Source of the DNA: Mytilisepta virgata
Lineage: Eukaryota > Mollusca > Bivalvia > Mytilida > Mytilidae
Length of the DNA: 64,000 nt
Assembly: GCA_028015205.1 (NCBI GenBank)
Contig: JAPWFG010000025.1
Location: 1,426,001-1,490,000 of the forward strand
Direction: 5' to 3'
The notes below the pieces were generated by a model. It saw only the letters and a program-made list of their open reading frames with translations, searched no databases and had not been told where the DNA came from. Shown here one piece after another: positions 1-64,000 of the stretch (the stretch's first letter is position 1; each line of letters begins with the position of its first letter). The position numbers and the translations under genes were made by a program.

Positions 1-1364
1 AAAAGTGATAACACCAAACACCAAACCCTCTTAGAAGAACACAAAAGTATACAGAAATGAATAAGTACAATCTGTAACTGCATGTTATATAAATAAAACT
101 TGAAAAAATATAATAATAATAAGGAAGATCAAAACAGTTAAAATGCTGATATTAATTGTCGATTTGGTCGTCATGGGCTGTTTACAACGAAGGAATTAAA
201 ATGTTTTTGTCCAAAACAATTAATAGTTAAATATTACCTAGATGAGGTAAAAGTATACTACAAAACATTCACACGTGTCACACATTTTGGTTTTATGAAT
301 GCTGTGCAAAAAGCAAAATCACCTGTTTGCCAAAAATATTAACCATGCAATATTACGTTATTAATACATGATTGTTTCTGTATTGGCCTTGTTATTGGTC
401 AGACGCTTGCTGTATTTGCCTTTTTATTGGTCAGCTGCTTGATGTATTGACCTTAGGTGGAGCCGATTGTCAATATAGCTGGCCGAGGACCAATAACAAG
501 GCAAATACCGAGTAGAATTATCGCTTCAGTGTCAAGAATCACGTCAAGTTGCCATGCTTTGACGTCATTTTTCTTTCTTCAACCGAGTCAAGTTAATGAA
601 TCACATGATCATAACGTCATTAAATTATTAGGTCTGTTTTTAGGATGACGTCACGTTGCTGTAGATCAACGTCGTCTTTCTATGTCATTCTCGTCGGTTT
701 GATCAATAAAATGTTTCCAACGTTACTTATAGAAACCGCACAACTAACTACTGCATTACTTCCGCTAAAACAGTAATCTATTTGCTTAAAATGTCAGTGC
801 TTGAAAACAAAACGTACACATTGGTGATAAAAGGAATACTGGAAATTTGATTTCAGACTTTCTCAGGTTTGCCCTGACGCAAATACACAATGACATACTT
901 ATCATATAACAAAAATTCTATTATTTTATATTAACTGTGTGCAATTTCGAATCAAACCAATTAAAAATGAGACCAAATCAAAGCACGCTGCCTCAAATTG
1001 AATTAAAAACTGATAGATAATTGGTTTTCCCCTGTTTTTCCCTATTCTTGACGTGTTTAATCCGTCTGATAAAAATACTGTAAATTCAGAAATCATTGCG
1101 TGCATTTATTATTGCGATTTTGTCATTTTTTACCAAAATGCGATTTTAATTTTTGAAATATTGAGAAAAATCCCGCTTCATTCATATACAAATTTCGAAA
1201 ATACGAGTTTAAATTATTGCGATTACAACACTGCCGCATTTTTCGCAATAATAAAAACATCACAATAATTTCCGAATTAACAGTACATATTTTTAAACAC
1301 TTCCCGGTGATTAAATTTTTGCGTGGGAATTCCCGCCGTTATTTTACCTTTATTGGAAAGATAG
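1..1364. other. AT-rich intergenic DNA, no gene recognised
   Basis: No coding region is recognisable. The motif TTATTGGTCAG occurs twice, at 392 and 424, with a 32-bp period. The segment near 876-915 resembles 2629-2678 and is probably a dispersed repeat. Confidence 0.6.
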
Positions 1365-2072
1365 TAAAACGTATCACATAATACCGAAATTAATTTGATG
1401 CACTGTATAGCCATTTCAATAACTGACAACTCATCAGCAGTGCTCGAGATCAAAGTGTTGGAAAACCGGTTAAAGATAATATAGTGAATTAATAAGCACA
1501 ACCATTAAAATCCACAACAATTTAAAACAAACAGGAATCCAAAATAACTTAAGGGTTACCTCTGCATCAACAGGAAGAGCCTTAGAAATTTTTTATAATT
1601 TTATCAAATTTTGAACAAAAATTTAGATGCTTCGAGTAATGAATCGTGCCAGAACAAAAATTCTGGCTACTGGGCTGATAATGCCTCGGGAACTTACAGT
1701 CCTCCAGCAGTGACATAGACCCAGTGGTAGTAATAAAATGTATCACAAAATACCGAAATAAATTTGATGCAATGTATGGCCATTTTGTTGACTGACAACT
1801 CATCAGCAGTGCTGGAGATCAAAGTATTGGAAAACCGGTTAAAGATAACACAATGAATTAAGAAGCATAACCATTAAAATCCAAAACAGTTAAAACAAAC
1901 AGGAATCCAAAATAAGCTATGGCTTACCTCTGCACCAACAGGAAGAGCCGTAGAAATTTCTGATAATTTTGTCAAATTTTGAACAGAAAATTAAGAGGCA
2001 TTTGAGTAATGAATCACGCCAGTACAAAAATTCTAACTACAGTGCTGATAATGCCCTCGGGGACTTAAAACT
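1365..2072. repeat. Tandem duplication of a ~350-bp unit
   Basis: The segment starting at about 1365 recurs from about 1736, with the same order of landmarks: a CAACTCATCAGCAGTGCT core, AAAACCGGTTAAAGATAA, then CAGGAATCCAAAATAA. The copies are diverged by scattered substitutions and small indels. Short open frames in it are not conserved between the copies, so it is read as non-coding repeat. Confidence 0.85.
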
Positions 2073-2175
2073 AGAGAAGATCCGAAGTGTCATTCATGTA
2101 AACAAAATGCGTAGCAACGGCATTTTCTTGAGGTTTTTGTTGAATATCATAGGAGAAACAGATTATCCTTCAATG
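2073..2175 (+). repeat. Dispersed repeat fragment, second copy at 57990-58090
   Basis: The stretch around GTAGCAACGGCATTTTCTTG is found again in reverse orientation near 58035. The flanking bases also match, so this is a dispersed repeat. No function can be assigned. Confidence 0.7.
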
Positions 2176-2419
2176 TAATCGTGAGTTATACAATTTATCC
2201 ACCCTCGATAGTTAGATTTTAGATTTTAACACGCTCGCAAACGCTTGCGTGATGAAAAACACACATTTAACTATCTGGGGTGGAGAAAATCCATAACTCA
2301 CTCGTTCCTGAAGGAGAATCTATATATAAACATGTTTGAAATTGTTGTCCCGGGTGTTGATTTTGTCCGAACTCCGAAGGTTGTAAAAATCAATACAACC
2401 AAGGTTTAAGATTGATATT

Positions 2420-2600
2420 ATTGCCTCCTGGCTTTTTGTTTAGCCTCGTTACAGTTTGTAAATAACATATTATGGGTACCTGAAATCCTTTACAAAGCGT
2501 TCATTTGTTAATTGTTCTCTATTTCTGTCATTTGTTTTTAACAGACAAGGAGGTCTATTTAAAACAGTATTTCGTTAGTTTATGCGAGATAGCCGAAATC
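2420..2600. repeat. Paralogue of the empty insertion site of the giant palindrome
   Basis: This segment contains TTTAGCCTCGTTACAGTTTG uninterrupted. The same sequence is split by the 8.4-kb palindrome: the part up to AGCCTC lies at about 2961-2991 and the part from AGCCTC onward lies at 11403-11565. It therefore acts as an internal reference for the site before insertion, and it shows that the target was already a duplicated sequence. Confidence 0.85.
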
Positions 2601-2985
2601 TTTAATTTTTTACAAATTTTTTCGGTATGACGGTCTTGGCAAATACACAGTGAAATACTTATCATGTAACAAAAAAACTTGATTTAAAGATTAAATCTTT
2701 GGTATTCTAATTGCGAGATTAGTTATTCTGTTTATTACATTGAAATAGTTCATGTATTCAGAAGATTTAACGAGAAAATACAAGGGATGATGGTTTTTAT
2801 ACTACTACGCGTCGACCATTGTATAGCAACGTCGTTGGCGACGGCAATTGTTAATTCACTTCCTAGAGTGAAATATGACGTTGGAGTTCACTGGGTGAAT
2901 TATCGGATTTGATTTCACTCGGAAATCCCAGTACTTCACTACAGTCAATGTAATAATAAAAATTATTGCACCCTGGATTTTGGTT

Positions 2986-2991
2986 AGCCTC
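2986..2991. repeat. Left target-site duplication AGCCTC
   Basis: AGCCTC directly precedes the palindrome end AGTAGTATATATGCGG. An identical hexamer follows the other end at 11403. The uninterrupted paralogue at 2442 has a single AGCCTC, as expected for a 6-bp duplication made on insertion. Confidence 0.85.
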
Positions 2992-3025
2992 AGTAGTATA
3001 TATGCGGTTCTAAAGTCGCATTTGA

Positions 3026-3295
3026 GGAGGAGGTGCTGAGGAGGAGGTGCCGGAAGTGACGTCATCAGAACCGGAAGTCACGTGACCGGAACCGGAAGTA
3101 CCCGGTTTTCCCGCCATTTCTTTACGGAAGTGACGCAAGTCACGTGCTAGGACCCGGATGTGTGGTCTGCGCATGTTCAGGCGGAACCGGAAGTACTCGG
3201 AAATGGTTTTGCGCGCATGCGCAACCGGAAGTAGTGGATTTTTTCCATGATTTCTTTACGGAAGTGACGTAAGTCACGGACCAGGATGTGCCATG
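3026..3295. promoter_or_regulatory. GC-rich subterminal block with promoter-like motifs, left arm
   Basis: The block holds repeated CCGGAAGT (ETS-type), TGACGTCA or TGACGTAA (CRE-type), CACGTG (E-box) and GCGCATGCGC (NRF-1-type) motifs, in roughly two tandem units. These are motifs typical of CpG-rich animal promoters. Whether the block drives transcription is inference. Confidence 0.6.
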
Positions 3296-3593
3296 CTTGA
3301 CAAGATTGAATTATCTCCCTTTTCCCACACTTCTCGGTCGTCTCTGGATCTTTCATCGGTCTGATACCCTCACTGTTATGTCGAAGTCCGAGAGTATACG
3401 ATAGAAGCAAGAGATTATTGGATTATCTCCCTTTATCCCGCTCTTTTCATCTGCGGGTAATGTTTTCTGTGAGGACAAAAGGTAGGATTGGATTATGCCC
3501 CCTTACCTGCAAGTGATGCTGTTACCAATGGAGGGGTGTCCTTAGCAACCGCCTTAGCAACGGCGGTCCATTTCTATGATGCACTTCGTTTCT

Positions 3594-4290
3594 CTTCTCT
3601 TGCTCCATCCCGCTCCTCGCTGCTCTTCTCTTGCTCCGTGCTGCTCATCGCTGCTCTTCTCTTGCTCATCGCTGCTCATCACTGCTCATTGCTGCTCATC
3701 TCTTGCTCATCACTGCTCATTGCTGCTCATCTCTTGCTCATCGCTGCTCATCGCTGCTCATCGCTGCTCATCGCTGCTCATCTCTTGCTCATCGCTGCTC
3801 ATTGCTGCTCTTCTCTTGCTCATCGCTGCTCATTGCTGCTCTTCTCTTGCTCATCACTGCTCATTGCTGCTCATCTCTTGCTCATCGCTGTTCATTGCTG
3901 CTCATCTCTTGCTCATCGCCGCTCATTGCTGCTCATCTGTTGCTCATCGCTGCTAATTGCTGCTCTTCTCTTGCTCATTTCTGCTCATTGCTGCTCAGGA
4001 CCTTACTCGCGTGCTCATTTCGCTCCTGTTGCTTGTTGCTGTCCGTCATCGCTGCTCTTCTCTTGCTCATTGCTGCTCAATGCTACTCATCTGTTGCTCA
4101 TCGCTGCTCATTGCTGCTCTTCTCTTGCTCATCGCTGCTCATTGCTGCTCAGGACCTTACTCGCGTGCTCATTTCGCTCCTGTTGCTTGTTGCTGTTCGT
4201 CATCGCTGCTCTTCTCTTGCTCATCGCTCCTCTTATCTTGCTCTTTGCTGCTCATCGCTACTCAGGACCTTACACGCGTGCTCATTTCAG
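3594..4290. repeat. Outer minisatellite, left arm
   Basis: The array is built from 10- and 11-bp subunits: TCATCGCTGC, TCATTGCTGC and TCATCTCTTGC. These often combine into a 31-bp higher-order unit. A linker beginning CAGGACCTTACTCGCGTGCT is interspersed. Long open frames of 126-301 codons run through the array only because the unit lacks stops. Their predicted Leu/Cys/Ser-rich products are not considered genes. Confidence 0.95.
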
Positions 4291-4482
4291 TTTTAAGGCT
4301 ACTGCTGCTAGTGGTGGTCGATTGTCGTTATTCAAAGATTGGATCTGTGAGAGAGCACACGGTGGGTCACTCTGCATTTATCCAGGCTTGTGACTGGCTA
4401 TCATAAGATAGGCTGCATTAATCCTCCTCAATTTTTAAGGCCACTCTGCGTTTGTCCAGGCTTGTGACTGGCTATATATATG

Positions 4483-4938
4483 GCTCAAGACCTGCAATGA
4501 ACTTTGACCTGAGGGATACAAAAGAAGTCCATTAAAAAAATTATAATTGCACCATGATATATGGACCTACTGTAAAAAAACCAACCATGATAACTGAATA
4601 ACTAGTGTTGTTTTAAAGGCGTATTTACCTGAGACATTTGACATAGAAATATTGAAAGGATTAAACGAATAAAACCAAGAAAATTTTTATTCTACATGGA
4701 GAGCATGAAAGAGGTACATTTTACTTTGCGGATGGAGACTTTTTTACCATGGCTCGTGATTTCTCAAATTACGGAAAAAGTAGACTGACTTCACACCCCG
4801 AGATTTTAACTGGATATGTGCCATTGTATGGCGATCGTTTTGAGCCATCTCCCATGTTTCAACGAAACGTACAGACTTAATGGCACCCTATTATTTCATG
4901 ACTTCTGTAACAGGAAAACAATTGTGCGGCTTGACCCA
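4483..4938. other. Segment present only in the left arm
   Basis: In the right arm the sequences flanking this segment are joined directly near 8720-8735. Short TATATATG / CATATG similarity lies at the junction. Either the segment inserted in the left arm or it was deleted from the right arm by microhomology. No ORF of note is seen. Confidence 0.75.
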
Positions 4939-4974
4939 TATGTATAAACATATATAGGCTGCATTACCCTCCTT

Positions 4975-5057
4975 CCCTTTTTTTTAAATTTTTTTAAATT
5001 TTTTATTTTTTTTTTTATATATTTTTTTTTCTGTTTTTTTTTTTCTTTGTACCAATT
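4975..5057. other. T-rich (A-rich on the coding strand) run after ORF B, left arm
   Basis: A long run of T with a few A and C lies just downstream of the left ORF B stop. The matching A-rich run in the right arm is at 8610-8690. It could supply polyadenylation-type signals or reflect an old poly(A) tail. The sequence does not decide between these. Confidence 0.6.
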
Positions 5058-5633
5058 TCACATAGAGTCATTGCTGTCTTCAGCTGGTGGTGGGTCGTAG
5101 TCGTTCAATACACGATTAAGCAGATATTTTCGTTTTTCTACGGCGTATTCCCATGATTCTTTTGATTCGTAGTCTTCCTCTTCTCTCAAGCGTTTAGCCG
5201 TTTTCTTGATCTTTCTATGTACGGGGTCTTTATTCATGTCTTGATGCCAGGACAATAGTCCCAGGTAATGGTTTCGCATTTCGTCTCTGTATGTGTCAAA
5301 CATGTCTCGATATGCTGCCAAGCGTGCCTCGTCTTCTTCCATTCCGGCTTCGACAAGTTCGTTTACTTTCTGTGAGTATTCCGATTGATGTACTTGAAAT
5401 GTTTTATTAAAAATGTCTTCCCATGGAGACTGTTCGCATTGCTCTTTGGAGTCTTCGTTGGACTCCTGTTCACTACTTTGTTCGGATTCCTCGTTGTCGG
5501 CTTCTGTGGTGGTATCTGAGACTGAATCACTATAGTCTGTTGAATCCTTCTCCATACCGTGTGCATTCTTTTTGTGTCGCACTATGTTGAAGTTTCGCTT
5601 GGACTGGTATCCACATATGTCACAGGTATACAT
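5058..5633 (-). CDS. ORF B, left-arm copy: C2H2 zinc-finger protein, 191 aa
   Basis: The product starts with a single classical C2H2 finger (C4, C7, H20, H25; spacing C-X2-C-X12-H-X4-H). It continues with an acidic Ser/Glu/Asp-rich stretch at about residues 30-70 and a charged helix-rich C-terminal half. It differs from the right-arm copy (8034-8609) at three residues, roughly positions 54, 77 and 79. It lies 25 bp after the broken left ORF A. The family is not recognised beyond the zinc finger. A nucleic-acid-binding role is inferred from the finger. Confidence 0.7.
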   Translation of the reverse strand: MYTCDICGYQSKRNFNIVRHKKNAHGMEKDSTDYSDSVSDTTTEADNEESEQSSEQESNEDSKEQCEQSPWEDIFNKTFQVHQSEYSQKVNELVEAGMEEDEARLAAYRDMFDTYRDEMRNHYLGLLSWHQDMNKDPVHRKIKKTAKRLREEEDYESKESWEYAVEKRKYLLNRVLNDYDPPPAEDSNDSM

Positions 5634-5658
5634 TTAAGACGTCTTTCTTTCCTTGGAT

Positions 5659-6090
5659 TCAATAGTAGAATAGAGCTGCGGTCGTCCTGCAAGTGCTTAT
5701 ATTACCTACAGGTTCCTCAACGGCTTGTTGATTCATACACAAACGTTTGGCAAAGTATTCGTTTCGAGTATGTTGCAGTTCAGATTTCACTTTTCTGATG
5801 AGGTTTCTATTAAGTCTTGTCCACTCGTTGTCAATCCTTCTACACCCCTTGCAGACATTCATGTTTTTGTAGAATTCCGCAAAGCTCTTGTTCATTTGAC
5901 TCTTTGTACATTTCTTGTTTGGATCCACTTTGCTGGGTCCTCCACTTGTGTTGTCCAGCCGTTTGGTTCTCTCCACTTTGGTTGGAAGTATTTTCCTTTT
6001 CATTTCTGGTTTTGCTTTGGTCTTTGAAAGATCCACAGGTATTAAGTATCTACCAGGAAACAATAAACCGAAAGGCGTTTTCGACTCCAT
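5659..6090 (-). pseudogene. ORF A, left-arm copy, damaged (143 aa)
   Basis: This is the left-arm homologue of the 151-aa ORF at 7578-8033. Two lesions distinguish it. The second cysteine of the CX2C-X15-CX2C cluster is serine (residue 64). One extra T near 5672 shifts the frame after residue 139, so the last dozen residues are replaced and translation ends early. Several other substitutions occur, for example near residues 7, 11, 107-108 and 112. The lesions suggest this arm is decaying while the right arm stays intact. Confidence 0.7.
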
Positions 6091-6221
6091 TGGTACGTGT
6101 GTGTTGTTTGACGGTCTTCAAACAACTGACGAAATTAAACAAAACCTCTGAATATATTTTCGTTAAAAGCTTTCCATTGGCGGCATGGTGGCGAAGATTG
6201 TTTTTGTCTATTCATTCAGAC

Positions 6222-6475
6222 ACAGTTCGCTGCTCGTCATTGTAGTTTGCTGCTCATCATTGCTCATCTTTTGCTCCGCGCTGCTCATTGCTGCTCATCT
6301 CTTGCTCATCGCTGCTCATTGCTGCTCATCTCTTGCTCATCACTGCTCATTGCTGCTCATCGCTTGCTCATCGCTGCTCATTGCTGCTCATCTCTTGCTC
6401 TTTGCTGCTCATTGCTACTCAGGACCTTACTCGCGTGCTCATTTCGCTCCTGCTGCTTGTTGCTGCTGCTGCTGC
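6222..6475. repeat. Inner minisatellite, left arm
   Basis: The array has the same 10/11-bp TCATNGCTGC-type subunits as the outer array and ends in a short (TGC)n run. The right-arm partner is at 7250-7447. Open frames through it are repeat artefacts. Confidence 0.95.
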
Positions 6476-6652
6476 TGAGGAGGTGAAGGTGGGATTCTTA
6501 CTGTTTCGTTATGAGTCAATCTTGTTCCCGTTGATGTTACGATGGACATCCAAGATGGCTGCGGACATGTAACGCGGACCTGAAAGAGAGCACCCTCATG
6601 AAACAGAAATTTTAGAGTCTTTCCGGACGGAAACGAACGTTTCCGGATTTCA

Positions 6653-6789
6653 GTCCTAACCATAACCCTAACTCGAGTCCTAACCCCAACCCTAACTCTA
6701 ACCCTAACCCTAACTCTAACCCTAACCCTAACCCTAGTTCTAACCCTAATTTTAACTCTAACCCTAACCCTAGTGCTGCCTCTAACCCA
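6653..6789. repeat. Telomere-like CCCTAA repeats, left arm
   Basis: A degenerate 6-bp array of CCCTAA with CTCTAA, CCCTAG and CCCCAA variants. The inverse TTAGGG array lies at 6957-7074. TTAGGG is the animal telomere unit. The array is interstitial and part of the palindrome. Confidence 0.95.
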
Positions 6790-6840
6790 TATTGTAGGGC
6801 TGTCTCGTACTCCTACTCTAAGCGCTCATACCTCACGTCG

Positions 6841-6904
6841 TTGGATCACCTAAGCAAGCGTGACTGTTTGCCTCGTGTTTGTCAAGCTTGCACCAGTGAA
6901 CCAT
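6841..6904. other. Unpaired centre (64-bp loop) of the palindrome
   Basis: The left arm ends CACGTCG at 6840 and the right arm begins CGACGTG at 6905. The 64 bases between do not pair. The ORF A/B units on both sides are transcribed away from this centre. Confidence 0.85.
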
Positions 6905-6956
6905 CGACGTGAGGTATGAGCGCTTAGAGTAGGAATACGAGACAGCCCTACGATAT

Positions 6957-7074
6957 GGGTTAGAGGCAGCACTAGGGTTAGGGTTAGAGTTAAAATTAGG
7001 GTTAGAACTAGGGTTAGGGTTAGGGTTAGAGTTAGGGTTGGGGTTAGGACTCGAGTTAGGGTTATGGTTAGGAC
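6957..7074. repeat. Telomere-like TTAGGG repeats, right arm
   Basis: Degenerate TTAGGG array, inverse of 6653-6789. Reading across the centre gives CCCTAA, loop, TTAGGG, which is the opposite of the order made by a telomere end-to-end fusion. Confidence 0.95.
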
Positions 7075-7249
7075 TGAAATCCGGAAACGTGCGTTTCCGT
7101 CCGGAAAGACTCTAAAATTTCTGTTTCATGAGGGTGCTCTCTTTCAGGTCCGCTTTACATGTCCGCAGCCATCTTGGATGTCCATCGTAACATCAACGGG
7201 AACAAGATTGACTCATAACGAAACAGTAAGAATCCCACCTTCACCTCCT

Positions 7250-7447
7250 CAGCAGCAGTAGCAGCAGCAACAAGCAGCAGGAGCGAAATGAGCACGCGAG
7301 TAAGGTCCTGAGTAGCAATTAGCAGCAGAGAGCAAGAGATGAGCAGCAATGAGCAGCGATGAGCAAGAGATGAGCAGCAATGAGCAGCGCGGAGCAAAAG
7401 ATGAGCAATGATGAGCAGCAAACTACAATGACGAGCAGCGAACTGTG
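7250..7447. repeat. Inner minisatellite, right arm
   Basis: Inverse counterpart of 6222-6475, with GAGCAGCAAT and GAGCAGCGAT subunits and a CAG-rich start. It is somewhat shorter than the left-arm array. Confidence 0.95.
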
Positions 7448-7577
7448 TCTGAATGAATAGACAAAATTAATCTTCGCCACCATGACGCCAATGGAAAGCT
7501 TTTAACGAAAATATATTCAGAGGTTTTGTTTAATTTCGTCAGTTGTTTGAAGACCGTCAAACAACACACACGTACCA

Positions 7578-8033
7578 ATGGAGTCGAAAACGCCTCTCGG
7601 TTTATTGGTTCCTGGTAGATACTTAATACCTGTGGATCTTTCAAAGACCAAAGCAAAACCAGAAATGAAAAGGAAAATACTTCCAACCAAAGTGGAGAGA
7701 ACCAAACGGCTGGACAACACAAGTGGAGGACCCAGCAAAGTGGATCCAAACAAGAAATGTACAAAGTGTCAAATGAACAAGAGCTTTGCGGAATTCTACA
7801 AAAACATGAATGTCTGCAAGGGGTGTAGAAGGATTGACAACGAGTGGACAAGACTTAATAGAAACCTCATCAGAAAAGTGAAATCTGAACTGCAACAATC
7901 TCGAAACGAATTCTTTGCCAAACGTTTGTGTATGAATCAACAAGCCGTTGAGGAACCTGTAGGTAATATAAGCACTTGCAGGACGACCGCAGCTCATTCT
8001 ACTATTGAATCCAAGGAAAGAAAGACGTCTTAA
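7578..8033 (+). CDS. ORF A, right-arm copy: small zinc-binding protein, 151 aa
   Basis: The intact reading frame starts at an ATG in the context ACCAATGG. A basic N-terminal half is followed by four cysteines at residues 61, 64, 80 and 83 (CX2C-X15-CX2C). The segment between them resembles the CxxC...FYK...CKxC zinc ribbons seen next to some nucleases. The stop TAA is immediately followed, in the same frame, by the ATG of ORF B, so the two ORFs abut as TAAATG. The antisense 142-aa frame is a shadow. The function is not recognised. Nucleic-acid binding is inferred from the Cys cluster and basic charge. It could be element-encoded or captured cargo. Confidence 0.7.
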   Translation: MESKTPLGLLVPGRYLIPVDLSKTKAKPEMKRKILPTKVERTKRLDNTSGGPSKVDPNKKCTKCQMNKSFAEFYKNMNVCKGCRRIDNEWTRLNRNLIRKVKSELQQSRNEFFAKRLCMNQQAVEEPVGNISTCRTTAAHSTIESKERKTS

Positions 8034-8609
8034 ATGTATACCTGTGACATATGTGGATACCAGTCCAAGCGAAACTTCAACATAGTGCGACACAAAAAGA
8101 ATGCACACGGTATGGAGAAGGATTCAACAGACTATAGTGATTCAGTCTCAGATACCACCACAGAAGCCGACAACGAGGAATCCGAACAAAGTAGTAAACA
8201 GGAGTCCAACGAAGACTCCAAAGAGCAATGCGAACAGTCTCCATGGGAAGACATTTTGAATAGAACATTTCAAGTACATCAATCGGAATACTCACAGAAA
8301 GTAAACGAACTTGTCGAAGCCGGAATGGAAGAAGACGAGGCACGCTTGGCAGCATATCGAGACATGTTTGACACATACAGAGACGAAATGCGAAACCATT
8401 ACCTCGGACTATTGTCCTGGCATCAAGACATGAATAAAGACCCCGTACATAGAAAGATCAAGAAAACGGCTAAACGCTTGAGAGAAGAGGAAGACTACGA
8501 ATCAAAAGAATCATGGGAATATGCCGTAGAAAAACGGAAATATCTGCTTAATCGTGTATTGAACGACTACGACCCACCACCAGCTGAAGACAGCAATGAC
8601 TCTATGTGA
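8034..8609 (+). CDS. ORF B, right-arm copy: C2H2 zinc-finger protein, 191 aa
   Basis: The frame is intact and nearly identical to the left-arm ORF B. A C2H2 finger occupies residues 4-25, then comes an acidic Ser/Glu-rich region, then a charged helical C-terminal half containing a Trp-Glu-Tyr-rich segment. It starts directly after the ORF A stop and in the same frame. Loss or suppression of that one TAA would give a single protein of about 343 residues with both zinc modules. Both arms carry the TAA, so it predates the divergence of the arms. An A-rich run follows the stop. The product is not recognised. Confidence 0.75.
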   Translation: MYTCDICGYQSKRNFNIVRHKKNAHGMEKDSTDYSDSVSDTTTEADNEESEQSSKQESNEDSKEQCEQSPWEDILNRTFQVHQSEYSQKVNELVEAGMEEDEARLAAYRDMFDTYRDEMRNHYLGLLSWHQDMNKDPVHRKIKKTAKRLREEEDYESKESWEYAVEKRKYLLNRVLNDYDPPPAEDSNDSM

Positions 8610-8910
8610 AATTGGTACAAAGAAAAAAACAGGAAAACAAATATATAAAAAAAAAATTTAAAATTTAAAAAAATTAAAAAAAAAGGGAAGGAGGGTAATG
8701 CAGCCTATATATGTTTATACATATATATAGCCAGTCACAAGCCTGGAAAAATGCAGAGTGGCCTTAAAAAATTCAGGAGGATTAATGCAGCCTATCTTAT
8801 GATAGCCAGTCACAAGCCTAGATAAATGCAGAGTGACCCACCGTGTGCTCTCTCACAGATCCAATCTTTAACGACAATCGACCACCACTAGCAGCAGTAG
8901 CCTTAAAACT
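8610..8910. other. A-rich run and linker, right arm
   Basis: An A-rich run follows ORF B. It is followed by a linker with CCAGTCACAAGCCT repeated at 8732 and 8804, inverse to 4290-4480 and 4940-5050 of the left arm. No ORF is supported. Confidence 0.7.
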
Positions 8911-10605
8911 GAAATGAGCACGCGAGTAAGGTCCTGAGTAGCGATGAGCAGCAAAGAGCAAGATAAGAGCAGCGATGAGCAAGAGAAGAGCAGCGATGAG
9001 CAAGAGAAGAGCAGCGATGACGAACAGCAACAAGCAACAGGAGCGAAATGAGCACGCGAGTAAGGTCCTGAGTAGCATTGAGCAGCAATGGGCAAGAGAA
9101 GAGCAGCGATGACGAACAGCAACAGGCAACAGGAGCGAAATGAGCACGCGAGTAAGGTCCTGAGTAGCGATGAGCAGCAAAGAGCAAGAGAAGAGCAGCG
9201 ATGAGCAAGAGATGAGTGGCGATGAGCAGCAATGAGCAGCGTTGATCAAGAGATGAGCAGCAATGAGCAGTGATGAGCAGCAATGAGCAGTGATGAGCAG
9301 CGATGAGCAAGAGAAGAGCAGCGATGAGCAGCACAGAGCAAGAGAAGAGCAGCGAGGAGCGGGATGGAGCAAGAGTAGAGAAACGAAGTGCATCATAGAA
9401 ATGGACGCCGTTGCTGAGGCGGTTGCTAAGGACACCCCTCCATTGATCTATTGGTGACAGCATCCCTTGGAGGTAGGGGGACATAATCCAATCCTACCGT
9501 TGGTCCTCACAGAAAACATCACCCACAGATGAAAAGAGCGGGATAAGGGGAGATAATCCAATAGTGTACTTCGTATACTCTCGGACTTCGACATAACAGT
9601 GAGAGTATCAGACCCTAGAGACCGATGAAAGATCCAGAGACGACCGAGAAGTGCCGGAAAGGGTGGATTAAGAGATGAACAGCGATGACGAACAGTGACA
9701 AGCAGCAGGAGCGAAATGAGCACGCGAGTAAGGTCCTGAGTAGCGATGAGCAGCAAAGAGCATGGGTTGAGCAGCAATTAACAAGAGAAGAGCAGTGATG
9801 AGCAAGAGAAGAGCAGTGGTGAGCAGCGATGAGCAGCAAAGAGCAGCGAGGAGCAAAAGATGAGCAGCAATGAACAGCGATGAGCAAGAGATGAGCAGCA
9901 ATGAGCAGCACGGAGCAAGAGATGAGAAACGAAGTGCATCATAGAAATGGACCGCCGTTGCTAAGGCGGTTGCTAAGGACATCCCTCCATTGATGACAGC
10001 ATCACTTGCAGGTAAGGGAACATTATCCAATCCTACCTTTGGTCCTCACAGAAAACATCACCCGCAGATGAAAAGAGCGGGATGAAGCAAGAGAAGAGAA
10101 ACGAAGTGCATCATAGAAATGGACCGCCGTTGCTAAGGCGGTTGCTAAGGACATCCCTCCACTGGTGACAGCATTACTTGGAGGTAAGGGGACATAATCC
10201 AATCCTACTTTTGGTCCTCACAGAAAACATCACCCACAGATGAAAAGAGCGGGATAAGTGGAGATAATCCAATAGTGTACTTCGTATACTCTCGGACTTC
10301 GACATAACAGTGAGAGTATCAGACCCTATAGACCGATGAAAGATCCAGAGACGACCGAGAAGTGCGGGAAAAGGGTGGATCAAGAGATGAACAGCGATGA
10401 CGAACAGTGACAAGCAGCAGTAGCGAAATGAGCACGCGAATAAGGTCCTGAGTAGCGATGAGCAACACGGAGCAAGAGATGAGCAGCAATGAGCAGCGAT
10501 GAGCAAGAGAAGAGCAGCAATGAGCAGCGACGAGCAAGAGAAGAGCAGCAATGAGCAGCGATGAGCAAGAGATGAGCAGCGATGAGCAGTGATGAGCAAG
10601 AGAAG
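8910..10605. repeat. Outer minisatellite and expanded composite blocks, right arm
   Basis: GAGCAGCGATGAGCAAGAGA-type arrays alternate with a conserved block carrying CGAAGTGCATCATAGAAATGG, GTTGCTAAGGCGGTTGCTAAGG-type sequence and an AAAACATCACCC motif. That block occurs near 9380, 9930, 10102 and 10611 but only once in the left arm (near 3567). Tandem expansion by unequal exchange or slippage explains most of the extra length of the right arm. Long frames here (up to about 205 codons) are repeat artefacts. Confidence 0.9.
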
Positions 10606-10903
10606 AGAAACGAAGTGCATCATAGAAATGGACCGCCGTTGCTAAGGCGGTTGCTAAGGACACCCCTCCATTGGTAACAGCATCACTTGCAGGTAAGGGG
10701 GCATAATCCAATCCTACCTTTTGTCCTCACAGAAAACATCACCCGCAGATGAAAAGAACGGGATAAGGGGAGATAATCCAATAGTGTACTTCGTATACTC
10801 TCGGACTTCGACATAACAGTGAGGGTATCAGACCGATGAAAGATCCAGAGACGACCGAGAAATGTGGGAAAAGGGAGATAATTCAGTCTGGTCAAGCATG
10901 GCA

Positions 10904-11370
10904 CATCCTGGTCCGTGACTTACGTCACTTCCGTAAACAATTCATGAAAAAAATCCACTACTTCCGGCTGTGCATGCGCGCCAAACCACTTCCGAGTACT
11001 TCCGGTTCCGCCTGAACATGCGCAGACCACCCATCCGGGTCCTAGCACGTGACTTGCGTCACTTCCGTAAAGAAATGGCGGGAAAACCACTACCTCCGGT
11101 TGCGCATGCGCGCAAATCACTTTCGGGTACTTCCGGTTCCGGTCACGTGACTTCTGGTTCCGGTCACACATGCGCAGAGACACATCCGGGTCCTAACACG
11201 TGACTTACGTCACTTCCGGCAAGAAATGGCGCGAAACACCACTACTTCCGGTTGCGCATGCGCGCAAATCACGTCCGGGTACTTCCGGTTCCGGTCAAGT
11301 GACTTCCGGTTCTGATGACGTCACTTCCTGCGACGTCATTTCCGGTTGACGTCACTTCCGGCACCTCCTC
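10904..11370. promoter_or_regulatory. GC-rich subterminal block with promoter-like motifs, right arm
   Basis: Inverse of the left block at 3026-3295 but with about one more tandem unit. It contains ACTTCCGG, TGACGTCA, CACGTGAC and TGCGCATGCGC motifs repeatedly. It is very CpG-rich compared with the AT-rich surroundings. Confidence 0.6.
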
Positions 11371-11402
11371 AAATGCGACTTTAGAACCGCATATATACTA
11401 CT

Positions 11403-11408
11403 AGCCTC
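11403..11408. repeat. Right target-site duplication AGCCTC
   Basis: Identical to 2986-2991 and adjacent to the right terminus ATATATACTACT. It continues into target sequence that matches the paralogue at 2442-2600. Confidence 0.85.
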
Positions 11409-11565
11409 GTTACAGTTTGTTAATAACATATTATGGGTACCTTATATCCTTTACAAAGGATTGATTTGTTAATTGTTTTCTATTTCCGTCATTTGTTTTT
11501 AAAAGACAAGGAAATCTATTTAAAACAGTATTTCGTTAGTTTATGCGTGATAGCCGACTTCTTTT
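11403..11565. repeat. Right half of the interrupted target repeat
   Basis: It matches 2442-2600 in order, including GTTACAGTTTG, CATATTATGGGTACC and AACAGTATTTCGTTAGTTTA, then diverges. It marks host sequence displaced from 2961-2991 by the insertion. Confidence 0.85.
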
Positions 11566-14205
11566 ATTTGTTAAAATAAAGTTTATTTTAAATCAGGGTG
11601 AGTTATTCTCAAACAGACCGATTGACGTCATAATGACATCGGAATAGAAACGGATAGATGTAAGAAGTTGTTTTACTATAAACTTTGCAATTAATTTCGG
11701 AAATGAAAGTCATCCATCAAAATTATACAAGGAAATTCAAATTTTTACATTTGTAGTGAAGATTGTGATTTGTAATGCAACATATATTTTCGTTGAATAG
11801 ACCGACTGCATCCAAACTGCGCATATGAGAGTCTTAGCTAGGTTTACATTTAAACGAGCATATATTGAACATGTTATCTAAAATATGTACCGTTCAGTCT
11901 AATTTTGCTGTTCTAGCAAACAGTCAATTTATTTGTAATCTTACTGTATTGGTTTTTGAAGCGTGGTTTATAAATCTGATTGGTTGATACGTCATTGTTG
12001 AGCCCTATTGTTATCCAATTTGTTGTTTTTCAGATGATTTCATCTCATTTTACAATTCACAGAATCTCCAGCTGTTCATTTCATATTTATATATAAACTT
12101 TAAATTGCCCTTTTAAGTACATGTATCATCAACGAGTTATATGGATATATTGTGGTAAAGGTTGAAAAAAGTTTTCTATAGATTTATTTTATACTTGTGT
12201 AGAACATTACATTTCAACGTTGTCAACACACTATATTGATAAACTTGCAACCGTGTTTTCAAATAGGAACGCCTATACAACTCTTGTGTAACAGTATTTA
12301 TTAACCACCTAGGTAAAATTATAGCTAAAATGCATATGTATTACAAATTTCACAACAGGGCCATTACGACAAAACAGGGCATTATTACAGGGCCGATTAT
12401 GAAAAAACAGGGCCATTATGAAATAAAAAAATTAAATATGGCTACACATTTCTGAGGATTTTGTCGCATGGGATTTTTTGCTGTTGATTGTGCTGATCGT
12501 ACAATTCTGTTTTATGCTATTGACTATAAAGAATTTCTATTCAGCCGGAAGTTGCTAAAAGACTGTATTTTAACCTTTTTCACACCGGAAACTGATAGAA
12601 ATTAGCAGACAACAGGTAAGAAATGCAATGTCTGTTGACAATCCAGTAGAGCGCTTGCATTGCGAAATACCAATCAACGTCTATCTACTATAATGGGTAG
12701 AACACTTAACATAAATTAACATTTACTCTAGGAAGAGAAATTTTGAGACTGACAATTTTCAGTAATTCTATTATTCAATGAACTTATCCCATTTGTTACA
12801 GTTTCTTTTGTGAAAAGCATATGGTATAATGAAGCTCTCAACATTTTTTTTTATTCGATACTTCATCAGACGTACATGTAGTTTAAAAATTAATTCTATT
12901 TCTCTTCTATCTCACATCCTTCATTACATAAACTAGTAGCAACAAACAAATGTGATGTAGAATAACTTTTACGGAACAAACATTTTATAACAAGTTACAA
13001 CTGATGAAAGTTTGTAATAGGCATAAAAATACCTCTAGTTTCGGGGCTGTAATGGCACTCGGCGTTGCCTTGGGCCATTACAACCTTCCTCGGGTCATTA
13101 TTACAGACCTTGGACATATTAAAGGGCCATTATAAAAACGCCCATTCATTAATACTATAATAATAACTATTTAATCAAATTTGCGGTTAATGATTGATTG
13201 ATTGCTGTTTGCCTTACGACCAAATAATTCATGACACGAACAACATATGGCAATATTGCGGTACTTTGCTAATTTGCATAGCAGCCGTTTTGGATTTCTC
13301 TGACAACATTCATTAAAAGCATTATACTTGCCCAAAAATAAAAATGCAAACATTCAAATTATTATAACTCAAAAGCATAATGGTAAATTCTACACAATAT
13401 TAGCTTTCTTTTCGTGTGCAAATAAACATTGTCAGCTTTGAAAACTTTCCGCCAATTTAGTTTTAAAAACTGAAGCGTAACCGTAGTATAACTGCTATTT
13501 GAATAAACCAAAATTAGTGAAAAATGCAAATTCAAACTACAAATACAGATACAAGGGGAGATCAATCACACATTGTCCGCATATGGAGAACCACTTTGGA
13601 GGATGAATTTTATGAGGAAATAACTTTTATCTCACCTGCTTCCATAAGTTTTCGCCAAACTGTTTTTAAAACATGATAATTGCAAGTCTAACCATAGCGT
13701 AATACTTCAAATCTGAAGCCTTTTCCCTCAGAATTAAACAAACAATTTGTAAATATCCACCAAAGGAAGTTTTCATAGACACATTAGTTTAAGAGCAGAG
13801 ACGGGAAAAGACTCGATTATCAGTAATTCAAACATTTTTATCATTTTCGATCTACAACTAAGGGAGGTAATTTGTTTAAAAGGGCTGATGTTACGTGATG
13901 CAAGTGCTATGAATAAAGTATCCAGCATTTTGTCATATGAGTTCAACAAGTTATCAAACGCTATTTCAAAAAGAGGTGGAATGGAACACCAAGTGGTTGG
14001 AATGGGATTGATATTTCAGTCTTCCCTAGCCGACATTAGCATACTCTTCCAAAAATACAGAAAGGGTCTTAAACGTGCAGGAATCGTTTCTGTTTTTCTT
14101 TCTTTCTAAATTGCATTTAATAAGCGAGTGAAACTCGTTCTTAAGTGTTTCAAATTTCGGATATATATGTGTATACATGATAAGGGCTAAGTATTCTACA
14201 ATTGA
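11566..14205. other. AT-rich DNA without a recognised gene
   Basis: The motif GGGCCATTA recurs at about 12358-12420 and 13070-13135. The open frames (13171-13353, 13362-13565, 13888-14109) are short, low-complexity or unmatched to any family I know. No RNA gene was seen. Confidence 0.5.
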
Positions 14206-14220
14206 AAAGGTTTCGGCAAG

Positions 14221-14325
14221 ATGGCGGCGCCTGCTGCGTCCATCGTAACTTCTCTGCCATTCTACAGTAGGGGCCTTGAAAATGTCCAAGAAGTTACGGT
14301 TGGTAAAACCGGAAATTATCATTAG
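14221..14325 (+). CDS. Possible first exon or short ORF (34 aa) with a YY1-like start context
   Basis: The sequence GGCAAGATGGCGGCGCC combines a YY1-type motif (AAGATGGCGGC) with a start codon, as at many animal housekeeping promoters. The ORF begins Met-Ala-Ala-Pro-Ala-Ala-Ser and runs 34 codons to a TAG. A GTAAAA donor-like site at 14303 would end a first exon after 82 bp. No downstream exon was recognised on this strand. It could be a real first exon, a retroposed promoter fragment, or chance. Confidence 0.3.
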   Translation: MAAPAASIVTSLPFYSRGLENVQEVTVGKTGNYH

Positions 14326-14329
14326 TTCA

Positions 14330-15585
14330 TTCGTCCCTTTATTTCTCCGATCAATTTTGGTATTTACGTCCTATTTAATTTGTCTACCTAATTCGATAAA
14401 TTCCTAATACCAAAAATTAAAAGAAGGCACAAGCTTCGTTTGCTCCTCAGGTCGCACCTATCTCAGATTTAGAAAAGTGTTTTTAATGGGGTCAGCCATC
14501 ATGCAATCCGAAGTGAATTTATTTATTAAAGCAAATATGGCCATATTGTGCTACATACATATAAAATTCCGGATTACAATATGTACTTCTATGATAAAAA
14601 GAAAAAAAAATCAGTAAAAGTATAATATTTCCAGTTTAATCGACAAACATGGTTTTTTCAAACATTCTTTTGATAAAAAAAATAATGGTAATTATTTTTT
14701 AAAATGTTGATTATATTCAAGTATGTTAATTCTACGTAATGAAAAATTATCATTAAAATTGTAAAGGCTTACCTTGATCTTTTGAATCAGGATTTGAAAC
14801 TGACTTTCGAAGTATTATCACAGGTAAACTTATTTACAAATTCCACATTATACCCGATTTCTCGACCGTAACAACCGGTGCATTATATTTGTATTAACAA
14901 CAGTATTTCTCGGTTAAAGTTAAAGTTACAGTTTTAGTTAAAGGGAAGTTTATAAGATGAAATATGAAGATACATATATTATTTAACTGAATAGAAAAAA
15001 ATATCAAATATCGAATATGAAAGGAAATTGTATAATATAAAGAAACACAATAAGGAAGTATATTACAGTACGAGGGGAGAAAATAACCAGACCATAATAT
15101 AAATATTATAATGTCATGTCATCTCTGAAGAAAATTGTTTAATAACACCTTAAAATGTAAGGTTTTTCCGAAATATCCCCGTTTAATTTTTCATTATTAT
15201 TTATGCGAGGACCATGTCTTGGTATTTAGAGATGCCATGTAGTTAACTGTCTTAGTTACAAACTATTAAGTTGAAAAATATGATATTATTGATGTTGGCT
15301 CCATTTCATCCAAATCAATTTCAATATCTGAAAAAAAACTAGGTCAGAAGGCATATCAATATCGCAAACAAATCGAAAGAGGAAATGTACTGTATCGTAT
15401 TTGTTAAGACGAACCTTTGCTTTGTTAAAGACCTTCACAGGAAAATTAAAGGGTATTGTGTATGCATCCATGAGTCCAAAGCTCAAAATATGCAAAACCT
15501 GAAGATATCAAGACGTTTTAGGTGAAAATTGTCGTACTTTACTACTTTTAACTTGTACAATACCTTTTCATGTTTAGCTAACCTG
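14330..15585. other. AT-rich DNA, nothing recognised
   Basis: No gene, RNA or clear repeat was recognised. The longest open frame (15286-15495, minus) has no family signature. Confidence 0.5.
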
Positions 15586-15589
15586 GCCT

Positions 15590-16990
15590 AAAAGGCTGTG
15601 TAAGCGGTTGTCACCACTTTGCGTCCGTCCGTCCGTCCGTCTTTCGTCCGACAACAATTACAATTCAGCCAATTGAGGCGAAACTTTGGTGGAATGTTCC
15701 TTAGGTGGCCCTCTTCGAAACGTATGTCCGGCATTCCTGACTTCCAACCTACATCGCTGCTGTTAATAGACATAGAAAAAAGGAGGGATGAGTTTTTTTA
15801 ACTCTTCTTCTGGGGAACTACAGCGCCGGATTGAAGCAAACTTTGCATAAATTGTTGTTAAGTGGTCCTCTTTCAGAATTGAGATCACTGTCAGCAGAGT
15901 TGGCCGTCATAGCAGAAGTTAGTGTCACATAGGACACTATGGTAAAATGTATTAAACAATCTCCTTGTCTGAAACTACAGGGCCGGTTGGAATCAAACTG
16001 CAGAAATGGTTTATACATGGTTCTCTGTCCGATGTGTGTCTGATAACCTCATATGTCAACAAAGATTGCCGCCACAGCTGAAGTTAGTTTAACATGAGAT
16101 TCTATGGAAGAATTCATTAAAAAAAAATTCTCGTCTGAAACCACTAAGCCAATTAAAACATGACTTGCAGCAATGGTCCTGAGGTAGTTTCCTTTCAGAA
16201 ATTTGTCCGCTGACCCGGAATGTCAACAAAAATGGCTGCCACAGCTGAACTTTGTTTAACATTTACCCTACGGGGAAATTCTTTAAAACGTTTTCTTGAT
16301 TAAATCCACTAAGCATATTAGAACAATACTTGGCAGAAATTGTCCTCTTCCCAAATTGTGTCCGATGAACCAGAATGTCAATCAAGATGGCCTCCACATC
16401 CGAACTTAGTTAACAATTGGACCCTATGGGAAGGTTCATTAAAAATCTTCTTGTCTGAAACTACGAAGCCAATTGCAACCATACTTGGCAGGAATTGTCT
16501 TTAGGTGGTTCTCTTTCAGAATTTTGTCAGATGATCCCGAATGTCAACTAAGAAGGCTACCACAACCGAACTTAGTTTAACATAGAACGCTAGGAGAAAT
16601 TAATTTATTTTTTTTTTGTCTGAAACCATTGAGCTAATTGGAACCACATTAGGCAGAATGTTTTTTGATGGTCCTTTTTCAGAATTGACCTAAACTGTCA
16701 ACAGAGATGGCCGCCACAGCCGAACTTAGGACCCTATGGAAAATTTCATGAAACAAAATTTTCTTGTCTGAAATCACTTGGACAATTTGAACCAGAACTG
16801 GCACCCATGCTTATTAGATTGTCCTCTTTCAGAATGAAGTCCAGTATTAAAGACCTGTGTTTATTGTGTGCTTTATGGCTGTTAATTGGCAATTTGAATC
16901 CATGTGAGTTATACATGCCCATAGGAGCCTCTTGTTACAGTATATGTTGTTTTTACATGTTGTTGTCTTTTTTATTTTGGTTGTCCAGTT
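15590..16990. repeat. Dispersed molluscan repeat with GTCCGTCC run and ~145-166-bp internal units
   Basis: The element begins with a CGTCCGTCCGTCCGTC microsatellite. It continues as about seven degenerate units, each with CTTGTCTGAAACCACT-like, GTCCTCTTTCAGAATT-like and ATGGCCGCCACAGC-like segments. It ends near a GAGCCTCTTGTTA tail. Related copies lie at 19235-19930, 26016-27126, 27790-28880 (reverse) and 35123-35650 (reverse). Confidence 0.85.
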
Positions 16991-18303
16991 AATTCGTCTT
17001 TTTATATGTACAAGTATGTTAATTCTGTAGATTTAATAGCAGTAAAATTAAAAAAAAGTATAATTTCGGTATAAAAGAAAATTTATGACACTTGATTAAA
17101 AGCTTCAAATATAAATCACTTTTTAATAAGTAAATATTAGTATATGCACGTATTTAGTACAAGGACGCTGTAAAGTATGTTTGTCTTTATGAATCAATAC
17201 AATGCTGTCCTTTTTTCTATCGTTATGCCATTATCTAAAATTTATATTTACCCACAAATTTGTTGTTAATCTTATTATTAGGGAACGAAATAATAATTTC
17301 AAATTTTCCGCATATTAAACAAAAAAGACAAACAACATAATGAATTGTTTTGTATATACTATGCCTTGATAAAATATAGAATATAATTGAATCAGGTCAA
17401 AGAAGGAAATAAACTGAAAAAAACCCAATGACAAAGGAACAAGTCGAAATATATTAACAATAGACAATTACATTTAAATCTATGAGAAAACTACAGTTTA
17501 CGTGTCTATAAGACATGTATGCCCCGTCTTCTTTCACATAGAATACCCATCTATTCTTTATCAATGTTTATGACGGGATTTGTTTTTAAATTATTTCAAA
17601 TAAATTTACAAGTATATTAAACTTTCATTCTTACATTAATTTTTACCCCATTAAAAATAATGAAACCACCGTAAATTATGTTTCCTAAAACCGGTATATT
17701 TTTATGGGGTCACTGAAGCATATGTGGACTTGCATGTTGACTATTTACTTTGAACTAAAGATGATTGTAGTCTAAAAACATCATAGGTTCTTTTTATCAA
17801 TGCAAAAAAAATATTAATCAAGGTAATCAAACCATACACTGTTTGTTGTGGCGACTCAAATTTAGCTGCCCTGTGACGTAATACATCGTAATATGAGAGT
17901 AAATGTGAAATATCATTTAAACGATTTATTACCTGATAAATCCACTTCTAGCGCATCCGGGTAGAGGTGTTCATGTTAACGCGAACTATTTTTCCACGTA
18001 TAGCTGCTTATCTTTACAAATAAATCATGCGATAAAACCACAGCAGTTGTGTAGAGCAACAATTTTGACAATGTTTGACCAGGCGTCATCTTGATTTTTG
18101 AACGACGTCAAAGTTCCCGATAAGTATGTTAAATATTCCTTGAATAACACATTTCGACTATTATCTTATGAAAATACTTTTATTCATGACATGTTTTTAA
18201 AAGGACAAATTACATCGCAATAGAAATGGAACGGCCAATCGAATGTCAGATACACATAGGACAACTGAAATAAGCAGAATAAGCGTATTTGTCATATTAT
18301 AAT

Positions 18304-18443
18304 AGAAATAATTCATGAGGGTTATAGAGTTGAAGTCGTTTACACATGGGTTGGACCTTCATATTCGTGTTTTATATTCGAATATATGGGCCCAGCCCAT
18401 GGATAAATTTCTTTAATTCTCTAGCCTCCCATGAATTATTTCT
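18304..18443. mobile_element. Small inverted-repeat element (MITE-like), 140 bp
   Basis: The ends are AGAAATAATTCATGAGG and its inverse. The interior has a TATTCGAATA palindrome. Further copies at 18708-18843 and 21131-21269 were carried along by the segmental duplications. Confidence 0.65.
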
Positions 18444-18707
18444 TAATTAATATCATTTAAACGATTTATTACCTGATAAATGCACTTCTAGCATATCCGG
18501 GTAGGGGTGTTCATGTTAACGCTAACTCCTTTTCCATACAAGGATGCTTATCTTTACAAAGAAATCATGCGATAAAACCACAACAGATGTGTAGAGCAAC
18601 AATTTTGAAAAATTTTTTGACCGGGCGTGTCTTGATTTTTGAACGAGGTCACGGTTGCCGATAAGTATGTTAAATATTTCTTAAATAACATAATTCGACT
18701 ATTATCT

Positions 18708-18843
18708 AGAAATAATTCATGACGTTATAGAGTTGAAGTCGTTTACATATCGGCTGGACCTTCATATTTTTTTTATATTCGAATATACGGACCCAGACCA
18801 TGCATAAATTTCTTTAATTCTCTAGCCCCTATGAATTATTTTT
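18708..18843. mobile_element. Small inverted-repeat element (MITE-like), second copy
   Basis: Same ends as 18304-18443 but with more substitutions. It lies in the second half of the nested duplication. Confidence 0.6.
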
Positions 18844-19234
18844 TAATGAATACATTCTCATAGATTTTTCAATAATAAACCTAAATGCATAAATTTATTC
18901 AAAGCGCTAAAGCATACAATGCAGGTAATGATCACTCCACTGTTGATGGATTTTGTTGTATTGAAAGATGAATGAATAATCATAATGACTTGATGTTTTA
19001 AGAGATTTCTGAGAAATGGACCTAAATGAAAAAAAAACATAACCGAGTCATTCCTGTGGGAAAATATTGGTCATAATAACCCACATGTTATGGAAATGGA
19101 TTCTATAATTGTAGAGGGTAATATTGGCTAAGAATCCTACATAATTTTTTGTTAAAAATTGTATTCCTCGGATATTAAAATAAATGCAAAACTTTATAAG
19201 AGGAAGTCATGCATTAAACACTGTTAAATTTTAA

Positions 19235-21651
19235 CATAGGACGCTATGGAGAAATTCATTAAACATTTTCTTGATTAAAACCACTAAGCCTATTAGAACA
19301 ATACTTGGCTGAAATGGTCCTCTTTCAGAATTGTGTCCGATGAACCAGAATGTCAACCCACTCGCCCACCACATCCAAACTTAGTTAACAATAGGATTCA
19401 TTAACACTCTTCTTGTCTGAAACTACTAAGCCAATTTGAACCATAATTGGCAGGAATTGTCTTTAGGTACTTCTCTTTCAGAATTTTGTCAGATCATCCC
19501 GAATGTCAACCAAGAGGGCTACCACAACCAAACTTAATTTAACATAGGACGCTAGGGGAAATTAATTTAAAAATCTTTTTGTCTGAAACCATTGAGCCAA
19601 TTGGAACCAAACTAGGCAGAAATGGTTTTTGATGGTCCTGTTTCAGAATTGCGTCACATGACCCGAACTGTCAACAGAGATGGTCGCCACAGCCGAACTT
19701 GGGACCCGATGGAAAAATTCATCAAAACAAAGTCTTCTTGTCTGAAAGCACTTGGACAGTTTGAACCAGAATCGGCATCCATGGTTATTAGATTGTCCTC
19801 TTTCAAAATTATTTCCAGTACTAGAGTTGTTTTTCTTATATGCTTTCATGACTGTTAATTTGCAAGTTGATTCCAGGTGAGCTATAAAGGCTCATGAGAG
19901 CCTTTAGTTAAAGAATGTGTTGTGTTTACATTAGGTGTATTTTTTATTTTGGTTGTCCAGATCATTCGTCTTTTTATATGTACAGGTATGTTAATTCTGT
20001 AGATTTAATAGCAGTAAAATTTAAAACGTATGATTTCGGTATAAAAGAAAATTTATAACGATAAAAAACTCAAAATGTGAATCGTTTTTTAATAAGTAAA
20101 TATTAATATAGGCACGTGTTTAGTACAAGGAAGCTGTAAAGTATGTTTCTCTTTATGAATCAATACAATGCTGTCCTTTTTTCTATCACTATGCCATTAT
20201 CTCAAATTTATATTTACCCACAAAATTGTTATTAATCTTATTATTAAGGAACGAAATAATAATTTCAAATTTTCTGCATATTAAAAAAAAAGACAAAACA
20301 ACATTCTGAATTCTTTTGTATATACTATGCCTTGATCAAATATAGAATATAAACTATACTGAATCAGGTCAAAGAAGGAAATAAACTGAAAAAATACAAT
20401 GACAAAGGAACAAGTCGAAATATATTAACAATAAAAAATTACATTGAAATCTATAACAAAACTAGAGGGTACTTGTCTATAAGACATGTATGTCCGGTCT
20501 TCTTGCACACAGAATACCAATCTATTATTTATGAATGTTTATGACAGGGTATTTTTTTTAATTATTTCAAATAAATGTACAAGTATATTAAACTTTCATT
20601 CCTAACATTAACTTTTACCCAATCAAAAATAAAGAAACCACAGTAGTAAATTATGTTTCTTAAAAACGGTATGTTTTTATGGAGTCACTGAAGCATATGT
20701 GGACTTGTATGTTGGCTATTTACTTTGACCGCAAGATGATTGTAGTCGAAACACATCTTAGGTTCTTTTTATCAATGCAAAACAAAATATTAATCAACAT
20801 AATCCAATCATACACTATTTGTCGTGGTGACTCAAATTTTGGCTGCCCTGTGATGTACTACATGGTAATATGAGTGAAATTGTGAAATACAATTTAAACG
20901 ATTTATTACCTGATACATCCACTTTTAGCGCATCTGGGTAGAGGTGTTCATGTTAACGCGAACTATTTTTTCACACATAGTTGCTTATTTTTACAAACAA
21001 ATCATCCGATAAAACCACAGCAGTTGTGTAGAGCAACAGTTTTGACAATGTTTTACTGGGCGTCATCTTGATTTTTGAACGACGTGACGATTGCCGATAA
21101 GTATGTTAAATATTTCTTCGACTATTATCTAGAAATAATTCATGAGGGTTATAGAGTTGCAGTCGTTTACACATGGGCTAGACATGCATATTCGTTTTTT
21201 ATATTCGAATATACTGGCCCAGATATTGTGTAAATTTCTTCAATTCTCTAGCCCCCATGAATTATTTCTTAATAAATACATTCCCATAGGTTTTTCAATA
21301 ATAAAACCTAAATGCATAAATTTATTCAAAGCGCTAAAGCATACAACGTAGGTCATGATCACTCCATTGTTGATGTATTTTGTTGTATTGAAAGATGAAT
21401 GAATAACTATAATCAATTTATATTTTAATAGATTGAAATGGACCTAAATGAAAAAACATAACCAAGTCATTCCTGTGGGTAAATATTGGTCATAATAACC
21501 CACATGTTATGGAAAGGATTCTATAATTTTAGAGGGTAATATTGGTTAAGAATCCTACATATATTTTTTTTAAATTGGATCCCTTGGATATTAAAATAAA
21601 TGCTAAACTTTATAAGAGGCAGTTATACATTAAACACTGTTAAATTTAGTT
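19235..21651. repeat. Segmental tandem duplication, copy 2
   Basis: It follows the same order as copy 1: dispersed-repeat units, GTAGATTTAATAGCAGTAAA, CAATACAATGCTGTCC, CGATTTATTACCTGAT, and a TTAAACACTGTTAAATTT end. It lacks the nested duplication, so it is shorter. The nested duplication in copy 1 probably arose after the main duplication. Confidence 0.85.
21131..21269. mobile_element. Small inverted-repeat element (MITE-like), third copy
   Basis: Ends AGAAATAATTCATGAGG and the inverse. Orthologous within the duplication to the copies at 18304 and 18708. Confidence 0.6.
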
Positions 21652-23101
21652 AAAAATGACACTTTTGATCATCTCTGTTACTTGTACATGGTGAATGAAA
21701 TCTCATAATATCAATGTTATCTCCCAACGCAATTCTGAGACATATTCCGAAACATAAAAAAGCCAAACCGAAAGGACAGAAAAGGCTAAATATATAATAA
21801 ATTATAGCTAACATCATAAAAAACATACTAGAAGACAGAGACAGGGAAATGGAAGAACTACAAAAATTAATATACTGAGAAACTGAGTGTCTTAATCCTC
21901 CGCAAGGGTGAGCTTATTCTGATCACCGATCCCCTTGAGAGTGGTAAAATACATTTTTGAAACAATTTCTGTATACATGTAATTATTCATGTGAATATGT
22001 CAGTTGATAAGAAGATAGCATTTATGGACAATATTAATTTGCACGACAAATATAAAATGTTAATTTGCCCTATTGTGTCGATTTAATGTATTTTATTCAT
22101 TATTTATAATGTAGTCTGTAATTATCTAATGCGACTCTGATTTTGTTGGTCTTGTTTAAACAATCAGTGATGCAATAAATAAATCAAAAGATTATTTTTC
22201 AACTTCCTTTCTAATGTCCTATGTTTTTAAATATTTATTATGTAAATTATAAATTTGTAGTTTTTTTTATTTGGGTATACCCATAACTCATTTTAACCCC
22301 ATCACTGATGAGTGTCTTTTAATTCTATGCAGCTGATTTCTAGGTACTGTTCTGGGGGGTAAACACTAAACATTAAACATTGTGTCTGAAATTTCTTTCA
22401 CTACTTCGCCAATTTTTAGGTAACAAGTTATGTCACAAAACGTATAGTTACAAAGAGAGGCGAATTAATCAAATAAGTGAATCTGAATAAGGTTATATAG
22501 TTGATGATTGCTATAATATTAATGGTATACTTGTATACAATACAGAATCGTAAATAATTTATCTCGGAAATCTTATATTCTTTGGTAAACGAAGTCTTTT
22601 AAATTTTTGGACGGGCGGGAAGATAGGTGATCTTTGTTTACATATTATCACGGTATCTCGCTTTCATCATTCTGGATTTTCTGATCAACAACCACATATG
22701 GTAAACAGGGATGTTCTTTAACTAACCTCAACCTAATCGTGTATAAAGAGTACAAATATACCCAAGGAGCAAATCAAAAAAGTAATCCATTGGTCAGATA
22801 AACCCGGTGAGATAAATGAACAACCACAAGCACATCAAATAAATACAGAAAAATAAAAACCAATGAACAACACGAACTCATATAAAAACCAGGAGTGAAC
22901 CAATGTGCTCCTAAATTATACACCAGTAGTTGAAAAATAAAGTAGAAAAATGATTTCAAAGTTTGAATATTAGTAAAAAAGTAGTCTAATTTTATAACGT
23001 AAGAGCATGTTACCTTGGCTCAGGTGCATTTCATATAAAAATTTTAAACATAAAATTAAACTTGACAGTTTTATAAAAATATGCATGTTCCCTCGTTGTT
23101 T
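21652..23101. other. AT-rich DNA downstream of the receptor gene
   Basis: Contains one repeat fragment at 22780-22900. No other gene or RNA was recognised. No AATAAA was noted just after the receptor stop codon on the minus strand, so the polyadenylation site is not assigned. Confidence 0.5.
22780..22900 (-). repeat. Fragment of the tail of the reverse-transcriptase element
   Basis: Reading the minus strand, CCTGGTTTTTATATGAGTTC and the following sequence match 45068-45180 and 47205-47310, the 3' part of the RT element. It is a solo fragment without RT sequence. Confidence 0.75.
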
Positions 23102-23325
23102 TTATAGGATTTCATTTTGATAGATAACCATGTCAGCGTTTGTTTTGTTATTAGCGATTGATTCATAAACATTTGTATCATTTTGTTTATTATTAGTTGC
23201 ATCTTCTGGTTTGGTATCGAATCCATTTTCAGACTGCGGCTGCACGCCATCGTACACATGTTCAGCTGTTCCAGTATTTATATAGCCCGTTTCTTGTCTG
23301 TCATCGATATTCATGCTTTGAAGAT
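23102..23325 (-). CDS. Receptor exon: last exon, tyrosine-motif tail and stop codon
   Basis: TTCAG acceptor, in frame to a TAA at 23102-23104. It contains YINT, YDGV, YESI and YQNE motifs in an Asn/Gln/Glu-rich tail. YxN is the known preference of Grb2-type SH2 domains. Use here is inference. Confidence 0.85.
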
Positions 23326-26300
23326 CTGAATATAAAATAAAAATATTGACGTTTAAAACATACCGGATGTCGGAAGAATATTTTAGGTAGTATACAAGGA
23401 AGAGATGTCGTATATTGTTCTCTCAAGGAAGAGACACCTACACTTGATAAGAATACGGAATGACACTTTGTTTTTGTTTCATTTATAAATATTTTTTTAT
23501 GTTGGTCTTTACTTTAATGGTTACAATCATTTTTTTGTTAAAGTTCAGACAGTATATTTAGTTATGAATAGTCACTTTTCCGACAATAATGGGTGACATG
23601 TCTTAAAATCCGCTTCATCTCCATCAAATTCTTCATGCCATCTCTTTGAAACCATATTATAGTACTTTTTCCTGTAATTTTGTTTAATATTCGGGGTCTA
23701 CATTTACGTTTCTTCAGTACTAATATTTACCGTATAGTATGTTTGTCAAATGATATTATTCACTGACTTAGACTTACTGTTCAACCAAAGGATACACAAA
23801 AACTCATATTGATTTTTAAATGGTTTCGTCAGTGCTACAAGTCAGGAGATATTCTTATGCATGCTACATTATACAAATGGTCATAATACAAATTACTTTT
23901 TTACATGAAATGTGCGTGGTATGATCAATTTAACAAGCAATTAGCTAACCTACCAAGTAAGACTCGTAAAGTGTGTCCTCTATATCATTTCCAATTGTTA
24001 TAGTTACCTGTATAATAGGAACTTTTTGGTGTATTTTCATATTCAGAAGTGTGTTCTGTTCCACGACATATACCATTTCTACTATTACGCTGTCTACAAA
24101 ATAAAGTTTGCCCTGCAGTCGCTTTTTTAAAGTTAAAGCTTACGGCTGTGCATCGAACTGCTATATATACTTCATTAGTTTCTTAACTTTAAAATTGCAG
24201 AGATACAACTAACAAACATAATAATGTTTCTTACTTGAATGCAAAGTTGAATTAAAGTACTAATTTTAGGATTGTGTTTCAATTCCATCTAACACTGAAT
24301 ATGAGACTCCTGTTATTACTTCTCTTTTAATTGCAGTTAGGGTGCCGCCCTAAGCTTAGAAAATTACATGTAAATGGAAGTATCGAAATATATGATAGGG
24401 CTACTTGTTAATTCCAGTAGAAGTACAACATATTTTTTCTGTCATAATATGATTCTCACAAACTAATACTGAGGTAAATAGATTCGGTCATAGAGTTTTA
24501 TTTTTAAAGAACAAATTGGTTCAAATATTTCACGATAACATAGAGCATGTACTGTGATTACTTGATTAGTAGGAAACGTGCTAGCGATTATGCCATGAAA
24601 AAGTATTAGGAAAAAGTAATGCGGGAGTTCCATTCCAAACTGATTTTAATACATGTACGAAATTACGGGTTACGTTTAGTTGCTAAGAAAGTAATATACA
24701 CCTTACAAAAATCATCATGCTCAGTAAAATGATAATTAACACAAATAATGAAACACCAACTCCTACTCCAATAGATGCACTCGAGTCCGAATCTTCTGTC
24801 ATGACACCAACTATAATGCACGAATAAGATAATAATATTATATAATAAAGAATAAATAATACTAAGAATCGTAGAAATGAATAAATCTAACGCACCAAAA
24901 TCTCTCTCATCATAAACAAATTAAGATAATGAAGTATCTGATAAACACTTCAAAAGTATAACAGAAACTAGTAAGAAAGCATACTGAAGAGGCAGATACA
25001 CTGTAGTAGAAAACGAACTGTAACGTCAGTTCCACTATAAACTGAACATTGTTTTGTGAAGTGTTTGCTTAAATGTTATAGATACATAGATAATGAACCT
25101 GAAGCATGTATATAGATAATATTAAATAGTTACTTAATTTTGGTATAGTATTAAGGGAATGGAGAGCATTCGGGTGTATTTTATATTAATATACATATCA
25201 GGTAATATTTAATCTTGTATAATTTGAAGGTTTCTTATAAATATTCTGCTTACTCTCGTCACATTTTGGTGAGATTTTCCATCCAGGTTTACAAGTTTGG
25301 ATAATACTACAAAAACCATTAACGTGGTCGCAAATGTCATCGACGCATCCGTTACATGATTCAGAACAGTTTCTACCATACGTGCCATTGCTACATTCTA
25401 AAACCATGATACAATGTAGGTTAAGACCACACTAAAATTTTGAATTCTATTAGAAATAGTTCTGATTTCTTACAGTATTGTTGGTATTGCATAAATTGGT
25501 TTAATGGTAAAATTTGTTTTAGACTTTGTTTTAACATTACTATACAATACTTTTATTGACAGGGCATCAACTTATCTCTTCTGTTCACGTGTTGATATAA
25601 AGTGATTCAGTAATCCGAAATAATGAAATTAATTCAGAGAGAATGTTCACTAAAGTATTATGTGGAAAATTAAAATATCAATTTAAATTTCATGTTTTGG
25701 ATAAACGTTTTTGACGTTTGGTGCTATTGCTAATAATCTTTTGTATTCGTATTTTGCATTTCCGAGTTTTTTGTAACGGGGGTACTTTATAGGGTAGATA
25801 CATGAATGCATGTGTACGTAGAGGATTATCTATCCAGATGGTTTAACTTTCACTTTGATGATGTAGCTGATGATCGTTTTTTATCATTGCTTCGCAATTG
25901 GCATGAGTGTTAATGCAATTATTAGTTCAATCCTATTATAAAAAAAACATGATAAGGTTTGTAATGGGCCTCTTGTTTTTGGTCTTCGCAATATTATGAT
26001 GTTTATCTTTTTATTAGCTCACCTGGATATTGCCAGGGTGAGCTTTTGCCATCACTTGGCGTCCGTCGTCCGTCGTCCGTCGTCCGTCGTCAGTCCGTCA
26101 TTAGCTTTTCATTCAAACATCTTCTCCTCAGAAACTATTTGGCCAATTCCAACCAAACGTTGCATGAGTGGTGTATGGAAGGTCCTCAACAAAGTTTCCT
26201 CATTTAGTTCTGATTGGTCAAGAAACATGGCCACCAGAGGCAATTCTTCTTTCTGATTGGCTGATTTTCAAAAATCTTCTCCTCTGAAACCGCTGGGCCG

Positions 26301-29300
26301 ATTGGTTTGAAAATTAGTAGGAATGATTTATGTCCTCTACAAACGGTCCTCAATTTATTTTGATTTGACATAAAACATGGCTGTCGTAGCTATAAATAGA
26401 ATATAGGGGTGCATGTGTTGTTTTTGGCTTATAACTTAAAAACCGTTACAGATATCAAAAATCTGACATGGGTAAAATTTATCAGAATGACAAGATCTAC
26501 CTACCCTGAAATTTTGAAGGAAATTCCAAAACCCATTTAGGAGTTATTGCACTTTTTTCGTCAAATTTTCAAATTTTTTTCATTCAAAACTCTTCTCTGA
26601 TGAAACCACTGGGCCGATTGGTTTGAAACTTAATAGGGATGATCTATGACATGTCCTTTACAAACGATCTTCAATTTATTTTGATCTGAAATAAAACATG
26701 GCTGTCGTAGCTAAAAATGGAATATAGTGGTGCATGTGTTGTTTTTGGCTTATTATTGTTATTTGAGATAGAAATGAAATGTAAATTGAAAAATGTTTGC
26801 CATGTTGAGATCTACCTACCCTGAAATTTTGAAGGGGATCCCAAATTCTATTTTAGGAGTTATTGGTTTGTGTAATTTGAGGTCAGGTTCTGTTACATTT
26901 ATTTACGTTCACCCTTATTTCTGGTCAATTTTATCAACTTCCCGCCAGGACTACCACCATCAGGGAACATATTTTTACATTAAACCTTATGAAAAATAAA
27001 TTTTCAACAAATTTTCCCTGAGCAATTGAACCAATTGCAACAAACTTGGTCAAGTAGTTGATTAATTGTCCAATGAAAACCAGACTCCAGGTGAGCGATA
27101 CAGGTTCTGGTGAGCCTCTTGTTTTATTTTTTGTCGTGTTTGCTGTTTTTATTTCTAAAGTGTTAGGTGTGAACAATGCCTGGTGGAGATTAACCCGCAA
27201 TTTTCAATTAGAGATTGTTTTCAAACTAAATGAAACCAAGAATACATAGCCTAAAAGGTAGATGTGTCAAATCTATTGAAGTATGAGCAGTACAACTAAA
27301 TATGTCTACTAGTACAATATGTATATGTATTTTTCATCAAGTTAAGACTCAAAATTTGTGCTCAAGATCAAAGATATCAAAAACGAAACAATACATCAAC
27401 GAATAACCAAAGTAATTATACGTGTTAAAATTTTAGTTATGAGAAATAGTGTATGATAAAAAAATCCTTTCTAATATTTCTAAGCTAGCAGCCATATTTT
27501 CACAAAATGATCAAGTTTCATAGAAAATGTTCAGTAGATGATTCAGATCAAATTTCCAGTTCATTTTTGGAAGAACTTCCAGGAGGATATGAACGATAAA
27601 GAACATGACAAATACAAACATGTACCTACCGCTTTTCTCTCTTTGGGAGAAACTGTGCAAAAGTCGCAGATAAGGCTGAGAATATTCTAATAATATATTT
27701 TATTATTCGGTATATTTACTAAATATTCCGTTATCCATATGAACACCACGACCAGTGATAAGTTTTAAGAATGTATGAAGAACAACAAATTTTGATTAAA
27801 CTAGAGGCTCTCATCAGACATAATTCTGAAAGAAAATCATCGAAGAACCATTGCTGCCAAGTCAGGTTTAAATTGTTCCAGTTGTTTCAGACAAGAAGAT
27901 ATTCAATGGATTTTCACACAGGGCCCTATATGTTTGGTTGTGGTGGCCATCTTGGCCAATCTGACAGTCCGGGCCATTGGACATAATTCTGAAAGAGAAC
28001 CATGTAGGCCTAAAGAAACAGTATACCAGGTCTAGTTCTAAATGGCTCGTTGGTTTCAGACAAGATTTTTTAATAACTTTTCCAATCGGGTCCTACGTTA
28101 AACTTAGTTCGGCTGTGGCCGCCATATTGGTTAATAGTCGGAGTCATCGGACACAATTCTGAAAGAGGACTCTTTAAGTATCATTGCTGCAAATCCTGGT
28201 TCCAATTTGTCAGGTGGTTTCATAAAAAAAGTTTTTCAATGAAATTTTCCATAGGGCCCTATTTAAAAAAAACGTTTGGCTGTGGCGGCCATCTATGTTG
28301 GCAATCAAGGTCAGCGAACATAATCCTGAAAGAGGACCATCAAAGGATCATTGCTACCAGGTCTAGTTCTAATTTGGTTAGTGGTTTCAAGATTTTTAAA
28401 TTAATTTTCCAATAAGGTCCTATGTTAAACTAGGTTCAGCTGTGGGGCCATCTTAATCGACAGTCCGGGTCATCGGACACAACTCTGAAAAAGGATCATC
28501 TAAGGATCATTGCTACCCAGTCTAGTTCTAATTGGCCCAGTTCTTACAGACAAGATTTTTAAATTTGATGTTCCAATATCTAGCGACCTCATTCAAAATT
28601 TGGCTGTTGCGAACATCTTTGTTAACAGGCCGGGTAATAGGACACGGTTCTAGAAAAAAAACAAAAAACAAAATACCGTTACTGCCAAGTCTGGTTCCAA
28701 TTGGCCACCTAGATTCATAGAAGATTTTTGAAAATCATCTCCTCTTTTCTATTTTTAGTAACAGCCAGGTGGTTTGAGAGGAGAAGATCTTTAAAGGAAC
28801 GTTTTACGCCGGACGACGACGGACGACGGACGCCAAGTGATGGCTATAGCTAAAATGTCCTCATAGGCCAGATGAGCAAAAAGCTACGTACGTCTTAAAA
28901 GCTTTGAACACATAAATAGTTTCAGGATTCTCAGATTTACTAGGATGATTGCTACCTACTATTATTACATTTTTCCTTATACTCCCATCCGGGTTTACAC
29001 TGAGTACCATTTGCACAAATACCTTCCCAACGGTCACAACGATCATCAATACAACCGTCACACTTATGATTGCAGTTTTCACCAAAATAATTCGCATTAC
29101 ATTCTACAAAATGTTAGAACGAGAGATATATAGGCTACAGTATTTTGTTGACAAGTATATACAATAAGATTTTCTGAAAACCCTTATCATCAAATGATAT
29201 AATGGAACAAAAATATGTTTCATTGTCCTCACTAATACCAATTGTGAAATACAACATCACTGTTTGTTTTTATAGCAATACAAAAATTACAAATACAACT

Positions 29301-32300
29301 ATAATTAAAAGAAATATGACCCACAGTAAAAGGATGTTACTCTTACTGTTAAGAAATTTGCGATAAAACGTATTTTTAGTATGCCTTTGTATATTCAATT
29401 CTGAATTTATTTTTGACGAAACAAAACCAAACCGGTCACGTAGAAGGGTACACATAATTCATACCCGCACATATACGTTAGACAACTATTGCATAATAAA
29501 AAAGACAATGAGACAAAAAACCTCAACAGATAGTGATGCAAATAGCAGGCTATACAAATCATTTTAGCATTTACCTTTGCTACAAGATTCTCCTTCCCAA
29601 CCTTTTTCACACCCTGCTTGACAAAATCCCGTAGTCTTATTGCAAGAATCACCTAAACAGTAACATCTATTCATGCAATTCACTCCATAATGAGTATCGT
29701 TGCAAGCTTCGTGAAAAAAAAACGTAATTGAATTAAATTATCTGTTATGCCTTTCTACAATTTTTAAATAAAGTTTAGAAAGTTAATAAAAATTTATTTA
29801 TATAATTTCAGACCATTTTATAATAAAACAGATTTAAAACATTGAAACAACGGTGATGAATAGGCTTCCATAAAGTGAATGTATATTAATGAATCTTAGT
29901 AATTTTAATTATTTGTTTAGAGTTCTTACGAATTTAGTAATCTAAAAAAGATAAAATTTAATAAAATGGAACACTACTTACTGTCGTTACATTTTGGCCC
30001 GAATTTCCAGCCTGGTTTACATGCACTTTTGTTATAACATATGCCATCTACATTGTCACATAAATCGCCGACACATCCAATACATAATTCTGAACAGTTA
30101 ATTCCATACGTTCCAAGGCTACACGCTAGATATAAACATTATAACAAAACACTGAAAATGCTTGTCTATAATTATAATTCTATGTGTATGTGTTCTTCGT
30201 TACTGTGGATTCTTATTTTAGGTTTTAATGTTTTTGTGTTGAGATTTTTACTTAATTTAATTTTACAAATTTGTCAAATGTATATACATGGAAATGAACA
30301 AAAAGACATAATATATTGATTTCAATATAAACAGGAAATGGATTTGTTCAGTTAAACAAACATCGAATTAACAATGAAAATTATTATGCAGTGTGCATGT
30401 ACCTGTGATACAGTTGTTACCAATCCATCCTGGTTTGCAGCCTCCGTTGACACATTTTCCTGTCACATGGTCACATGGGAGAAAGTTACAATTTTCTGAA
30501 CACGTTTGTAAACATTGGCTTCCATATTTTCCGTTTTCACATTCTGAAATCATTTAAACTGCTAGTAAAGAACCCGGCGTCGCATACAGTGTGTATATAT
30601 TGATTGATAAATGTAAGGTTTGTTTAGTAAAGTATACATCTAATGTAAATTTATATGAAAATAGTAAAAGAAGCAATTTATAAACGATTCAAATTTAAAA
30701 ATTAAAAAAAAACCTTTATCACATTCAGTTCCTGTATATCCATCTGTACAACCATGTATACAATCTCCTGTATCTAGATCGCACGGTCCTCCACAATGCT
30801 CTGGACATGACATGTTACAGTATTTCCCATACCATCTACTCTGGCACCCTGGAATTTGGTTATGGATCATTATTTTAAAGCTAGTTTTATACAGTTTTTG
30901 TTTTACATACATGCATGGTATGTGTAGCCTTTTTCATATTTATGATAGCCTTAAAAAACTATAGAAGACCAAGGCAGTGTTCACACCAAACACTGTGGAC
31001 TTTACATTTGTTTACAATTAGTTCCGTGCATTGTGCACTGATTTGACATGCAAATTGTCCTCACTTCTGCACCAAGTTCTATTACCTGTAAATTAAATTT
31101 GTTCACATCAGTAAACGATAAGTTGTGTAGTGTTTTTATCTTTCTGTGGATATATAATAGGTATAAGCAAGCTATTCTCTTTGTTCACCTAATTTGGAAA
31201 ATTTTGCAATTTTTCAGGTTGTCAAAGTTACGAAAACGTAGTCGTAGAATATTCTAGCGCCAACAGATGGAGACGCAAATGGGGAGTTTTCATGATTAGA
31301 AAATTTCAGCAACCTAGGTGTACTGCATTTATCACACTTATGGTTCTATTCCTAGGTATTTCTTCAAGTAGAAGTATTCAGAAGAGAGAAAGAAGTGACC
31401 ACTGGTGTTCAACTGTCGTGCATGCCATTTGGAATGATACAAACATTCTTGAAAATTTTCGAATGTCTAAAGACACGTACGACTTCCTCTTTCAAGAAAT
31501 CAGAGAAATATACGTGTATATAAGAAAACTCAACACTAATTTTCGACAGTGCATAAACGTACATAAGGGTTGCAATAACATTGTGGAGACTAGCAACACA
31601 CGCTGAATACAGAACCATATAACATCTATTTGCTGTTGGTCCATCTACTTGTTGCACTATTGCAAACGAAACCTGAAAACGATTTACGGAAAACGTAATG
31701 CCAAGTTATATACGTTTCCCTTCTGACATTTTGTGTTTAGCTTTGATGAAATATCTTCCTATTTTTTTCGACACATATTGTTGAGCTGTTTCTGTATATG
31801 GTCCAATCGCCATAATTCCTGCAATGCTGCGCTTTTGGAATGTGTCAACTCCACCCTCCAAGGCATTTTCAAAACAAAAATGGAAGACATTATATTTTGT
31901 CCGTGCAAATTTTGGAACAAAAGAGGGTATATAACTTGTTCAAATTTTAGTACAGTTTATCAGTATAAAAAGCTGAAAGCTTGCAGTCCATAAATATATC
32001 AAAATGTAAACATTTTCGTGAGTGATTGGACAAGCCAGTATAGACAAATTCAAAATCAATTGTTTGTTGTAGAACAAATCATTATAGTAAATGAAAATGT
32101 AAATTCCAAACATCCTAAAATGTGTTGATGACGCATCCATTTAATATGTTTATCTATCAAGTATTACATTTTAGCTCGTGCTAATATCTACATGATGCGA
32201 AACTTTTAGACTCTGTTTTAGTAACACTTCCCTGAGTTACTTGGGGTGGGAAATTGATAAACATTTTCGCGGTGATTTGAAAAAGAATTAGTTTATCAAC

Positions 32301-35300
32301 GTTAATAATATTTCCAATGACTGGCCTATATTAGCTAACCCCTTTCCAAGTAGAAACAAAATTGTGTTTCCACTGACTTTTGTACATGAAATCATGTGCA
32401 TGTAGCGTGTAAATCTTGTTGAAAACATGTGAATTCAAATCCATTAAATTTAGAACAACTTTTAACATTGTCGGAACAATACACCACACACAAACAATGT
32501 TTACGCCATAAACGATGTATGCTAAATTTTCGGAATTTGACTTTATAAATTGAAATTTCAGAAAGCTATGTTTTATTATAAGAGAAATAAAACTATTTAA
32601 AATGGGCTGAAAATAAAATAATTTTACCCAAGTTAGGATAAAATATGCGTTAGATGAATAGTGTTAATGTGCTTATTCGTGCATTTAGAAATATTTGTTT
32701 TACATTAAGGTCTGGACTCCAATAGTGTGTTCGTGAATACATCTAGAAGTGTTTGTCTTACATATAAATACTCGACTATCTTTGAACTTATAAACAAATT
32801 GCTGAATATCTCCCCCCCCCCCCCCCTCCAAAAAAACAGGAGCAGTCTAGCGGTTTTAGAGGGGATAATCAAAATCTACATGCAAGACATAGCTAAGTAG
32901 AAGGCTTAACAGACCATGTTTTTATTATTAATTATGAAACCTGTCATGACCAAATACCGCATTGGTGAACCCATAAAGGTTAGGTGCAATTTGATAATTG
33001 AATCTGCAGGTATAAATACGGTTTTAAAGAATCTGATTATGTAATAACAGTTATAAAATATTGCGAAATACACTCGATCATGTTATATAACTTATATTTT
33101 CTAATGATAGAAAACGGAAAGAAAAGAATAACTTCATGTTTGAAGAAATCATTATGCGATATGATATGTTTTATTCTATTTTTGTTAGAACATATTTTCT
33201 ATCACTGTTATTATAAAAAGAAAACATCTACGCATATATTGCTGTTAGTTAATATTTTTCAGACATTTTTATTTAATTGTCTTACAGCACAAACCTGTTG
33301 TAGATTTGTATATATTTCATTTTTGTTTTAACATTATATTAAAAAGAAAACAATATTATTTCAACTTTCGATTTTAAAATTCTATCAAGTAATTTACACG
33401 CCTTTGAACATTAACCTTCAAACTATGAAGTATTTTGGTGTAACAGTTGTTCAATATTCAATAGTTTATACAAAATGAGGTATATTGAACCAGAAACCAT
33501 ATTCACCAAGTGATCTTCGATGAGTTATCTGGTTTATCAGAACATATATTTTCTTTTGGTCTTCAGGTAATCGGGTACTGATTAAAATAGTGAAATAATT
33601 GTTTTAAATCAATCAAATAATTTTCAAATAATATTGTCACAATCTTACAAAAATTAAAAATTAAACATATAACCTTTGTGAAAAAAATATATTATTTCCA
33701 TTATTGTTATTACTTTTATCAGTTTTATAATTTTATGCTTAATTTCAATATATTTAGTTTATGAAGAAATGAAAACAAGGGTATTATCTCCAGCTGAGAT
33801 TTATATCACCACTCCTATCTTGTTAAATGCCATAATTTTTCCATCAGATAATTCAGGTATTAACACCAATGACCTTGAACAAAATAGATGGTCAATTTAT
33901 AATGGTAATAGCAAACACATTTTACCTACGCTTTAATATCAGCTTGTTTACACTGTACATTTTCAAAATAGTACAAATAAATATGGGCATTTTTGAAAAC
34001 TTTTTTTCTCTAAAAAACTAATTATGAAACTAAAAAACTCAAAAACTCAAAACAAAAATAGACAAAAATATTTCAATTATTAATGATAAAATTTATTTAA
34101 GTTTATACCAAGTTAAGAGATATAACATATATTTGTTCATAGTGCAATGTATTGTACATGTAGCTAAAAGAAGGTTTCCACTTAAATTAGATTATCCCCC
34201 TTGTTTTTGGAAAAGAGTGAATTATAAACATGAACTTATTTAATACACTTCAATTAAAAGTGAGAAGGAAACATAAAAAATGCAAAAATATATATCTATA
34301 TATAGATCTATAGCTACATGCATGACTCGAAAATTCATCTTAGTTCACGGAGTATACGAGTTTAAAAATTTCTCTTTCTCAAAGAAAATCAACTTTATAT
34401 GATTTCATAACAATTCATTAAATTTGTTGTGTATCTTAACATTTTATTGCAGTAAATATTAACATGCATTAGCTTATACAGATTGAAAAACAAAAAACTT
34501 ATTCGAAAACATATGTATTTGTATGAATGTGTTTACAACTTTAGCATCATAATTCTACATATTTTCGTTTGTACTTTACTTCTTGTGATATTTGAAAACA
34601 TATTAATAAACTGAATACCATATATCCTCCAATCAAGCCATTTGTTGGTATAATTACTGGGGAAGGTTAAAGTTGATTCGAATTAGGCAATTGAATTAAT
34701 AAAATCTGCTGGCACTGTTTTATATGAAGTAAATGTTCCAGATCACATCATGGCGTTCCCTGTGTTATCAAGGCTGCTGAATTTCAACTTCAATTGTGAT
34801 TTTTAGGCATTTACGCAAATAAATTTAATTATTGTAGGATAAAGACAATACAGTCATTATCGGTAAACATAGAATATTTTAGAATCAATGGAAAACATGA
34901 GAGAAAAGGTATATGTCCTCAAGCTTTCCCAATTAAATTTTTTATTTCTCCGACTATTATAATTGTATATTCAATCTCGTTGGGAGAGAAAAGAGAGAAA
35001 GTACATTGTATACTCATGTACTTTTTAAACTTATAACATTATATAATCGCGACTGTATTTAGTATTATTAGTTCCAGGTGATAATATACATAAAAAATTG
35101 AGACAAATCCATTTAAACTACAAGAGGCTCAGAGGGCTGAGCCTGTATCGCTCACCTGTGAGTCACTTTTGATTTGATTTGATGGACTAGATTTATTTCT
35201 GGAAACTTTGTTAATGACCTTCCATAGATGCTTCATACCAAGTATAAGTTCATTTGGCCAGAGGAGAAGAATTAAAAAATTTGACCAATGAGAACATATA

Positions 35301-38300
35301 AAGACTTCTGGTGACCATTTTGTTTCATGGACTATGCTAATTTATGCAAAGTTTGCAAAGGACCTTCCATAGATGTTCCATACAAAAAATCAGTTCATTT
35401 GGCTGTACGGTTTCAGAGGAGAAGCAGTTTTAAATTTTGACCAATCAGAAGATGTAAATGCTCATGGCGGCCATTTTCTGTAATGGACCGGGATGTTTTA
35501 TGCAAACTTTGTAAAGTACCTTCAATTTAAGCTTCAGGCCAAGTTTCAGTTCAATTGGTCCAGGGGTTTCAGAGGAGAAGATGAAAATGTAAAAGTTTAC
35601 AGACGGACGGATGACGGACGACGGACGGACTACGGACAGGTGAGCTAAAAAACAAATATAATGTTTTTGAGGTCAGAAAAGCATAATTTTAAATTCTTAC
35701 TTTTTACTTTTTTTCAAATTTATGTGATATACAGATAAAGAGTACATATATATACTTTAACAATACTTACCAATAACTTCAATTTCACAAATTTGAAGCG
35801 TACTGTCAGGTGGTAAAATGCGAACATATCTGCAGATTGTTTTCTCGACAGCAATGTCGTTGCTAGGCAGTTGGCCACTGTATAGTAAAATCTCGTTTGA
35901 ATTTGATACATTCGTGCAATAAATTGAAAACATTTTCTCTCCACTACCTATAGTATCTACAATGAATTCGTACCTTGAGATATATACCCATAATTTTTAT
36001 TGTAAATCATTTGAAGTAGTACAGATGTGAGTACGTTGCCGTGGATCGATAGCAAGAATTAATAGCGGCAACACTGTTACAGGCTTTATGTAACAAACAG
36101 GGTGTAGACATTTTCATATAACTTACACCTAGATGTAGGATTTCAACGTAATTTAATATATGTCAAAAATTGTTATCTGAAGTTTAATCACCATAGACTG
36201 TAAAAATTTTAATGTGACTTTAATTCTCAATTAACTATTTTTTCATTGTATTTTATAGCTTTTCTAGCCTTTAAATACATTGAAACCATATCAGAGAACA
36301 TTCTACACTTTATTTGAAAAACTTAGTAAAATGGTATGGTTATAAATTATAAATTTGGAAAAAACAGAAGTATATTAATTCTTTTTGTGTGAAACGTTCT
36401 GTAAATATTTTTACTTTTGATATTATATATTTTTACAACAATCCTATTGGAATTTGTTAAATACGTTCGAAATCGGAGAGCCTCAAAGAGATGATCTTGT
36501 TGTTTTAATTTAGACCTTTACTATGAACTACTATCTATATCTTTAGACTTTTAGATCTTGATAAATCTCAACTTTGTGTAAAGTAAGGTTAAAATCCATC
36601 GAAAGCTGTTGATTATAGAGTGTTCACAAGGATGTTACAAACAAGTGTGACCCTGTGACCTTTAACATTAAAAATCAATAGCGCTCCAGATTTTCCTAAG
36701 AAATAAGTGGTACGTAGTTGGATTTAAGTATCACCAAGTTTCGTCAAAATCCGTTGTAGGATGTTGCTTCTAGAGTGTTCACAGGGATGTAAAGAATTTA
36801 CAAGTTCCACTATGACCTTGATGATCTGGGAAATAAATAAGGTTCTAGATATTCATAAGAACTAAGCATGTGCCAGGTTTGGTCAACATCCACAATCCGC
36901 CTTCTTATTCTTTTATTGCCAGACATAATAAGTCGGTCATAGACACGAAAGCTTATATAATTTAGATAAAATTATATTTAATGTTTCTATCGCCTAATGA
37001 TTTGATAAATTGTCAATTGTAATCACCTCTCACAAAAACAATTGATTTCCAATGCACTTCATACCGCGAAGACGTTAAACAATATACGGAGCAGTATTTG
37101 TGATGCAATCGAATTAGTATCTAATATATTTGTAGTTCTATCTTGATGTCACTTTGGTGGTCATAATGCATTATTGTTTTTATTATTTATTTGGTCATCC
37201 CCTCCCCCCGAAGAAGTTAAACAAGGGGACCTGTTTAAGCATACAACTTTTTAGTGACTATGTAAGTAAGATAATCCTGAATCCTTATGTGTGTATGTAT
37301 TTGGTTCATTTTATAGCGATTATCTAAAGGGTTAAATTGATTGGTTTTTTTATTTGTCTTTCTTTGTTGAATTTAAATAAGATCACTGCTCGTTCTACCT
37401 ATGACACCCATCTCAGAAAAAGCAAGAACAAGAAGCTAAATAGTATTTCTTTCCTTTGGTACATTGATTACCAGTGGAATGACAAGATAAAAAAAATTCC
37501 AATACTGTGTCTATGTAAGAACGAGTCAATCGTAATTTACACTGGATCTCTGGTATTGAAAAAACCTGCAAAACGTAGAGAGTGACTCTAAATAAATAAA
37601 ATATATGAAAGGGCATATTGTATTTTTGCCCTGATATTTGGCCCCTTGACATTCAGAATAAAAAAGTGATAAAAAAAACTCTCAGCTATCATGTAAAATT
37701 TTACGGAAAAGGTTGTATTCTTAACACGAAATTTCTGAATTAACGATAATATGATGTCAGAGATGGCTAATTGAAGAAATTAATGACAATCACCAAATTC
37801 CACTCATTGTTTTATTTTGAATAAAAGTTCTGATATGCCACTAGCCTTCCCCAAAGATATATATAGTTCTCCTGATATACATTGTAGGATAAACATTATA
37901 TTATTATTTTTTATTATTTTGGGGAATGTTGCTCATACTTGTTTTAACCAAACTCTACTCTGAAAACACTAAATATTCTTCACCTTGTTTTAGCAGACGT
38001 TTATCATGTTCATGATGTTGCTGTTGCATCAGGAGAAGGAATTTTTTACAATGATTGAAAAAGTGTGAAATGTTCGGTTATAATACAATGAAAATGAAAA
38101 AAAAGATTCGAATCTGAAATCTTAATTTTTTTATGACTATAATGGCTTAAATCATCCAATCTTCTGTAACATCGTTCTTTACCGACAACCGAACGTCATA
38201 TTTATAACAAGTGTTTGCTCTTATGAAGTAGCCCTTGAATCAATTCAGTCATATGAATAAGGAAACAATAAAAGAGAATAACTGATAAGCATAGGAAATT

Positions 38301-41300
38301 CTTCCTATTAATTCATTATGTATAATGTCCGTACTAAATCTGTAATTGCACACTTTTTAACATGTATTTACATGTGAATTATTACTTCGTATACTTGTTA
38401 ATTTGAAAGATAATCGAAACAAAGGAATCATCCCGATTTCGCATATTGTATTTCCTTTATTCTTTTCAATAAAGTTATTATTTTAAATCGGTCTATTCAA
38501 AGATATTAAAGATTACGTGATTTTAGTACATATAAAACTGGTTTAATCAACAGCTATTAAATATAGTATATCAAGTCGACCTATTCTGATTATCTTCCTA
38601 TTTTATATTTGAATTTTGTACTTTTATCAGGCGGACTGACGATTGATTAACTAGCACTGATGACAACAAAATTTTCAACATAAATATCTATAATGACTTC
38701 GGTAACAATATACATTGTGAAAAGCTTAGTACATGTATCTCCCTTACCGATAATGTTTAAATATACAGCCTTTATAATACCGTAAAATCCAATATCAACT
38801 TCAATCCATGAGTTTGATGGAGTAGATTTAGCGCATGATGTAGGAAGTCGATTACCATCCACACTTGAGGGGATAACTTTGTACGGTTGACCTTGTACAG
38901 CTGTTTTCTTTAATGCAAGATTTTTATAGCCTGAAAAATGCAAGTAAAAGATATAAAGATTTATCAACTGAAAACAAATAAGTTTTATTATCAAACTTTG
39001 AAAATTTATAATAAATTACTTATAAATATTGAAATAAGCTAAAATATATAATTCATAATCAGAATATCTAAATAGTTTAAACATATTTTATTAATCAAAT
39101 CACCGATATAATAATCATAAATCATAATCTACAGTGAACATTTTGACATTAATTAAAGGGATTGGGAAACAAGTTACAAACTATCCCTGTTTAGAATATC
39201 TAAATGACTGTACATGCTTTATATAATTGACAATAAGCATATTCTTACTTACTTTTGTCACAATATTTTCCATTACGTCCATTTGAACATCCTCTAGTGC
39301 ATGTTTCGTCGTCACTGCAGCTATTGTCCAAACAGAATCCAGAACCACATCCGAAAACACAGGAACCATTTCCGGGGAAGCAATGCTGATTAATACACTT
39401 TGAAGGACATGAATGTGAACAATTTGTTCCATACTTGGTCAAAGGACACCCTATAGAGTTAATATAAATGCATGAGATGGTATATTTTTTTCTTCTTTGA
39501 AATATCCCTAATGATGTCGTATAACATCCTTATTGTTTGTTTTTATGACCTTGATTATTTTGATAAATTGTCAGTTGTACCATAATTGAAATAACGGATA
39601 TTACTATGTATTTGGATAAAGTCATGGCTGTACAGAAATTATTATCCGCTTGTGATCGAAATCGTACCAATTTACTGTAGGGTGTACACGTAAATTTCAG
39701 TGCGACCTTGATTGTATCTGTATGACGAACATACTTACTACCTGGAAATATTTAATGTAATTTGTAATTAGACCTTCAATCGGCCATTTAGCTTACTGAG
39801 ATTACCTCATTGAAAAACTATTTTTAGCCAAATTTATAAAATTTTATTAATAAAATGACATAAAATTATTAGATTATATATGTATAAAATTATTTATTGT
39901 TAAAAATGTTGTGGATGCAAATGCCGTAAATTCTGTTTTTATTACTTTAGCCTATTTTTTCAATATTCTTTCAGAATGAATATTAATCTGTATAATCTAC
40001 AAAGGTTAAAATTTATTAGGTCAGAGTTGACATACATGTTTTAGAACATATCCAAAAATATGTTTAATTTAGTTCAATGTCACTCATATGAAATAATAGA
40101 TATTAACACACCATTTCCTAATTCTATACAACTCCTGTTTTCTGTAATTAGTATCTCTCCATCAATTTCTATATGCATTTTAAAAGTATCCTTTAAACTG
40201 AAGAACATAATTATTCTTATTCCCATTTTTAAGGGCGTTATTCCTTATATCCTATCCACGCTCTTATTAGGCTGATATAACATGGTATTTTTCATATCAC
40301 ACCCATTATTAGCACTAGGTCAACATATCAGCGTGGGAGCCGCCAGGTTTGTGGTATGATTTTGACCATGGGCTGACAATGGATCTAATTCGAATAATGA
40401 CAATTTTATCATATACTTCAACAATGGGGTTTTTATATGTGTCCATGAAAATTCTCATCTCAATGATTTCAAATTCATTGCCGTATTAACGAATATCCTC
40501 AAGGCGCTGCAAATCAACATTGTCCCTCATCCATTTAATCAAAATGTTTTGTTACGTAATGTTTTTCTGTTTGTATTAACATTTTTGAGCGAATTAATAT
40601 AATCCACAGTTTCGTCCCGCTATCGTCTGCCATGACGGTAGAAATTTAGCTTTCCATGCTTCATTTTTGCCACACAAATGAATGGCTCCTACAAAGTTTC
40701 CCACATTCACTGGTTACGCATTGTACAACAGAGACAGTAGTGTAACTTAGTTTGCGTAGTATTTGGTTAATATTTCAAATATAATGTTCATGTGCTAGTT
40801 TTGCTTCAACATTGCATCGTCTTGCCACTTCAATCGAGAAACGTTTCCTGATTTTCTCTCATATCTGTGTATTCTTACCTGGAAACATGTACTTGCTGAA
40901 GTCAATGTTCTTAACAATTTTTCGTTGTGATTCTGATAAATGTCTTGTGCATCGCAAATTTTCCAAAACGAACATCACTGTGAACTTTTTGTCCTTGTTT
41001 ATATACAGCACTTGCTGCAGAGTCACCATCAGATGTGAATTGTCCAACTACTATAGGCACTGGGTCGTTAGCAATTTGACGTACCGATCTTTCTGCTGAC
41101 CTGCCTTCATCACCAATTACAATATTGCGTTTCAGATTGGCAAAGCATCTTCCTCGGTGGTTAGGACATACTGCATTCTGTAATTTACCTCTTGGACACT
41201 GCATATGGTCAATGTTAATACCAATTATTTCTTTTCCAGGTTAGTGTGTAGATACTCTGAGTGGCAGGTTGAGATGGTGTTTTCCCAACCCCACTCTCAA

Positions 41301-44300
41301 GACGGTTGTTATAACGGGCATCTCCAGACACAGATATAGGATGAGACTTTTCAAAGCCATGTATTTCATTCAGCTTTGTAAGCAATTATCTGCGGTCTTG
41401 CATGTCTGCTTCATTCACTAACCAATATACCAGCATTATGCATGCTACTGCGTGAGGGTACTGGTATTCCAGCTAATAAAAATATTGTTCGAATGCATTC
41501 GATTCCCAGAGGTGAGCTTTGCAATCCAACATGGATGCCTACGTTTAATGTTGAATATTTTTGTCCCTTTTTGGTCTCCTGACTACTTCTATGTAAACTT
41601 TAGATTTCTTGCCGTCAAATTTACAGGTCCAACACTTAAGTCCTAATCTCCAGGAAAATCCCCATTTTTGTGTAAATTTTTCTTTAAAGCTTAACTGAAT
41701 TTTACATTTTGAACTGTTGTCTAAATGTTCTGTATAAAAGTCATTAAATATGTCAAGCAATTTTCCACAGTGGAGATTTTATAGCCATGAATATCAATGT
41801 CATCTTCTTCATCAATTTCAGGCTCATCTGGTGGTTGGTCAACTGATGGTCTGAAGAACCTTATGTTTCCAGGATTTCCCTGTGAATCTGTCATCTGGTA
41901 GTAGCTGTCATTTGAACATGGTCTAACAGCCTGATCAAACACAGACTTTGGAAGCGTTTTGAGGAAACTGCAACTTTTGTAGTCTTTATCTCCTCTCGAG
42001 AACTGTAATATGGGTGGCCAGTTTGAAAGTTTACTGGCTTTTTTTCGGTCTTCCTCTCTTTGACATTTTTAAAATTTTACCTTAGGCACCAACTAGCAGG
42101 GCTGATATATCATGTACCTTAAACTTATAATTTATTTCAAAATCAAAGAAATTAAATGGGTAATTAAATCTGACTTGTTGTTTACAATGGTACTGACAAC
42201 TCACTTTCGAATCATCATAGCTAAGAGCTGATAAACTAATCAACTTTATGGGTCAGTATATCAGGGGAAGCATTTGATATACTCTCTCTACACATCAAAT
42301 GAACTTTTAATTTAAGTTATTAAGATATTTAAAAAGCTGAAAAACCAGACAAAAACTATCCAAATTTTCTACCTTGATTTAAAAAATTGACAATATTCCA
42401 AGCTTGGCATTAGGAATTAACTTTTCATATATTTGTGTAATTAGGTGTATGTGAACCTTATATAATAACTTTTATTTAAAATTTGTCATCTTCTACTTGT
42501 AGTAAATGCAGTTTCTTTTTTGACTGTTTTATGTGTATTAAAAATATATTTTCATATTTCCCACCTATGGGTACTACCATTTTTATTGATTTATCTCCAC
42601 TTATATGGACAGAATTTCTATCCTGGGGATCATATTTTGTTTGATGTTACTTTTTTAATTTAAAATATTAAACAATATATCGGTACCATTTTTGGTTTAC
42701 TTAAGGGGGCACTACAGTAAATCAGCCAGTCACGTGTTTTGACAGAGTAGGAAAGTAGTACATAATGGGACTTTGACATTTTTTTTAATTTGTTTTGGTA
42801 TGTTTGAAAGGGAGATTTAATTGTAGTTTTTTACATATGATAATTTGAAGTGCGCAGTGTAATTTTTGTGAGTTTTTTTTTGGTACATTTACATACTCCA
42901 GATTGGTGAGGGAAATTCTTACACCCCTGTGAAGGCATTTCCTGTTTATAGAAAAGTTTTCAACAGCCGATCTTTCTCTTATTTGGTAAACAACCCTATG
43001 GAAAAACAGGTAAATTTTATTCCACAGACATCAAATTAATTGTTGATATGCATAGGACTTGTAGGCAAATTAATTTTGATTTTTGAGAAATGTTTTATTT
43101 ACTATTAAAGTCAATGGTAATGGATTTAGTGGTGTGCCTTCTTAATATGTGCTAGTAAGTTTATATTCGATTACGGGAACGACTGATTTGCAACGGAATT
43201 GTGGACTAGGAAGCAGGAAGCAGTTGATCATGATATAAACCGGAAACAATCGATAAAAAGCCCGCTAAGCCAATTCTTATAAGATTTGGGCAGAAATATG
43301 TACAGTTTCCAATTCTATCGTAGGGTAAAATTTTACCTGTATTTTCTAAAAGTACAATAATGTATATGATAATATTAAATACTGATTATCAAAGTATATC
43401 TAAAATATATCTAAGCTATTCATGCTTATTCTTTTGGTCGTTTTAAATAATTGAGGCCCTTGCAATTTTTACGTATTTTAGTTATTCGATAAAAAAAACG
43501 TGTTCTTTGAAAAACACGAATCATTTATTTTAACTTAAATATTTTGTTTCTGTGTTAAAAACTTATCCTAAATCAATTATTTATAATTCTTAAAGATGCA
43601 ACCACCGTCCAAACTGCCATCGATAATAATAAAAAAATCAAATATATTGAAAAAAACTCCTTGAAAAATTACTGTGGACCACTTACGGGTTTTGTTAAGA
43701 TTTTGATTCGTTTGAATGTGAATAATGAAGTTGTTTCATTTGTACGCATGAAAACCAATTTTAGTTTGTTATGTAAAACGTAGGTGATAAGCTACTTCAG
43801 TTTGCTACATATAAATTTGTATTGTAGGCAGTCTTATTTGTCTGTGTTCCCCCTTCTGTCTGTTACGTTTTGATGACTATTGATCTTTTTTATAAACGTA
43901 ACAGTTGAATAAAGATGTAAATCGACAATTTTTTTTCGAAATCAGGTCAAATATGTTAGGTATATACCTCCTCTACGGAACAGTGCATTAATCACAATTG
44001 CTTCATGTGTGGAAATGGGAAAATCCATAAAAAAATTTAACGTAATACTATGTATGACAATGGACATTATAAAAGAGAGTATAAAAGACTACTAACTAAA
44101 ACGATGCTCTAAGGGAAATATACTCTATACTACCATACCACATTTGCAATTAAAATAACGATTGAAACAAAAAGTTCATCAATGTTTTTTTTTAAGAAAA
44201 ATGGAACACGCAGGTATAAATTTCTAGTTTAGAGTCTAGGTAGAGAAAAGGCTTATTTCGTTAAGAACCACTCTGATTCTGAAAAAAAAGTACTTTGAAG

Positions 44301-47300
44301 ATGAAATTGCAAACATGTTAGATTTTCTCATAGACAACATATAATTCGGCATTCCAATGGAAGCCAACTGCTCCTCTCCTCGCCGATCTGTTTCTGTACT
44401 CATATGAAGTGCACCTCAATCAAGGGCTTCTACGCGAAAACAAAAAGAAACTAGCCCAATCCTTTGATTTCACTTTTCGTTATATAGATGACGTGTTGTC
44501 GTTGAATAACGATAACTTCCAAGACTTTCTATACATCATCTACCCCACTGAACTTGAAATTCAGGATACTACAGATACATCAAAGTCCGTTTCATATTTG
44601 CATTTGCTTCTCGAAATAGACAATGAGGGACATCTGAAGACAAAACGTTATGACAAACGTGATGACTTCGACTTTCCTATTGTTAACTTTTCTTTCTTGA
44701 GTAGCAATATACCAGCATCGGCTGCATATGGTGTCTACGTTTCTCAGCTTACTCGATATTCAGGGGCATGCGTGAGTTACCATGAATTTCGATAAAGAGG
44801 ATTACTGCTGTCAGAAAAGCTTCTTGACCAGGGTTTTATCAGGGAGAAGTTGAGGCCATCACTTAGGACATTTTACGGTCGTCATCACAAATTGATTGAC
44901 CCGTTATAGTGTTCCAATATCTAAGATGATGTTGGACCTGTTCCCACTGTCGTAACATTTCATGTACCTCCACCGATTTGTGACTTCCGCCGGATTGACT
45001 TGTTAAACTTCACGACGGGTGCTGTATACGGAACAGGAACTGCTTACCCTTCCGGGGCACCTGTGTTCAGTCCTGGTTTTTATAGGAGTTCGTGTTGTTT
45101 ATTGGTTTTTAGTTTTCAATGTTTATTTGTTGTGCTCCTGGTTGTTCATTTGTCTTCCTGGGTTTTGTCTGTCTTAATGGATTGCGTTTTTTGGATTTCT
45201 CCTTATGTGTATTTGTCCTCTATATCAATATTCCACATTAATATGTTTAACCCCCAAAATAGTCATACAGCCATCATGACCATCGCTTGGGATTATTTGA
45301 AATCGATCATGATTCTGGTTATCGATTGGTATGAAAAAGTTACCTTTCTTGTTTATTTTTCATTTTCCTTTTTGAAAAATAATTAGTTAATTTCGATCTC
45401 ATTGTTAGCTCAACTGGCAAAAGGTCAGTGTAAGCCATTGCCATCACATGGCCCCGTCACTCCATTGAATGTTTATTATTAAGATTTTAATCTTCTTCGT
45501 GAGAGGTGCTAGGCAGAGTTTAACCAAACTTTGTAGAGATGTTTATTTTTATGTCCTTCCAGAGTTGTTACTTTGGTGCTGGTTAGTGAAAAACATGAAA
45601 ACAAGAGCTTTTTCTATTTCACATTCTCTGTGCTTTAAAAGAAGTCCCCTCTGCTATAGGGTGGTAAAATCTCAATGGCTACGGCTATAAACATAGATAA
45701 GGGATTTTCCCCAGTCATGTCCTTCTTGATGTAGAAATGTACGATCTTAGGTCGAAAGCAAAGACAAATGCGACGTGAGTTTCAATACGCATTAAGGTAT
45801 GAATAATGAAGTTGTTTCATTTGTACGCATGAAAACCAATTTTAGTTTGTTATGTAAAACGTACGTGATAAGCTACTTCAGTTTGCTACATATAAATTTG
45901 TATTGTAGGCAGTCTTATTTGTCTGTGTTCCCCCTTCTGTCTGTTACGTTTTGATGACTATTGATCTTTTTTATAAACGTAACAGTTGAATAAAGATGTA
46001 AATCGACAATTTTTTTTCGAAATCAGGTCAAATATGTTAGGTATATACCTCCTCTACGGAACAGTGCATTAATCACAATTGCTTCATGTGTGGAAATGGG
46101 AAAATCCATAAAAAAATTTAACGTAATACTATGTATGACAATGGACATTATAAAAGAGAGTATAAAAGACTACTAACTAAAACGATGCTCTAAGGGAAAT
46201 ATACTCTATACTACCATACCACATTTGCAATTAAAATAACGATTGAAACAAAAAGTTCATCAATGTTTTTTTTTAAGAAAAATGGCACACGCAGGTATAA
46301 ATTTCTAGTTTAGAGTCTAGGTAGAGAAAAGGCTTATTTCGTTAAGAACCACTCTGATTCTGAAAAAAAAGTACTTTGAAGATGAAATTGCAAACATGTT
46401 AGATTTTCTCATAGACAACATATAATTCGGCATTCCAATGGAAGCCAACTGCTCCTCTCCTCGCCGATCTGTTTCTGTACTCATATGAAGTGCACCTCAA
46501 TCAAGGGCTTCTACGCGAAAACAAAAAGAAACTAGCCCAATCCTTTGATTTCACTTTTCTTTATATAGATGACGTGTTGTCGTTGAATAACGATAACTTC
46601 CAAGACTTTCTATACATCATCTACCCCACTGAACTTGAAATTCAGGATACTACAGATACATCAAAGTCCGTTTCATATTTGCATTTGCTTCTCGAAATAG
46701 ACAATGAGGGACATCTGAAGACAAAACGTTATGACAAACGTGATGACTTCGACTTTCCTATTGTTAACTTTTCCTTCTTGAGTAGCAATATACCAGCATC
46801 GGCTGCATATGGTGTCTACGTTTCTCAGCTTACTCGATATTCAGGGGCATGCGTGGGTTACCATGAATTTCGATAAAGAGGATTACTGCTGTCAGAAAAG
46901 CTTCTTGACCAGGGTTTTATCAGGGAGAAGTTGAGGACATCACTTAGGACATTTTACGGTCGTCATCACAAATTGATTGACCCGTTATAGTGTTCCAATC
47001 GTTATTGGAACACTATAACGGGTCAATCAATTTGTGATGACGACCGTAAAATGTTGGATGATGTTGGACCTGTTCCCACTGTCGTAACATTTCATGTACC
47101 TCCACCGATTTGTGACTACCGCCGGATTGACTTGTTAAACTTCACGACGGGTGCTGTATACGGAACAGGAACTGCTTACCCTTCCGGGGCACCTGTGTTC
47201 AGTCCTGGTTTTTATAGGAGTTCGTGTTGTTTATTGGTTTTTAGTTTTCAATGTTTATTTGTTGTGCTCCTGGTTGTTCATTTGTCTTCCTGGGTTTTGT

Positions 47301-50300
47301 CTGTCTTAATGGATTGCGTTTTTTGGATTTCTCCTTATGTGTATTTGTCCTCTATATCAATATTCCACATTAATATGTTTAACCCCCAAAATAGTCATAC
47401 AGCCATCATGACCATCGCTTGGGATTATTTGAAATCGATCATGATTCTGGTTATCGATTGGTATGAAAAAGTTACCTTTCTTGTTTATTTTTCATTTTCC
47501 TTTTTGAAAAATAATTAGTTAATTTCGATCTCATTGTTAGCTCAACTGGCAAAAGGTCAGTGTAAGCCATTGCCATCACATGGCCCCGTCACTCCATTGA
47601 ATGTTTATTATTAAGATTTTAATCTTCTTCGTGAGAGGTGCTAGGCAGAGTTTAACCAAACTTTGTAGAGATGTTTATTTTTATGTCCTTCCAGAGTTGT
47701 TACCTTGGTGCTGGTTAGTGAAAAACATGAAAACAAGAGCTTTTTCTATTTCACATTCTCTGTGCTTTAAAAGAATTCCCCTCGTTATGTTTCTTTAAAT
47801 GTCATAAATAAATCCTGTTACATACGACGGACCCTATGATGATGTATTTAAATTTGTTCTGAAAAACAATGGATTTACAACCAGCTGACAGCAGGTTATA
47901 TTTATGAAATGTGGAATATTGTTTTTATTTTCGGCTAACAAATATGGCTTCCACAAACCAAAATGGGCATTTCTGATAAGATATGCAACTTACCATGTAC
48001 TTCGACATAACACAACTCAACAAATGCTTCATTTGGATCTGTATTATAAAACACAACTTTTCTTCCCACTATGTTACAATCAATATTAAATATAAACTGC
48101 TGATTTTCTAGGGTGTCTGGATCTTTATAACAAAGAAAACCGACAGGTGTTCCATGTGGTATATTTCCACTTGTACTATTTGTTACATACAAAGAAAATC
48201 CATTTACTCGTGTAGCGACTGAAAAAAAAATCTTAAAGACAATGCCTGTAATTAAAGCTGTATGTTATCTACATGTTTTATCACCGACTTGAAATAAATG
48301 TCGGGCCGTTAAGAGCCCTGGTTACCACATAAAAATATCTGATTTTATTTGCTGTACTTTAGTAAAAAAAAACATGATTATATACATTAACATTATTGTG
48401 CTCAAGACAGAGAAGACAATTTGTTTTTCTGTGACGTTAGAGCGATTTCACGTTATGTAAATGTACCATTTCACCTAAAAATTAAAACAACGCCATACGA
48501 CCCATTTCGTTATAAAAATATGATAAAAACACAAAACTCTGAGGTTGGTACCATACATTGTAGGTACCATCTTCAACATGTAAAGGAGAACATTTTCTAG
48601 ATAAATTTGACTTCTGTTTAAATGCGTATTGAAACTCACGTCGCATTTGTCTTTGCTTTCGACCTAAGATCGTACATTTCTACATCAAGAAGGACATGAC
48701 TGGGGAAAATCCCTTATCTATGTTTATAGCCGTAGCCATTGAGATTTTACCACCCTATAACACCACTGTATAGCCTTTGGCTCCGACTGTGGCTGTACAA
48801 AGGTGCAAAAAGCTATTTGAAGCGTAGATAATAGATATAATTTTACCTCAGATATATATCAATGACACACTAGGTTCATAAATACTAACGTGATTTCAAA
48901 TAATTTTGACATTTATTTTATTTCGAAAACTGGGCTCTCGGTGAATAACCTAGTTTGAAAAACAATAAGTGGAGAATTATAAATTATTCACTAGGCAATA
49001 AACCTCTTGAAAACAATCAGCAGTAGGAGCTATCATAATTATCATTCCATGCTATAATAATAATACAATTACCACCCTTTCAAGAGGTGCATATCCAAAA
49101 TTGTAAACCTGAGTTATTCCCTTCCGGAAAGTCTCGAAACTCGGGGTATAACCGAAACTCAGGTTGGCAATTGTTTGGTATTCACCTCTTGAAAGGGCAA
49201 TAATTGTATAATATCAAATATTAGTATCTTTGGATTGTTATTTTCTAATGGAAGAAGAATTTTAACGAACTATAATGCAGATATTTATTAAATTGCACAA
49301 GTAACTAGACCTTGCTCAACTGGTTTTCTTAAATGAATATTATTGCCATTGAATTTTTTTAATGGTATAAAATTTATTACTATATTAGGGGGTCATCAGA
49401 TTTATTTTTTAAGTTTATTAAATTGATAACATCATGTATGTGAAAGCGCAACATCATAACGTTGTCGCGCTATAAATGGTATATATTTAGTGTTTTGACA
49501 CATAGGACAAATGGTTTCCACTGCGAAAAGGAAACCGGTGATCCTATCTTTATTTAGTATCAATAAAACAGAACAATTAACAGAAAATAACACGCATGTT
49601 TATAAACATTCTACTTAAAAAATTTTTGCGGCTGTCTTTAGGTCATGTATGTGAAATCTATGGTAAACGGCCTTTTTTTCATAAGTTTTAAATCAAACTT
49701 TTTGAACAAATATAAAAGTTAGAACACATTCAAAATATTAAAATTTCGATATTTAGATGCAGTTTCGGATATTTTAGCTTTATTCAAAATTTCATAAAAA
49801 ATCGTTCATTTTCAAGCGGGTTTACTTTAGAATGAATCTAGATGGATGAATATTGTTCAATATCAAGTGGTAATTATGTTATGCGTACCAGTAACCAGTA
49901 ATTGATGTGAGCAGACGACACAAAAATTTACAGGGAACACTCAAGGGTAAGTTTAGTATGTATATTTGTGTACTAGTACAACAATTGCAGATAAAACGGG
50001 TTGATTGATTGATTGATTGATTCAATAGTTTTCAATGCCCTGTGGGGAACATTTAAGCCATATCATGACCAGATCTAATTAATTAATGTTGATAGAAAAT
50101 AAATTGCATTTTAATTCTTTTAGAATATACATATTTAAAACATTTTAACAACACATTTTTATTTCCTGGAAATCGAGGAATTGGTATCCTAATATTAGTT
50201 AATATAATACTTACACGTATCTCTGAAATATATGATCACTGTGCTTATGAAAAGAGGTTCGACAAAGTAAAGACTCCACCAGGCAGTCTTCTGGATTCCC

Positions 50301-50421
50301 TGTCCTGTATGAGAGCAACCAGAAGACCAATTTGTTGAAGCAGGCGGAGTAAGTGCTCTGTCTGCAGTATAGATGTTATAATCTGTGCTTTGGTGTGCCT
50401 GTCCTTCTTGGGTTAAATTCT
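23102..50421 (-). CDS. Transmembrane receptor with discoidin-like and multiple EGF/laminin-type domains (MEGF10/scavenger-receptor-F-like)
   Basis: Fourteen minus-strand exons join with compatible phases (almost all phase 1). They give about 746 residues lacking the N-terminus. Domain order is fucolectin/F5-8C-like domain (exons 50215-50421 and 47994-48218), Cys-rich module (39253-39450), second F5-8C-like domain (38748-38930 and 35771-35947), six 8-Cys EGF/laminin-type repeats (30714 down to 25254), transmembrane helix (24707-24810) and cytoplasmic tail (24008-24089 and 23102-23325). The layout resembles molluscan MEGF10/Draper-like receptors, which in other animals act in engulfment or lectin-like recognition. 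Ligand and role here are inference. The tail has YENT, YINT and YQNE (YxN) plus YDGV and YESI motifs, plausible SH2-docking sites. The start codon and signal peptide exon were not found and may lie upstream or beyond the window. Additional phase-1 exons could have been missed. Confidence 0.85.
24008..24089 (-). CDS. Receptor exon: juxtamembrane cytoplasmic tail
   Basis: ACAG acceptor, phase 0 start, GGTAAC donor, phase 1 end. It starts with basic residues (RNSRNG), as expected for a stop-transfer side, and contains the YENT motif. Confidence 0.75.
24707..24810 (-). CDS. Receptor exon: transmembrane segment
   Basis: An acidic/Ser stalk (MTEDSDSS) is followed by a hydrophobic helix of about 22 residues with a GVGVGV start. 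Phase 1 acceptor (TATAG) and phase 0 donor (GTAAGG). Confidence 0.85.
25254..25397 (-). CDS. Receptor exon: EGF/laminin-type repeat 6
   Basis: 48 codons from CSNGTYGRNC to CKPGWKISPKC. TTTTAG acceptor and AGTAAGC donor. Closely similar to repeats 3 and 5, which suggests local exon duplication. Confidence 0.85.
25398..26015. other. Intron sequence, nothing recognised
   Basis: AT-rich intron between EGF repeats 5 and 6. No exon, RNA or repeat was recognised in this part. Confidence 0.5.
26016..27126 (+). repeat. Dispersed repeat (AGCTCACCTGG ... GAGCCTCTTGTTTT)
   Basis: It begins AGCTCACCTGG, passes through a (GTCCGTC)-type microsatellite and degenerate CTTCTCCTCTGAAACC units, and ends AGGTGAGCGATACAGG with a GAGCCTCTTG tail. 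It lies in a receptor intron. Confidence 0.85.
27790..28880 (-). repeat. Dispersed repeat, reverse orientation
   Basis: Inverse of the same class: AGAGGCTCTCAT start, about 150-bp units with AATTCTGAAAGAGGACCAT, and a GGACGACGGACGCCAAGTGATGG end. Confidence 0.85.
28960..29103 (-). CDS. Receptor exon: EGF/laminin-type repeat 5
   Basis: 48 codons from ECNANYFGENC to CKPGWEYKEKC. TGTAG acceptor. The donor is placed at AGTAGGT to keep phase 1. An alternative GT lies four bases on. Confidence 0.8.
29575..29706 (-). CDS. Receptor exon: EGF/laminin-type repeat 4
   Basis: 44 codons from CNDTHYGVNC to GWEGESC. GAAG acceptor and GGTAAAT donor, phase 1 to 1. Confidence 0.8.
29982..30125 (-). CDS. Receptor exon: EGF/laminin-type repeat 3
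   Basis: 48 codons from CSLGTYGINC to CKPGWKFGPKC. CTAG acceptor and AGTAAGT donor, phase 1 to 1. Confidence 0.85.
30403..30543 (-). CDS. Receptor exon: EGF/laminin-type repeat 2
   Basis: 47 codons, eight cysteines, from ECENGKYGSQC to GWIGNNC. TTTCAG acceptor and GGTACA donor, phase 1 to 1. Confidence 0.85.
30714..30848 (-). CDS. Receptor exon: EGF/laminin-type repeat 1
   Basis: 45 codons with eight cysteines, starting GCQSRWYGKYC. The acceptor is CCAG. The donor GGTTTTTTTT is weak, so the 3' end is less certain, but the phase fits the next exon. Confidence 0.8.
31292..31725 (+). pseudogene. PIF/Harbinger (HARBI1-like) transposase remnant
   Basis: The open part contains RSDHWCSTVVHAIWNDT and FRMSKDTYDFLFQEI, then FRQCINVHK, in the order seen in HARBI1-like nucleases. 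A frameshift near 31565 moves on to WRLATHAEYRTI, then an in-frame stop, HLFAVGPSTCC, another stop, and NVMPSYIRFP. The C-terminal half with the remaining catalytic acid is missing. It lies in a receptor intron on the opposite strand. Terminal repeats were not identified. Confidence 0.75.
31726..35122. other. Large intron, AT-rich; contains a C15 homopolymer
   Basis: No exon was recognised. A run of about 15 C lies at 32812-32826. The open frame at 33080-33331 is compositionally AT-driven and not supported as a gene. Confidence 0.5.
35123..35650 (-). repeat. Dispersed repeat, reverse orientation, short copy
   Basis: Starts CAAGAGGCTCAGAGGGCTGAG, has TTTCAGAGGAGAAG units, and ends GGACGGACTACGGACAGGTG followed by AGCTAA. 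It is the inverse of the class at 26016-27126. Confidence 0.85.
35771..35947 (-). CDS. Receptor exon: second F5/8C-like domain, C-terminal half
   Basis: TAG acceptor, GGTAAGT donor, 59 codons, phase 1 to 1. The product ends LQICEIEVIG, the usual closing strand. The frame is the one continuing from 38748. A longer frame at 35720-35944 read in another phase is a shadow. Confidence 0.85.
35948..38747. other. Intron between the two halves of the second F5/8C-like domain
   Basis: Contains a degenerate repeat with about 160-bp spacing at 36560-36895 (landmark TAGAGTGTTCACA at 36617 and 36774). A short open frame at 37337-37585 has no family signature. The rest is AT-rich. Confidence 0.5.
38748..38930 (-). 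CDS. Receptor exon: second F5/8C-like domain, N-terminal half
   Basis: CAG acceptor, GGTAAGG donor, phase 1 to 1. The product contains KNLALKKTAVQ, SSVDGN and SWIEVDIG, matching the N-L-A-x-x-K, A-V-D-G-N and W-x-x-V-D-L-G signatures of galactose-binding-like domains. Confidence 0.85.
39253..39450 (-). CDS. Receptor exon: Cys-rich EGF-like module
   Basis: 66 codons, phase 1 to 1, donor AGTAAGTAAG. The product has CPLTKYGTNC followed by many cysteines, ending CSNGRNGKYCDK. It joins VEVHG to the second discoidin-like domain. Confidence 0.85.
40615..42066 (-). pseudogene. Mutator-like transposase pseudogene
   Basis: Reading the minus strand, pieces in order are an AT-hook-like MSKRGRPKK start (42066), a CWTCKF cysteine pair, GIHVGLQSSPLGIE with LAGIPVPSRSSMHNAG, SVSGDARYNN with TPSQPATQ, GQFTSDGDSAAS, RHLSESQRKIVKN with MFPGKN, and a tail with LAHEHYI. 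This order fits the Mutator-like transposases abundant in molluscs. The DARYNN and DGDS segments are likely catalytic-acid positions. At least four frameshifts or stops separate the pieces, so it is dead. It lies in the intron between the Cys-rich exon and the fucolectin-like domain. Confidence 0.75.
42067..43719. other. Intron, AT-rich, no gene recognised
   Basis: No exon was seen. The stretch near 42705-43330, with GGGGGCACTACAG, may be a dispersed repeat, but no second copy was found in this window. Confidence 0.4.
43720..45651 (+). repeat. RT-element fragment, tandem copy 1
   Basis: Direct repeat of 45800-47776 at an offset of 2080 bp with very few differences. It contains an RT open frame and a 3' tail with the CCTGGTTTTTATAGGAGTTC motif that also occurs alone at 22780 and 59600. 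Confidence 0.9.
44340..44920 (+). pseudogene. Reverse transcriptase fragment, copy 1
   Basis: The segment encodes pieces of the RT palm: GIPM before a frameshift, APLLADLFLYSYE, then RYIDDVLSLNND with the YIDD catalytic motif and the IVNFSFLSSNIP region. The 387-bp open part is 44409-44795. A stop follows, then a LLLSEKLLDQGF-like continuation. The N-terminal RT and any endonuclease are missing. The exact retroelement family is not resolved (non-LTR or Penelope-like). Confidence 0.75.
45655..45792 (+). repeat. Left arm of a 138-bp inverted repeat around tandem copy 2 and a receptor exon
   Basis: Inverse of 48621-48759 with almost no differences. The interval between the arms contains RT tandem copy 2 and the exon at 47994-48218. 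Confidence 0.9.
46420..46945 (+). pseudogene. Reverse transcriptase fragment, copy 2
   Basis: Same RT fragment as 44340-44920, with LYIDD in place of RYIDD and one Gly/Ser difference near the end. The frameshift upstream of the open part and the following stop are shared with copy 1. The element was therefore inactive before the local duplication. Confidence 0.75.
46949..47054. repeat. Perfect 51-bp-arm palindrome with 4-base loop
   Basis: 46949-46999 is exactly inverse to 47004-47054 with CGTT between. Copy 1 has only the left arm followed by ATATCTAAG, so the right arm was copied from the left as an inverted insertion. Confidence 0.95.
47994..48218 (-). CDS. Receptor exon: fucolectin-like domain, C-terminal half
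   Basis: A poly-T tract and CAG acceptor precede it and a GGTAAGT donor ends it. The product has GFSLYVTNST, a Cys-Tyr-Lys-Asp segment and the closing ELCYVEVHG typical of this domain's last strand. Its 225 bp are phase 1 to 1. It sits between the two arms of an inverted repeat (45655 and 48621). Confidence 0.85.
48621..48759 (-). repeat. Right arm of the 138-bp inverted repeat
   Basis: Inverse of 45655-45792. The match spans AATGCGTATTGAAACTCACG through ACCACCCTATA. Confidence 0.9.
48760..50214. other. Intron between the fucolectin-like exons
   Basis: Contains the hairpin element at 49059-49213 and a short (GATT)n run near 50001-50025. No further exon was recognised. Confidence 0.5.
49059..49213. 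mobile_element. Short inverted-repeat element (MITE-like)
   Basis: The ends pair through ATACAATTA, CCCTTTCAAGAGGTG and AACCTGAGTT and their inverses, with several mismatches. About 155 bp long, in an intron. No clear target duplication was identified. Confidence 0.6.
50215..50421 (-). CDS. Receptor exon: fucolectin-like domain, N-terminal half
   Basis: Acceptor TTTAG precedes and donor GTAAGT follows, phase 1 to 1. The product begins Glu-Asn-Leu and has the TADRALTP and WWSLYFVEP segments that correspond to the A-D-A-V-D-G and W-x-V-D-L-G positions of discoidin-like folds. It is the most 5' exon recognised. The LTR element at 50566 lies 145 bp upstream. Confidence 0.8.
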
Positions 50422-50565
50422 CTAAACATAAGATTATATTATATTACATTGAATTACAATGCATACAAGAATAGTATAAAAAGAGTGTACTCCTTCAAAA
50501 TAACAATCGAAGCTGCCAAGCCCATTCCTTAAACTATAAAAAAGAAATAACAGAATAAGTAAATC

Positions 50566-51541
50566 TGTAACGTGCAGGGTGTCAGACCCACACGCCAGAT
50601 GGGGGAATTGGTACAACAAAAGTTTTACCACGTGAATTCGTGCCGAGGTTACTTCCACCGATTTGTTGGGTGCCTATACTGCACGTCTGCTTAACTAGTG
50701 GTAGCGTAATGTTGATTCGAATGACCCTTAGAACCTATTCCCTTACCAAATGACCAGAGACCTTATTGTATGCTTGTGTGCGAAAGTGTCCCTAACCGAT
50801 TGTAATGTTAACGACCACGAGTATACTACTGACAGTTGTTCTCTAAGCAGCGACCCTCTGGTTCTTATTCAGAGACTAAGTGGCGCCAACCCACAAGGAC
50901 AGGATGTTATTGCCTCCTGTTTGTGTTGAAAGGTAATGTTGTATGACAAAAAAAACCACTGGTCCTTATTCAGGAACAGGTGCCCACTGGTATTAAGTAA
51001 CCGTTTGTCAGGACCACTTGTTACACAAGACAATTAGTCACCGCCTTATTCAGACAGTTAAAATGGTCTACTTCTTATTCTTCCAATTGTACTTGAAAAA
51101 CTTGTAAGAATTAATTACCTTCCTAACTATACAGTCGCTCAGATTTGTATTGGTTGTGTTCTTACTCAGAACTCCCGAGAAACTGAAAAACTCCCGCTTA
51201 TATACCTTATTCTGTAACCTCTAAACCAAATAATCTCTAATCCAAAATAAAATAATCCCGCATCACGTCGGCATTTTACCCAACCAAACTAATACCATTG
51301 GTTTTGAAGTGTACTTTTATAACTTCGAATTAACCGACCAGGATCGGACAACGTGCATGTATCTAAATTCCGGATTATAGTCCGAACCTTTTCCGTAAAT
51401 TACCATAGTACCAAATAACTTGAAAACGAAAGTAGGATTTCTATCAAACAATAGCGTAACCAAATCGATCTTTTGACAATATAAATGAATTAAAAAGTTC
51501 CCAAACTAGCTTAAAACGTAAGTCTAATAAATTTCGTCACA
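50566..51541 (-). repeat. 3' LTR
   Basis: About 976 bp. It matches 54723-55668, with extra sequence near 50860-50900 absent from the other LTR. The region just outside (51542-51560) is moderately purine-rich on the minus strand and may be the polypurine tract. Confidence 0.85.
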
Positions 51542-52009
51542 TTACCCACGCCTCTAGGAAATGCGTCCCCGCATTTAACTTAACCAAAGGACTCGGCTGA
51601 CATATTACCAATAGGCCCTTTTTCATGCCTCAAACTCACACAACGTACACAACAGCAGTTTCCAAGGACAAATTGTCACAACTCCCAGAAGTGCCGAATT
51701 CTATCGAACACAAATATATAAGCCTCAAACACCAGGTTGGTCCCTTAGAAATCATACCCTACCAACAAGTCCATTCCTCTCAGCCTTTCCTATGGTACCT
51801 ATAACCTACTTAATCCAGTGGAATTTCCTAAATAACTCACTTAATATGTAAATCTAACATTTTGGCTAAACTTCTCGTCAAAAATTAATTTCAAACTTAT
51901 TACTGGTCATTCGACTTAACTTAAATGTCCTACGCACCTTTGGTTCAAATTTAGCAATACTGAGCAACCGTAACTTTTGACCTATAAAGGGATGATAACA
52001 TATTAAAGT

Positions 52010-52558
52010 TTAATCTAGTATGTGATCTGTTAACCAGGCGGGTGGCTTTCCTTGCCGCCTTGGTCTGTCAGACCGTTCAACCTCTAATACAGGCGTACCT
52101 ATGATAACCTCCTCCGCGTATTCAACGTCGTCTAGAGGAGTGTCGGTGGTTTGTGTGTTCTGTACCTTTTCAGAAACCGTTCCTTTACGACTACTTTCCC
52201 CCCTTAATATTTGATCGGAACAAAAACGCATTCTATCGACATGCACCACTTGCTCACGTTCGTTTCGCCCACAATCGACGGTATAAGTTACTTCGGAATT
52301 TCTCCTAACTACATTAAAAGGACCCCGCCACTGGCTCGTGAATTTTGGCGAACGGCCAGGTGCCCGAAGGGGAAAGTGAACATAGACTTTTTCCCCTGCC
52401 TCGAATTTACACCACATGAATTTTTTTTCATGGTTTTTCTTTTGCCTCATGATTTGCCCCGTGCCATGTTTTTGTACTAGTTGGTGTGCCACTTCCATCC
52501 TATCTTGTAATTCCCAAGCCCATCGATTTTGGGGAATTGGCTTGGAATGGGAAGGCAA
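52010..52558 (-). CDS. Integrase C-terminal / pol tail ORF, 182 aa
   Basis: Continues the pol region after 52573. It has a WCKFEAGEKVYVHFPLRAPG segment and a KFTSQWRGPFNVV segment typical of the chromodomain-proximal C-terminal part of Ty3/gypsy integrases, then a variable acidic tail. It is separated from the DDE ORF by a frame break near 52560-52575. Likely part of one ancestral integrase. Confidence 0.75.
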   Translation of the reverse strand: MPSHSKPIPQNRWAWELQDRMEVAHQLVQKHGTGQIMRQKKNHEKKFMWCKFEAGEKVYVHFPLRAPGRSPKFTSQWRGPFNVVRRNSEVTYTVDCGRNEREQVVHVDRMRFCSDQILRGESSRKGTVSEKVQNTQTTDTPLDDVEYAEEVIIGTPVLEVERSDRPRRQGKPPAWLTDHILD

Positions 52559-52572
52559 TGTATATATCAGAT

Positions 52573-53574
52573 CTAAGGGGTAGCAACCTCTCGACCAAGC
52601 ATCAGGCAGTTTGGAGTATACCCGGTAGTTTCGGGCTCGGCTGACCTATAAGCCATCATGACAAGAGGGAGTAGGGTGTCCCAGTCAGAGTGAAAGTTAT
52701 TAACGTAATTGGTCAGGATAGTGGCAAGCATCTTATTGAAACGCTCTACCATCCCATCTGATTGAGGATGGTAGGGTGTTGTGCGAGTTTTGTTTATTTG
52801 AAGCAGGTCGCACATTTTTCTAAAGAGCTGGCTTTCGAACTGGCTACCTTGATCACTATGGATGGTTGATGGTACTCCAAACCTGGTAACCACCTGATTG
52901 ACAAGGATATTAGCGACTGTACTTGCTTCCATATTAGGCATGGCATGGCTTTCGGGCCATTTTGTGTAATAGTCGCTGATGACCAAAATATACTTGTTCC
53001 CTTTTTCGGTCGTAGGCAGCTCGCCTAAAATGTCAACTGTTATCCTCTCCATGGGATAACCAGACTCCTGAGTCTGCATGGGGGCCTTGCGCTTGGGAAT
53101 TGGCTTTTTCCTCTTATTGCAGGCCTCACAACCTGAGATATAACTCCACGTTTTCCCCCTTACATTAGGCCAGTAAAACTTTTCCCTAATGCGTCCTAAA
53201 GTTTTCTTGATACCTAAATGCGCAGATGTCTTGTTGTCATGTGCATAACGAAGCACTCGTCGTCTCTCCGTTATGGGTACAATAGCTTGCATGACCCCGG
53301 AGTCAGATGATACCCTATATACTATACCATCTTCGAGCCTCAAGGAGTTCCACTGGGCCCAAAGAGATTTGATAAGGTAACTGTGTTTCCCTATACTGTG
53401 TTGGGAGGGTCTCTTGTCGGCAATTAACCACCCTTTGACAACCTGTAAATCTTTATCATTATCTTGAAATTGTTTCAAATCTAACCCAAGTTCGTTATTG
53501 TCGGGGTCAGCCACTGGAGATAATATCATATGGACCGGGGTGGAAGTTTTATCTATGTTGGTCCCTAGGTACAA
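52573..53574 (-). CDS. Integrase (zinc HHCC and DDE core), 333 aa
   Basis: Shows an HHCC-type zinc module (H112, H119, C149, C152) and the catalytic triad D181, D241 and E277 with the D-X35-E spacing of retroviral-type integrases. The first ~90 residues correspond to sequence just before integrase in Ty3/gypsy pol. The expected upstream protease, RT and RNase H are absent, so it could move only with help. Confidence 0.85.
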   Translation of the reverse strand: MYLGTNIDKTSTPVHMILSPVADPDNNELGLDLKQFQDNDKDLQVVKGWLIADKRPSQHSIGKHSYLIKSLWAQWNSLRLEDGIVYRVSSDSGVMQAIVPITERRRVLRYAHDNKTSAHLGIKKTLGRIREKFYWPNVRGKTWSYISGCEACNKRKKPIPKRKAPMQTQESGYPMERITVDILGELPTTEKGNKYILVISDYYTKWPESHAMPNMEASTVANILVNQVVTRFGVPSTIHSDQGSQFESQLFRKMCDLLQINKTRTTPYHPQSDGMVERFNKMLATILTNYVNNFHSDWDTLLPLVMMAYRSAEPETTGYTPNCLMLGREVATP

Positions 53575-54690
53575 AGATAGTCCGCGGTTTTTCTTACGTC
53601 TCGGGCCATGGCTTTAACGTTTGGGTTTGATTTGTCAGATGAAATTCCGGGTGATCTTGGGGAAGACCGGCAGTCCCTTGCCATATGCCCAGATCTTCCG
53701 CAACCATAGCAAATAATGGGGTATGGTCTATTTGATTTTGACTTGAGTTCTTCTAACTCCTTTCTCATACTGGCCAATTGACCGTTTATGGCTTCTAGCA
53801 TCTTCTCAATGTTATCCGAACATTCGGCTTGACCGCTAGCTGACCTATCTGTTTCTACACTGTCTACCCTCCGAAAGTGTGCTTTACCATACTCAGCTTT
53901 ATAGAAGGTCTCTAGTTCGACGGCTAAACAAATTGCACTGTTTAGTTTGTGGGGCGAGACTGTTTTACCTTAATTCTTATTTCAATATTTACCAAGCCAT
54001 CAACAAAGTGTTCCATGGCTAAGGTCTCTCTGACTTCGGCCGGGGCCCTTGGGTATGCTTTATTCACTAAACGACGTACCGCGTGCCCTATTTCTGGCAA
54101 AGTTTCAGAGGCTCGTTTTCTTCTCTTTTTTAACTGAACTCTATAAAGTTATTTTTGGTTCGGGGGTGCGAACCTGTCTTCGAGGGACTTAACCAAATAC
54201 TCAAATTGTCCCTTTCTTTCCTCTGGTAAGTCCCCTTAATGCCGCCGCGAGGTACAGTTCCTTGTTTTGTTCATCCCACCCCTTAATAGATGAGCAAGCT
54301 TCAAAACGTGACCGGTAGTCACTCCAGTCACTTGTCCCGTGGTAATAAGCGACTTTCGGATTCCTGTGCTTATCCTTACCATGAACATTTGGTTTAACCT
54401 CCGGTGCCATAACTGCAGCGCCATTAGATTTTATCTTGGGTCCCGTTAAGTTTGATTATTTTTAACCTCGCCCCTCTTCTCTTCTTAGGTTCGTGGCTTA
54501 CAGGGGTTTGCAGGAAAGGAGTGGTGTGATCATTCTTACTGAGACCAGTTGCTTTTGATGTGATTATACCCGAACCGCTTTCGCTTGAAAATTGAGGTTT
54601 AGGGGTAGTCACTGACATACTGTCTCTTAATTCCTTTTCAATCTGGGTTTCCATTTTACCAATATCCATTTTGGCAATATAAAACACACG
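53565..54690 (-). pseudogene. gag remnant with CCHC zinc knuckle
   Basis: Pieces in order are an N-terminal segment (54424-54687), AYYHGTSDWSDYRSRFEACS (in 54201-54410), a coiled stretch, and a zinc knuckle CYGCGRSGHMARDC in 53565-53801. Frameshifts separate them. The knuckle ORF overlaps the integrase ORF start by a few bases, which marks the junction of the internal deletion. Confidence 0.8.
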
Positions 54691-54722
54691 AGAACAAATC
54701 CCACCGCTGCCACCAAAATTTA

Positions 54723-55668
54723 TGTAACGTACAGGGTGTCAGACCCACACGCCAGATGGGGGAATTGGTACACCAAAAGTTGTACCACGTGAATTCGTGC
54801 CGAGGTTATTTCCCCGGATTTGTTGGGTGCCTATACTGCCTATCTGCTTAACTAGTGGTAGCGTAAGGTTGATTCGAATGACCCTTAGAACCTATTTCCT
54901 TGCCAAATGACCAGAGACCTTAGTGTATGCTTGTGTGCGAAAGTGTCCCTAACCGATTGTAATGTTAACGATCACGGGTATACTACTGACGGTTGCTCTC
55001 TAACGAGCGACCCTCTGGCTCACGGACGGGATGTTATTGCCTTCTGTTTGTGTCGAAAGGTAATGTTGTATGACTAAATAACCACTGGTACTTATTCAGG
55101 AACAGGTACCCACTGGTACTAAGTGACCGTTTGTCAGAACCACTTGTTACACAAGACAATTAGTCACCGCCTTATTCAGACAGTTAAAATGGTCTACTTC
55201 TTATTCGGAAATAGCCAATTGTACTTGAAAACCTTGTAAGAATTAATTACCTTCCTAACTATACAGTCGCTCAGATTTGTATTGGTTGTGGTCTTACTCA
55301 GAACTCCCGAGAAACTGAAAAACTCCCGCTTATATACCTTATTCTGTAACCTCTAAACCAAATAATCTCTAATCCAAATAACCCCGCATCACTTCGGCAT
55401 TTTTTCCCACCCAAATACTACCATTGGTTTTGAAGTGTACTTTTATAACTTCGAATTAACCGAACAGGATCGGACAACGTGAATGTATGTAAATTCCGGA
55501 TTATAGTCCGAACCTTTTCAGTAAATTACCATAGTACCAAAATAACTTGAAAACGAAAGTAGAATTTCTATCAAACAATAGCGTAACCAAATCGATCTTT
55601 TGACAATATAAATGAATTAAAACGTTCCCAAACTAGCTTAAAACGTAAGTCTAATAACTTTTGTCACA
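54723..55668 (-). repeat. 5' LTR
   Basis: About 946 bp, homologous to 50566-51541. Ends TGTGAC...GTTACA on the minus strand. Confidence 0.85.
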
Positions 55669-55672
55669 AATC

Positions 55673-56464
55673 ATCTAAACATTCTGAGAATTAAGCGAAT
55701 TTGCTGAATGTTTTTTTTTATATAGATACAAAGTACGTATACATTATTAGCTACAGTTATGACATTTGGAAAGCATCATTGTTTTTTTCATTTTTAAAGA
55801 CTTTGCTGTTACAATTGAAGGACCCAATGTTTTCACAGTATATCAAAATAGTTTTTCACATGATAGTGTAGTACTATTAATCCGGTTTACTATGTGCTAA
55901 ACTCATTTTGGTGTTAAGTTATCTACTGAAACCATACATGTTTACAGATGTAAATGGGAAACCACAACTCAAAAAGAGGAAAATGTTTGCCATTCTGCAA
56001 TTGGTCGATAAATAGGGAAGATTCTTTATTTGAGTAATCCAACCCTCGGTATATTCGATGGGACTGGTTAATGCTCAGTGGTTAAAATGCTAAAGGTCAC
56101 CATGACCTTAATCGTGTTATCATAGGAACTTTAAAAGGTAAAAGATGTATTGAAAATCGCAAATATGTTTAACATGTATGTTAGTTCAGGCACGTGTGAT
56201 GATGCCCACACTAGTATATATGACCACAGAGTGGAGACTCTGGACTGTCATATAAATAATACTTGTCAAGTCATTGAAAAATCTGTTCATACTCTAATTT
56301 CACTTATAAAAACATTATCTCTATCGAAATCTCAAAGCAGATTCAAAGTATCGACAGGATACATTCTAGGATGCAAAATGTTAAAAATTTATAACAGACG
56401 TGGCAAAAAAATCCCCGTCATAATAAAAGTAATAAAAACATAATGTGAAAGGTTTTTCACAATT
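55673..56464. other. AT-rich DNA, no recognised gene
   Basis: A plus-strand frame of 97 codons at 56150-56443 has no signal peptide or domain I recognise. It is left unassigned. Confidence 0.4.
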
Positions 56465-56808
56465 TAATTAAAAACCGATCTCTCATCGCTCCCGTTTTCT
56501 GATATGTCGCGTGGGAGATCTAACGAAATCCGCTTTGAGGTCACATGTGAGTGAACTGGAACTTATGAATTTATAATGACATGCAAATGAGTTGACTTCC
56601 TATCAGTAAGCCAATCAAAAATGTTTATGAATTTTGGGGACTGACGATTTCTTCGTAATCAACTTACAAGATCGCGTAAACCGCAATTTCATTGGTCGAA
56701 CAGGACACACCTACGAGGTCACTCACATGTGACCTCAAAGCGGGTTTCGTTAGATCTCCCACGCGACATATCAGAAAACGGGAGCGATGAGAGATCGGTT
56801 TTTAATTA
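56465..56808. mobile_element. MITE with ~85-bp terminal inverted repeats, possible TA target duplication
   Basis: The arms at 56465-56548 and 56722-56808 are inverse over most of their length (ATTAAAAACCGATCTCTCAT and beyond). TA at both outer edges fits a Tc1/mariner-type target. The interior has no transposase. Confidence 0.8.
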
Positions 56809-56931
56809 GATTGGGTTTTTCATATCAGAAGCAAAGTCAATAACCTTTATATTCTAAATAATAATAGTAATAATAATAGTAATCATTTTGATAAATGATC
56901 AATCGAAAATAAAAAAAAGTCTTCATACTCT

Positions 56932-56932
56932 A

Positions 56933-56976
<44 letters not shown>

Positions 56977-56985
56977 TAATAATTT
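56932..56985. repeat. (TAA)n microsatellite
   Basis: About 40 bases of uninterrupted AAT/TAA repeat followed by an imperfect tail. A shorter related run lies near 56856-56885. Confidence 0.9.
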
Positions 56986-57094
56986 TAATAAATGACAACA
57001 GAATTTTTAAAAAATCCCTACACTTTCTGCCTTTCGATCTCCTTATTTTCAAAGATGTCAATATCTCAGGCGATACTGCACTCGACGTGAATGG

Positions 57095-57400
57095 TTATAT
57101 GTTAAGTAGCGTTAAAAAATGATAATCATTCGGATCTGGCGCAAAATCTAACACAGCTAGAAGGGTGGGTGGATGTGAAAGAAAAGTAAACGTATACCCC
57201 TGTGCCAAAACAGTTGTGCTTGTTTTTATTAATACTGGTTCATAATTTAAACCAGAACCCCCTATTACAGGTATTGTTACTGTACCATATTTGTATAAAC
57301 AATTACAAAAAAAAATAACACCATCCTTGACCAAACAGAGATAACCAGAAATGATTGCAGTACTGAGGTTATACATGTACATGTAATTTATCTTTTGCAA
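57095..57400 (-). CDS. Unrecognised open frame, 101 aa
   Basis: The frame has a hydrophobic N-terminal segment and a non-repetitive C-terminal half with GGSGLNYEPVLI and FAPDPNDYHF. The composition looks protein-like rather than AT-driven. No family recognised, no splice context established. It may be an exon or repeat-derived. Confidence 0.2.
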   Translation of the reverse strand: MQKINYMYMYNLSTAIISGYLCLVKDGVIFFCNCLYKYGTVTIPVIGGSGLNYEPVLIKTSTTVLAQGYTFTFLSHPPTLLAVLDFAPDPNDYHFLTLLNI

Positions 57401-59319
57401 CCCAATGCAAGCTACGAATAGTACAGAGGATTCGAACCGATGAAATTCTACTTAGACTCGACGTTTCAAGTCAACCTTTGGTAAAAATCCCGATTTTTAT
57501 AGTCTATCTGGCTTTCAAGATGTGGTCTCACGTCGTAACGCCCTTGAATACGGCTATGTATTAATGCTAAATTCCCTGTCTTAACTTTTACATGTTTTAA
57601 TATGTCAATATAACTTCAACACCCAGGACTCTTTTCTGCCTTTTGTATTATTAATTCTCCAAGTAAAACTTGTTTCTACGATGATTTGAAAAATAAAGTG
57701 AGCAATTCATCGCCGGACCATACACGACATGTGAAACAATGGATAAAAAATTCTAAGCGTTTTCTTGATACATCCAAGTATACAAAAAAGTACCACTGGC
57801 TTAATGCATACCATTCATGTTTTGTCCCAATATTCTTGTCATAATGGTGCACGTTTCATCCATTATCGGAGATTCCGGTGATCCAGAAAACATGGTATGC
57901 AGGTATACCTCACACCCCTAGAAGGCACGGAAAAGAATGAGATTGATTGAATCACTTCTATCCGGTTGGAGAAATTCCATAACACATGAGTAAATTGACA
58001 GAGAATCTGTTTCTCTTATGATTTTCAACAAAACCCTCAAGAAAATGCCGTTGCTACGAATTTTGTTTTCACATTAACGCCATTTCCGAACTTATCTAGT
58101 TAATTTATGTTTCCAATAAACGCAAAAGAACGGCGGAAATTCCCATTCAGAAATTGAATCACCTGGAAGTGGTTAAAAATATTATATATGTTTATCCTAC
58201 CGATTAAATACGTCAAGGATAGAAGAAATATAGCATATCTAATCTTGAAATGGGAATACCTAATAATCTACAACGAGTTACCGAACAACACTTTAATTCA
58301 CGAGTGCGTTAACATCCACCTCATTCCCAATGCATATCCCAAAACTCCAATATCTTTCTTTTCTTTTTCTTATTAGTTCCTTTAAATAACCAGACACATA
58401 CAGTAAACACAGTGTTTTCAATTATGGCACTTCCTTTTCACATAAAAAAGTCGGGCTGAAATTCTGAATGTTTCACCGCGTCAATTCACCAAAAAAGCCC
58501 TTAAGTCGTCATCTTCGTTAAAAATGCCATGAAATATATCAAGGTCTTCGTCATCTCCAACACAGAAACGAATATCAATGTTCTCCGGTCGGAAGTTTCA
58601 CTCTCTGATGGCACTCCATGTTCATCTTCGTATATTTCAAATCACAATTTTGTAAAGAATTTCAGGTACCATTAAATGTCCGTAAAACCATTATTATTTT
58701 GTCAACTTTGATTCGGTTTTTTTTTAATATGTTTGCCATTGTTTTCTCTACCGACAAACTCTTATTCAAGTCTTAGCAGTAGAAGCGGGGAGATCATTGT
58801 AGTACTCGAACCCGGATAAACTATGGGTTCATCGATAGCAGGTAGAAACTTGAATACCGGTAAACCGGGACTCATTGGCGAAAGGGATAAGCTCGTGACT
58901 TCCTGTTTATTTTTCATTTTATTCATTCCACTTCTCAACAGTATTATGACACATCGTATGTAGATGCAAACTATGGTTTAGAATTATAATTTTCTTAACC
59001 TATTAAGTATTTCATACGGGTTAGATTTTTCAAATATTTGTTATTGAAAAAAAATCAACTTCATTCTGTTTTATGTATACTCTGCAAAAAGGAAACGTTT
59101 ATTAAGAGGTTTTTAAGTATTTCAATCCATGTAATTTAAATCCAAATTTTGCGCGGTTACATTTATAGATATTGACTTTTTTATTGAAACAATAAAAAGA
59201 ACAGTTCATAAGTGATACTTGAATGAACAATAGTTATATTATAGCAATTCCGCACACTTCCAGTCGTGTTTAAGTTAGTCACATCGAAGTCCACTCCATA
59301 TTTCGATTTGATTCGATTT
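57401..59319. other. Repeat-rich DNA without a recognised gene
   Basis: Contains the reverse copy (57990-58090) of the repeat at 2073-2175. No intact ORF is supported. Confidence 0.5.
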
Positions 59320-59720
59320 GATTCTTGAAATACACAATGAGGAACATTTGATGTCAAAACGTTATGACATGCGTGAGTTACTATGATTGTCACAACAGCT
59401 GCTAAACCAGTGTTTTTGTCAGGAATAAGTTGATTTATCACATTGGCAACTTTACGGTCATCAAGAATTGATTGACTGTTACAGTGTTCCAATCGAAGTT
59501 TGTGTTGGGACCGTTCCAACTGTCGTAGCATTTCGTGTACGTCCGATTATTTGTGACTACCACCAGACTGACTTTGTTGAACTTTAGGACCGGTGCCGTA
59601 TAGGAGTCCGTGTTCTTCATTGTTTTTTTTAGTTTTCAGTGTTTAATTGGCTTGTTGTTGTAGTTGTTCGTTTGTCTTCCCGGAATTGTCTATCTATTGG
59701 ATTGTACATTTCGGTTTACT
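59320..59720 (+). pseudogene. RT-element remnant, third copy, internally deleted
   Basis: Pieces matching the RT element (CTTGAAATACACAATGAGG, AAAACGTTATGACA, then CTTTACGGTCATCA and ACTGTCGTAGCATTTCGTGT) occur in the same order as at 44610-45180, with gaps between them. Strongly decayed. The longer minus-strand frames here are shadows. Confidence 0.7.
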
Positions 59721-60578
59721 ATATATGTACATATGTCCTCGTTATGTACTATGATATTATGATCCTCTTATCTTTGAAAGTTTTATGCTGAAGATTTAAA
59801 TTGGCTATGGTATTCTGATTGACCCCTCTCTATACATAAAGCCCAATTTTATTTTAACCTCTTTTTTTTTAACCATTCATAACTTTATTGCACATTATTG
59901 CTGTTTTAACAAATAATTGGTTACAGCATTGGCCAAGTATCTCTGTGAATTAGTTACTAAATATCCAGAGAAAATATTTAGTAAATTTACTTATACTAAT
60001 ATTAGTTGTACATGATATATTAGACAATTTAGATATTACATCAAATTCACATGTTTACGGAGTTTGTTTCTTTCTTTTCCGATATGGTTCTGTGATTATT
60101 AAAAGAACAAGTTGCTTTTCTTCAAAAAGCAATACCTGAACTGGCTTAATTTCTGACATATGTCAAATTAAAAGTAGAAATAAAACAAAATACCGACTTG
60201 ATTGGATATAAGAAGGTAGGTAGAAAAAAACATAAATTGTTAAATTGATGAAACCTTCCTTGAAAAGGGACAATAGGGGTTCTGATAACAGCATAACAGT
60301 TATTTCATCTTACAACATTTACTGTTGTTACATATGCCCTGTATTTTGGATTTCAAATTTAAGCTTCTCTTTCTAATGTCCTAATCGTAATTATCATAGC
60401 AATAATAATTTAATTTTGTCAGATACATTGCAGGTTTTCTTTTATTATTTGTCATGGTCACAACTAACTGACCATATTCATTGATAAAGTTTACAGAAAC
60501 CAAGGAAGTTCCTTTGATGTTAAGATTCTTGTATATTCAACTCGCCCGTATATACAGAACAATATAAGTCCAACTCAT
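59721..60578. other. AT-rich DNA, nothing recognised
   Basis: No gene, RNA or repeat boundary was recognised in this interval. Confidence 0.5.
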
Positions 60579-60809
60579 TTACTACACAATCACAATTACC
60601 TTTCCCAATTTTACAACATAGTTCTAAGGGGAATTTAACAACATTCATTGATGAATTGCTTCACTGATTTCAACAATTACCTAATGCTTTTCAAGCAATT
60701 ATTGATTGATATTCTATATATCAGTGAAGCAATTCATCAAGGAATGTTGTTAACTTCCCTAAAGAACTATGTGGTAAAATTGGGAAAGGTAATTGTGGTT
60801 GCGTAGTAA
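60579..60809. mobile_element. Hairpin (MITE-like) element, 231 bp
   Basis: The arms of about 85-90 bp at 60579-60668 and 60719-60809 pair with some mismatches (TTACTAC, CACAATTACCTTTCCCAATT, GAATTGCTTCACTGAT). Flanking CAT on both sides could be a 3-bp target duplication. Family unresolved. Confidence 0.7.
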
Positions 60810-61554
60810 CATCAAGCGGAAAATGTAGGTTAATATGACCTAATAATATGTTTGTTGCTCATGATCCAATATGTCTCCATTCACAAAATATCATTTCTCT
60901 TACACTTATAATAGACCTACCCGAACTCTTAGCCAAGTCGCTCAAGTGTTAAATGTTCTTCAATGTGACATAATTAGGTACTAATGATCCAAGATGTATC
61001 TACTGACCACATATTATTCTACTGCTTATAGTTGCTAAGATATGTACCTAAACAGAAACTATAACCTGATCATTTCGTAAGAATGAACGAAATTACATTT
61101 TGTTTTGTTAAAATACAATAAAACTAATGCAGCACGAACTGTGTGTTTTTTCAATTCCCATTGTTATAAATCGCTTGATGTCAGTTATCACTGAAGTTCT
61201 CGATATCCCTTCTCTTTCTATATGCAGTTGCAACATACTATTTTTTGTCAATTATCCATTGAAGCAATTAGTTTCTTAAGGGTTTATTAGTAGCATGAAC
61301 AGATTTGGTCAAATTCAGTAAAGCATGTTGATTCTACAGAATCCATAAGAAATACTTTAAACAAAGGGTAGTATTCCAATATCCTATTACAGCTCTGTGG
61401 CCATATAATATGCAATATATTCAGGGTACATGTTCAAGGTTTAAGATTTTTGTTGCAAGTGTTTTTGATAGTGATGTAATTGTGCATGTGTGTTTTTTTA
61501 TGGGTTTTGATGTATGCTTGTGAATACTTTTACAACTAGAAAAATAACCACGTC
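60810..61554. other. AT-rich DNA, nothing recognised
   Basis: No ORF, RNA or clear repeat was identified. Confidence 0.5.
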
Positions 61555-61945
61555 ATAAAGGGCTCCTCCGGCATAAGTCCAAATTTGTTTTGTTCCTTAT
61601 CAATGAAATTACAAAATTTAATTGAGTTATCACCCTTTTATAATATTTTCAAAAATTGAAATTGAATTATCTCCCTTTGACCATATTTTCTAAAAAAAAA
61701 ATAAGGATATTGTCAAAAACGGTACAAGTCCAATAATTTGAAAAGGAAAAATCGAAAATGCTCCAAAATCGAAAGGCTTCTTCCTGTAATGATGCTAATG
61801 AATGTGTGCAAAAATCATTTGAATCGGTCAAGGCTTTCTTGAGTTATCGTACGACATAGAAAAGTGTAACGGACAGACAGACAAACAGACGGACGGACAG
61901 AGTGATTACTATAGGGCACGCCACTTTTCGTGGCGGGGCCCTAAT
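61555..61945 (+). repeat. Dispersed repeat ending in GACAGACGGACGGACAG tail
   Basis: Has a GGACAGACAGACAAACAGACGG microsatellite-like run followed by a GGGCACGCCACTTTTCGTGG palindromic end. It resembles dispersed molluscan repeats, but no second copy is seen in this window. Confidence 0.5.
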
Positions 61946-62569
61946 TATGCATTCTAATGCATTTTTAGACTAAATTGTAATGTATCAAAACTTTTCAAAA
62001 CATCAAGTGTAGTTCAGATTGAAGGAAGGATTTTATATGACAGCTGTGATCCTTTTACATATTTTAAAACTGCAGAGCAAAGTAGCAGTATGCAAAGATA
62101 TTTTGTGTATGTAAAATCACAAGTGCATTTACTCCAAGACCTTTCATTGTTCATAAATGACCACATCTTTTAAAACAATTACAACAAAAAAACAAATTCA
62201 AGTGTACAGATCTTTTTAATTATATTTAATGACTGATTATTTGAAAACAGATTCAATAGATATTGCATAGAAAAACATAGTTCTTTCAAATAAGAAATGT
62301 ACAACATTTTGAATCAAAATTGTATAATATGCATAAAATGTAATTCACTAATTGTTTGAAACAGGAAATAGAAGTTAAAATGAGATTTTACCATTTAGAT
62401 TTTTTTTAAATTGTAAAACAGACTTAAAAAAGGAAATAAATGATTGATTACAATGTTAAGCCTAAAACATTCTTGAAATTAAAATTTAACTACACAATTT
62501 ACTTTTCTAAATTTCTAATCTAATTTTCTATGTATTCTAAATGTCTAATCTAAAATTTTCTATGTAAAC

Positions 62570-62999
62570 TATAAAAGGGTTTCTACTCGTACCCAATATT
62601 GAAATAAAAATAAAAACAAAGGGTTTCCACAAAATACCCAATACTAAAATTACAACAAAAACATCATTAAGCAAAATTAAAGGTACAACATACACATCAT
62701 TACAACATATAAAAAGTAAAGGGGTTCTACTAGTACCCAATATTGAAATAAAAAAAACAAAGGGATTCCACCAATACCCAATACTAAAATTACAACAAAA
62801 CATCATTTTAGCAAAACTAAAGGCACAACATACACATCATTATAACATACAAAAAAGTAAAGGGGTTCTACTAGTAACCAATATTGAAATAAAAAAAAAC
62901 AAAGGGATTCCACCAATACCCAATACTAAAATTACAACAAAAACATCATTAAGCAAAACTAAAGACACAATTCACATCATTATAACACACACAATATAA
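62570..62999. repeat. Tandem array, three units of ~145-150 bp
   Basis: Three units each carry a TTCTACTNGTACCCAATATTG-like start, CCAATACCCAATACTAAAAT, and ACAACATACACATCATTA. The 89-codon minus-strand frame here is a repeat artefact. Confidence 0.9.
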
Positions 63000-63396
63000 G
63001 TGTTTATGTACTAAAGTGAAATACAAAAAAAGTATTGATGTACATGCTACTTGAATGACTATAGCTAACAGCATGGAAAATATATAATTGTTCGCACAAT
63101 TGTAGCAACATAAAATTTGGAGAAAAAAACAACATTATAACTGACCATTTAACTTCTATAAAAGTACATGTAGAGGTCATGTTTTCTTGAAATTTATTTT
63201 GTAAACTTTTTGTTTTGCTTCAAATAAATAAACACTTTAATTTAAGTATATTTTAATCGTTTTCTTTCCCATAAAATCAAGCAAGCTTCCCTAAACACAT
63301 GGAGCACAAGTTAAATGGTCGATCCCATTTTATTCTTGCATTACAATACTTGAAATGACAAAGTTGTTTTTTTTTCAAATGTACAGAGTTTAATGT

Positions 63397-63588
63397 CTAA
63401 TTCAATGGCTCTGCATCTCTTTTCAATCACATAGATCTAATAGTGTTATTTACTATTTTGCATTTCACATTAACAGGCAACAGTTCATACGTTTGTACCA
63501 ATAGCTACATTTTGTCATAAGACATAGTGAAATGAATGCCCCTGCTTTTAAAAAGTTCCAAAATTTGAGGTTGGAAGATTGCAACCTT
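63397..63588 (-). pseudogene. Decayed duplicate of the terminal exon at 63809
   Basis: Same 192-bp frame as 63809-64000 with no length change, but with two premature stops (after MSYDKM and after RSM). Flanks are also duplicated, with a period of about 410 bp. Confidence 0.8.
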
Positions 63589-63808
63589 TTTCGTAATATT
63601 GCTGCTTTAAAAACAAATACAGTTTTGTTTGGTGTAAAATAAATAAACATTTAAAGTATATTTTAATCATTTTCTTTCCCATAAAATCAAGCAAGCTTCC
63701 CTAAACACATGGAGCACAAGTTAAATGGTAGATCTCATTTTAATCTTGCATTACAATACCTGAAATGACAAAGTTGATCTTTTTTTTCAAATGTACAGAG
63801 TTTAATGT

Positions 63809-64000
63809 CTAATTCAATGCCTCTGCATCTCTTTTCACTGACATAGATCTAATAGTGTTATTTACTATTTTGCATCTCACATTAACAGGCAATAGTTCAT
63901 ACATTTGTGCCAACAGCTCCTCCTTGTCATAAGACATAGTGAAATGAATGCCCCTGCTTTTAAAAAGTTCCAAAATTTGAGGTTGGAAGATTGCAACCTT
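63809..64000 (-). CDS. Terminal exon (partial) of an unrecognised gene, 63 codons plus stop
   Basis: The open frame enters from the right window edge and ends at TAG (63809-63811). The product includes IFQPQILELFKSRGIHF and MYELLPVNVRCKIVNNTI. The composition is non-repetitive and helix-rich. The adjacent decayed duplicate supports it being a gene part rather than chance. Family not recognised. The start lies outside the window. Confidence 0.55.
   Translation of the reverse strand, partial: KVAIFQPQILELFKSRGIHFTMSYDKEELLAQMYELLPVNVRCKIVNNTIRSMSVKRDAEALN

Follow-up and report, generated by a model that had tools for sequence, protein, structure and literature searches.

A gene-carrying palindromic mobile element with Polinton-type ends in the genome of the mussel Mytilisepta virgata

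The fly FB is a foldback element, while hairpin-ended viral genomes and the palindromic rDNA of ciliates have an imperfect hairpin tip or a palindromic intermediate. Symmetric defective genomes of protein-primed viruses have one end duplicated in inverted orientation through fold-back copying. For Galileo, the published account gives a 7-bp target duplication and arms of 18-1,250 bp (PMC3573991). Vertebrate Mavericks (Polintons) are described as having 5'-(AGT)2//(ACT)2-3' ends, 6-bp target duplications and terminal inverted repeats of 46-1,447 bp (PMC8097293). According to the literature on two other superfamilies, Dada elements lack terminal inverted repeats, insert into small RNA genes and generate 6-bp duplications, and IS3EU/GingerRoot elements have TA..TA termini, occasionally TG..CA, with 6-bp duplications in IS3EU. 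In our judgement, how transposons that are kilobase palindromes are made and maintained is unsettled.

The window analyzed here is a 64-kb stretch of contig JAPWFG010000025.1 (positions 1,426,001 to 1,490,000) of M. virgata. Self-comparison of the window showed inverted repeats spanning 2992-11402, with the left arm running up to the axis (2992..6872, plus strand) and the right arm starting there (6873..11402, minus strand). The left terminus starts with AGTAGT (2992..3016, plus) and the right one finishes with ACTACT (11378..11402, minus); these two 25-mers are exact inverted matches, and shuffled sequences gave 0 matches. The flanks carry AGCCTC on both sides (2986..2991 and 11403..11408). 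These results confirmed the 8.4-kb near-complete palindrome, the matched termini and the 6-bp target duplication proposed in the initial annotation. A 7-bp duplication, TAGCCTC, is allowed by the window alone and was ruled out because other copies fix the length at 6 bp. Over 175 bp, the segment 2441-2615 matches positions 11402-11576 of the right flank at 90%; it contains a single AGCCTC (2442..2447), and a stretch resembling the left flank by eye lies upstream of it. Judged by this resemblance, 2441-2615 is a paralogous, uninterrupted target in the same window, an empty site of the kind the initial annotation had advised looking for and had itself overlooked.

The source genome (1.03 Gb) was searched with the ends and centre of the palindrome, using reversed patterns as controls. 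The terminal 16-mer (2992-3007) occurred 533 times and a 26-mer of the centre, with up to 2 mismatches, 409 times; both reversed controls gave 0. Among 100 listed ends, 20 inward-facing pairs lay within 20 kb of each other, compared with 0 outward-facing pairs. Exact 6-bp duplications were found in 10 of 11 two-ended copies (6 copies plus 4 of 5 further end pairs, a count that leaves out copies C10 and C14), and in the L024/L025 end pair the duplication is out of register. The duplications differed in sequence among copies, indicating many different insertion sites. The palindrome is thus real, bounded and mobile, as had been proposed from the single locus. The terminal 16-mer also had 3 matches in IMG/VR.

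The (AGT)2//(ACT)2 ends, 6-bp duplications, terminal inverted repeats and variable accessory genes are those of Polintons/Mavericks, the published signature being that of vertebrate elements. Unlike Polintons, the window element is nearly all palindrome, has a central hairpin common to its copies, and carries no PolB match or other recognisable transposition gene. The genome-wide search with the PolB profile PF03175 listed no match on the contig of the window element, the Pfam matches of its two genes (ORF A and ORF B) included no integrase, and profile searches of both recognised no capsid, ATPase or protease. We therefore regard the element as non-autonomous, with Polinton-type ends. PolB genes exist in the same genome (117 PF03175 matches). 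No palindromic Polinton was found among the best-ranked matches in the open-licence literature.

The initial annotation had described a 64-bp centre, and this centre (6841..6904) was refined to an imperfect hairpin with its axis at 6872/6873 and a 16-nt loop (6865-6880). The tip folds into 11 bp with the 16-nt loop and a 4x4 internal loop (z -4.9), and the 146 nt surrounding the axis gave a fold z of -17.3. Copies have this single axis in common, with an imperfect stem carrying a loop of 16 nt. The two halves of the centre were 16 nt apart in 7 of 8 loci having a left arm (at least 8 such loci exist), and the eighth is cut off just beyond the loop. The tip stem was asymmetric in 24 of 30 tips, all of one polarity, with 0 in the reverse polarity; symmetric tips were seen one way in 3 rows (2 loci) and the opposite way in 1 locus, as repair within a hairpin would give. 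The telomere-like repeats noted previously flank the centre, in CCCTAA sense (6655..6772) and TTAGGG sense (6973..7072), both on the plus strand. A telomere fusion was excluded because this order, CCCTAA-centre-TTAGGG, is the reverse of that at two fused chromosome ends.

The arm genes point outward and are exchangeable, being either the zinc-ribbon/C2H2 pair of ORF A and ORF B or a gene for PC4. In the right arm of the window element, ORF A (7578..8033, plus; 151 aa, CxxC...CxxC) is followed immediately after its TAA, in the same frame, by ORF B (8034..8609, plus). In the left arm, ORF B (5058..5633, minus) encodes 191 aa with a C2H2 finger and a helical domain, while ORF A (5659..6090, minus) is altered by a 1-bp indel relative to the right arm and by replacement of one CxxC cysteine. 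The predicted structure of ORF B, with a mean pLDDT of 82.7 and a helical domain spanning residues 70-178, gave neither a PDB nor a viral match at E<=0.001. At the sequence level, its best 60 matches among solved chains cover the finger region only, one reaching profile position 64, and no relatives were confirmed in IMG/VR, GTDB contigs or phage records. For ORF A, no homologue was found at E<=0.01; its profile matches to zinc-ribbon/endonuclease families were weak (best 0.0066), and it matched the N-terminal part of P0017 (pairwise E 2e-06) and not the upstream part of P0004. The zinc-protein family has at least 202 members and, within the scope of Pfam, PHROGs and PDB, is apparently undescribed. 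Between the window arms, the first 418 nt of ORF A had 0 synonymous and 6 non-synonymous differences and ORF B had 3 and 3; across 12 arms, singleton variants were 10 synonymous and 33 non-synonymous and other variants 5 and 12. Given these counts, recent purifying selection on ORF A/B is not claimed. The remaining ORFs of at least 80 aa in the window element are frames antisense to ORF A/B or derived from repeats. In another copy, L050, the Bcl-2 match of a 91-aa ORF scored 20.6 bits, under the 31.4-bit cut-off, and no such identity is assigned.

We then compared the two arms within copies. Two recognisable arms were present in 24 of 29 distinct centre loci, and in 19 of the 29 the arms were at least 98% identical over at least 800 bp; those of L062 were identical across all 1497 aligned positions. 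Identity between the arms of one copy was mostly 98-100%. In the tree, the arms of one copy were sisters for C1 (99/96), C10 (100/98) and C11 (96/94), and both ends of one copy carry the same subterminal variant. Arm differences in four copies were private in 46 of 51 cases, which indicates that the arms were nearly identical at insertion.

Taken together, we propose, at a probability of about 0.6, that this is a non-autonomous, gene-carrying palindromic mobile element that is inserted by a Polinton-type integrase supplied in trans and passes through a self-paired hairpin intermediate. Its parts are known and their arrangement is new. The extrachromosomal form would be an approximately 4-kb duplex, with the 16-nt hairpin sealing one end and the (AGT)2 end left open. 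Synthesis that starts at this open end and turns at the hairpin, possibly protein-primed as suggested by the doubled trinucleotide, would yield a palindrome whose two arms, like its two ends, are identical. While paired, the arms could be homogenised by repair or copying, which the unpaired loop would escape, as would the mismatched tip stem in most cases. After insertion each arm would diverge independently, so that arm divergence would date the copy, as LTR divergence does. The initial annotation had offered an inverted dimer made by hairpin replication, and this part fits best, with one axis, an asymmetric tip and arms near-identical at insertion; the palindrome has however been inherited by copies in their hundreds and is not a one-off dimer, nothing parvovirus-like was seen, and the replication step would be as outlined above. 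More tentatively, and at less than even odds, the copies may represent a class of eukaryotic satellite replicon that moves as a single self-complementary strand, forming an approximately 4-kb duplex with a conserved asymmetric 16-nt hairpin closing one end and a Polinton-type open end. Such a replicon would parasitise Polinton replication and integration, open into an 8-kb palindrome to integrate, reach a copy number in the hundreds within a single genome and ferry exchangeable regulatory genes (the zinc-finger pair, PC4). The chromosomal palindrome with target duplications sets it apart from hairpin-ended viral genomes and ciliate rDNA, and neither ORF A nor ORF B matched a Rep-type endonuclease/helicase, with no other long non-repeat ORF present. 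Symmetric defective viral genomes differ in that here a heritable family carries its own genes.

Several observations run counter to the hairpin model. The tree left the sister placement of the window element's arms (C17) unsettled, 5 of the 51 arm differences were common to other copies, and L069 has arms from two different subfamilies. No second arm was found in 4 of the 29 centre loci, and in 1 it was short. When 612 bp were compared across 26 two-armed copies, the sister arm was the single closest sequence in 6 and shared first place in 8, and in 12 another sequence was closer; this test is non-discriminating because many copies are near-identical. Chromosomal gene conversion between arms could likewise homogenise them. 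As to the Polinton-type helper, none with the same ends was found when 16 of the 17 PolB matches on C1-C4 were compared with the 100 listed ends, each of the 16 lying at least 197 kb from every end.

The best-surviving alternative, although unlikely, is an ordinary foldback transposon that moved as duplex, its arms being kept alike by chromosomal conversion or cruciform repair with no hairpin intermediate. The inverted arms of the window element are indeed very long and hold tandem repeats, and with its many non-autonomous copies and variable arm length the element recalls foldback elements; homogenisation within a copy, and symmetric tips of both kinds, could also come from conversion. However, the 46 private differences persist in older copies, so post-insertion conversion is not keeping those arms alike, and termini about 8 kb apart in one copy carry the same subterminal variants. 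Foldback elements also differ from this family, which has genes in each arm and a common asymmetric tip, and Galileo has its 7-bp duplication where 6 bp and AGTAGT ends are found here. A foldback transposon mobilised in trans, as the initial annotation also suggested, therefore fits in shape, but the ends are Polinton-type, and the earlier interpretation as a whole is partly supported. Quite improbably, the ends could belong to another DNA-transposon superfamily with 6-bp duplications, such as IS3EU or Dada, their AGTAGT likeness to Polintons being convergent; the lack of a PolB match near the 100 listed ends would agree with this. Against it, IS3EU and GingerRoot termini are TA..TA rather than AGTAGT, Dada elements lack the inverted repeats that are long here (and the 64-kb window holds no tRNA genes), and doubled AGT and duplication length both agree with Mavericks. 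Long palindromes are prone to misassembly, but a one-off inverted duplication or assembly artefact is hardly credible when ends and centre recur in hundreds of dispersed copies with differing target duplications and arm-specific differences.

Through the tip hairpin common to its copies, its Polinton-type ends and the private mutations in its arms, the proposed palindromic element makes hairpin replication with a virus-like helper directly testable. If this mechanism is true, each insertion can be dated by the divergence of its arms, and a large genome harbours palindromic satellites of Polintons that carry genes.

The window arms had few differences outside minisatellites: 6/576 in ORF B, 6/456 in ORF A and 11/298 in the CpG end 3104-3401, with the outermost stretch 3036-3103 more divergent (10/68). 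The arm-specific indels reported earlier are real, namely a block of about 460 bp in the left arm only, whose 71-aa frame had no match, and an additional minisatellite and a 188-bp end segment in the right arm only. Minisatellites lie at 3592..4232 in the left arm (plus; periods 10, 21 and 31) and, in the right arm (minus), at 8936..9380 (inner block) and 9737..10607 (outer blocks with an interspersed 172-bp repeat). The CpG-rich ends were also borne out, with CpG observed/expected of 1.23 and 1.31 compared with 0.79 outside the element. Both the left end (2992..3300, plus) and the right end (10890..11402, minus) contain CCGGAAGT, GCATGCGC, TGACGTCA and CACGTG sites, and together they hold 13 occurrences of CCGGAAGT (shuffle mean 0.037) and 7 of GCATGCGC (shuffle mean 0.021).

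The inverted repeats of the palindrome span 2992-11402, as the initial annotation had placed them, and the termini of the element are an exact inverted 25-mer with AGCCTC on both flanks. An element-free paralogous target was found in the window at 2441-2615, which showed 90% identity to the right flank over 175 bp and contained a single AGCCTC; its left part was matched by eye. The two arms differ by ~1% in the ORFs and ~4% in the CpG-rich ends, diverge by as much as 15% over an outer stretch of 68 positions, and are strongly unlike in minisatellite length. A ~460-bp block (4479-4937) was present in the left arm only, and was also observed, with 98% identity, at another place in copy C6 (L014 1462-1919), inside the minisatellite. 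Because of this recurrence, the block may be a separate small insertion; its 71-aa frame gave no matches.

In the 1.034-Gb genome, which contains the window, the terminal 16-mer (2992-3007) occurs 267 times in forward and 266 times in reverse orientation, and the reversed control 0 times. Among 100 ends listed, 20 inward-facing pairs were no more than 20 kb apart, with spacings of 1.2-15.8 kb, and there were 0 outward-facing pairs. The comparison of termini and target duplications across copies, suggested by the initial annotation, showed an exact 6-bp duplication in 10 of 11 testable copies (10 of 13 examined): AGCCTC, CACTTC, TTTCAC, CATAAC, TATATA and AAGAAC in the first set, and GATCAA, AATCTA, AACGAC and ATGTAT at further end pairs. 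The L024/L025 end pair has TATGA in common, but out of register; C10 lacks the right terminus and C14 lacks both ends. The CpG-end segment was present in 30/30 fetched end loci, the next segment in 28/30, and the minisatellite in 27/30, and the two ends of any given copy carry the same subterminal variant. Flanks are common to loci L029/L030 and L033/L034, which look like duplicated loci.

The two CpG-rich ends together contain 13 CCGGAAGT sites, all inward-reading (shuffle mean 0.037), 7 GCATGCGC sites (0.021), 3 TGACGTCA sites (0.028) and 5 CACGTG sites (0.479). Sites of these kinds bind ETS, NRF1, CREB and USF factors, and at the element's ends they may have a role in promoter activity or replication.

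The central 64 bp make up an imperfect hairpin about the axis 6872/6873, with a loop of 16 nt, short stems, small internal loops and continuous pairing beyond. The left-arm search of the genome gave at least 8 loci; the centre halves were 16 nt apart in 7 of the 8 scored, and the eighth, C14, ends just past the loop. For the centre 26-mer, allowing ≤2 mismatches, the genome has 409 occurrences, against 0 for the reversed control. When 30 tips were oriented by the loop, 24 had TGGT 5' and CTAA 3', and 0 had the opposite polarity; CTAA was on both sides in 3 rows (2 loci), TGGT on both sides in 1, and point changes were seen in 2. The tips of C9 and C10 are likewise symmetric. The asymmetric tip persists next to homogenised arms, and tips that turned symmetric did so in both directions, a pattern which is the outcome expected from repair of a paired hairpin. 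Mainly on these grounds we infer a self-paired intermediate of the element; conversion in the chromosome could also have produced the pattern. With the self-paired intermediate, protein-primed copying would proceed round the hairpin, for which viruses and ciliate rDNA are precedents.

Within the ORF unit (~1,300 bp), the number of bases at which the two arms disagree is 4 in C1, 11 in C10, 16 in C11 and 20 in C17, the copy in the window. The arms were sisters in the tree for C1 (99/96), C10 (100/98) and C11 (96/94), and no sister grouping was resolved for C17. In total there are 51 such differences, of which 46 are each confined to a single arm; for the other 5, both states are found elsewhere. 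In 29 distinct centre loci (L075 was left out as the second centre of the L074 locus), two recognisable arms were found in 24, with ≥98% identity over ≥800 aligned bp in 19 of them; the second arm was absent in 4 and a short match in 1. A 612-bp comparison gave a median of 1 difference within copies, against 27 for arms taken from separate copies. Since many copies are near-identical, an arm's closest match was its sister alone in 6 of the 26 two-armed copies and its sister jointly with other arms in 8, and in 12 some other arm came closer. In C6, C9 and C13, one of the arms no longer has its ORF part. At L069, the arms come from two subfamilies, and their 34 differences in 612 bp are the largest within-copy value among the 26.

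The terminal motif and the duplication length match the published signature of vertebrate Mavericks (PMC8097293). The genome has 117 PolB matches, some within open frames of ~1,400 codons. A Polinton proper was set aside, since the genome PolB search gave no match on C17 and the search for a partner carrying this 16-mer found none: of the 17 PolB matches on C1-C4, the 16 that were compared each lie at least 197 kb from any of the 100 listed ends. The element has Polinton-type ends and most likely uses a Polinton integrase in trans.

Each arm has two ORFs that share a reading frame and point away from the centre: ORF A, of 151 aa with a CxxC...CxxC pattern, and ORF B, of 191 aa with a C2H2 finger plus a helical domain. 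The stop of the first meets the start of the second as TAA|ATG. The window element has an altered ORF A in its left arm, and copy C6 has a truncated ORF B. At E≤0.01, the ORF B profile matched 202 of 4437 candidate proteins, and many of the best 120 of these are on 0.1-14 Mb contigs; the protein P0017 has A-like and B-like parts within one frame. At L072 (176-871), ORF A of one arm runs into ORF B with the intervening stop absent, which recalls P0017.

A 12.96-kb copy carries a different gene beside the same kind of centre, encoding a 182-aa PC4-domain protein (67.9 bits, cut-off 25), and its inner arms are 98% alike over 491 bp. At four centres, noticed by eye and confirmed among 60 chosen centres, PC4 matches face outward on either side at a distance of 1.9-3.2 kb (C7:8122999, locus L080; C9:27372488; C13:15700142; C6:48039984). 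ORF A/B and PC4 may occur together in some copies, because both arms of L080 contain ORF A as well. The genome PC4 search scored at least 150 matches; by raw count, 5 of those scored have one of 104 PolB places no more than 20 kb away. Among the matches scored, pairs within 18 kb were convergent in 44 cases versus divergent in 8 and same-strand in 17; there are perhaps further palindromic families with inward-facing PC4 genes.

Elsewhere in the window, two ~2-kb units with long frames lie in tandem at 43719-47783 (97% identical), and ~0.98-kb direct repeats (90% identity) at 50566-55668 enclose minus-strand frames (52010-53969) that, as judged by eye, resemble retrotransposon gag-pol.
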